Assembly (NCBI GenBank): GCA_016213925.1 | Contig: JACQZH010000041.1 | Span: 1-38,781 of the forward strand | Source of the DNA: Candidatus Omnitrophota bacterium | GTDB taxonomy: Bacteria; Omnitrophota; Gorgyraeia; B26-G9 | Reading direction: 5' to 3' | DNA: 38,781 bases | In this document: positions 1-38,781 of the stretch, one piece after another | Layout: every line of letters begins with the position of its first letter | Position numbering within the stretch: the first letter of the stretch is position 1 | Position numbers and translations under genes: made by a program | Notes under the pieces: model-generated | What the model was told of the DNA's origin: nothing | The model's database searches: none | Seen by the model: the letters and a program-made list of their open reading frames with translations, nothing else

Positions 1-1
1 A

Positions 2-184
2 GGTTTTCACACTGAAGGGATCGCGGAATTTTTCAAAGAAAAGCGGATTATTTACGCGGTGGTCGCTCCGAAGGTGGAAAATATTGAAGAGGATGATACC
101 CGTTATATCAATGCTTTACAGGGCAAAAAAACGCCGTTTGAAGAGCAGCTTGAGAGAGAAAATAAACTGGCGAAACAAAATTAG
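2..184 (+). CDS. C-terminal fragment of an unidentified protein, cut by the left edge
   Basis: An open frame enters from the left edge and ends at a TAG at 182-184, giving about 60 residues. It begins with a Gly-Phe-His-Thr-Glu-Gly-Ile stretch followed by a predicted short beta segment (YAVVAPKV). It ends in a charged helix rich in Glu, Lys and Gln. The stop is followed two codons later by an in-frame TAA, so termination here is secure. I do not recognise the family. The fragment resembles the tails of the large exported proteins typical of this kind of genome, but that is an impression only. The 78-nt gap before the next gene has no clear terminator. Confidence 0.6.
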   Translation, partial: GFHTEGIAEFFKEKRIIYAVVAPKVENIEEDDTRYINALQGKKTPFEEQLERENKLAKQN

Positions 185-262
185 AATGATTAATTTCAGG
201 AAGAGTGTTATTATATATTAAGACGATTGAATGTCTAAATGATATTTTAGGAAGGGGCGGCT

Positions 263-679
263 ATGAGAAAAGAAAAACGTGATGCGATAAGATTAGGGGT
301 TCCTGATTCTGTTGCGAATTGCCGGTTCTTATCTAAAGAATCACAGGGGAAGTTCCAGTTTGCGGTTTGGCCGATAAAAAATATCGCCAAAAACGGGGTA
401 TCGATTTTAAGCGATGAAGCAGTTACCGAAGGCGCGCTTGCGTTTTTAAATATTGACCTTGATGTGATCATGAAAACTATCGGGGTTATTGCCAAGGTAA
501 TCTGGTGCAGAAAAGACAGTTTGAAAAACATGTATGAGATCGGCCTTGTTTTTTCCTGGTGGCCGAAAAAAGAGGATGAGTATTTAATAGATGATTATAT
601 AGCTGCTAGGCTTGATTATGGCGGGAGCATGAGCCTTGAAAAGGACAAGAGAAAAGAAACGGAAGTCGAATCAACATAA
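263..679 (+). CDS. PilZ-domain protein (c-di-GMP receptor-like), 138 aa
   Basis: This is a small single-domain protein of PilZ type; the family binds cyclic di-GMP and transmits it to a partner protein. The N-terminal RxxxR switch motif is at residues 6-10 (Arg-Asp-Ala-Ile-Arg). The second motif, usually D/NxSxxG, reads N-I-A-K-N-G at residues 40-45, with Ala in place of Ser, so binding may be weakened. A C-terminal YEIGLVFSWW strand is nearly repeated in the second PilZ protein at 3870-4265, so the two are paralogues. An AGGAAGGGG ribosome-binding site lies just upstream of the ATG. The next gene starts 21 nt downstream, so co-transcription is likely. Cytoplasmic location is expected, as there is no signal peptide. 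Confidence 0.8.
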   Translation: MRKEKRDAIRLGVPDSVANCRFLSKESQGKFQFAVWPIKNIAKNGVSILSDEAVTEGALAFLNIDLDVIMKTIGVIAKVIWCRKDSLKNMYEIGLVFSWWPKKEDEYLIDDYIAARLDYGGSMSLEKDKRKETEVEST

Positions 680-700
680 TGGAGTATTAAAAAGGGAATT

Positions 701-3700
701 ATGAAAAAAAGAATAACTTTTAAGATTATCGCATTAGTTTTAATCCAGGCGTTTTTACTGCTTGATATTTGCCCGGCCGGACAGATTGATACTGCTGTTT
801 CTAAGAGTGCTTTAGCTCCGGCGGTGAGCATGGATACTGTAAATCTTCAAAGCGTGTTTGAGCAGTCATCAGGACTTGAAGGAGATGTTGAGTTTTTGGA
901 ATTTGAGACTGCTGATCCTGGAAATAATGATACAAACAATCCAGGGTTGAATCAAACTACAAAAATATTTACGAATAATGTCGGAGGTATTGGAAACTCG
1001 GGGGCAGAAGGAAATATTTTCCCTCCTCCTCCGCCAAAGCCGGTGATAAATTATTCCGGAATGCAGTTATGGCTAAGAAGTGTTTTGCCGTATCCTTATA
1101 CCAAGAAAAAACTAGAAGAAGAGTTAAATCAAATGGGTTTTGAAATAAGTGACGCGGAGATCAGTAGAAAACAGCTAGTGGAACTGATTACTGTTTTAAC
1201 AAAAGATAATTTAATAGAATCGCTTAATGAAAAAGGCATTGCCAGGGTAGAATATCTTCCGGGAATAGTTAAAGACGGAGCTGTTTTGAATACAGCAGTA
1301 ACTATTCCAAAACCTGGAGTGATTGTTTTTACTAATATGTTTTTCAGTCAGGATATTTCCGTGAAAGTCAATCTGATCAAAGATGCGGTAGAACATGTTG
1401 CTTTTGTTGAAGAAAAAACTATTACTGTTGATGGTTCTAGCGAAGGGCAACTTGTTTTTGCTGATTATGAGCAAAATGGCGATATGGTAAGCCTGGCTCA
1501 ATTGGGATTTCCTCCTGAAGCTGAAGCAATGATGTTAAGGGTTCGGGAAATCAGTAAAAATTATTATGATTCAAATCTCTGGGCTGGTTTTAAAAGATTT
1601 GGTTTTTACCAGCCAAATACGATATCAGAAATTATGCATATTGAGCATAATAAAGCTGAAGATAAACCGTATGAAGATATCCTGGCAATTTCAAAATTAG
1701 TTGTGCCCTCATTTATAAAATTATATCAGGAATATCCTGAACTTTTTGATGAGCTGATCAAAGCGTTATTAGCTCATGAAGGAGGGAACAAAGGACATTT
1801 AATGCGCTGGCCGCTTACATCTATTGATGAAGCAGTTAAATATTTTGACTGGGCCAATTTGAATGCTCTGGCAGCCCAGGTCCTGATACAGAACTTTATA
1901 AATGGAGTTTATCCGGAAATGCTTAGTAATAAGTTTAGAGACAAAGGAACGCCTGCTTTTCATAAATGGCTGCATTCACTGGTTATTATTAAGGAGACGT
2001 TAACCAGGTTTAATTTTGACCGCAATAAATCAGAGCCTTTTGGGGTGATCTGGAAAGAATTTGCCGCTAATTATGGGATGGTTGTTGATCAGGGACCGCG
2101 TAGTCCTGCAGTAATTCTTTGGTTTCATAAACATTTTCGCAAACTTGAAATAAATTTGGAAGCTGCTTACAGTGTTCAGTTCTCGTGGCTTGATAAAGAC
2201 GAGCGAGCCGCAACAACAGTTGAAATATCACAAATTGAGATGGATTACCAGAAAAAAATCGCGCAAAATAAAGTTGCGCATGGTAGGCCGGCAGTTTCAA
2301 ACAGCAATTTGTTAGGAAGATTTAAAAGTATTTTCGGCAGTGTGATTTTAACTGCGATGATTCTTCCTTTAGTCGGCTGCGCTGATAACGGCATGCGTAT
2401 AGAGCCGTCATTATCCGGTAAATTTTTAATCGGCGCGGTTATTACCAGCCTTGTATTCTGGGGAATAAAAAGGGCTCTTTTTGCTTTTGCTTCTGTTGAA
2501 AAGAAAACAACCGTGCTGGCTTATCAGGCGATTAAGAAAAACAACGCGGAAAAATTAATGAAGTTTTACGAAAACTCACCGATAAAAGATAAGATTACGA
2601 TTATAAACACAACTGCCGAGATATTAAAATCCAGGGCCGCTTATGCTAACCCGGAATTATTTGAAGGAATATTAATTGCGGCGTTAAGGGAAAACAATAA
2701 GGCAGTAGTAAACAGCATTAGGGTAAAAGCGCTTGAAGTTTTTATGAAAGAGACTGACAGGTTGGGCAGGATAAATAAGGATCTCAAAAGTGTGGTCAGG
2801 GGCGTTTTGGACGCGTACAACCGCGCAAATCCTAATGCAAAAGTGCAAGCTGAAAAAATTAGCGAGAGTTTGGCGCATATAATAGCGTTATTGGCAAGGA
2901 ACGGTGATTTGCATAGGAAGGATGTTTTTGTCCAGCAGGTTATGAGAGATAGCACGCTTAAAGGATTTTTTGACAATGAAAGGGCAGAGTTTATTTATAA
3001 GGAAATACTGCGCGGATTTACTTCTTATATGGCTTTGTCCGTATCAGCAATGGCTTTGGTTGATGCCAGAACCAGTTTATTTGAAGACGCTCTGATGGAA
3101 ATAGGTCAAGAGGGAGCGGATGTAAATTATGTAAAAAAAGCGGCTAAAGAATTAGGCAAGGTCAGGACAGTTTCCTTGCTTAGCCTGGCAGAATCAGCGG
3201 ATAAAGAGGGGTTTGTCGAGACTGTAAGAGAAATTGCTCCGTCTTTAGAAAAAGCCGGAATCGATGAGGAGAAGTTAGAATTATTCGCTTCAAATATAGG
3301 CAGTATTCTGATTAATGGCCTGATCATGCGGCTGGCTTATTCTCCGGCAATTGAGGCAGCTGCTATGGAAATAGACAGGCTTGGATTGGGGCTGGATAAG
3401 AAAAAAGCAGCTTCAATGCTTGCTTCAACTATAATCGGAGGAAAAATATCGCAGAGCGAGTTATTATATAAACGGTTTAAACCGCAGCTTGATGAAGTTT
3501 TATATGAACTGCACAGGCCAGCGGTTGAAGCTTTAAAAGTTTTTGCGCTAAGGCCGAGCGGTACGCAGGGGTTTATTCTTGGCTTGAAAACTATTGCCCA
3601 AGAAGAAGGTAAAAATATGGATGAACTGATTCTTGAGCAGTTGGTTGCGGTTATTAAGCATTTGACTTTGGTAAGCCCGCAAGGGGCTGCAAACATTAAG

Positions 3701-3856
3701 CCAGTAGAGCCGCAAAAAACAGTATCTTCGGTTGGCGGCGTTCAGACAAAGGGCAGGGTTACCGGTAATGCCGCAGATAGAGTTATTGAAACAGGCGAAA
3801 TAAAGGCAAAGACAGGTAGTGCTTCGTTATTGGCCCTGGTTGAGGCCGCTATATAA
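701..3856 (+). CDS. Large exported protein of unknown function, 1051 aa, with an internal lipobox-like segment
   Basis: Residues 1-27 form an uncleaved anchor or signal peptide (basic start, then a Leu/Ile-rich core ending Cys-Pro-Ala-Gly). A SALAP motif follows, as in the other exported genes here. Residues about 100-520 are mixed alpha/beta and contain a His-Glu-Gly-Gly segment; I recognise no catalytic family. At 540-562 a second signal-like stretch ends in LVGC (Cys560), as at a lipoprotein cleavage site, and another hydrophobic helix follows at about 573-595. The remaining C-terminal part is almost all helical. An AAAAGGGA site precedes the ATG. The gene sits between two paralogous PilZ genes with gaps of 21 and 13 nt, suggesting a three-gene operon in which a c-di-GMP reader works with this envelope protein. 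Function unknown. Confidence 0.75.
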   Translation: MKKRITFKIIALVLIQAFLLLDICPAGQIDTAVSKSALAPAVSMDTVNLQSVFEQSSGLEGDVEFLEFETADPGNNDTNNPGLNQTTKIFTNNVGGIGNSGAEGNIFPPPPPKPVINYSGMQLWLRSVLPYPYTKKKLEEELNQMGFEISDAEISRKQLVELITVLTKDNLIESLNEKGIARVEYLPGIVKDGAVLNTAVTIPKPGVIVFTNMFFSQDISVKVNLIKDAVEHVAFVEEKTITVDGSSEGQLVFADYEQNGDMVSLAQLGFPPEAEAMMLRVREISKNYYDSNLWAGFKRFGFYQPNTISEIMHIEHNKAEDKPYEDILAISKLVVPSFIKLYQEYPELFDELIKALLAHEGGNKGHLMRWPLTSIDEAVKYFDWANLNALAAQVLIQNFINGVYPEMLSNKFRDKGTPAFHKWLHSLVIIKETLTRFNFDRNKSEPFGVIWKEFAANYGMVVDQGPRSPAVILWFHKHFRKLEINLEAAYSVQFSWLDKDERAATTVEISQIEMDYQKKIAQNKVAHGRPAVSNSNLLGRFKSIFGSVILTAMILPLVGCADNGMRIEPSLSGKFLIGAVITSLVFWGIKRALFAFASVEKKTTVLAYQAIKKNNAEKLMKFYENSPIKDKITIINTTAEILKSRAAYANPELFEGILIAALRENNKAVVNSIRVKALEVFMKETDRLGRINKDLKSVVRGVLDAYNRANPNAKVQAEKISESLAHIIALLARNGDLHRKDVFVQQVMRDSTLKGFFDNERAEFIYKEILRGFTSYMALSVSAMALVDARTSLFEDALMEIGQEGADVNYVKKAAKELGKVRTVSLLSLAESADKEGFVETVREIAPSLEKAGIDEEKLELFASNIGSILINGLIMRLAYSPAIEAAAMEIDRLGLGLDKKKAASMLASTIIGGKISQSELLYKRFKPQLDEVLYELHRPAVEALKVFALRPSGTQGFILGLKTIAQEEGKNMDELILEQLVAVIKHLTLVSPQGAANIKPVEPQKTVSSVGGVQTKGRVTGNAADRVIETGEIKAKTGSASLLALVEAAI

Positions 3857-3869
3857 CCAATATTTAGTG

Positions 3870-4265
3870 ATGGTGAATATGTATAAATTTTTAAGGTTTA
3901 TTGATAAGAAAATGAATGAGTTTAAAGAAAAAAGAAGATTTAAAAGAATTAAGGTTGAACATACCGATGCTAATTATCATTTGGTTGATTTTACGTTCTG
4001 GGCGCAGCCTTTGGCAAGCGGGGTTAATCAGCTGCGGGATATCAGCTTAGGTGGCATATCTTTTAACTCTAAAGATTGCCTGCCTAAAGACAGCCTGCTT
4101 AATTTAAATATTAAGATTATGGATTTATTTAAAATCAATGACCTTTGCGGCAGAATTGTCCGTGTAAGGCAGCTTGACGATAAGGACTACGAGATAGGCG
4201 TTAATTTCTCCTGGTGGAGCAGCGAGCAAGATAAAGTTAAGCTGTTTGAATTCCTAAAAAATTAA
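3870..4265 (+). CDS. PilZ-domain protein (c-di-GMP receptor-like), about 131 aa
   Basis: This is a second single-domain PilZ protein with both c-di-GMP motifs intact: RxxxR at residues 22-26 and D-I-S-L-G-G (DxSxxG) at 57-62, counted from the start used here. The C-terminal YEIGVNFSWW strand matches the first PilZ protein. The frame is open back to an ATG at 3819, but that start would overlap the previous gene by 38 nt and has no Shine-Dalgarno sequence. ATGs at 3870, 3879 and 3912 are all possible. The one at 3912 (MNEFKEKRR) would place the domain closest to the N-terminus, as in the first PilZ protein. None has a strong ribosome-binding site, so translational coupling to the upstream gene is plausible. 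TAA stop. Confidence 0.78.
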   Translation: MVNMYKFLRFIDKKMNEFKEKRRFKRIKVEHTDANYHLVDFTFWAQPLASGVNQLRDISLGGISFNSKDCLPKDSLLNLNIKIMDLFKINDLCGRIVRVRQLDDKDYEIGVNFSWWSSEQDKVKLFEFLKN

Positions 4266-4350
4266 TTTCCCGCGATGTATTCTTTAGTTAAAATTTCTTA
4301 AATTTTTCCTTGAATAGTCTATAAACTCTCGGCATGAATTAAGAATTATG

Positions 4351-4379
4351 TTGTTTTTTTATGTGAATTTTGCGATAAT
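4351..4379 (+). promoter_or_regulatory. Candidate sigma-70 promoter for the PAS/HD-GYP gene
   Basis: A TTGTTT -35 box (4351-4356) and a GATAAT -10 box (4374-4379) are separated by 17 nt. A TGC directly before the -10 makes it an extended -10. Transcription would start near 4386, leaving a leader of about 50 nt before the ATG at 4437. Confidence 0.5.
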
Positions 4380-4389
4380 CATTATTAAA

Positions 4390-4402
4390 CCCAACGTTTG
4401 GG
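4390..4402. promoter_or_regulatory. Perfect palindrome at the predicted transcription start (candidate operator)
   Basis: CCCAA-CGT-TTGGG is a perfect 5-bp inverted repeat with a 3-nt centre. It stands out from very AT-rich surroundings a few bases after the predicted start of transcription, where a bound repressor would block initiation. No cognate regulator is visible in the window. Confidence 0.35.
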
Positions 4403-4436
4403 ATAAAAGTAATTCAAAATATTATTTACTAATAAT

Positions 4437-6986
4437 ATGCATGAATTTATTTCCAAAATAATCCTTTGTCCTGCTGTTTTCATTATTCCTGTTTGCATTT
4501 GTATTTTTTTTGCTTTCCTTTTCAAAAAAAGCAGACGTTCCGAGATATTGCTGGAAGCTGTTACTGAAAGCGCTGTAGATATTCCTATCCAGGGGTTTGA
4601 TCTTAAAGGAAATGTAATTTTTTGGAACAGATCGTCCGAGCTTGTTTATGGGCACTTACGAAAAGATGCGCTGGGGAAGAACATTGTTGAATTGCTTCCC
4701 GGCAGAGAGAAAGATGGCTCTATTGAATTAATAAAAAAAACCTGCCTTGATAATGAGCAGTCCTTGCCTATAGATTGGACCTTTTGGGGAAGAAACGGAA
4801 AGAAACGCCAGATTTATTCCATAATATTTCCGGACATTAAGCGCTCCCGTAAATGTGAGTCTATCTTTTCCGTTGACTTTGATATCACGGATATAATTGA
4901 GAGCGAAAAAAAAGTAAATTCTCAGGAAGCTCTTTACAAAGAAGTATTTGATAAATACCGTGAGGGGCTTATGATTATTGCTCCGGAAGACGTGAAAATT
5001 TTAGACTCGAATGCAGAGATTTCTCAAATGCTTGGTTTTTCCAGGGAAAAGTTATGCGGTACTTTGCTGTATGATTTGGCAAATGGCGATAAATCAAAAG
5101 CCGCGGAAAAAATAAAGAGCGTGATCGCAAGCGCTTTTTATGAGGGGCCGCAGATTTTTGAAATGCCATTTTCTGATAAGTATAAAAAGCTTATTACTGT
5201 TAGAGTTGAGTTTAAAAAAGTAAAGATAGCCGCGAAAGAGGTTATTTTAGCGGTTTTTGAAAATTTTGAAAAAGACAAAGAACAAAAAAAGATTATGGAT
5301 GTAGCCGGAGTAATGCTTGTTAAGCTTAATCTAACGGGTAATGTGGAGTCGATAAATAAGAAGGGCTGTGAAATTTTAGGCTACGAGGAAAAAGAGATTG
5401 TAGGGAAAAACTGGTTTGATAATTTCCTGTCATCCAAGCGTACCGAGGAGGTGAAGGATGTTTTTTTTAAACTGATTGATAAAGAAGAGGTTTCCGTGGA
5501 ATTTTATGAAAACTCTATACTAACCAGGCAGGGTAAAGAACGGATTATCTTATGGCATAATGCTATCCTTAGAGATAACCAGGGAAAAGTCACAGGCACG
5601 CTTAGCTCCGGTTCTGATATAACCGAAATGAAGGAAAAAGAAAATTTATTATTAAAGAGAGAAGCCCAGCTTAATGAAGCGCAAAGGATTGCCTGTCTAG
5701 GCAGCTGGGAATGGGATGTTTTGAATGATGAGATCACCTGGTCATTGCATCTTGAAGAAATCCTGGATTTGAAACAAAAAAGGATAAATAACGTTATACA
5801 GGATTTTTTTCTGCGCAATGTGCATTTGGAGGATCAGGAATATGTTAGAATGAACATCGAAAAAGCATTAACTGAAAATGAGCCGTTTACCTTGGAATAC
5901 CGGTTTATTGACCAAAAGGGTGAAAATGTATATGTGAGGACAATCGGAAAGAGTTTATTTAATGAGCAAGGTATTGCGGAGAAAATGGCCGGAACGATAC
6001 AGGATATCAGCTATTATAAGAATAGGGAAATCCAATTGATCAAAGCTAATAGTACGCATCTGGAATTGCTCGTAAATTCTCACGATCTTATTTTCGCAGT
6101 TTCTGATAAGGGGGTTGTTTCCAGCGTTAATCCGGCTGTTGAAAAGATCCTCGGTATTGGGCAAAAAAACATGCTTAGCAGGCAGATAACTGATTTCGTG
6201 AGCGTTGAAGATAAAGAAGAAATGCGAAACATGCTGGTTGAGATCATGCGAGGAAAAAAAATCAGCGGTAAGGAAATTAGAATGCTGCATAATGATAGTA
6301 AAATTGTTTTTTTATCGTTTAATGCCTGGCCTTCTACTGATAACGCCGGAAATATCAGAGGTATGCATGGCATAGCGCAGGATATTACCGAGCGTAAGCA
6401 GGTTGTTGAGCATATGCGGGAAATGGTTATACAGCTTGTTGCTATGCTTTCTGAAACGGTTTCAGTTGCCGACAGGTATACAGAACAGCATTGTGAACGG
6501 CTGCAGGATTTTGCTTTAAAAATAGGGGAAGCGCTTAATCTCGAAGTAAGCCGCATGGAGTATCTTAAATTCGCGGCTTTGCTGCATGACGTCGGCAAGG
6601 TTGGGATACCAATTCATATTTTAATAAAGAAGGAAAAACTTACGGATGATGAATGGCAGAAAATTAAAGAACATCCGAAAAAAGGCGCGGATATTGTTCG
6701 CCAGCTGAAAGGTTTTGAAGAAGTCGCGGATATTATTGAACAGCATCAGGAAAGAGCTGACGGCAAAGGTTATCCGCGCGGGCTTAAAATCGAGGAAATA
6801 AAAAAGGAAGCATCTATTATCAGTGTTGTTGATGCTTTTGACGCGATGACTTCGGATCGTCCCTATCGTAAAGCAATGAGTACGGAAGAAGCTTTAAAAG
6901 AACTGCGCAAAAATTCAGGGACACAGTTTGACCCTGAAGTGGTTGAAGCTTTCATCAAGGTTATTCTTGAAGAAAATAAAAAATAA
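4437..6986 (+). CDS. Membrane-anchored multi-PAS sensor with HD-GYP phosphodiesterase domain, 849 aa
   Basis: This is a signalling protein expected to hydrolyse cyclic di-GMP. A single hydrophobic helix (residues about 6-27) anchors it. Five PAS-like sensor segments follow, at about 38-150, 165-275, 285-395, 412-530 and 538-655; the fourth has the GSWEWDV start of a PAS_3-type fold. The HD-GYP domain spans about 665-845: LLHDVGKVGIP with His717-Asp718, an EHPKKGA helix, and DGKGYPRGL near 776-784. The usual His-His-Glu metal-binding motif reads His770-Gln771-Glu, so one ligand of a trinuclear centre may be absent; the site may be binuclear or less active. The ATG at 4437 has no strong Shine-Dalgarno sequence but suits the anchor. 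It could oppose c-di-GMP signals read by the adjacent PilZ proteins. TAA stop. Confidence 0.9.
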   Translation: MHEFISKIILCPAVFIIPVCICIFFAFLFKKSRRSEILLEAVTESAVDIPIQGFDLKGNVIFWNRSSELVYGHLRKDALGKNIVELLPGREKDGSIELIKKTCLDNEQSLPIDWTFWGRNGKKRQIYSIIFPDIKRSRKCESIFSVDFDITDIIESEKKVNSQEALYKEVFDKYREGLMIIAPEDVKILDSNAEISQMLGFSREKLCGTLLYDLANGDKSKAAEKIKSVIASAFYEGPQIFEMPFSDKYKKLITVRVEFKKVKIAAKEVILAVFENFEKDKEQKKIMDVAGVMLVKLNLTGNVESINKKGCEILGYEEKEIVGKNWFDNFLSSKRTEEVKDVFFKLIDKEEVSVEFYENSILTRQGKERIILWHNAILRDNQGKVTGTLSSGSDITEMKEKENLLLKREAQLNEAQRIACLGSWEWDVLNDEITWSLHLEEILDLKQKRINNVIQDFFLRNVHLEDQEYVRMNIEKALTENEPFTLEYRFIDQKGENVYVRTIGKSLFNEQGIAEKMAGTIQDISYYKNREIQLIKANSTHLELLVNSHDLIFAVSDKGVVSSVNPAVEKILGIGQKNMLSRQITDFVSVEDKEEMRNMLVEIMRGKKISGKEIRMLHNDSKIVFLSFNAWPSTDNAGNIRGMHGIAQDITERKQVVEHMREMVIQLVAMLSETVSVADRYTEQHCERLQDFALKIGEALNLEVSRMEYLKFAALLHDVGKVGIPIHILIKKEKLTDDEWQKIKEHPKKGADIVRQLKGFEEVADIIEQHQERADGKGYPRGLKIEEIKKEASIISVVDAFDAMTSDRPYRKAMSTEEALKELRKNSGTQFDPEVVEAFIKVILEENKK

Positions 6987-7234
6987 TGGTCTTTCTTGAT
7001 TGAGTTGGGATTTCATGATTACTCTTTAGTAGTCATTCCGTTGTAATGACAGATAGCCATTTTTTTATCCTTACGCAGAGCCGAAAAGGCCGCAGAGTTT
7101 TTTTTGTTTACATCGATACATTACCATTTAACCATCCCGAGCTTCATAACCTTAACTGAAAAACGATTAAATGAAAGCGTTGCAAGACTTAATTATTTTA
7201 TTGCTAACTTATTTATTCACAAAGCGTTAGACGT
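6987..7234. other. Intergenic spacer after the HD-GYP gene
   Basis: No supportable gene is seen on either strand. A small inverted repeat (GTCATT / AATGAC around 7034-7052) is followed by a T-run near 7060, and GCC-GAAAA-GGC near 7080-7090 is followed by a run of eight T. Either could act as a weak terminator for the HD-GYP gene, but the stems are short. Confidence 0.35.
7072..7106. repeat. CGCAGAG-type intergenic repeat
   Basis: ACGCAGAG and CGCAGAG occur about 17 nt apart and are followed by a run of T. A similar ACGCAGAGGCACA...CACAGGG block followed by T occurs downstream of the giant gene at about 36898-36930. The two look like copies of one degenerate intergenic repeat. Confidence 0.35.
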
Positions 7235-7263
7235 TTGCAATATCTTAAATCATGTGGTATACT
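7235..7263 (+). promoter_or_regulatory. Strong sigma-70 promoter with extended -10 for the 671-aa gene
   Basis: TTGCAA (7235-7240), a 17-nt spacer and TATACT (7258-7263), with TGG directly before the -10 box. The predicted leader is about 80 nt. The box region GTGGTATACTTTACCG is almost repeated upstream of the last gene in the window, at 38154-38169. Confidence 0.65.
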
Positions 7264-7294
7264 TTACCGTTTTCATTTGAATGGTTTTAGGAAT

Positions 7295-7323
7295 CGTAAC
7301 TTTTTCTATTATAAACAGTTACG
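7295..7323 (+). promoter_or_regulatory. Inverted repeat in the 5' leader
   Basis: CGTAACT (7295-7301) pairs perfectly with AGTTACG (7317-7323) across a 15-nt AT-rich loop. It lies between the predicted transcription start and the ribosome-binding site (GGAG near 7338). It could be an mRNA hairpin or an operator. Confidence 0.35.
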
Positions 7324-7351
7324 ACAAAAATAATTTGCGGAGCAAAAAGAA

Positions 7352-9367
7352 ATGAAATTAGGGGCCACGCGTATTTTTACAAAGATTACCGCGGTTTCGC
7401 TTATTGGATTATTAATAACCCAGCCAGTAGTTTATGCGCAGAATAATAAGGATGTTACGGCGGATTGCTTAAGCCCTGCGTCAAATGTTGATACTTTTAG
7501 TTTCTTCGGTTTATTTCAAAAAGCATATTCTAAAGGTAGCAGCTTTTCATGGGGTATTCAGCAGCTGGACTTAAACATTTTCTTTTCGTTTGTTCCTAAA
7601 GGGATGAAAGCTTCTGTTTCGCATGCGGTCAATAAATTTTTGACATTAGCTTTTCCTGAAAAAAATATAAAAAAAATTGCTGTTTTATTTGAAGCTTCCA
7701 GCGATGAATATTTAAATGAATTGTTCAGGCAGGAGATGGCATTAAAAGCAAAGAGCAGGAAGGGCGCATTTAATTATGGGTTGGGCAAATTGCTTGCAGG
7801 TGAGAGAGGATTGCGGACAAAGAATGATTACATAAACGCGATTCTGAGAATGGCTGATTATCGCAGAAGCGACCTCTCCAAATTGCGTAAAAATCAAGTG
7901 CAGGCGATATATTACAATATGCGTAAAAAGGTCAGGTTTGAACAGGAAGTTTCCGAAAAAACTAAATGGGTTAAATTAAACGCGCAAATAAGGTTTGATG
8001 ATGAGGATACTGTTATTAATAAAAAGATTCTTGTTGAAAAAAATGAGATTGGATTTAACGCGGTTTTGTTAAACGATAATTTTCAAACACAAGAGGCGAT
8101 ATTGCGAGAGCTTATGGAAAATGTCGCGGGTATCCCTGATAATAAACTGCGCAAAGAAATACATATCTTAGAAAGCCTGAAGCGGGAAATAAAAAAAACT
8201 AATGAGGTTAAAAGGCTCCTTAATGCGGCAGTTGAAGATATCTCAAAGCATACGCGTACTCTGGCAGAGGCAGACCTGCTTGCGGGAATAAAGAAAATAG
8301 AAACAGTTCAAGTCAGGCTTAAGAGGTCAAAGGCTGCGAAGAGAAGTGTATATAATAAACTTACGGATATTCTTAATGAAGGCAGGTATTTTGAGCAGGG
8401 TAGATATAAGCAGGGCATGGAAATACTTACACAGGCAATACTATTACTGGACGTGTACAGAAAAAATCTATTAATTAGATATAATGGGCGTTCGGAGCAT
8501 ACCCTTGAAATTTCCGGGCGCCCAATAGATATTGCTGCGTTGGTAGAAAAGAAAGCGGGTTTGGCAAAGCAGTATATAGACGCAGATGATCCTCAGAACG
8601 CGTTGAACAGCCTGCAATTTTTAAGTGTATTTTTTTCGCAGCAACAAAAAAACGGACTGAATATCAATCAGGCAATAGGCCTGGGGAAGAATACCGCTGA
8701 GCTGATTGCGGGTGTTAGTAAGGCAATTACTGAAAAGGAAAATGCGTTGCTGATTGCTAATGCGCTAAAAAAAATTGATGATGTTGATAGCTACATCAGG
8801 GAATCTTCGCAGTTGCTTGCAAAGAACAAGGACTATTTCAGCAGGATGGGTGAGCTCACGCATTATTTCAATTTAAACAGAGCAGTTTATAAGCTGGATA
8901 ATGTCCAAAAAGGAAAGATTTATCGCCAGGAATTACTAAGCGCAATAGAAATAATCAATCAGGTTATTTTTGATGTAACGCAGTCTAGTGAATTAGCTTT
9001 GGCCAGGGGAATGATATGCCAAGAATTAAGTGTGGTAATAAGCCGTTTAAATACTGCAATAAGCATGGTTAAAGAACGTAATACCGCTATCAGGCTTGTG
9101 TTAAATCCGGAAGAAATGCAATCAATCGGACATACAAAAGATCTTTTACAACAAAAGGCAGCATTTTCAAGGATCGGTTACCGGGTTTATTTGCAAAGTG
9201 TACGGGAAGATCTGGAGTTTTTCAGGTTAAGTCTAAGAGCGATAGAGATTATCGCAGACGAGAAAAACCTAGGCACAGAGAAAAAAACTGAAGAAATAGG
9301 CCCTGTGATTTTAGAGACACAATTAGAGTTATTTAATCAGGATTTAATAATTGCAGGAGCGGTATGA
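7352..9367 (+). CDS. Exported, mostly alpha-helical protein of unknown function, 671 aa
   Basis: A classical cleavable signal peptide is predicted: basic start, hydrophobic residues 12-27 and a Val-Tyr-Ala-Gln cleavage site near 29-30. A CLSPAS motif follows, equivalent to the LAP/LSP motif of the other exported proteins here. The rest is long amphipathic helix rich in Lys, Glu, Leu and Ala, with coiled-coil character at about 270-340 and 440-560. There are no membrane segments after the signal and no catalytic motif I recognise, so a periplasmic structural or scaffolding role is the most that can be inferred. A GGAG Shine-Dalgarno lies 9 nt before the ATG, and the gene has its own promoter at 7235-7263. 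TGA stop. A run of 7-bp tandem repeats starts 4 nt downstream. Confidence 0.72.
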   Translation: MKLGATRIFTKITAVSLIGLLITQPVVYAQNNKDVTADCLSPASNVDTFSFFGLFQKAYSKGSSFSWGIQQLDLNIFFSFVPKGMKASVSHAVNKFLTLAFPEKNIKKIAVLFEASSDEYLNELFRQEMALKAKSRKGAFNYGLGKLLAGERGLRTKNDYINAILRMADYRRSDLSKLRKNQVQAIYYNMRKKVRFEQEVSEKTKWVKLNAQIRFDDEDTVINKKILVEKNEIGFNAVLLNDNFQTQEAILRELMENVAGIPDNKLRKEIHILESLKREIKKTNEVKRLLNAAVEDISKHTRTLAEADLLAGIKKIETVQVRLKRSKAAKRSVYNKLTDILNEGRYFEQGRYKQGMEILTQAILLLDVYRKNLLIRYNGRSEHTLEISGRPIDIAALVEKKAGLAKQYIDADDPQNALNSLQFLSVFFSQQQKNGLNINQAIGLGKNTAELIAGVSKAITEKENALLIANALKKIDDVDSYIRESSQLLAKNKDYFSRMGELTHYFNLNRAVYKLDNVQKGKIYRQELLSAIEIINQVIFDVTQSSELALARGMICQELSVVISRLNTAISMVKERNTAIRLVLNPEEMQSIGHTKDLLQQKAAFSRIGYRVYLQSVREDLEFFRLSLRAIEIIADEKNLGTEKKTEEIGPVILETQLELFNQDLIIAGAV

Positions 9368-9370
9368 ATA

Positions 9371-9402
9371 AAACCAGAAACCAGAAACCAGAAACCAGAA
9401 AC
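9371..9402. repeat. Tandem 7-bp repeat (AAACCAG)x4.5
   Basis: Four exact copies of AAACCAG (9371-9398) and a partial fifth begin 4 nt after the stop codon of the upstream gene. It is one of several intergenic tracts with a 7-bp period but different sequences; the others are at 36809, 38193 and 38310. Confidence 0.85.
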
Positions 9403-9482
9403 TAAAGATTAAAAGTTAAAAGCGAAAAATGCGCTGGATTTGATAAAGAATACAGCGGGAGGCATTTAAAAAGGCATTCGGC

Positions 9483-10856
9483 ATGAAAATTTTAAAAAAG
9501 GTTTTAGCTTTTTTAACTTTACAATTATTTTTTCTGATTAACATTGCTGCAATATCCCCTGACACAATATCGTATAATAATTCATCTTTCAGCGGTATAT
9601 ATCCGGTGGAGCCCCACGGCTTGACAGTCGTGGCACCTCTGCTTTCGGGGTTCTGCCGTGGGGCGGAATCCCGCCCGAAAGCCCATTTATCCCCGTCTTT
9701 ACAGAAGGGGCTTTCTGGGTGCGGGGTAAATTTATCCGCGCAGGTTGTATTGAATAACGATAATTTCAGTTTAGGTTTCGCGCGTTTTTTCAATTCGCTT
9801 GATAAAGGGGATAAAAATATTCCCGTTAGAATTTTTCCTGAAGAAAAACAGAAAAAGAGCAGGCTTGACGCGGTTGATGTTTTACTTTTTCCGCTGCGTT
9901 TTTCGGCGGATGTTTATAAGCTTGGGTTGCGCGTATATTTTATTGTTTTTCCGCAAAGGTCTTTCCTGGCATTAATCAAAAAAAGATTGCATGCGCAGAT
10001 AACTGTGCTGGATGTGGGTACCGGTAACGGGGCTTTTGTCGAAAAGTTGCAAAAGCTTTTTGACGAAAATGACGTAAATGCCGAAATTACGGGGATAGAT
10101 AGCAATCCTACAAGAGTTGCTTTTGGATTGAGTAAAGGCCGTAATCTATCAGTTTGTGATATCAGGGATACCGGAAAGAGATTTGATGATAGGAGCATGG
10201 ATTTAATTTTTTTAAACGCGCCTGATACGGATGTCAGTATTCTTGTTCCTTACTGCATGGGATTGCTTAAAGCTGATGGTATGCTGATAATAAGACTACA
10301 TAATGATATGCATTATAAGGTTCATTTTGGCCATGAATATCGCCGGCAATTATTGGAAAGCCTTAAAGCTGATTATAATTCTGTTTCCCTGGGGTATCAT
10401 TTACTTGATTTGCCTGAAGGTGAATACTCGGGTTTGCAAAAACCAATGATAATTACTCATAAAAAAAATCCAGAACAGATTGGAATTGCACAGCCTGAAG
10501 AGAGGAGTGCTGAAAAAGTTTCAGGAAAAAAGCTGGTGTCTGCTATTCCAGCAAGTGATATGGTATTACAGCTGCACGCGGATGAATTTTTTAAACAGTT
10601 AAGCCACGCGGAAAAAATAGCCTATGCGAAATTTCGTAATAAAATGGAGCTTTCGCGATGCGACTTTAAATGTATTGATTCAGTTGAGTATAAAATAGAG
10701 AAGGCTGTTGATGGCTTTTCCATGCAAATACAGGCAAGATTTGTCATGCTGATTAGCAAAAAAGTTGCGGCTTATTTTGTGGAAAACTGCCTCAAAAATA
10801 CTAAAAATCAGGCTCCTGCTATATTATATTATACTTATATAGATAGCGCGATTTAG
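9483..10856 (+). CDS. Exported or membrane-anchored protein with a class I SAM methyltransferase fold, 457 aa
   Basis: Residues 1-24 are a hydrophobic N-terminal helix like those of the neighbouring exported genes. Residues about 40-82 are encoded by a GC-rich palindromic DNA block and look like inserted sequence. Residues about 165-325 form a Rossmann-type methyltransferase-like domain: glycine-rich motif I VLDVGTGNGAFVEKL near 175, an acidic motif-II residue in GIDSNPTRV near 207, and a motif-IV-like LIFLNAPD. The substrate cannot be deduced. A SAM-dependent enzyme behind an export signal is odd, so the domain may be degenerate, or the N-terminus may be a cytoplasm-facing anchor. Residues 350-457 are unrecognised. 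AAGG precedes the ATG at 9483. The TAG stop is followed in frame by sequence without domain character, so it is a normal end. Confidence 0.68.
   Translation: MKILKKVLAFLTLQLFFLINIAAISPDTISYNNSSFSGIYPVEPHGLTVVAPLLSGFCRGAESRPKAHLSPSLQKGLSGCGVNLSAQVVLNNDNFSLGFARFFNSLDKGDKNIPVRIFPEEKQKKSRLDAVDVLLFPLRFSADVYKLGLRVYFIVFPQRSFLALIKKRLHAQITVLDVGTGNGAFVEKLQKLFDENDVNAEITGIDSNPTRVAFGLSKGRNLSVCDIRDTGKRFDDRSMDLIFLNAPDTDVSILVPYCMGLLKADGMLIIRLHNDMHYKVHFGHEYRRQLLESLKADYNSVSLGYHLLDLPEGEYSGLQKPMIITHKKNPEQIGIAQPEERSAEKVSGKKLVSAIPASDMVLQLHADEFFKQLSHAEKIAYAKFRNKMELSRCDFKCIDSVEYKIEKAVDGFSMQIQARFVMLISKKVAAYFVENCLKNTKNQAPAILYYTYIDSAI
9611..9726. repeat. GC-rich nested palindromic element inside the methyltransferase-like gene
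   Basis: Several perfect inverted repeats are packed together: GCCCCACGGC (9611-9620) with GCCGTGGGGC (9655-9664); GCTTTCGGG (9641-9649) with CCCGAAAGC (9674-9682); GGGCGG (9661-9666) with CCGCCC (9671-9676); and AAAGCCC (9678-9684) with GGGCTTT (9708-9714). The first two interleave, as in a pseudoknot. I count 47 G/C in the 70 nt 9611-9680, far above the surroundings. The block keeps the reading frame open, like the palindromic elements known to insert in frame in Rickettsia. Confidence 0.6.
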
Positions 10857-10972
10857 CCTAAAATTAGTGCTTTTGGGGAAACAGGCAAAATATATCTTAA
10901 TTTTTGGCATCCTTGTGCTTGTAACCAGTTTATTAATATGGGGTTGCAAGCATAAAAAAAAGCAGTTTTTTT

Positions 10973-11001
10973 TTGACTAAACAATACTTTTATGTTATAC
11001 T
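10973..11001 (+). promoter_or_regulatory. Near-consensus sigma-70 promoter for the giant locus
   Basis: TTGACT (10973-10978), an exact 17-nt spacer and TATACT (10996-11001). Transcription should start near 11008, leaving a leader of about 130 nt before the ATG at 11137. It is one of the best promoter matches in the window. No promoter of similar quality was noticed before the second open frame at 16000. The 280-nt gap that contains it (10857-11136) holds no gene. Confidence 0.7.
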
Positions 11002-11136
11002 TTAAATGTCTTAAAAAAGGCATGCTGCTTATTTTATCTATTTGGAAATAAAGCATGTTAGAAAAAAATAATTAGTAATTTGAAATAAGAATTAGCCGCA
11101 CGCTCAACGAATGTTTTTAGAATCGGGTGAAAAATA

Positions 11137-14100
11137 ATGCTAAGCTCAGGGAAAAAATACAATATCTGGTTTAAGATTATCGCCGCGATTGTTGTCAAGG
11201 CGTTTCTTATTACTGATATTGCCTGGGCCGGCGGCGGTAACTTAAACTGGTTAAATGAAACTAATAAATCGCAAAAAACTACATTAGCTCCCACCGTAAA
11301 GATCTCCGAAAAATCTGTGCAGGATGCTGTTGTTCTGCAAGTTGAGTTGGCCCGCTTGGCTTCAGCTTTTGAAGATTTAAAAAAACTGCAAGGCCAAAAA
11401 GATATTGACGCGCATATAGTAGCTAAACATATTGAGCAGTTATTGAATAAATTTAAAGACAGCTCCCGGCCTTTACGTATTCTTGAAGGCTGTATTTTAA
11501 TGCCTTACAACGGTTCCTATCTTTGCGTTTATGCTGTTGACGGACAGAATCAGCAATTCCGGCCGGCTTTTTTTAATGATAAGCGTATTGCCGAATCAGT
11601 TAAGGATATACCGGCTGTGAGTTTTCCTAACCTGAAATTCAGTTCTATTAACAGGCAGGCATATGATGATTATGAACGCGGGCTTGAGAAAAAATTATCC
11701 CAAGGTTCGACAGATGCAAATAAACCGCAGATTGAGAAGAAAAGCAAGCCGGAAACTAAAGGATTTAGCAATAAAAAACTTGGCCGTATTTTTACGATTG
11801 TTTCCTTCCTGGCTTTAACCGGGCTGGGAATTTATCTTTTCGGGCCGCTTATCGCTTTAAGCGTCAGCAACCTGCCTTATTTTTCCGCTGTAGCAGCGCA
11901 GATCGCACAGGTTTTTGGCATTGTGTTTGAAGTTATTCTGCCTTTGGCTTTGGTCATTAATATCGGCCAGCTGATCTGGCATAAAGTTATGCCGCAAAAA
12001 CAGGTTTTTAAAACTGAACAGGGAGATATAAGTTTTATAAAAAAAGCTGGAATTAATTCAGCAGTAGGGCAATTGCACCATGAAAAGATCAGGAATTTCT
12101 GGCCGATTATCGGCACCTGGTTATTGGGAGATAGTGCCTTGGCTAGGCAAATGCTTCTTGAAAGGATAGCGCATCAGTACGGCTATGAAGTATCGGAGCT
12201 TGAAGCGCGCATAAAGAACACAAAAAATATTAATAACATTGAAGAGCTTGGATTTAGCGCTTTGATGAGGATATTCTTAGGCATGAGAAGGCATAATTTT
12301 AGCGCCAAAGTAAAGCTTGATAAGATTCTAAACGCTAATAGCTCCTGGAACAGTAAAGCATTGCTTTTATGGAGGCTGCTTTATGAGTTTGCGATTTATG
12401 CCGTGGCTGAACCGTTCGGATATACGATGTACGGCAAACGCGATTTTATGGGCAAAAAACTATCTTCCGAGGTTTTTGACCTTTTGCTTATTTCTGAATC
12501 AGAGCGTTTAACAGCTATTAAAAATGAAAACGCCGGATTAAGGCAAAAGGTTATTCACTGGATGTTTTACGGCCGAGGGTCTTTTTTGCTCACTTTTTCT
12601 TCCGCTGTAATCGGCTCAACATTGTTGCTTCCTCTTACTGCCGGCCTGCGTTTAATCAAAGACAGGATGAGCCTGGTTTTATGGTCAAGCATCAGCCGAG
12701 GGATACTGACGGCTATAGTGACTTATATCGCTTCTCCTTTTTCCGGGTCAGCGGCATTAGGCGCGGGAAATATTCTCGGATTTAGTTTTATATCTGCCGG
12801 GATGCCGGTTCTTTCCGCTATGGTTATTACGGCGATTACCCTGCGGCTTGTTGCCAAGGCCAACTGGTTTAAAAAATTATCATTGCCGGCAAAAGCAATG
12901 ATAACCGGTGCTTCAATAATTATTGTCGGAGTAGGTGCTTTTTACGCTTTGCCTGCTTTGCTCGGAGTAAGCATTACCACAAGTTTTGGCGTTTTAAAGA
13001 TCGGCTCCGCTGTTACTCATTTCTTTAGCCTGCAGAATTTACTTGGCGCATATGCTTTAGGTTTGATCAGGCTTGTTCCCAGGTATTATAGATCGCATAA
13101 AGAAGAGGCGGTTTCCAAGAATCAGCTGTTTATAAACGGGTTAAAAGTTAACCGCCTTAATGGAGATGAGATTTTTGCGTATCTTGATGGCCTTAATGTT
13201 GATGAACTGACGCAGGAACAGCTTGCGGAACTGCTTATCAGCCTTAAAGCAAGTTGGGCTACAAGTTCAATAGTTCTTGGTAAAGATAATACTCTTAGCC
13301 CGAAGCTGGCCGCAGTAAAACTTAGACAGATAATCACGCGCTTGGAAAGCAAAGCAGTTATTTCTGCCGAAGAGCTTGACAAACAGGTTAATGCTTTAAT
13401 AAGCAGGCAAAGATCAGCGCTGAATAAGATCAGTTTTAATTCTTTAATAAGTATCCTCTTCAAAGGTATTGAGTCAAAAGACCATGCAACCGGCCGGCTA
13501 AAACGCGTTAATATTTTCAAGCAGGCAATAAGTTCAGGCCTGCATATTGCCATGGTTGACCCGGAAATATCATTTTTGCTTAACGGAAGTTTAGCTGTGG
13601 ATGATGCTTTTTCAGCGCTTTTGGGAAGAGAAGTTAATTTGATTCATAATTTTGTCGCGCTTATTGAAAGCCAGCACGGTGTTATCGGTGCGGGTTCCGC
13701 GGTTATGAACGAGATTTTGGCTCCGACAGGTTTTCAGCCGGATGATTTTATCTTCAAGAGCCTGACATTTCCTTTGTTCGGAGATAAGGATATAAGTTTA
13801 CAGGATGTCTGGAGTGTTTCCGCGTTAACAGGACAGCTTGAGCAATATACCGCAAGGCAAAAGAATGAGATGGGTTTGTTTGGAAAATTATATCGCACTG
13901 CAGATGCCGCAGAAAAAGTCGCTATTACGCTTTCAGAAAAAGAGACTATTTTAGAACTGATCGAAACCAGAATTCATCATATGGAGCAATCTCAAGATAT
14001 AAAGGGCCCTGCAGAATATAAGCAGTCACTTAAAACCCAGATTGAGAGCACAAGAGAAATATTAGTGCAATTAAAAGAAGCTGATACGCTTGGAGCCGAG

Positions 14101-15984
14101 CATAAAGATTTTGTCCTAGAACTTTTAGTTGAAGACGCGCAGGTATTTTTAAGGAACTCTCAAGCAGTAGAATCGTTTATTGAAAAGACTAAAAACTCAA
14201 AGGCAGAGGGAATTCTGGATGAGGCTGTGCTTGATAACGCGAAAGTGATGTATTGCAAAGTTAAGCTGCAGCGTTTTGCCACTCAAGGGCTGGATGTAAC
14301 GCTTGCGTTAAAATATATGCAGCAGCTGGACAGGGAAGATTTTACTGATGCAGCGCAAAGAAGAAGCGCGATCGAGTTGTTAGAACAGTCTTTGCAGGTA
14401 GCTGAACTTCAGAAAAACATAAGCTTTTTGACTATGTTAAACACCCAGTCTGAAGAGATGCTGCAATCATTGACCTCTGGAAAGTCTGTGATAGATTCCG
14501 CGGTATTGATCGAAGCGGAAAAATTGGTGAATTCTCTGAGCCAAAGAGTGGAAAACGGAGAAAAGATACAACAGAAGGAAATTACTGCGGCCGCTGAACT
14601 GATGCAAAAAGCAATGAAGCAAAGGGAATCTCCTGAGCTTGCTGCGCAGGAAAAGAAGCAGCGCGAAGAAGAATCAAGGCAGAGAGTGAGCCCGCAAGGG
14701 CGCGCACAAAACCTAGCCGAGTGGATTGCGAATATCCCCGGGGTAAGTGAGGCTGAGGCACGTCCTATTCCTGTTAAGCCCCAGCTTAAACAACCGCCGC
14801 TGGAAGCGGTTATTCCGGAATCTCCTGCTCGTCATGAAAGCGAGAAGGTGAATGAAGCGATTTTACGGCAGGTAAAAGCTGAAGGCCTTGATACAGTTCC
14901 TGAAGGATTGATGTCTGCGCATTTATACGGATATATAGCGGGTAAACTTGGTGTTGAATTTTATGAACCGCCTAAAGGATTAAGCTGGCAGGATGGTAAG
15001 CCATCGAGAACAGAAGGGCAAAAATATTTTGATAAGCTTGTTCAAGGGGTCAAACAGCAGTATGGAGAGGATGTCTTTATTATTGAAGGCCATTTTAATT
15101 CGCATCCGGGATTGGATGTGTTCTTTAAAGAGGGGCAAACTAACTATGTGTCAAAAGTAAAGGACGGGGTAGTTAAATATATTCCTTTGGAAACCGGTGT
15201 TTCGAATATTTTATCGCATCAGGCGCTTGTGGTTGAATTCGGTTCAGCTACGCAATATTTTAATTTATCTCCGGAAAGGTTTGACCGCTATCTAGAAGAA
15301 ATGCAGATATTGATAAAATGGTACCAGGATAGGCACCCTGAATTAAAAGATAAAAAGATCGTAGTTGTCCCGGGGCATGGCGGACAAAATTTCCGCACGT
15401 CTTATTATGTTAATAATGACGGCTGGAGAACTACAGGCGCGCAAGTGGATAGAGCGCAGACTAAAGAGCTTTTAGCAAAACTGCAAGATCAGCCGGGCCA
15501 GCCTATACCTGTTTTGGCTGATATTCGCAAGCCAGCGGTGTTATTGGCTGATATTTCCGGGAAAGTTCCTGCAAAAGAAGAGCCTGTTGTTTCTAAAGTA
15601 ATTCCTCCGGTTAAAGTTGAAGTTGCGCCTGCTGAAAAAACAACAGCCGCAGTTTCTTTGCCTGCAAAAGAAGAGCTTGTTATTTCTAAAGTAATTCCTC
15701 CGGTTAAAGTTGAAGTTGCGCCTGCTGAAAAAACAACAGCAGCAGTTTCTTTGCCTGTAAAAGAACAGCCTGTTGTATCTAAGGCGATCCCGCTAAGTTT
15801 AGGGGAGAAGCCTTCAGCGATGGAATATATCGTTAAACCTGGAGATAATCTTTGGGACATTGCGGATAAATATCTTGGGAATCCGTTTAGATGGAAAGAA
15901 ATCCTTGATGCTTATAACGCTCAAAATAAGGACAAACCTATAATAGTTAAGATTGCCGGAGATCTGGTTAAACCGATAATATAG
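11137..15984 (+). CDS. N-terminal part of the giant envelope protein (1615 aa up to an in-frame TAG inside LysM)
   Basis: A signal or anchor helix (residues 1-31, ending Trp-Ala-Gly-Gly) is followed by the TLAP motif. Residues about 215-285 and 480-650 hold several hydrophobic helices, so this part is a polytopic membrane domain. Residues about 650-1210 are helical and partly coiled-coil. Residues about 1240-1440 form a compact unrecognised alpha/beta domain containing VVVPGHGGQ. A Pro/Val/Lys-rich 31-residue tandem repeat (about 1478-1552) leads into a LysM domain from residue 1564. The frame then meets TAG at 15982-15984. LysM motifs bind peptidoglycan, so the protein probably attaches to the wall. 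The TAG cuts the LysM before its conserved Pro-Gly-Gln end, and the same frame stays open to 36804. I think this is the first 19% of one 8555-residue gene. Confidence 0.8.
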   Translation: MLSSGKKYNIWFKIIAAIVVKAFLITDIAWAGGGNLNWLNETNKSQKTTLAPTVKISEKSVQDAVVLQVELARLASAFEDLKKLQGQKDIDAHIVAKHIEQLLNKFKDSSRPLRILEGCILMPYNGSYLCVYAVDGQNQQFRPAFFNDKRIAESVKDIPAVSFPNLKFSSINRQAYDDYERGLEKKLSQGSTDANKPQIEKKSKPETKGFSNKKLGRIFTIVSFLALTGLGIYLFGPLIALSVSNLPYFSAVAAQIAQVFGIVFEVILPLALVINIGQLIWHKVMPQKQVFKTEQGDISFIKKAGINSAVGQLHHEKIRNFWPIIGTWLLGDSALARQMLLERIAHQYGYEVSELEARIKNTKNINNIEELGFSALMRIFLGMRRHNFSAKVKLDKILNANSSWNSKALLLWRLLYEFAIYAVAEPFGYTMYGKRDFMGKKLSSEVFDLLLISESERLTAIKNENAGLRQKVIHWMFYGRGSFLLTFSSAVIGSTLLLPLTAGLRLIKDRMSLVLWSSISRGILTAIVTYIASPFSGSAALGAGNILGFSFISAGMPVLSAMVITAITLRLVAKANWFKKLSLPAKAMITGASIIIVGVGAFYALPALLGVSITTSFGVLKIGSAVTHFFSLQNLLGAYALGLIRLVPRYYRSHKEEAVSKNQLFINGLKVNRLNGDEIFAYLDGLNVDELTQEQLAELLISLKASWATSSIVLGKDNTLSPKLAAVKLRQIITRLESKAVISAEELDKQVNALISRQRSALNKISFNSLISILFKGIESKDHATGRLKRVNIFKQAISSGLHIAMVDPEISFLLNGSLAVDDAFSALLGREVNLIHNFVALIESQHGVIGAGSAVMNEILAPTGFQPDDFIFKSLTFPLFGDKDISLQDVWSVSALTGQLEQYTARQKNEMGLFGKLYRTADAAEKVAITLSEKETILELIETRIHHMEQSQDIKGPAEYKQSLKTQIESTREILVQLKEADTLGAEHKDFVLELLVEDAQVFLRNSQAVESFIEKTKNSKAEGILDEAVLDNAKVMYCKVKLQRFATQGLDVTLALKYMQQLDREDFTDAAQRRSAIELLEQSLQVAELQKNISFLTMLNTQSEEMLQSLTSGKSVIDSAVLIEAEKLVNSLSQRVENGEKIQQKEITAAAELMQKAMKQRESPELAAQEKKQREEESRQRVSPQGRAQNLAEWIANIPGVSEAEARPIPVKPQLKQPPLEAVIPESPARHESEKVNEAILRQVKAEGLDTVPEGLMSAHLYGYIAGKLGVEFYEPPKGLSWQDGKPSRTEGQKYFDKLVQGVKQQYGEDVFIIEGHFNSHPGLDVFFKEGQTNYVSKVKDGVVKYIPLETGVSNILSHQALVVEFGSATQYFNLSPERFDRYLEEMQILIKWYQDRHPELKDKKIVVVPGHGGQNFRTSYYVNNDGWRTTGAQVDRAQTKELLAKLQDQPGQPIPVLADIRKPAVLLADISGKVPAKEEPVVSKVIPPVKVEVAPAEKTTAAVSLPAKEELVISKVIPPVKVEVAPAEKTTAAVSLPVKEQPVVSKAIPLSLGEKPSAMEYIVKPGDNLWDIADKYLGNPFRWKEILDAYNAQNKDKPIIVKIAGDLVKPII
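15568..15792 (+). repeat. 93-bp in-frame tandem repeat (31 aa), 2.4 copies
   Basis: Units at 15568-15660 and 15661-15753 are nearly identical. A shorter diverged third unit starts at 15754. The protein unit is rich in Pro, Val, Lys and Ala (PPVKVEVAPAEKTT) and looks like an extended spacer before LysM. Near-identity at DNA level suggests recent duplication. Confidence 0.9.
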
Positions 15985-16011
15985 CCCGGACAAAAGTTAA
16001 TGATTATGCTT
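15826..16011 (+). other. LysM domain interrupted by TAG (15982-15984)
   Basis: The domain opens with YIVKPGDNLWDIADKYLG, a textbook LysM start. The expected end of the fold is Ile-Tyr-Pro-Gly-Gln-x-Leu. Here the frame reads Ile-Ile-(TAG)-Pro-Gly-Gln-Lys-Leu-Met-Ile. The stop therefore occupies the usual Tyr position (TAT or TAC, one base from TAG), and the conserved Pro-Gly-Gln lies downstream of it in the same frame. Confidence 0.8.
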
Positions 16012-19000
16012 TCAGAATCCACTTCGGATAAAGCGTTACCGCAAGAACAAGTTTCCGGGATAGTTCCCACAGGACAGGAAAAACAGAAAAGTGATACCGC
16101 TGTTCCTGTTGCAGGAACAATGCAGCAAGCGCAAGTAAAGATTGTTTCTTCATCCGGTGTTGAAGCAGCACAAACTGCCGGAGGGCCGTTATTATTCAGG
16201 TCGCTTGATGAAAGTGTTCTTCTTGAAACTTTATCGCGTTTTGTCGGAAAAACCGCGAAAGGCAGCATTGCTGAAGACGAAGAAAAAAGTTCCGAACATG
16301 TTTTGCGTGTTCCGGAAAAATCAGAAGAAGCCCTTAAGACAGAAGGCCTGCTGCAGAAAGCGCTGGAAAGCTATACGCGGATGCTTAATGATTACGAAAA
16401 AGCGCGCCAGGCATATTTAAATCTTTTACAGATTAAAAGAGGCGCTAAAGGTTTTCTTGATGTGAAAAAATCAGTGCTTGACCTAAATACTGTGCTTGAA
16501 CTGGAGTGGCAGTATAAGCTGCTTGAGAAAAACGAGGCTTACAGGGTTTCAGAAGGAGTTTTTATGAACGAAGGATTGGCAGAGCAGAAAAAGGAATCAG
16601 AGGAAGACCGCGATGCTTTGCAATATATGATCGATCATTATAAGTTCGCTAATATAGGCAAATATATTCCTTCGCGCCAGCAAGTAGAAACAGGCCTTAA
16701 TTACTGGCAGCAGCATATAAATCAGGCGGAAACAGAACTAACCTCTCTTAATAAACAAAAGAGCAGTACAGGTTTGACTGCTGATGAACTTAAACTTTTA
16801 GATTTGCAGGTAACAGCCCAGGAAAGCAGGAAGGTTATAGCGCAAAAAGAAATAAATGACCTGCTCATGGACAGGAAAGTGCATTATGACAATATTAAAG
16901 AAACCGCAATGAGCATTGCTACCAGAAAGAGGGATTTATCTATAGAGGAGATAAGTTATTATGATGCTACGTTAGCTTTGTATAAGCAGATATGGGAAAT
17001 ACAAAAAAATTCAAATACTTCAGGAATGTCTAAGCTGAAAACCTGGCTTGAACAGCTGAATTCACGCGACAATAATGTAATGGAAAGATTGCGAGAGCGT
17101 CTTGGCGAGGTATCTGACGCTACGGAAAACATGCTGCGCGCTCAAGGAGTGATGTTTAGCCAGGATAATCTGCTTGATGAAGCAAAGGCAAGAATTGAAG
17201 AGCTGATAATGCAGTTAAATAAGCAAGGTGCAGGTGAGCAGCTGGTGCTGACGCTTTCTGATAATTCAAAGTTAGTATCAAAGCAGTCGTTTTCCCGATT
17301 TATCGACGGGATTCTTGAGAAATCAGAATATTCGGTAGAGCAGAGAGGGCAGTTAAAGGATAAGGCGTTAGGACTTGATGCTTCCACTCTGGAAAAGCTG
17401 GGATTAACCGACCTTAACTTTACGCGCATGGGCGCTGATGAGAACAGTTATTATTTTGTTACGCATGCAGGGTACGGGGAATGGGAAGAAGTTTATGTAA
17501 AAGCCGGAAATCTTTTAAAACTTTTCGGCAATACGCAGATGAATGTTTTTGCCTACGGGTTAGGCCGTAATTCAAGTGACGGCTTGAGTGAGGGAGCATA
17601 CGGCATGGGCGCTGAATTTGTTACGACCGGCAAAGAACGGCCTCTTTCTAACGCGCTTGTTTTTGATATTTATAAGCCGATTTTTCCTGAAGCAATAGCT
17701 TGGAAGGATACCGGAGAAGGAGACGGCCCGCATAGCCGGTTATTCGTATTTGAAGATTTCGGAGTTTTATTAGCAAAGGATGAATCAGGAGACTATAGGG
17801 CGTTTATCGGCTTTGAAGGGTTTGCGGATGTCCCGTTATTTTCGCCTGAAAAGGGAGAGTCTACAGAAAAAGGCGGTTTGAACAAAGAAAATTATGAGTT
17901 TTCAGGCTCAAGTTTTGGCGGGCTGCTAAAGGCAAACTACAGGTTCTTCGGGCCGATAAAACTAAAAGCAGAAGCCGGGGCTTTCTATGCCCAAGACAAC
18001 AGGTCGCAGGATTTTAGCTGGAAGTTCGGTGACCCGATAACCGGAGACAGCTGGCAGTTTGTGGATCCTGAAACCGGGCAAATAACTGATACGTTTAAGT
18101 ATTCAACAGCCGGGAAGCAGATGAAATATATTTTCGAACGCCTGGGTGTTGAAATTGATATGCAGCAGGTTTTAAAGAGTGAAGATTCTTTTAGTGTAGA
18201 ATTTTTTGTCGAGGATGAAAACAATACAGAAGGATATGATCAGTCATCTGTGGGCGCCGGAGTGAAGAAAAATTTTAAGATGAAAGTCGCTGATGTGCGT
18301 TTAAAAGGGGAGGCGAAATTCGGAGAAGAGCAGAATATTTACAAAGGAGAAGTTGGGGTGAAACTGCCTAAAGACTGGGATATCCGCCTGCAAGCCCGTT
18401 ACGCGAATCATCCTACCTGGTCTGCTTCTGTGGGCAAAAAAGTTGGCGGAGTCAACCTGGAAGCGGGCATTGCCCAGCCTTATGAAAGCACCGGGAAAAT
18501 TTATCCGTATATAACAGCAGATAAATCCGCGAATGTTGGTTCTGCGCTGGATGATGCTTTGGACGAAGGAGAAGCAAAGAGGATATTCAGCGGACAAGAC
18601 AGCAGGATAGAAAGCTTGAAAGGTTCAAGCCCGCTGGTGTCGTCTTTACCTTATGCTTTGAGTAATTCAAGCTATTCAAGCACGGTAGCCGGCATAAGGG
18701 AAAAACTTTCACGTGATTTCGGCCGTTTTAGCGCGTTTATGAAAGGACGCGTTGGAATGTCTATAGATAACGGAGAAGTTAACAGTTCAATCGAGAAAAA
18801 ATACGGTTTTGATATCGGCGTTAGTTTTGGAGTGGAACGCAAGGATCAGCTTACTGAAGCGGAAATCGGGACAGCCTTGGTTGATATACAGCGCGATTTG
18901 CGCGAACTGGATGTTTTTTACGCGCAAAGATGTAATGAGATTGTGGATGCTTATATTACTCTGGTGAAAGTTTCCTGGAGAAAAGAAGCTTCTTTGCAGA

Positions 19001-22000
19001 TGCTTGATAAAGTAAAAGGTTCTGCCAGTGACGAGCTTGTAGCTACGGCAAGGTATGAATTTGAAAAAGCGCGCACCGAATATCAGACACAGCAGGCTCG
19101 GTTTGCGCAGCTGATAAATAACGGCCAGAAGGCTACGGAAATAATAACGATGCTGCCAAAGATGGGAGATACTAAGCTGCTGCATGAGCAGGTTAAGGAA
19201 GCAGTAGGAAAATGGTTCTCCGGAATGGAACCTATAAAGCTGCAGGCGGAAGTGGAAGAAGTGGGTTTTTGGAAAGGCTTATTCAGCGGTAAGATAGCCC
19301 GGACGTTTCGTAATCTTGGCCTGAAAAAAGTAGAGATTGGCTGGGATATAACTTCAATAGCTTTAGGTGATGGGCCTTCGGCAAAATTGAATGTACCGAT
19401 ACGGATTTATGACCCGGAAAATTCGGCGAAAAGCGAGGTTTTAGATTTTGAACATCAGATTTTTGACGCGCAAAGCAGAGAATTTATTAAACAAGCGCAG
19501 GCGGAAAATTTTATTGCAGCTGAACAAAGAAGTAAACGCGCGCAATTAGCCGAAGAGATAGATTCCCGCCGCGTACTTGTTGAAACACGTTTACTGCAGG
19601 CAGTAAGCGATTACAATAATATAGAATCGGCAAAAGAAGGAGATCTTTGGCAGAGCGCTGACCAGAAACGAAGCGATGTTGAGCTGCAGGCATCATTATT
19701 GCTGGATAATGAACGCGATCTCGCGTTCCTTCTGGTTAACGAGGAAGTGCTTAAGTTAAGGGAACGAGCGCAATTAAAAACATCCCGTTCTCCTCCGAAG
19801 GATAAGGAAACGCCGGTTGTAACACAGGAAGCGTCCGTCCCTGTTATTGAAGAATTGAATTCAAATAATTTTCTTGAAATCTTCACCAATAATGTCACTC
19901 CGAATGCGAACATATCTGTTGATATAGCCCAAATGCGCCTTAACCAGGCAAGGATATTATCTCAAAAAGGAAATCCAGCCGGTAAATTGAGCGTTGATAT
20001 CGGTGTGGGGTTTGATTTAGAAAGCGGCGATTTTGGAGTATTTCCGTCTTTAAGGGGCGAAATAGGCCGGGGCCGTGATACAAAAGCAGATAAATTTACT
20101 GCCGAGCAGGAACAAAAAGAAATACAAAGAAATTTGGTTGTGGCCAATCTGAAGGAGCTGTTTATAACGTCGCTGACAAAATATATTGCTTTTAATGAAA
20201 TGCTGGAAGAACAATTGGATACCGCTACGCGCGCTGAAATAGAGCTTGAGCTTATCCGTGTGCGCGCAGTAATAAATCAGATCCTTAATCAGCCGCTTGA
20301 AACGAAATTGAATGTTAATTTAACGCTTGAAGATATAGAGCAGAAAATAGCCGGGTTCTTTGATAAGGAAAAAGATAAGGCTGATGAAAATGCGCGCCTT
20401 GAGATGATGCGTAAGCAGCTGATAATTCTCGAAGCTCAGAAAAAAATTATTGAAAGCGGCGGAAATTTAAAATTTGACTTGCCTGTGTATTTGTTTTTCT
20501 CCCCTGAACCTACGGTAATCGCGGCCTGGGCCGGGATAAAGCTTTTGCGCTGGTTTATCGGATATCTTGATAATTCCAAGCATCTGGAAAAAGCGCAGCT
20601 TTTAGCGCAGATGCAATCAGATATAGACCGGTTAAGAGGGCAAACACAAGTACAAGAGGCAGCGGCTTCTTTTAAGACGGAGACGGTAAAACTGGTAATT
20701 TCCGATGAAGCGCTTAAGAGCGCTGATTTTGCCAAATATTTGCAGGCAACAGTGCAGGCTGTCCGCAGGGGCATAGATGTAACTGATCAATCCCAGTTAC
20801 CGGACGCTCAAACCGCTAAAGAATATGCTGTTGACGCCGCTGATATCCTGGAAATGGCAGCATCCAGGGATATTGATTCGATTACCGCGTATCTTAATTT
20901 TAAATTCGCGCGGGAAGATTCAAGTTTTAGGGTAAAAAGATATTTGGATCAGCCGCAATCGTATCTGGAAGCAGGACGTTGGTTCGGAGATTCCAAACCC
21001 GCGGCTACCGCGGTGATAGAACTGACCTCGGAATATGAGAAAATGCCATGGCTGGATGATTATAAGAGGCTGCAATTAGAGCGTGATAATAAAGAACTCT
21101 TATGGCAGCAGGCGCAGGCTAAGGCAGAGCTTAAAGCAGCGGGCCTGTTATATGAATTAGCGGTTATTGAACTTACCCAAAAAAATGTCCGCGATGAAAG
21201 GGCATTGAGTGCTTTAAGGGTAAGAAAAGCTGAAGTAGAAAAACAACTCAAAGTTATTTTAGGTATCAGGCTGGACAATAATCTTACTGTGCTTAACCTT
21301 GGTAAGCTTTTGGAAGGGAGAAAAAATTTTACTGTTGACCATGCCCAGGCCGCGCAGTTATTTACAACCCGTATATTGAACAACCCTCAAATTACCGGAA
21401 TTTCCAATGAAGTACAGCAGGCAAAAGTAATGATACAGGGGCTTATGCAGGAATTCAATGTAAAAGCGAGGACTGTTCTTGGATTTAAATCAGGAAAAGA
21501 TTCCCAGGGACAGCAGGTAAATGATATTGTCGGCGGTATCTATTTCGAAACTCCGGATGCCGGGCAGATAGCTGATATGATAAGGCCGTATGTTGTCAGG
21601 TATAAGATCAAAGAAGAGGAAAAAGAAGCTGCTGTCGCCGGCCTTTCCCTTGAGTTGAACACATTGTTTGCTGATTTATCAGGTTACGGGCAGAGGCTTG
21701 ATTCAAGTTCCAAGCTTTTTTACACTTATCTGCAGGACTACGAAGCAAAATCGTACCTTGGCGATATCGAAGAGAAAGTTGCTTCAGAGAAGAAGATGAT
21801 CGAAGCGATGCACAGCTATCTTGACGATTTGTATGGATTTTACAGTTCATACGAGAAGCTTAAAACATTTTTGAAGTCAGTTGGAGTAGATATTTCCTCT
21901 GCGCAGTTAAAAGCGCAGTCCGGTAAGGTTGTTTTACCTGCTGCGCAGCTTTCTAAAGGTACTGCTCTTGCCAATACGCAGGATGTGTTATGGGAGAGGA

Positions 22001-25000
22001 CATGGCGCGATATATTAAGCATTACTCCTGATGATGCCAGGCCGGTTATGGAAAATCTGCAGTCGGCAATGAAAGATTGGAATATAAATTATAACGACCT
22101 TTCCGCAAGGCTTATGGTTGAAGATGTTACAGAGCAGCAAGTGCGGGAGTTTGCGGTTAAGAATCAGCTTTTGGCTGTTTATGGACGCGCTTTGGCTATT
22201 GTGCGCAATGAAAGGCTGCCTGAACGTTTAAGAGTAAAAGTTGCCGAGGCTGTTGGTATTGAGGAATTATTTACTTATCAGGTTTTAAGAGACAAGCGCT
22301 TGCCGGAAGAGAAAATCGTTGATATCTTTGTAGACAAGCTGCTTAAGCATATCGTAGACAAGCACATTATGTTCTTGAAGGCGAACAACAAAGCGCGGGA
22401 TGTTCTGGGCAATGCCGGTTTTTACAAGGAATTTATGGAACGCATATATTCTCTGCAATATCGTTTAGAACAGAAATCGGCATATGAACGCAATGGATTG
22501 GATAAAAACGAGATTAAATATCTTGTAAGCCAGCAGATAAGCAAGTGGCAGCACAAGTATGAGCCTGTAATGGGAGAAATTAACAGGCCTGCTGACGCGT
22601 TGATATTGCCTAAAGGCTCACTTGACGCGAAGCCGCAGTATTTTACCGATCATCAGAAATGGCTGTTCGGGAATATGGAACGCCAGATGCTTAATCGGTT
22701 TGAAAATAATGAATTTGATGTTGTGCTTTTGCGCATGGAGCCAGGGCAAAAAGAAGTTAGCTACGAAGGGTTTGCCACAGTTGAGGAATTTGAACTGGCA
22801 TATCCTCCGAAGCAGGCGCATAAATATTATGATTTTGCTTTACCCGGAGAAGAGGTTGATAAATGGGGAAGGCCTTTACGCCAGTTATCCGATGAGGAAA
22901 TAAGCCAGCGCGATAAGCAGGGAAGAAGATATCAGGCATGGATAACTAAAGACGGAAATGAATATATGGTTTTATTCAGCCCGGGCTTGCTCGAAGAAAA
23001 GGCCGAAGAAAAAGCCTCGTTTATGAAATCCGAGAAAAAGCTCTCAGGTGTTTTGGCGCGCATAGAACACGCGGTTGAAATGCGCGTTGATAAATACGGC
23101 AATCCTAGTGGAGAGCCTGTGGCGGAATATTCGGATAAACGGATAATCGCCCTGGAAAAAAATAATATCCCTGTTCTTGATGACAAGGGTATTCCTGTTG
23201 TTGTACTGGGAGAAAAGAACGAAAAAGGAGATTTGCTTGAAGAAAGCCGGCGCATAGGTTTTTACGCTGAAAACGCAGATGGCATATTAATAAGGGTTGA
23301 CCCGGGCAAATATGCTTTTGATCATATAATCGTTGAAGACACAATCAGGGATAATAACCCGAAGACCGGTAACCGGATAATGTTTGGTGAAGGCTCTATC
23401 AGAAGGCGCATTGCTTTGAATGTGCTTGGCCGTGATTTTGCCGAAAGGCGGGTAAAACAGGACGAGCAGAAATTTCAGGATGGCCAGAAATGGAAAGCAG
23501 TCGAGAAGATGCTTCCTATGTTCGGTTCTTTAGCCGGTGAACAGGCAGTCGGTGTGGTTAGGCTGCTCTTTAACATCGGCGTAACCATGCAAAGCCTGCC
23601 GGATGTTCCGACAAAAGAAGATACAAAAAAATTATTTGAAGATACTTTTGACGGCGATGCGGAAAAATTCATTAAGTTTGTGCAGAAAGTCAATGAAGGC
23701 GATAAGAATAAAACCCTTGATGAACGCATAACCGAAGCAACCGGCGTTAAAAAACAAAAATCACTGGATATCTTAAAACTTTCGCTTTATGTCATTGATA
23801 ATGCCGCAGGGATAGCGGATATAAAACGCGACAATAACGGCTTGCTTAAAGACTGGTTTGCTTATTTTAGCGGCGGTGAAATTAATTTAATGGCAATACT
23901 GGGCAAAGCTTTCGGCCAGGATTTTCTCGGGCGCGGTGAATTCGGCGCGCAAGGGGCGCAAAGGTTATTGGTTCCGCTGGGAGTAACTGTTGATATATTT
24001 GACTTATTTAAGATTGATTCGAAATCCGATGTTTATAACCCTGATTTATTCCGGGTTTATATCTTCGGTTACCCGCTTTTCGGAGATGAACAGGCATTAA
24101 AACAATATATTGATGCGCGTAAAAACAGCTACGCTGTAGAAATTTCTCCGGATAAGAACGGTATTGCTAAGGTTTATCCCAGTAAAGAAAGCATGGAAAA
24201 AGTCCGGCTTAAAAGAGTAGGCAGTGTGGATTTTAAACTTCTTGGCGTTAACTGGGATTTATTTGTTAATGAAGAAACCGGCGGTTATATTGTCCTGGGA
24301 GCGCGCGCGTTTGAAAAGGAGTTTGAGCAGCTGCAAAGAGAACTTAAAAGGCAGCAGGATATAGAGAAGATAAAAACAGGAGAGCCTGGCGTTATCAGCC
24401 GGTATAATCATGAATCAGCGCCGGTTATCGACGAGCAGATATTCACTCAAGAAAATATCGGGATTAACGATATCGTAAATTTTGTCGTAGGTTCAAGAAG
24501 CTTGAACACATCTCTGCCTCCGAGTTATTTTTATGAGCCGGGAGATAACGGCCTTGAGCATAACAGGAATATAAGTTACGTTTATGACCTGGGACTGTCG
24601 TATCTTTTGCTTGAATCCCAGGGGGAAAATGTCCTTGGCAGCGCTCAAGCCGATTACCTGGCGAATACCCGCACGTTATACCCTTATTCCCAGGAACTTA
24701 AAAAAGGCAAAGGGGAATTGCTTGGTATTGCCAATGCTATTGACAGCACAGCGCGCCAGGGAAGAATACTCGAAGACTATACAACTACAGGCCCTGTAGC
24801 TTATGTGGCGCGGATGTTCTTAACTGAATATCAGAAAACAAAAGATCAGCGCTTCTTTGATAGAGCGGTTGAGCTGATGGATGTGCTTGAAAACAGGACC
24901 TCTGATGACGGCGCGGTTGTAAAAGGCGTTAAAAGAGATGTTGTCCGTCCGGGTGAAGAGGATCATTGGCAGATAAAATCCGGCGAAGAAAATATCGATG

Positions 25001-28000
25001 TTTTAAGCTTATACCGCCAGGCGCATGAATTATATGAGAAGGATCCGAAAAAATACAGGCAGTTAAAAAGCGTTAACGCCCGTTTTGAAAAAATCGCTGA
25101 CTGGTTATGCGCTACGCTCTATGATAGGGGAAAAGGATATTTTATCCGCGGCACATTAAGAAACGAGAAAGACAATGTATTCGCGACCGATGTGAACGTG
25201 CTCATGCTTTTGGGCCTTGGTCCTAAAGAATTGGACTCAAGGATTGGCGATGGTACCGCAGAGAGGATCTGGCGCAATACCCAGGCGCAGGCTAAGGTAA
25301 ATGTTGAAGCGCAAAAGAGCGACGATACTAAAGTTAATGTTTCTTTATATGATTGGACAAATGCCGAAGAAAGGGCAAAAGCCGACAGGAATGAAGCGGG
25401 CTTTTTGGAAATCAGCGGACAGATGGCGTTGGGGCATTTGGTTATGGCAGAGTATTATCAGCAAAAACAGGATATGGATTCGGCTTCGGATGAAATTAGT
25501 AAATACAAAGCTTTAATATCCGCACTTGACTCTCTGGCAGTATCGGTTTTAGGCCGCGGTGCCGTATATCCGTATTCAACCGCTTCCGGGATAAAGGCTT
25601 TTTCTGATTCTAATTTTATGGTTCCGCAGGCGCGCGGCAGTACCTCGGCGACAAGCTGGATAGGATTTGCGAAACTCGGGTTTAATCCGTTGACCAACGA
25701 ATATATCGCGCCTGATTTAAGCGGAATTCCCCAGTCTCAACGCGCGGGCAAATACACAAGCCTGGAAAAAGGCTGGGATGAAAATCTTAGCGCGATTATC
25801 CGAAAACGCATGCAGGATGAAAATACCACGGTTGAAGTTGGGGCAGAATATAAAGACAAAGCCGAAGAAACCTTAGAAAGTTTGATGGCAAGAAAGGAAA
25901 AGCTAAGAGAACTCCGGGCTAAAGCCGCCAGCGTTGGCTTAAACAATCTTAATGCCCAAGAGCAGAAAGAACTGCAGCAGCTTGTAAATCAAAACTATCT
26001 GGTATATGTGGATATTAAACGGTTCCGTTACGGTTATTATGATGTCAGCAGTAAACAGCCGGTGGAAGTTACTATTAACGCAAGCCACGAGGATATAGAA
26101 AAAGACATCGAAAGGCTAAGTAAAGAAAAAGCTTTTGCCGATAAAAGAGCCAAGCTTATGGAGCAGGGCGGCATTACTGTCTATGATTCTCAAGGCAGGA
26201 TCGTTGAAATGAAAATAGGCAGGGATGAGTTTGAAAAGCAGTTAAGGCAGGTGTTAAGCCTGTCTCCAGCGGTGGCAAATGAAATTGCCCAAAGCGGATG
26301 GGCATATCCTTCTTACGATGCCCAGGGCAATCAGATTCTGATTGTGATACAGCACCCGGTTGGAGAAAGTATAAAGCTTGAAAATATCAAAAACCCGTTC
26401 AGCAGCGAAATGGAAAATTTAACGTTTGAGCGCGGGAATTTAATTAAAAGAGAAGTCAAAGACAGTTCTACCGGAAATGTGCGTGAGGTTACAATAAGCG
26501 AATTTAATGAACTGGGGATAAAAGTCCGCGGATATTCGACGAACATGATTACCGGTGAAAAAGTAAAGGAATACGCGGGTTTAAGCTATGACCCAAAGAC
26601 CGGAGAGTACGCGGAAAAAGAAATAGACTTGATTAATCACAGCGAATCGATAAAGGTTTATTCCGGCTATAAGCTCGGATATCCGAATCCGAAACGCGTT
26701 ATTACTGAAGACATGGTTTTGGAATTTATGATGGACGCAGACGGGCGCGCTGTACAGAATAAGAGCTGGAAAAATATAGGCACGCTGGAAAACCCGAAAG
26801 TGGGCGAGCAGGAAGAATCATCGCGGGCAAAACGCGTAAGCTTTAATAAAGACACCGGCTGGTCGGAATGGCTGGTTGAGGATTTTGAGCATGATAAGGC
26901 TTTTATTGAGACTAGAGACAATTTAGGCAGGCTGCGTTATGAGTATTCCGGGCACCTTATCAAAGGGAATTTTGTAAAAGAAAAAGTAACTGTTTATCAT
27001 TACGCCTATGATGAAAATAAATTTAAAGGGCTTGGCTTTACCGCGCAGGAAATGGCAGTATTGGCTTCCTACGGCAAGTCTATGGTGGGCTATACCTATG
27101 AATATGACCAGGCGAAAGAAGGCGGGCTTGGAAAACTTCTTAGCAAGTCTTTAATGAAAAAGATTGACGGTAAAAATTATATCGACGAAAAAGGTAAAGT
27201 GCTTGTTGAATTCGAAGACATGTTAAAGCCTAAAGTTTGGCAGGAAGTGCGTAATAATAAGGGCTACCGCGTGCTGCGTTATGACGGGTATTTGGAAAAC
27301 GGAAATTTTATCTTTGAACGGATCACTGAATTTATTTACGCAAACGCTTTGCTTGCTAAAACCGGTACCGCGACAAAGGCAGTATGCTATTATTACGACG
27401 GCAAAACTAAAGGCAATGTGGTTTCCGTATCCGAGCTGGCTGCTGTTGATAAGGCCGCCAAACAAATGACGCTAAGGGTAACAAAAGATAAGACTCAATA
27501 TTTGGAAATATACAGTATGTCCGGGGATAAATTGTATACGGTTAACCCGAAGGTAGGCAAGATATTCAAGATCGCGCATGATAAGTATGACTATGAGATC
27601 GGCGCGGATGTCTATGAAATCGCGCAAAAGGAAACGGGAAAAACTTTAAAGATTAAAACAGGTGATAATTCATGGCAGGCATTCCAAATCAGCCCGCTTA
27701 ATAAACAGCGGATCTCCCGGCAGTGGGCATTGCCTGATGATTTACCTAACGCGAAAGCCATCGGGCCGCTTGACATTGTCAAAACGCATGTTTGGACTGA
27801 CAGCGATGATTTAAAAGTTATCCAGGCCAAGCCTCAAGTCAGCGACGTGCCGGTTTTTGCCGTTGACCGCTATGGTGATGAGGTCGCGAAGTTTTACCGC
27901 AATGAAGCGGTGTTTAACTTAAGAGAAAAATTCGCTGATATCAAGAATTTAAAAGGAATAAGCGCGAATGTAACCGGAGTTTCCAATGATAATAAAATAT

Positions 28001-31000
28001 CCCGGGTTTATGCTTTTGATGAAACAACTTTCCAGATTAAGAAAAAACAAAGCAATGCGGAATATGATTTAAAAGCTTGGGCAGTTACTACTGATAAAGA
28101 GGTTGATATTGATAAAGCTCTGATGGAGTGGATGGTAATAGACCGCAGGTCCGCTGATATGTTACGGATAGAACGCACAACAGCCATAGATTATTACGGC
28201 ACAGAAAAAGCGGTTATTACCAGGCTTCCGGAAGGCCAGCGGTTGATCGAACTGATAAAACCTGAAGATAAATTTGTCCCGCAAGAGGCAAGGAAGAAAA
28301 TAGGGACAGATGATGACCCTGTACGGATAATGTTCTTGACTGAATTTTCCGATAAAGCCAAAACCTACACAACTGATACAACCGGATGGTTTAAAGTAAG
28401 TTTTGAGCTTAACCCGGAGCAGTTTATTGGTGTTATCGGGAAAGTGAAAAATTCAGACAGCAGTGTCAATGAAATAAAGCGGATGCTTGAAACCGTCGCG
28501 AAAGATTTAAATATCGATATTCCAAATAATAATGTTTTTGAGATTTTAGTAACTCCGACAGTAAGCTTTGAAAAATCAGGCGGCGAAACAAAAGCCTACA
28601 GGTTTAAAGGCGATCCGTTGGCAAGAGAGGTTATTGCCGGATTGGATAATGCTTATATTGTGGCAGTATCTTTCGACGAAGAAGGTAAATCAACGAAAAG
28701 CTATACTGTGTTTTCCGGAAATATTATCGGCGAAGCAATTACGCCGGAAGAAAAGAAAACGGCAAAAGAAATAATTACTCCAATAATTGAAAAAGCATAT
28801 GAGCGGACTTTTAGAGAGAAAAAGTTCGCGTATTTGGAAGACGGCAAAGGAAGATTTGATATCTGGACATATCTGGCTCGTCTGGGAATTACTCCGGAAA
28901 CAAAACTGCCGACAATTACCCTGACAAAGTTTCTGCCGATTATTGATGAAGATACCGGGGAAATTACTTATGAGCCAACCAATAAAGGCACTCAAAAACA
29001 GATTACGCTTTGTTTACTGCCGAAAGATCCTTTAGGCAGGGAATTAATATCAATGTTTGAGATGGCTGACCCTGATAAACCGAAAATAATAAGGGAAGCT
29101 ATAGTATTTAATGAATGGTGGAGGACAGATTTAAAAAATCCTTTAGGCATTTTGCCTGGCGCGAGAATTATATTTAAGAACGGAAAGCTTGGCGAAGATA
29201 AGGAATTCCGCGACAAATCAGAAACAAAAGCATATACCAACGGCAAAGAAGGCGAAGTGCGTTCCGCTTATAATTACAAAGTTAACAGGTCTGTTTATGT
29301 ACTGCATGAATATTTCGATATAAAAACTAACCGTTTAATTCAGCGCGGGTTTACCCAGGTTGTGCACCGTTTAGGAAATCTTGTGCCTATTCGCGACGGT
29401 TCGGAAAATGTTTTTTACGATATTCATTTCCCTTATGAGAAACCGGTAAAAGGATATCATGAATCCGGAGAATTAGTTAGATACTGGGAAAAGTTCGGCT
29501 ATCGCAGGGACGGTATAGGAGTACAGCAGGTAATCGAGCGCAATCCTTTGACCACAGCTGTTTCGCGTGAACGCTATGAATATAGTAAAGTTGGCGGATT
29601 TTTAAATAAGAAAAGAGCGGATATATTTGATGAAATTGACCGTACCATGGCTGAACAAATCAGCCTTTGGGAAGCGCAGCGCGGCGCTGATATGGGCATG
29701 GGAAAAAGAAAGGAAATAGAAGAGCGTATAAATAAGAGTAAAGAAAGCCCAAGGCTATTGCTTGAGAAATTAAAAGATTCTCCGACTTATAATCCTTTGT
29801 CTAAAGAGCTGTGGAAGTATTTGCATGAGAATATTGAAATAAAAGAAATGGTAGCAGTTTTCGCGGTTGCTGTTGTCTGGGGGCTGCCGTATTTAATTAA
29901 AGGCATTGCCTATTTATACAGGTTTATCAGCGGATTACTGCGGAAAACAGAATATGCTAAAAAAATTGCTAAGATCAAGGAACAGGAAGAACTAAAAGAT
30001 AAAAAAGATCAAGAAAAATTAACTGATGAAATCAGAATTTATGCTAAAGAATACGATTTTGATGATCCCGCTAAGAAAAAAGAAGGGAAAGATGATACTA
30101 CGGAATCGATTGTGTTTGTAGTAAGCAATCAGCTTGTAGGGTCTAACCGTACCCAGGAAAAACTGCTCGCGGACGCTTTTTCAGAATTCAGGGATTGGCT
30201 TAGCCAGACAGAACAGAGTTTGCCTGCGGGCATTGAGCTTGATCTTAAGCATTATGTTTTATATAAGCTTATTGATATGAGAGCAGGTAATTTTAAGAAA
30301 ACTTTGCCTGCGATTAGGTTCTATTTATTCCTGCGGGCATTGAGAATGGAAGCGGAAAACGAAAAGCGAAAGCAAACCGGAGAAGCAATGATTGCTATTG
30401 GTAAAGAAATATCAGCGGAAATAGATATCTGGCTTAAAAACTCACACGGATTCTATATTTATAAAAATCTCGGTACCGGTTACAGCAGTGACAGCACCCC
30501 TAAAAAATACAGGATTAATTATGAGGATATGGAAGAAATGTTCAGGGATAAGGAGTTTGTCAGCAGGTTATTGAATGAACGTACGATGCTTAGGAATGGA
30601 GCAGAGTTTAATGATGCTTTAAGAAAAGCTTTGCAGGAAGGAGTTCAAAAACTAAAAGATGTTTTAGCCAGTGCGGAGAAAACACAAAAACTGGCAAAGA
30701 AGCTGCAAGCTATGGCTTTAGATCCTAAGAAAAAAATTGAAGGCGCTGAGCAAAAACATGGTGACCTGGATGTAAAGCTTGTTGCGGAAATTATGAAAAT
30801 TTTTGCTAAAAGTTTTCTAAAGTCTTTGGGAGAAGATTGGCTTAAAGGGCATCATAAGGCCAGGAAAAAGATAATGGAACAGGAAGTAATGTGGGAATTA
30901 CAGCAGCTTACAGAAGTTTTTCTCAAATATGAGAATGCGAAAAGGGCAGTTGAAAAGACATCGCTTGAACTTGAGGCAGCAAAGAAGGAAAATGAATCCG

Positions 31001-34000
31001 CAAAATTAGCTGTCGCAGAAAAGAAGAAAAAAGAGGCTGATAGCGTATTTGAAAAGGCAAAAGAGAAGAAAGAAAGCGCGGTTAAAGTATGTGTTAAGCG
31101 TATAAAGAATATAACAAATATTGATGTGGATGAGAATAAGCTTGGCCAGATTGTTAATGCGGCTTTAACAGCTATGAGTCTTGCGATTGACTTTTTAGGC
31201 CCAAGGAGTAGTGATAAAGAAAGAAAACCTTATTTAGAAGTTTTTTATCCTCTGGTGTTGGGCAAGGAAGGCTCGTTGGAAGCGGCAATTTCATTCTTGA
31301 ACGCAAAAGCAAGTGATTTGGAGAAAAAGGCGGGAGAAATTAGTGAAAATGCGCAGCAAACGAATAATCAGATACAGGCGCTTGAATTAAAAGCAGAACA
31401 GATGCGAGAGCCTAAGCAGATAGAAACTGAAATAAAAGAAGCTGTTAGCCGGATTGAAAGCGCAAGCCAGGAAGAAGCAAAACAAGCTGCAGAATTGTTT
31501 ACGGACTCTTTTATTTCTTCTTTTGATATTTATACGTTAAAAACAGACAAAGAAGCTAAAAAAGAGATGTTGAAAGTGCTGCAGCAGGCAGTGGATGCGG
31601 TTATTAAAGGAGATGCCGGGTTGAAAATAGCTGCTTTAGATAGCTTGGTAAGTTATTTTAGAACAACGGCAAATATTGATGTTGAGCCGGGATATATTGA
31701 AACTAAGATAAAGGCGTCTTTGACAACGGTTATGATTCTTCCTGCAATGGATATTAAAAATAAAGATGTAATGCAGGCTTTGCAGGCTTTACTGATTGTT
31801 GCGGAAGTTTATATTATGAATAATTCAGGCAAGAAAGCCGTTGCCAGGCCGTTTGCCGAGGTTCTTGCGCAATGGCTTGCTTTATCTGTACTGATGTATA
31901 GTACGCAAGAGAAGTTTGATAAAGAAGGAGAAAATTATGAGGAACAAAGAGAATTCCAGGAAATAGCTGAAAAGATCCAGTTTTATAAAACTGAAAAAGA
32001 CATCTCCGGAGATATTACTTTAGGAACGTTTAATATCGGAAAGTTTTCCGTCAAAGGAACTACTTTATTGGGATTAACTTTAGGCTTGATAGCAGCTGCA
32101 ATGGCTTCTTTATTCGGTTTTGGCAGCTATGAGACTACTTTGACTGAAAAGCTTATTGCTCCCTCTTTAATTACTTTAGCAGGATTATTTACCGGCACGT
32201 TTGCATCCAGGGTTGGCTTAAAAGGCTGGTTTAGTTTCTTCGGCACTTTCGCGAAACAGCTTTCGATCTATTTAGGGCTAGCGCTGATAGTTGCTGTAGC
32301 GGTTGTTCCTTCAGCTACTGCTTTTGTAACGCAGTATCCGGTTATCCTCGGCGCCAGCGCGATTATGTTGGTTGGCGCTTTGATTTTCGGATATCCGGTC
32401 AGGAAAATTTTCGTTCAAGGCTCTGTTGAAAAAGGCAAAAGAGGGGCTTTCTTTGCGAAGTTTGCCGGGCAGTCCGCTTTATCAGTTGTTTTCTGGGGAT
32501 TGACTTTTGGCACAAAGCTTATCTGGAATGTACTGCTGGTTAACTGGCTGAAAATCCCGTTTTTGAATATCCTTGCTTTAAATATTCCGGGGCTTTATAT
32601 CGGGTTGTTTCTTATAATTTTAGTTGCGCCTTTTGTGATTTTCTTCTTCCTGGATAGTTTTACATTCTTTTATTTCTGGGAATGGGTATTTGGATTATTT
32701 AAAGGCTGGGCATCAGGCCTTGGGCCGCAGGAATCCGCAAAAACTATCCGTGAAGGATTAAAAAACAGTGCGCAGAACGCGCAAACGCTGGTTATCGGCT
32801 CTCACGAGCAAGAACCGGAATCCTTGAAAAAGAACGGCAATTTGATCTCTGCTGCTGTTCTCGAGAATCTTATCCGAGAAAGCATGATTTCAGAGCAGGA
32901 AAAAGAGCAGATGCTTGAAGATGCGTCAAAGTTGCCTTCAGGCTTGGAAGCAAGGGAAAGGCTGCAGTTTTTCTTTGGTTCATTAAACATGATAAAGCAT
33001 AGAGTCAGCTCCTGGGAGTTGTTGCCTTCACTTTCACTGTGTATTCCTGCGGCAACGACGGAAAGTATTTTTGTCTTTTTGGAAGAGCTGAATAAACCTG
33101 ATAAAGGAATAAATAAGACCAAGCTTACTCATCAGATTGCGCAGTATCCTGTTGAATGGCATAATTTAATACTTAAAATTCAGAAGCAGTTTCCGCAAAT
33201 CCCTTTGGAAAAGCTTAAAGAATGGGAAAACCTTGCGCAAAAACAGGCATTTAATTTTGAAGGCATTGTTTTAGATGGTGCTGCTAAACGAAAAATAACT
33301 GAAATGGTAGAAGACTGGGCTAATATGCGTTTTCAGCCTGTTTACAGGACGATTATGGGGCTGGTCAGTGTCTGGAGAGCATATCAGCTGCATGCGAAGA
33401 TGTATTTTAATACAGAAGATGAGGATTTTATTAATAAAAAAGTTGCGGAAAAACTGCAGTTATTAGCAGGAGTTCAGCGTTACGGAAAGAAGGATGAAGA
33501 AAGCGTTAGGATCAGGAAATTTGTAATGGATCTTATGGAAAAATTGTATGTTGAAGAAGGAATTACTTTAGAGATTACTTATTCTGCCAGTGGGGTGACA
33601 GGGGTTGAATATGTTGAAGGGGAAAGAGATGAGAAAGGCAAACGGGTTGTAACGTCAATCAAAGAGCGCAATGCGCCTTCTACAACCGATTCTCATAAAA
33701 GTTTTAAGCCTATTATCCAAAACAGTATTCTCGGCTGGGTAAGAAATGATGTGTCATTTTTCTTTGACTCAAACTGTTCGTTCCGCTTTGAAGATGCTTT
33801 GAAACTTCCGTTGCTTTTACAGGAATTTAATGATGACCCTACGCTTATGGGCGTAAATATTCCGGAATATATTTATACGACCCGTTTTAACTGGCTGGGT
33901 GAGGCGCACGGTTTTGGAGACAGGACATGGACTGCTTTTATCCAAAGAGTGATTTCCCAATTCGGCGCAGTCGGGTTCTACGGCCACGGCGCGTTATTCC

Positions 34001-36804
34001 GTACAGAGCTGATGGCTGAATTCGGCACAATAGCGCCTGATTATGTCAGTGAGGACCTGATGCTTGCGATAAAGACCTGGCTTAAAGGAAAAGGCTATCA
34101 TATAGCGCATAGAGAATATGTCCAGGCAGGTAAAGCCAGAGAAGTAAGTATTGTTTCCGGCGCTGTGCCGTTCCAGAAATTTGCCGCGGGCAGCGCGGAA
34201 ATGGCAATGGGCAGGCAGTTAAGAAATTTGTTTAAAAGCAAGGAATTTACCTGGGGCCAGAAATTAATGCTTTTCTTTACTTTGGCGTTTTTCTACCGCA
34301 AGCCTTTGGTATTGATTGGATTGCCGCTTTATCTGATATCCGTGCTTTTCTTTGGCATCAGCGGTTATGCCGCGTTTCCCTTAGAAATAAGTTTAGCTGT
34401 TTTAGGCGTATGGTTTTCCCAGATGATCAGTTTTACAGGTATTGGCCAGTGGATGATTGAACGCGGCATAAATAAAGCGATAGTTGATTTCTTTGGTTTA
34501 TTGCCCACTGCTTTTATTGTATCAATGATCGCGAAAACCTTGTTTATTCCGATGAGCTTACTTCCTGCTTTTGGGATGACTGCTTTGATTGTTTTATCAG
34601 TTATTTTTTGGAAAAAAGCAAGAAGCGGAAATCTTGAAAAAGCAATACCGTCATTTTTCGGTATCTTGCCGAAATTAATAGCGGTATTTATTGCTTATGT
34701 GCCTGTGTATGCTGTTGGAGTAACTAATGGAATGAAAGGCTTGGCAAGATTTGTTACTACTGCTAAAGGATGGGGGATAGAGAAATTTGATTTTATAAAT
34801 ACAGTTTTCAAAGTGGGGATATGGAATGATAAAAAAGGAAATTTAGATTTTCCACAGGCAAATGAATCATTCCGTTTTCAAATGGTTTTTTCAAGCGTGT
34901 TTGTTCTGATTGCCGCGCTTGGCGCTTATTTGTGGCAGGCAGTGCCGATATGGTGGTCAGCGCTGTATCTTACTTCAATCTTTATGTGGATGTATTCAGT
35001 AATTATTAGTTTACCGGGAATTTTATTGCAGACAACACACTACGGCATATCCAAAAAAGAAAATAAGAAGGAAAAGGCGGAACAAAAAAAGCTGACTGAA
35101 GAACCTGCTAAAGAAAAAGCTAAGCCGAAATTAAGTCTGAAAGAAAAAACAAAACTTTTGATAGAAAAATTCTTTAAAACAGAATTTGGAGCCTGGACAG
35201 TGTTATTATGGAAAGAGTACTTTTGGAAAATATGGACCGGCCCGGGAAAAGATGATAAAGAATATGTTAATTTTAAAGAACATCATGGGAAATGGTTTAT
35301 GACAAAATATTTCTTGTTTTTTGACTTATCTCTTGTGATTGCGGGTGCGGGATTATTGGGTTTTGGCGGGGCTTCATGGAATATAATCTTTTTCTTAGGC
35401 CTGCCGAGCGTGATCGGTGTATTTTTCGTGCTTTATATTTTGGGCGGGTTAAGCTTTTTACTGCGTCCTTTTTTAGAACGGCTTAACTTAGAACGCCTTG
35501 ATAAGATAAATTCTGCGCCGGTCAGAGGTAATGCTGATACCGCAGAACCGGCAGTAACTTCTTCGGAACAGCCATATCCTGCGGTAGTAAGCGCTGAAGT
35601 AAGGCGGCTTGGACTGGATGAGCTTAAGGCAAAAGTTAAGATCAATATCACTAAAACAGGTATTAATGTAATTGGGCTGGAAGGTTTAGGCTTAGATGAT
35701 GACGAGTTTAAAATATTAAATACAGCGCTTGGAAACGCTTTAGAACATATTTCAGCGGCTGAACAATTAGAACAAATGTCTTTAGATCTGCCGATACTGG
35801 TTTCCTATGATTTAAAAGAGATCAGCCGCCATTTAAACGCGCGGATTGAATTGCACCGCCATCTCTTACGCAAGCCTGATAACGCGGCTGAACAGCTTTT
35901 GTACGCGCCGAAAGAAACCCAGGAAGAAACGATTCTATTTTTAACCGGCGTCTTGTTCCATGAGATCATCCATTTCTTAAACCCTGAAATACCGGAATCT
36001 GATGTTGAAGCAAGAACCGTAGAATATTACAAACAGAACCCTGAAATTTTAAGAGCGGCCTTAAAAATACTTGATGAGAATAATATTAATCTGATCAGTG
36101 CTGATGAAGCATGGCTTAGCCTTTTAAGAAAAACATATAGGCAGATGATTTCACAGCAGGCTTTAGCTGAAGATAAAGTGAAAGAGAATATATCGGAAGT
36201 TCAAGGTATGCTTGGAAGTGTTATTGCTGATGAAGAAATATTGAGCTTAGTAAACGTGCAGGATATTGTTTTAAATATTGCGCCTTTAAGAACGCAGGAT
36301 CTAGTGGATAAAGATGATATAATTTCTGCGGTTGTTGATGAAGTATCAATGTTCGAGCTGAAATTAATTGGTGTTGATATCGCGGATGACGGAAGCATTT
36401 TTATAAAAGGTTATGTGGATGAACAGGCTTTGGTGCAAATAAATAGAGCGCTTAATAAGTTTGGCTTGAGTTTTAATAATCCTAATATTATAAATATTAA
36501 GATAGCGGCGTTGAATAAAGAAGCGCGATCTTTAAATAGAGAGCAGCAAATAGAGTTTGAGCTTATTATGGCAAGGATAAACAATGCGGAGCTTGGTATT
36601 ATTGATGTTGATACTAAAGTTGTGTTCGAGGCATTGTTAGAAGTTATTAGAGAGCGCAGGCCTGTGCAGTTACCTTTGGATGATAAAGCTGTTACTCCTC
36701 TTAGCACTGATCCTTTGAACGCTATTATTGATAAAATAGTTCCGGTAATTGAAAGGCAGCAATCACCGCAGGATATGAGGGAATTATTTGACATCGCGGC
36801 GTAA
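16000..36804 (+). CDS. Giant envelope protein with TolC-like, glycosidase-like and GT48 glucan-synthase-like regions (6934 aa from first ATG)
   Basis: A 20.8-kb open frame with no internal stop. From the first ATG its order is: coiled-coil helices (residues about 110-410); a beta-rich outer-membrane-barrel-like part (470-850); TolC-like helical repeats (950-1870); unknown mixed regions; an (alpha/alpha)6 glycosidase-like domain (2797-3240); beta-strand-rich repeats faintly like YD/RHS (3460-3870); an unknown region; a membrane hairpin (4617-4649); coiled coils (about 4950-5150); and a GT48-like synthase with flanking membrane helices (5344-6491). A tail follows with HEIIH at 6654-6658. The ATG at 16000 has no Shine-Dalgarno and the frame has no signal peptide. 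It is in frame with the upstream 1615-codon gene, which supplies both. I infer a single product of 8555 residues (11137-36804) with a membrane-embedded synthase and periplasmic or outer-membrane modules. TAA stop. Confidence 0.85.
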   Translation: MIMLSESTSDKALPQEQVSGIVPTGQEKQKSDTAVPVAGTMQQAQVKIVSSSGVEAAQTAGGPLLFRSLDESVLLETLSRFVGKTAKGSIAEDEEKSSEHVLRVPEKSEEALKTEGLLQKALESYTRMLNDYEKARQAYLNLLQIKRGAKGFLDVKKSVLDLNTVLELEWQYKLLEKNEAYRVSEGVFMNEGLAEQKKESEEDRDALQYMIDHYKFANIGKYIPSRQQVETGLNYWQQHINQAETELTSLNKQKSSTGLTADELKLLDLQVTAQESRKVIAQKEINDLLMDRKVHYDNIKETAMSIATRKRDLSIEEISYYDATLALYKQIWEIQKNSNTSGMSKLKTWLEQLNSRDNNVMERLRERLGEVSDATENMLRAQGVMFSQDNLLDEAKARIEELIMQLNKQGAGEQLVLTLSDNSKLVSKQSFSRFIDGILEKSEYSVEQRGQLKDKALGLDASTLEKLGLTDLNFTRMGADENSYYFVTHAGYGEWEEVYVKAGNLLKLFGNTQMNVFAYGLGRNSSDGLSEGAYGMGAEFVTTGKERPLSNALVFDIYKPIFPEAIAWKDTGEGDGPHSRLFVFEDFGVLLAKDESGDYRAFIGFEGFADVPLFSPEKGESTEKGGLNKENYEFSGSSFGGLLKANYRFFGPIKLKAEAGAFYAQDNRSQDFSWKFGDPITGDSWQFVDPETGQITDTFKYSTAGKQMKYIFERLGVEIDMQQVLKSEDSFSVEFFVEDENNTEGYDQSSVGAGVKKNFKMKVADVRLKGEAKFGEEQNIYKGEVGVKLPKDWDIRLQARYANHPTWSASVGKKVGGVNLEAGIAQPYESTGKIYPYITADKSANVGSALDDALDEGEAKRIFSGQDSRIESLKGSSPLVSSLPYALSNSSYSSTVAGIREKLSRDFGRFSAFMKGRVGMSIDNGEVNSSIEKKYGFDIGVSFGVERKDQLTEAEIGTALVDIQRDLRELDVFYAQRCNEIVDAYITLVKVSWRKEASLQMLDKVKGSASDELVATARYEFEKARTEYQTQQARFAQLINNGQKATEIITMLPKMGDTKLLHEQVKEAVGKWFSGMEPIKLQAEVEEVGFWKGLFSGKIARTFRNLGLKKVEIGWDITSIALGDGPSAKLNVPIRIYDPENSAKSEVLDFEHQIFDAQSREFIKQAQAENFIAAEQRSKRAQLAEEIDSRRVLVETRLLQAVSDYNNIESAKEGDLWQSADQKRSDVELQASLLLDNERDLAFLLVNEEVLKLRERAQLKTSRSPPKDKETPVVTQEASVPVIEELNSNNFLEIFTNNVTPNANISVDIAQMRLNQARILSQKGNPAGKLSVDIGVGFDLESGDFGVFPSLRGEIGRGRDTKADKFTAEQEQKEIQRNLVVANLKELFITSLTKYIAFNEMLEEQLDTATRAEIELELIRVRAVINQILNQPLETKLNVNLTLEDIEQKIAGFFDKEKDKADENARLEMMRKQLIILEAQKKIIESGGNLKFDLPVYLFFSPEPTVIAAWAGIKLLRWFIGYLDNSKHLEKAQLLAQMQSDIDRLRGQTQVQEAAASFKTETVKLVISDEALKSADFAKYLQATVQAVRRGIDVTDQSQLPDAQTAKEYAVDAADILEMAASRDIDSITAYLNFKFAREDSSFRVKRYLDQPQSYLEAGRWFGDSKPAATAVIELTSEYEKMPWLDDYKRLQLERDNKELLWQQAQAKAELKAAGLLYELAVIELTQKNVRDERALSALRVRKAEVEKQLKVILGIRLDNNLTVLNLGKLLEGRKNFTVDHAQAAQLFTTRILNNPQITGISNEVQQAKVMIQGLMQEFNVKARTVLGFKSGKDSQGQQVNDIVGGIYFETPDAGQIADMIRPYVVRYKIKEEEKEAAVAGLSLELNTLFADLSGYGQRLDSSSKLFYTYLQDYEAKSYLGDIEEKVASEKKMIEAMHSYLDDLYGFYSSYEKLKTFLKSVGVDISSAQLKAQSGKVVLPAAQLSKGTALANTQDVLWERTWRDILSITPDDARPVMENLQSAMKDWNINYNDLSARLMVEDVTEQQVREFAVKNQLLAVYGRALAIVRNERLPERLRVKVAEAVGIEELFTYQVLRDKRLPEEKIVDIFVDKLLKHIVDKHIMFLKANNKARDVLGNAGFYKEFMERIYSLQYRLEQKSAYERNGLDKNEIKYLVSQQISKWQHKYEPVMGEINRPADALILPKGSLDAKPQYFTDHQKWLFGNMERQMLNRFENNEFDVVLLRMEPGQKEVSYEGFATVEEFELAYPPKQAHKYYDFALPGEEVDKWGRPLRQLSDEEISQRDKQGRRYQAWITKDGNEYMVLFSPGLLEEKAEEKASFMKSEKKLSGVLARIEHAVEMRVDKYGNPSGEPVAEYSDKRIIALEKNNIPVLDDKGIPVVVLGEKNEKGDLLEESRRIGFYAENADGILIRVDPGKYAFDHIIVEDTIRDNNPKTGNRIMFGEGSIRRRIALNVLGRDFAERRVKQDEQKFQDGQKWKAVEKMLPMFGSLAGEQAVGVVRLLFNIGVTMQSLPDVPTKEDTKKLFEDTFDGDAEKFIKFVQKVNEGDKNKTLDERITEATGVKKQKSLDILKLSLYVIDNAAGIADIKRDNNGLLKDWFAYFSGGEINLMAILGKAFGQDFLGRGEFGAQGAQRLLVPLGVTVDIFDLFKIDSKSDVYNPDLFRVYIFGYPLFGDEQALKQYIDARKNSYAVEISPDKNGIAKVYPSKESMEKVRLKRVGSVDFKLLGVNWDLFVNEETGGYIVLGARAFEKEFEQLQRELKRQQDIEKIKTGEPGVISRYNHESAPVIDEQIFTQENIGINDIVNFVVGSRSLNTSLPPSYFYEPGDNGLEHNRNISYVYDLGLSYLLLESQGENVLGSAQADYLANTRTLYPYSQELKKGKGELLGIANAIDSTARQGRILEDYTTTGPVAYVARMFLTEYQKTKDQRFFDRAVELMDVLENRTSDDGAVVKGVKRDVVRPGEEDHWQIKSGEENIDVLSLYRQAHELYEKDPKKYRQLKSVNARFEKIADWLCATLYDRGKGYFIRGTLRNEKDNVFATDVNVLMLLGLGPKELDSRIGDGTAERIWRNTQAQAKVNVEAQKSDDTKVNVSLYDWTNAEERAKADRNEAGFLEISGQMALGHLVMAEYYQQKQDMDSASDEISKYKALISALDSLAVSVLGRGAVYPYSTASGIKAFSDSNFMVPQARGSTSATSWIGFAKLGFNPLTNEYIAPDLSGIPQSQRAGKYTSLEKGWDENLSAIIRKRMQDENTTVEVGAEYKDKAEETLESLMARKEKLRELRAKAASVGLNNLNAQEQKELQQLVNQNYLVYVDIKRFRYGYYDVSSKQPVEVTINASHEDIEKDIERLSKEKAFADKRAKLMEQGGITVYDSQGRIVEMKIGRDEFEKQLRQVLSLSPAVANEIAQSGWAYPSYDAQGNQILIVIQHPVGESIKLENIKNPFSSEMENLTFERGNLIKREVKDSSTGNVREVTISEFNELGIKVRGYSTNMITGEKVKEYAGLSYDPKTGEYAEKEIDLINHSESIKVYSGYKLGYPNPKRVITEDMVLEFMMDADGRAVQNKSWKNIGTLENPKVGEQEESSRAKRVSFNKDTGWSEWLVEDFEHDKAFIETRDNLGRLRYEYSGHLIKGNFVKEKVTVYHYAYDENKFKGLGFTAQEMAVLASYGKSMVGYTYEYDQAKEGGLGKLLSKSLMKKIDGKNYIDEKGKVLVEFEDMLKPKVWQEVRNNKGYRVLRYDGYLENGNFIFERITEFIYANALLAKTGTATKAVCYYYDGKTKGNVVSVSELAAVDKAAKQMTLRVTKDKTQYLEIYSMSGDKLYTVNPKVGKIFKIAHDKYDYEIGADVYEIAQKETGKTLKIKTGDNSWQAFQISPLNKQRISRQWALPDDLPNAKAIGPLDIVKTHVWTDSDDLKVIQAKPQVSDVPVFAVDRYGDEVAKFYRNEAVFNLREKFADIKNLKGISANVTGVSNDNKISRVYAFDETTFQIKKKQSNAEYDLKAWAVTTDKEVDIDKALMEWMVIDRRSADMLRIERTTAIDYYGTEKAVITRLPEGQRLIELIKPEDKFVPQEARKKIGTDDDPVRIMFLTEFSDKAKTYTTDTTGWFKVSFELNPEQFIGVIGKVKNSDSSVNEIKRMLETVAKDLNIDIPNNNVFEILVTPTVSFEKSGGETKAYRFKGDPLAREVIAGLDNAYIVAVSFDEEGKSTKSYTVFSGNIIGEAITPEEKKTAKEIITPIIEKAYERTFREKKFAYLEDGKGRFDIWTYLARLGITPETKLPTITLTKFLPIIDEDTGEITYEPTNKGTQKQITLCLLPKDPLGRELISMFEMADPDKPKIIREAIVFNEWWRTDLKNPLGILPGARIIFKNGKLGEDKEFRDKSETKAYTNGKEGEVRSAYNYKVNRSVYVLHEYFDIKTNRLIQRGFTQVVHRLGNLVPIRDGSENVFYDIHFPYEKPVKGYHESGELVRYWEKFGYRRDGIGVQQVIERNPLTTAVSRERYEYSKVGGFLNKKRADIFDEIDRTMAEQISLWEAQRGADMGMGKRKEIEERINKSKESPRLLLEKLKDSPTYNPLSKELWKYLHENIEIKEMVAVFAVAVVWGLPYLIKGIAYLYRFISGLLRKTEYAKKIAKIKEQEELKDKKDQEKLTDEIRIYAKEYDFDDPAKKKEGKDDTTESIVFVVSNQLVGSNRTQEKLLADAFSEFRDWLSQTEQSLPAGIELDLKHYVLYKLIDMRAGNFKKTLPAIRFYLFLRALRMEAENEKRKQTGEAMIAIGKEISAEIDIWLKNSHGFYIYKNLGTGYSSDSTPKKYRINYEDMEEMFRDKEFVSRLLNERTMLRNGAEFNDALRKALQEGVQKLKDVLASAEKTQKLAKKLQAMALDPKKKIEGAEQKHGDLDVKLVAEIMKIFAKSFLKSLGEDWLKGHHKARKKIMEQEVMWELQQLTEVFLKYENAKRAVEKTSLELEAAKKENESAKLAVAEKKKKEADSVFEKAKEKKESAVKVCVKRIKNITNIDVDENKLGQIVNAALTAMSLAIDFLGPRSSDKERKPYLEVFYPLVLGKEGSLEAAISFLNAKASDLEKKAGEISENAQQTNNQIQALELKAEQMREPKQIETEIKEAVSRIESASQEEAKQAAELFTDSFISSFDIYTLKTDKEAKKEMLKVLQQAVDAVIKGDAGLKIAALDSLVSYFRTTANIDVEPGYIETKIKASLTTVMILPAMDIKNKDVMQALQALLIVAEVYIMNNSGKKAVARPFAEVLAQWLALSVLMYSTQEKFDKEGENYEEQREFQEIAEKIQFYKTEKDISGDITLGTFNIGKFSVKGTTLLGLTLGLIAAAMASLFGFGSYETTLTEKLIAPSLITLAGLFTGTFASRVGLKGWFSFFGTFAKQLSIYLGLALIVAVAVVPSATAFVTQYPVILGASAIMLVGALIFGYPVRKIFVQGSVEKGKRGAFFAKFAGQSALSVVFWGLTFGTKLIWNVLLVNWLKIPFLNILALNIPGLYIGLFLIILVAPFVIFFFLDSFTFFYFWEWVFGLFKGWASGLGPQESAKTIREGLKNSAQNAQTLVIGSHEQEPESLKKNGNLISAAVLENLIRESMISEQEKEQMLEDASKLPSGLEARERLQFFFGSLNMIKHRVSSWELLPSLSLCIPAATTESIFVFLEELNKPDKGINKTKLTHQIAQYPVEWHNLILKIQKQFPQIPLEKLKEWENLAQKQAFNFEGIVLDGAAKRKITEMVEDWANMRFQPVYRTIMGLVSVWRAYQLHAKMYFNTEDEDFINKKVAEKLQLLAGVQRYGKKDEESVRIRKFVMDLMEKLYVEEGITLEITYSASGVTGVEYVEGERDEKGKRVVTSIKERNAPSTTDSHKSFKPIIQNSILGWVRNDVSFFFDSNCSFRFEDALKLPLLLQEFNDDPTLMGVNIPEYIYTTRFNWLGEAHGFGDRTWTAFIQRVISQFGAVGFYGHGALFRTELMAEFGTIAPDYVSEDLMLAIKTWLKGKGYHIAHREYVQAGKAREVSIVSGAVPFQKFAAGSAEMAMGRQLRNLFKSKEFTWGQKLMLFFTLAFFYRKPLVLIGLPLYLISVLFFGISGYAAFPLEISLAVLGVWFSQMISFTGIGQWMIERGINKAIVDFFGLLPTAFIVSMIAKTLFIPMSLLPAFGMTALIVLSVIFWKKARSGNLEKAIPSFFGILPKLIAVFIAYVPVYAVGVTNGMKGLARFVTTAKGWGIEKFDFINTVFKVGIWNDKKGNLDFPQANESFRFQMVFSSVFVLIAALGAYLWQAVPIWWSALYLTSIFMWMYSVIISLPGILLQTTHYGISKKENKKEKAEQKKLTEEPAKEKAKPKLSLKEKTKLLIEKFFKTEFGAWTVLLWKEYFWKIWTGPGKDDKEYVNFKEHHGKWFMTKYFLFFDLSLVIAGAGLLGFGGASWNIIFFLGLPSVIGVFFVLYILGGLSFLLRPFLERLNLERLDKINSAPVRGNADTAEPAVTSSEQPYPAVVSAEVRRLGLDELKAKVKINITKTGINVIGLEGLGLDDDEFKILNTALGNALEHISAAEQLEQMSLDLPILVSYDLKEISRHLNARIELHRHLLRKPDNAAEQLLYAPKETQEETILFLTGVLFHEIIHFLNPEIPESDVEARTVEYYKQNPEILRAALKILDENNINLISADEAWLSLLRKTYRQMISQQALAEDKVKENISEVQGMLGSVIADEEILSLVNVQDIVLNIAPLRTQDLVDKDDIISAVVDEVSMFELKLIGVDIADDGSIFIKGYVDEQALVQINRALNKFGLSFNNPNIINIKIAALNKEARSLNREQQIEFELIMARINNAELGIIDVDTKVVFEALLEVIRERRPVQLPLDDKAVTPLSTDPLNAIIDKIVPVIERQQSPQDMRELFDIAA
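16336..17235 (+). other. Coiled-coil helical region of the giant protein
   Basis: Long uninterrupted amphipathic helices rich in Gln, Glu, Lys and Leu run from residue about 113 to 412 of the second frame. The spacing of hydrophobic residues is compatible with a TolC-like alpha-barrel or a rod. Together with the beta-rich part that follows, the order helix bundle then beta barrel recalls outer-membrane efflux proteins. Confidence 0.45.
17400..18560 (+). other. Beta-rich, outer-membrane-barrel-like region
   Basis: Residues about 467-854 contain many short strands with alternating polar and nonpolar residues, high Gly, Tyr, Phe and Asp, and tight turns, for example SASVGKKVGGVNLEAGIAQP and LKAEAGAFYAQD. 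This is the usual look of a transmembrane beta-barrel. No family is assigned; a barrel-prediction program would settle it. Confidence 0.4.
18850..21600 (+). other. TolC/OEP-like helical repeats
   Basis: At least three consecutive segments (about 18850-19790, 19860-20400 and 21060-21580) show the same plan: a short beta stretch with a line like KLSVDIGVGF or ARTVLGFKSG, then paired long helices with 'LxxAQxxL'-type spacing. This is the pattern of the outer membrane efflux protein (OEP) repeat of TolC, which forms the periplasmic tunnel and the outer-membrane strands. The match is by eye. Confidence 0.45.
24390..25720 (+). other. (alpha/alpha)6 six-hairpin glycosidase-like domain
   Basis: Residues about 2797-3240 show repeated helix pairs separated by loops with conserved-looking acidic and aromatic residues: YVYDLGLSYLLLESQGE, GPVAYVARMFL, EENIDVLSLYR, ATDVNVLMLLGLG, EISGQMALGHLVMAEYY and ATSWIGFAKLGFNPL. 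That series is typical of six-hairpin glycosidases, the superfamily of GH8, GH9 and GH15. I cannot name the CAZy family. In a glucan-making polypeptide it could trim the product, as the GH8 enzyme BcsZ does for bacterial cellulose; that role is inference. Confidence 0.5.
29851..29949 (+). other. Membrane-spanning segment at the start of the synthase half
   Basis: Residues about 4618-4650 (MVAVFAVAVVWGLPYLIKG and the following YLYRFISGLL) form one or two hydrophobic helices in an otherwise soluble stretch. It is the first clear membrane segment of the second frame. It is followed by about 2 kb encoding soluble, partly coiled-coil protein before the main membrane domain. Confidence 0.55.
32030..35470 (+). 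other. 1,3-beta-glucan (callose) synthase-like region, GT48 / Fks1 type
   Basis: Residues about 5344-6491 match the order and spacing of GT48 landmarks as I recall them from fungal Fks1 and plant callose synthases: membrane helices ending FFFLDSFTFFYF; EARERLQFFFGSL (32947); YPVEW; WANMRFQPVYRTIMG (33316; Fks1 WASLRSQTLYRTISG); FEDALKLPLLLQEF (33787); EYIY...LGE; YGH (33979); SED (34048); EYVQAGKAREV (34114; Fks1 EYYQCGKGRDL); IERGINKAIVDFF (34456; Fks1 IERGLWKATQRFF); GLARFVTTAKGWG (34738); WKEYFWKIW (35209). These enzymes polymerise UDP-glucose into beta-1,3-glucan at the membrane. The known family is essentially eukaryotic; bacterial curdlan synthase is GT2. Substrate and product here are unproven. 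Confidence 0.82.
35959..35973 (+). other. HEIIH zinc-metalloprotease-like motif in the C-terminal tail
   Basis: His-Glu-Ile-Ile-His (residues 6654-6658 of the second frame) lies in a helix ending FHEIIHFLNPEI, with acidic residues 10-15 positions later (SDVEAR). HExxH is the zinc site of many metallopeptidases. The rest of the tail shows no family I recognise, so a processing peptidase is only a suggestion. Confidence 0.4.
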
Positions 36805-37079
36805 TTTAGCTCATAGTTCATAGCTTATGGATGATAGTATTAAAACCAAAAAATAAAATCTTGGCACTTGAGCATGGTTTGCAGTTTTCTAATTTTTCAC
36901 GCAGAGGCACAAGTGAGCACAGGGTTTTTATTAATATTCTTTAAAAACCTTACAAATTAGAGCTAAACAAATTGCTTGCCAAGGGCAATTAATCCGGATA
37001 GAGAGCTCCTGATTTAAAGATAATATTCTGGCGGACCAGCACCGGCAGAGAGGCGGATTTTATTTTGGGGGAGAAAGAA
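36805..37079. other. Intergenic spacer after the giant gene
   Basis: No gene is supported. It contains a 7-bp-period repeat (36809-36836), a CACGCAGAGG-type repeat followed by T-runs (36898-36930), and an imperfect palindrome AATTGCTTGCC-AAGGGCAATT (36970-36990). No classical terminator is evident. Confidence 0.4.
36809..36836. repeat. Degenerate 7-bp tandem repeat (GYTCATA)n
   Basis: GCTCATA, GTTCATA, GCTTATG and GATGATA follow each other without gaps, starting 5 nt after the stop of the giant gene. Confidence 0.6.
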
Positions 37080-37107
37080 TTGACAGGGATTTTTTTAATG
37101 ATAGAAT
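37080..37107 (+). promoter_or_regulatory. Sigma-70 promoter for the toxin-antitoxin-like cluster
   Basis: TTGACA consensus -35 (37080-37085), a 16-nt spacer and a TAGAAT -10 (37102-37107). The predicted leader is about 84 nt before the ATG at 37198, which has a strong GGAGG ribosome-binding site. Confidence 0.6.
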
Positions 37108-37197
37108 AAGTATTTATGAAGAAAATTGACGAACGTGTAATCTATTGGTTGAAAATAGCAGTGAGAAGGAAGGGAACGGAAGAATTGGAGGAAAAAA

Positions 37198-37398
37198 ATG
37201 AAATTAGAAGTTGTTATTGAACAAGATGAAACCGGATATTATACCGCGGAAGTTCCGGCTTTGCCCGGATGTGTTAGTCAAGGTAAGACGATAGCTGAAG
37301 TTAAAGCTAATATTAAGGAAGCTATTACGGGATGGCTGGCAGTTATGAATGATAAAGCAAAAAGGCGGCAGGCTCAAGTAATAGAGGTTACGGTATGA
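37198..37398 (+). CDS. HicB-like antitoxin-type protein, 66 aa
   Basis: The sequence GYYTAEVPALPGCVSQGKTIAE, followed by a short amphipathic helix (NIKEAITGWL), is the HicB N-terminal fold, a partial RNase-H-like domain that neutralises HicA mRNA-cleaving toxins. At 66 aa it lacks the C-terminal DNA-binding part of full-length HicB, as is common for short solitary members. No HicA gene is adjacent. GGAGG lies 6 nt before the ATG. Its stop overlaps an in-frame ATG of the next gene (37395), but that gene more likely starts at 37449. The three small genes are packed like an operon. Confidence 0.85.
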   Translation: MKLEVVIEQDETGYYTAEVPALPGCVSQGKTIAEVKANIKEAITGWLAVMNDKAKRRQAQVIEVTV

Positions 37399-37448
37399 GC
37401 CATCGGTTGCGGTTATGTGCAGGTGAGCCTTCTGGAGGAGGATTTAAA

Positions 37449-37712
37449 ATGACTATTATAGATACCGCTAAATTAACTTCAAAGGGGCAGATAACTATTC
37501 CTGGCCGCATACGGGAGCTTTTAAAGATCTCGGCTGGAGCATCTATAGCGTTTGGCGTAAGCAAGGAAGGAGTGCTTTTACTGCCTTGTAAGGTTACTGC
37601 GGAATCGCCTTATACTTCCTCTGAATGGGCAAAGATAGAAAAGCTTGCCTCTAGAAAAGGAAGAGTCTGTAAGAGCGTAAAAAAAGCAAAAAAACATATT
37701 GAGGCTTTATGA
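37449..37712 (+). CDS. AbrB/MazE-type (SpoVT-AbrB) antitoxin-like DNA-binding protein, 87 aa
   Basis: Residues about 7-50 form a swapped-hairpin AbrB domain with the signature LTSKGQITIPGRIRELL. Such proteins bind their own promoter and usually pair with a toxin encoded just downstream, as the next gene is here. The frame is open from 37395, but ATG 37449 has a near-perfect GGAGGAGG ribosome-binding site and puts the domain at the usual distance from the N-terminus. The lysine-rich C-terminal tail would be the toxin-binding segment. Its stop overlaps the ATG of the toxin gene (ATGA at 37709-37712), indicating coupled translation. Confidence 0.85.
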   Translation: MTIIDTAKLTSKGQITIPGRIRELLKISAGASIAFGVSKEGVLLLPCKVTAESPYTSSEWAKIEKLASRKGRVCKSVKKAKKHIEAL

Positions 37713-37987
37713 GATTTGAATTTAAGCCTTCCTTTGACAAATCGGTTAGAAGTTTGCATGGTAAGGAAAAATATGATGTGAAACAATTTTCCGCTCAAAC
37801 AGTGGATATATTATCTCAAGATAGGTTGCTTCATAAAGGCATTGGCTTGAAACGGCTTAGAGGTGATTATTGGGAAATCAGGAAAGGCCTTAAAATGCGG
37901 ATACTTTTTTGATGGGGAAGCGGCTTGGTGGAATTTATCCTTGCAGGCAATCACAATGATATTAAGCGGTATTTGAAAAATATTTAG
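37709..37987 (+). pseudogene. RelE/ParE-like toxin gene interrupted by an in-frame TGA
   Basis: The frame starts in an ATGA overlap with the antitoxin and encodes a RelE/ParE-type fold: an N-terminal FKPSFDKSVRSL helix, then LKRLRGDYWEIRKGLKMRILF. A TGA at 37910-37912 stops it at 67 aa. The same frame continues for 24 codons with the missing C-terminus (LVEFILAGNHNDIKRYLKN) to a TAG at 37985-37987. In intact relatives this position is commonly Arg (ILFR). CGA to TGA is a single transition, so a nonsense mutation fits. The truncated form lacks the last strand and helix and is probably inactive, unless the stop is read through or is a base-call error. Confidence 0.75.
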
Positions 37988-38004
37988 TTTTTGTCCTTGC
38001 CCTC

Positions 38005-38040
38005 CCTGCCTTGCCGGCAGACAGGTGGTGAGAAGTTTTT
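38005..38040 (+). terminator. Possible terminator or palindromic repeat after the toxin gene
   Basis: CTGCC-TTGCC-GGCAG (38006-38020) is a 5-bp hairpin in a GC-rich patch, flanked by further imperfect pairing and followed by TTTTT at 38036-38040. The patch is also similar in style to dispersed CCTGCC...GGCAGG repeats, so a repeat element is an alternative. Confidence 0.3.
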
Positions 38041-38134
38041 ATATTGAAAATACTCCGTTCTAAATTTCCACTTTTTTTTGTAAAATCACACCTGTAACTC
38101 ATTATAATAAAATAAGTTAGGCTGGCAAATATAT

Positions 38135-38163
38135 TTGCGGGAAACTAATTCTTGTGGTATGCT
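38135..38163 (+). promoter_or_regulatory. Extended -10 promoter for the last gene
   Basis: TTGCGG (38135-38140), a 17-nt spacer and TATGCT (38158-38163), with TGG just before the -10. Around the -10, GTGGTATGCTTTATCG differs from the 7254-7269 promoter region at only two positions, so both genes may share control. The predicted leader is about 185 nt. Confidence 0.55.
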
Positions 38164-38192
38164 TTATCGCCTTTTTTAGAAATTTATTAATT

Positions 38193-38330
38193 AGCTACAG
38201 GCCGCAAGCCGCAGGTTTAAAAAAGCTGCTAATGTTACAAGCTGCAGAATTGATTTGGCTGTAGATGTTGGGTTTTGGTCTGTGGCATGAGGCGCAGCCG
38301 GGTAATATTGCGAGCTGCGAGTGCCGAGAA
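38193..38330. repeat. Degenerate 7-bp-period repeats in the leader of the last gene
   Basis: AGCTACA, GGCCGCA and AGCCGCA run from 38193 to 38213, and GCGAGCT, GCGAGTG and CCGAGAA from 38310 to 38330. Single AAGCTGC-like words lie between them. These tracts fall inside the predicted 5' leader. Confidence 0.5.
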
Positions 38331-38353
38331 CCGGTCTTTAAGGATATAAAACG

Positions 38354-38781
38354 ATGTGTAAAAAAATAATTTTCAGAGTAATCGCGATTATTCTCATTAA
38401 TAGTTTTTTATTATTTGACATTACTTGGGCAGATGGCGAAAACTTATTTACTTCTATAGAGCGTGTTAACTTATCTCCAGCGTTGAATATTAATACAGAA
38501 CTGGTTAATAGTATTTTTTATTTTATATATTTAACGCAAAATAGTAATTTGTTTACACGGTCAGTTAAGGAAAAACCAAGTTTATCTAAGGTGAAGCCAA
38601 GTTCTTCTAATGTAAAATTAAGTTCCTTTAATGCAAGGTCAAGTTTTTTAGATGAACTCAAGGAAAGTAATTTTTGGGAAAAAGTTGAGTCGCTATTGGA
38701 GCGGAAAAAGAAAGAACTTTTGTTTTGGACTCCTATTGCAGCGATAGTTTCAGGTATATTTGGTTTTTTGACTCTTTTTTT
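38354..38781 (+). CDS. Start of another large exported/anchored protein, cut by the right edge
   Basis: About 142 codons are visible. The N-terminus (MCKKIIFRVIAIILINSFLL, then FDITWADG) is a hydrophobic anchor almost identical in design to those of the 1051-aa protein and the giant locus. The NLSPALNINTELVNSIF segment is equivalent to their LAP motif regions. Residues about 74-98 are a serine/lysine-rich 7-residue tandem repeat, and a hydrophobic helix begins near residue 125. An AAGGA ribosome-binding site precedes the ATG. The frame is still open at the edge, so its full size is unknown; by analogy it may be large. Confidence 0.75.
   Translation, partial: MCKKIIFRVIAIILINSFLLFDITWADGENLFTSIERVNLSPALNINTELVNSIFYFIYLTQNSNLFTRSVKEKPSLSKVKPSSSNVKLSSFNARSSFLDELKESNFWEKVESLLERKKKELLFWTPIAAIVSGIFGFLTLF
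38573..38647 (+). repeat. 21-bp coding tandem repeat (7 aa), 3.5 copies
   Basis: KPSLSKV, KPSSSNV, KLSSFNA and RSSF follow in register in the partial last gene. It looks like a diverging short linker repeat just after the exported N-terminal module. Confidence 0.7.

Follow-up and report, generated by a model that had tools for sequence, protein, structure and literature searches.

The giant open reading frame and its GT48-type domain

The window, by which we mean the whole stretch of 38,781 bases that was analysed (positions 1-38781 of a 143,880-base contig of an uncultured omnitrophote bacterium, from an assembly of 2.27 Mb that is 90% complete), carries on its forward strand a giant open reading frame of 6,934 aa (16000..36804; ORF list and translation). 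Residues of about 5,350-6,480 of this frame correspond to a GT48 (Fks1-type) synthase. Fungal walls, plant callose and the storage glucans of algae are made by GT48 enzymes, and the family is usually described from eukaryotes.

The ORF list places another ORF of 1,615 aa upstream in the same frame (11137..15984, forward strand). Its N-terminus is hydrophobic and signal-like, five further stretches are hydrophobic as well, and a LysM lies at its C-terminus. A TAG in the shared frame, at 15982-15984, separates it from the giant ORF. In the relative G288 one frame holds parts of both the upstream and the giant ORF, and in G268 and G166 the giant frame includes the start of the upstream ORF. Joined copies therefore exist, and because parts of both share a frame in these relatives the upstream ORF is probably the true N-terminal part of the protein. 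Either the gene in the window is split at the TAG or the stop is an assembly error. Further upstream, on the same strand as the giant ORF, a protein with PAS and HD_5 (HD-GYP-like) domains is encoded at 4437-6986.

The N-terminal part of the giant ORF (16300..23700, forward strand) contains no recognised domain. Across rows from five same-family genomes it shows 36-42% identity, and a profile search of the PDB with this part gave no match better than E 0.096. At the other end of the protein, C-terminal of the last helices, an HExxH motif (HEIIHF, window position 35959) perhaps belongs to a metallopeptidase-like domain.

A preliminary description of this DNA had recognised the synthase by ten GT48 landmarks. 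All ten lie in the giant ORF and keep the order in which they were quoted: EARERLQFFF (aa 5650, nt 32947), YPVEW (33145), WANMRF (33316), FEDALK (33787), YGH (33979), SED (34048), EYVQAGK (34114), IERGIN (34456), GLARFV (34738) and WKEYFW (35209). IERGINKAIVDFF and WKEYFWKIW are putative GT48 landmarks; GLARFVTTAKGWG sits at the place of Y..TGR or similar in those bacterial members that we call “classic” and departs from that pattern.

The search with the Pfam Glucan_synthase profile (PF02364) that had been proposed as a check matched the window at E 6.8e-22, with 77.9 bits or twice the cut-off of 37.2. The match covers nt 32935-34353 and profile positions 3-501 of 819 and, together with the residue mapping to Fks1, marks out the GT48 catalytic (GT-A) domain at 32935..34353 on the forward strand. 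The landmarks had been said to cover both the catalytic core and the helices that follow it. PF02364 bears this out for the catalytic part, whereas the later helices have no Pfam match in the window; in other bacterial members PF02364 does match them (profile about 549-716).

PF13632 (Glyco_trans_2_3) matched marginally over the second half of the domain (28.2 bits against a cut-off of 27), and no other Pfam model passed its cut-off in the three pieces that covered the ORF. In the same pieces neither GT84 nor GH94 had a Pfam or NCBIfam match at E<=1, and the only NCBIfam match was CelA at E 0.18. We therefore rejected a GT84 cyclic beta-1,2-glucan synthase, given that Pfam and NCBIfam found no GT84 or GH94 domain in the whole ORF. 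PilZ had no Pfam match on the window synthase.

When the PDB was searched by phmmer with the window domain, the six best chains were Fks1/Gsc2 (9.6e-9 to 3.8e-8). The remaining four rows at E<=1 were succinate dehydrogenase chains (0.005-0.05), matched through helices, and no GT2 chain appeared at E<=1. Three profiles gave the same order in the PDB: sixteen bacterial domains including the window (A1) matched Fks1 at 4.8e-82 and E. coli BcsA at 4.8e-9, seven “classic” domains (A2) matched Gsc2 at 8.5e-76 and BcsA at 2.6e-5, and seven window-type domains (A5) matched Fks1 at 1.1e-31 and cellulose synthase at 6.5e-6. Fks1/Gsc2 matched the first half of the profiles as well; GT2 chains did not. 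The original assignment to GT48 was thus right by Pfam, by PDB profiles and by predicted fold, GT2 being far weaker in both sequence and fold, and the window domain is almost certainly homologous to GT48.

Active-site residues and predicted architecture

DxD and QxxRW form the signature of GT2 cellulose and curdlan synthases. By eye, there is no QxxRW between the ED pair of the window and the next helix, and where the window has DSN, five GT2 rows carry a D in second place. The available text of PMC12715860 names E851, K1082, D1102, N1104, E1221 and D1222 as residues of Fks1, and contrasts Fks1, which has a DAN motif and works independently of metal, with the DxD of cellulose synthases. We aligned the window with Fks1 and use Fks1 numbering. 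The window keeps E851, K1082, D1102, N1104, E1221, D1222 and a lysine at 1261, which we take to be a position of interest in Fks1. Its DSN (33766-33774) corresponds to D1102-A-N1104 and its ED (34051-34056) to E1221-D1222, and QAGKARE lies at about 34123-34143.

Among the UDP-glucose contacts, E851 and K1082 are present in the window while Y849 and N1085 are replaced by T and I. Both of these positions also vary in other bacterial rows; they are a detail of the binding site and do not define the family. None of the 22 rows of alignment A3, two of which (L021 and L029) are the same protein, deviates at K1082, D1102, N1104 or D1222 or in the KxRE motif. Asparagine occupies position 1104 in every classic (23), Elusimicrobiota (3), window-type (7) and divergent Elusimicrobiota (6) row; the remaining three divergent rows have D (L025), H (L035) and I (L037). 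Both rows from the window's own family, L035 (genome G288) and L037 (genome G244), have lost N1104 as well as H1195, which may reflect relaxed constraint. The GT48-like parts of L035 and L037 are fast-evolving or decayed copies.

Behind the GT domain, all 13 classic rows with letters at that place read [TS]GR. The window has TTAKG there, and the other window-type rows have SPKG, SSKG, SLRG or SGKG. TTAKG is the presumed counterpart of RxTG, a reported UDP-glucose motif, in a stretch that was placed without Fks1 alignment. Taken together, this stretch and the changes at Y849 and N1085 suggest that the substrate or product may differ.

An AlphaFold2 model of nt 31987-35499, built with 21 further rows, reached a pLDDT of 63 and a pTM of 0.69. 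The catalytic core mostly scored 70-95, many helices and the end were poor, and 429 of 1,171 residues fell under 50. Superposition on Fks1 structures, another proposed check, agreed with the sequence searches: Foldseek ranks 1-13 were all Fks1/Fks2 (1.6e-18 to 1.3e-11) and BcsA followed at rank 14 (1.4e-8). TMq values to Fks1/Fks2 were modest (0.38-0.52), with an rmsd of 15-20 in the longer alignments; against 9wzv, 957 columns aligned with an rmsd of 5.6 and a TMq of 0.52.

Six transmembrane helices are predicted before the GT domain, as in Fks1 (32065..32640, aa 5356-5547, forward strand; hydropathy and a Foldseek alignment of about 960 columns). Another nine are predicted after it (34297..35439, forward strand), seven at aa 6100-6342 and two at 6438-6480 by hydropathy; they lie in a low-confidence part of the model and are our candidate for the polymer channel. 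The predicted arrangement is thus a GT-A domain of Fks1 type between two helix groups, with a DxN motif and a putative catalytic ED pair. Hydropathy also predicts a lone transmembrane helix at 29851..29907 (aa 4618-4636, forward strand). Between this helix and the helix bundle, 30184..30840 (forward strand) matches positions 15-191 of A3, from other omnitrophote synthases, with 62 bits, and we propose it as a cytosolic accessory region.

Two compact relatives with stops at both ends, L077 (3,129 aa, from the window's class) and L081 (3,046 aa, from another class), are 54% identical over 3,068 columns. They share the order barrel, middle block, lone helix, helix bundle, GT48 and helices; both have an N-terminal helix, and the lone helix lies at 1614-1632 in L077 and at 1592-1610 in L081. 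Three blocks align collinearly between L077 and the window: L077 aa 78-459 with window residues 2820-3231 (E 6e-31), 1403-1595 with the middle block at 4379-4538 (29134..29613, forward strand; E 3.3e-6), and 1951-2779 with 5414-6322 (E 1e-83). By analogy, this suggests a topology of periplasm, lone helix, cytosol, six helices, cytosolic GT domain and channel helices, in which the GT domain would face the cytosol like that of Fks1.

As called, the gene directly upstream of L077 and of L081 overlaps the start of the synthase by four bases, and it holds an OEP (TolC-family) domain (4.6e-19 and 69.4 bits for L077, 8e-16 and 58.8 bits for L081; cut-off 22). A second OEP gene lies downstream of the L081 synthase, and an HD_5 (HD-GYP-like) protein is encoded near the L081 synthase as well as in the window. 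The upstream OEP gene of these two relatives, together with inspection by eye, had led to the idea that the N-terminal 2,500 aa of the window protein are a fused TolC-like channel. This idea is unsupported: blastp and phmmer, the PDB profile and hhalign blocks found nothing, PF02321 scored 11.1 bits (E 0.31) on the N-terminal part, and no TolC-like domain was found in the window protein.

The first of the three blocks is an (alpha/alpha)6-barrel sugar-enzyme domain (24457..25692, aa 2820-3231, forward strand), identified by homology to the GH76-like domain of L077 and L081, by its model and by Foldseek. L077 is the only copy over the GH76 cut-off (2.2e-6, 27.9 bits against 25.9); L081 (19.2 bits) and the separate protein L116 (18.9 bits) fall below it, and GH76 had no Pfam match in the window copy or in L121. 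The model of nt 24472-25785 is confident and helical, with a pLDDT of 88.4 and a pTM of 0.90. Its best Foldseek matches are glucose- and cellobiose-2-epimerases (2.8e-8, TM about 0.55-0.65), followed by invertases and GH76. Judging from L077 and L081, the barrel would lie in the periplasm, where we propose a role in polymer processing.

The barrel domain occurs in 150 of 270 omnitrophote genomes, and among the matches listed most lie in separate proteins of about 650 aa. PilZ is a c-di-GMP receptor domain known from cellulose synthase, and both of the separate barrel proteins that were scanned start with it (L116 and L121; scores of 30.8 and 31.7 bits, cut-off 22.5). The barrel matches listed include 23 frames of at least 2,000 aa, and 9 of these also have a GT48-like match with the same contig, strand and frame length. 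The PilZ start and the company of GT48 favour a role of the barrel in exopolysaccharide making. The PilZ-barrel proteins of about 650 aa are possibly c-di-GMP-controlled polysaccharide enzymes.

Distribution and phylogeny of bacterial GT48

PF02364 matched 27 of 285 Omnitrophota genomes at E<=0.001, 24 of them over the cut-off, and none of 14 control genomes. A match lies in a frame of at least 2,000 aa (up to 42,913 aa) in 23 of the 27; in the other four it is a short stop-laden stretch (G145) or lies on short contigs or at a contig end (G179, G183 and G011). A window-type profile found 51 of 270 genomes at 1e-6, a count that includes at least two GT2-looking matches (G000:C17 and G119:C2; ORFs of 557-581 aa). 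In the Elusimicrobiota, the phylum of G291, 10 of 247 genomes matched, 4 over the cut-off. When 84,980 prokaryote species were scanned for two peptide patterns, a search that sees only copies with those patterns, 20 loci came back: 17 omnitrophote (including Aceula and Zapsychrus), two from Elusimicrobiota and one, L054 (SBBM01000032.1), under the label Planctomycetales bacterium. As for viral carriage, a search of viral contigs with two peptide patterns found no relative. The bacterial relative of GT48 announced in the preliminary description is therefore real, but it does not stand alone; the family is spread over Omnitrophota and Elusimicrobiota, for the most part within giant frames.

Some side observations concern other giant proteins. 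At G108:C2:86621-87103, a barrel match of 63 bits lies in an open frame of 70,450 aa. In other GT48 giants, three of 16 parts from upstream or downstream (A6) gave a hint of a GH2-type TIM barrel, and single members gave guanylate kinase, fucose pyrophosphorylase and NUDIX domains. A hint of GH72 in L069 was discarded as too weak (E 0.0012-0.0022, below the cut-off).

A literature search of titles and abstract starts, limited to the best-listed matches and with bioRxiv and most subscription papers outside its scope, returned no paper on bacterial GT48. The only text it found joining Omnitrophota with a glucan synthase was a mention of cyclic beta-1,2-glucan synthase. Bacterial GT48 entries may already be listed in CAZy or InterPro.

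Our tree comprises 48 rows (42 bacterial GT48-like sequences, yeast Fks1, four omnitrophote GT2s and E. coli BcsA), with near-duplicates and short fragments left out. It is rooted on GT2, the names of its groups are ours, and its one eukaryote sequence, Fks1, is a single long branch. Fks1 groups with the 32 rows of the classic and Elusimicrobiota sets (100/100), to the exclusion of the window and six other window-type rows, and the same split was obtained without the nine divergent rows (98/100). The window row lies just outside the group of the six other window-type rows (93/83), a placement that has no resolution once the divergent rows are removed. One clade of all seven is not rejected (AU p 0.215), and the window is tied to the window-type by motifs and by score (best phmmer matches L017, L029, L021 and L023). 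L035 and L037 fall deep in the tree beside GT2, which is probably long-branch attraction since they come from the window's own family.

A single clade of all bacterial GT48 without Fks1 was rejected by the AU test with 48 rows (p 0.009) but not with the nine divergent rows removed (p 0.07), and a clade of the classic bacteria without Fks1 was not rejected (p 0.18). These results make Fks1 nested in bacterial diversity the better-fitting reading, not a proven one. The bacterial row nearest to Fks1, L002, is 33% identical to it. By sequence comparison the window copy is divergent, and the “classic” copies of other Omnitrophota are much nearer to Fks1.

To our knowledge, the origin of GT48 has so far been an open question. 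It is discussed within eukaryotes in the available parts of two eukaryote surveys (PMC3797821, PMC7965971). With bacterial GT48 present in a good number of relatives, the origin of the family is now testable. One speculative scenario, which we think has well under an even chance, is that GT48 arose in bacteria from GT2 synthases, in lineages that now carry the giants of Omnitrophota and Elusimicrobiota; the window would be an early side branch, and the eukaryotic enzymes would come from a “classic” copy. If this were true, the synthases of the fungal wall and of plant callose would descend from that bacterial copy. The bacterial set is diverse, with some members near Fks1 and others towards GT2, and provides new relatives for work on structure and mechanism.

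Proposed mechanism and comparison with known systems

The window protein is most likely an envelope-spanning exopolysaccharide synthase. More specifically, we propose a membrane-bound processive GT48 polysaccharide synthase housed in a giant cell-envelope protein, and we put the probability of the mechanism as a whole at roughly 0.6. The GT domain would be cytosolic, would take a UDP-sugar, probably UDP-glucose, and would extend a glucan chain without a metal ion. The chain would be threaded through the helices behind the GT domain. Everything N-terminal of the lone helix would lie in the periplasm, where the (alpha/alpha)6-barrel would trim, epimerise or otherwise process the chain. In two relatives, the TolC-family outer-membrane protein encoded directly upstream would then export it from the cell. 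The synthase is probably active; beta-1,3-glucan as its product is a tentative proposal, which we hold to be somewhat doubtful.

An active GT48-type synthase could also make another polymer, differing in linkage or in sugar, and we regard this as a live possibility that is a little less than an even bet. It is consistent with the replacement of Y849 and N1085 in the window, with the different stretch that follows its GT domain, and with a barrel that resembles sugar 2-epimerases and GH76, not known beta-glucanases. A diatom GT48 is also credited with a linear beta-1,4 glucan in the available text of PMC7965971, yet the same paper has carbon 1 to 3 for GT48 elsewhere. On the other hand, E851, K1082, DxN and ED are all kept in the window. 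Moreover, the GT48 enzymes of known activity that we are aware of are beta-1,3-glucan synthases. It could be speculated instead that the domain is a decayed or structural pseudo-synthase, kept as the membrane anchor of a giant envelope protein, and the long branches and the loss of N1104 in same-family relatives would fit. This is improbable, however, as the core catalytic residues of the window are intact and the frame is open over 6,934 codons.

Two further readings concern the identity of the gene itself. GT2 and GT48 share a fold and Glyco_trans_2_3 is just over its cut-off, as would be expected if this were an ordinary bacterial GT2 synthase of cellulose or curdlan type that merely resembles GT48. 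However, Fks1 is ahead of every GT2 chain by more than 20 orders of magnitude in the profile searches and by ten in Foldseek, the motif is DxN and not DxD, and Fks1/Gsc2, but no GT2 chain, match the first half of the profiles. The profile searches and Foldseek exclude a GT2 identity for practical purposes, and the chance that we leave to it is negligible. A eukaryotic contaminant in the assembly, or a gene recently acquired from a eukaryote, comes to mind for a family usually described from eukaryotes, but is very unlikely. The copies are embedded in open bacterial giant frames in many separate genomes of two phyla, they are deeply divergent among themselves, and the GC content of the window copy is like that of its surroundings; contamination was rejected on these grounds.

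The proposed envelope-spanning synthase can be compared with three known systems. Like S. cerevisiae Fks1/Fks2 (GT48 1,3-beta-glucan synthase; PDB 7xe4, 8jzn, 9wzs and 9wzv), it has a predicted GT-A domain between helix groups, and it shares with them DxN, ED, K1082, E851, YGH and GKxR. In contrast to Fks1, Y849 and N1085 are changed, and the synthase shares a giant protein with a sugar-enzyme barrel.

As proposed, it would also work like the bacterial cellulose synthase system BcsA-BcsZ-BcsC (GT2), in which a synthase-translocase in the membrane is joined by an (alpha/alpha)-barrel enzyme in the periplasm and by an exit through the outer membrane. Here a single chain carries both synthase and barrel, and two relatives have an OEP gene upstream. 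The two systems differ in GT family. Furthermore, the best matches of the barrel are epimerases and GH76, not GH8, and the window synthase has no PilZ match, whereas separate PilZ-barrel proteins exist in the phylum.

Finally, the window protein resembles giant ORFs described from Omnitrophota (Ca. Velamenicoccus archaeovorus and others; PMC10066038, available text), which are very long, contain transmembrane helices and have few domains annotated. Neither “glucan” nor “glycosyltransferase” appears in the main text of that paper as available, and it calls the roles of these giant proteins poorly understood; a giant-gene preprint of West-Roberts et al. is cited in the available text of PMC12057145. 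Our data suggest that some giant omnitrophote proteins have a concrete enzymatic function in making and exporting polysaccharide.
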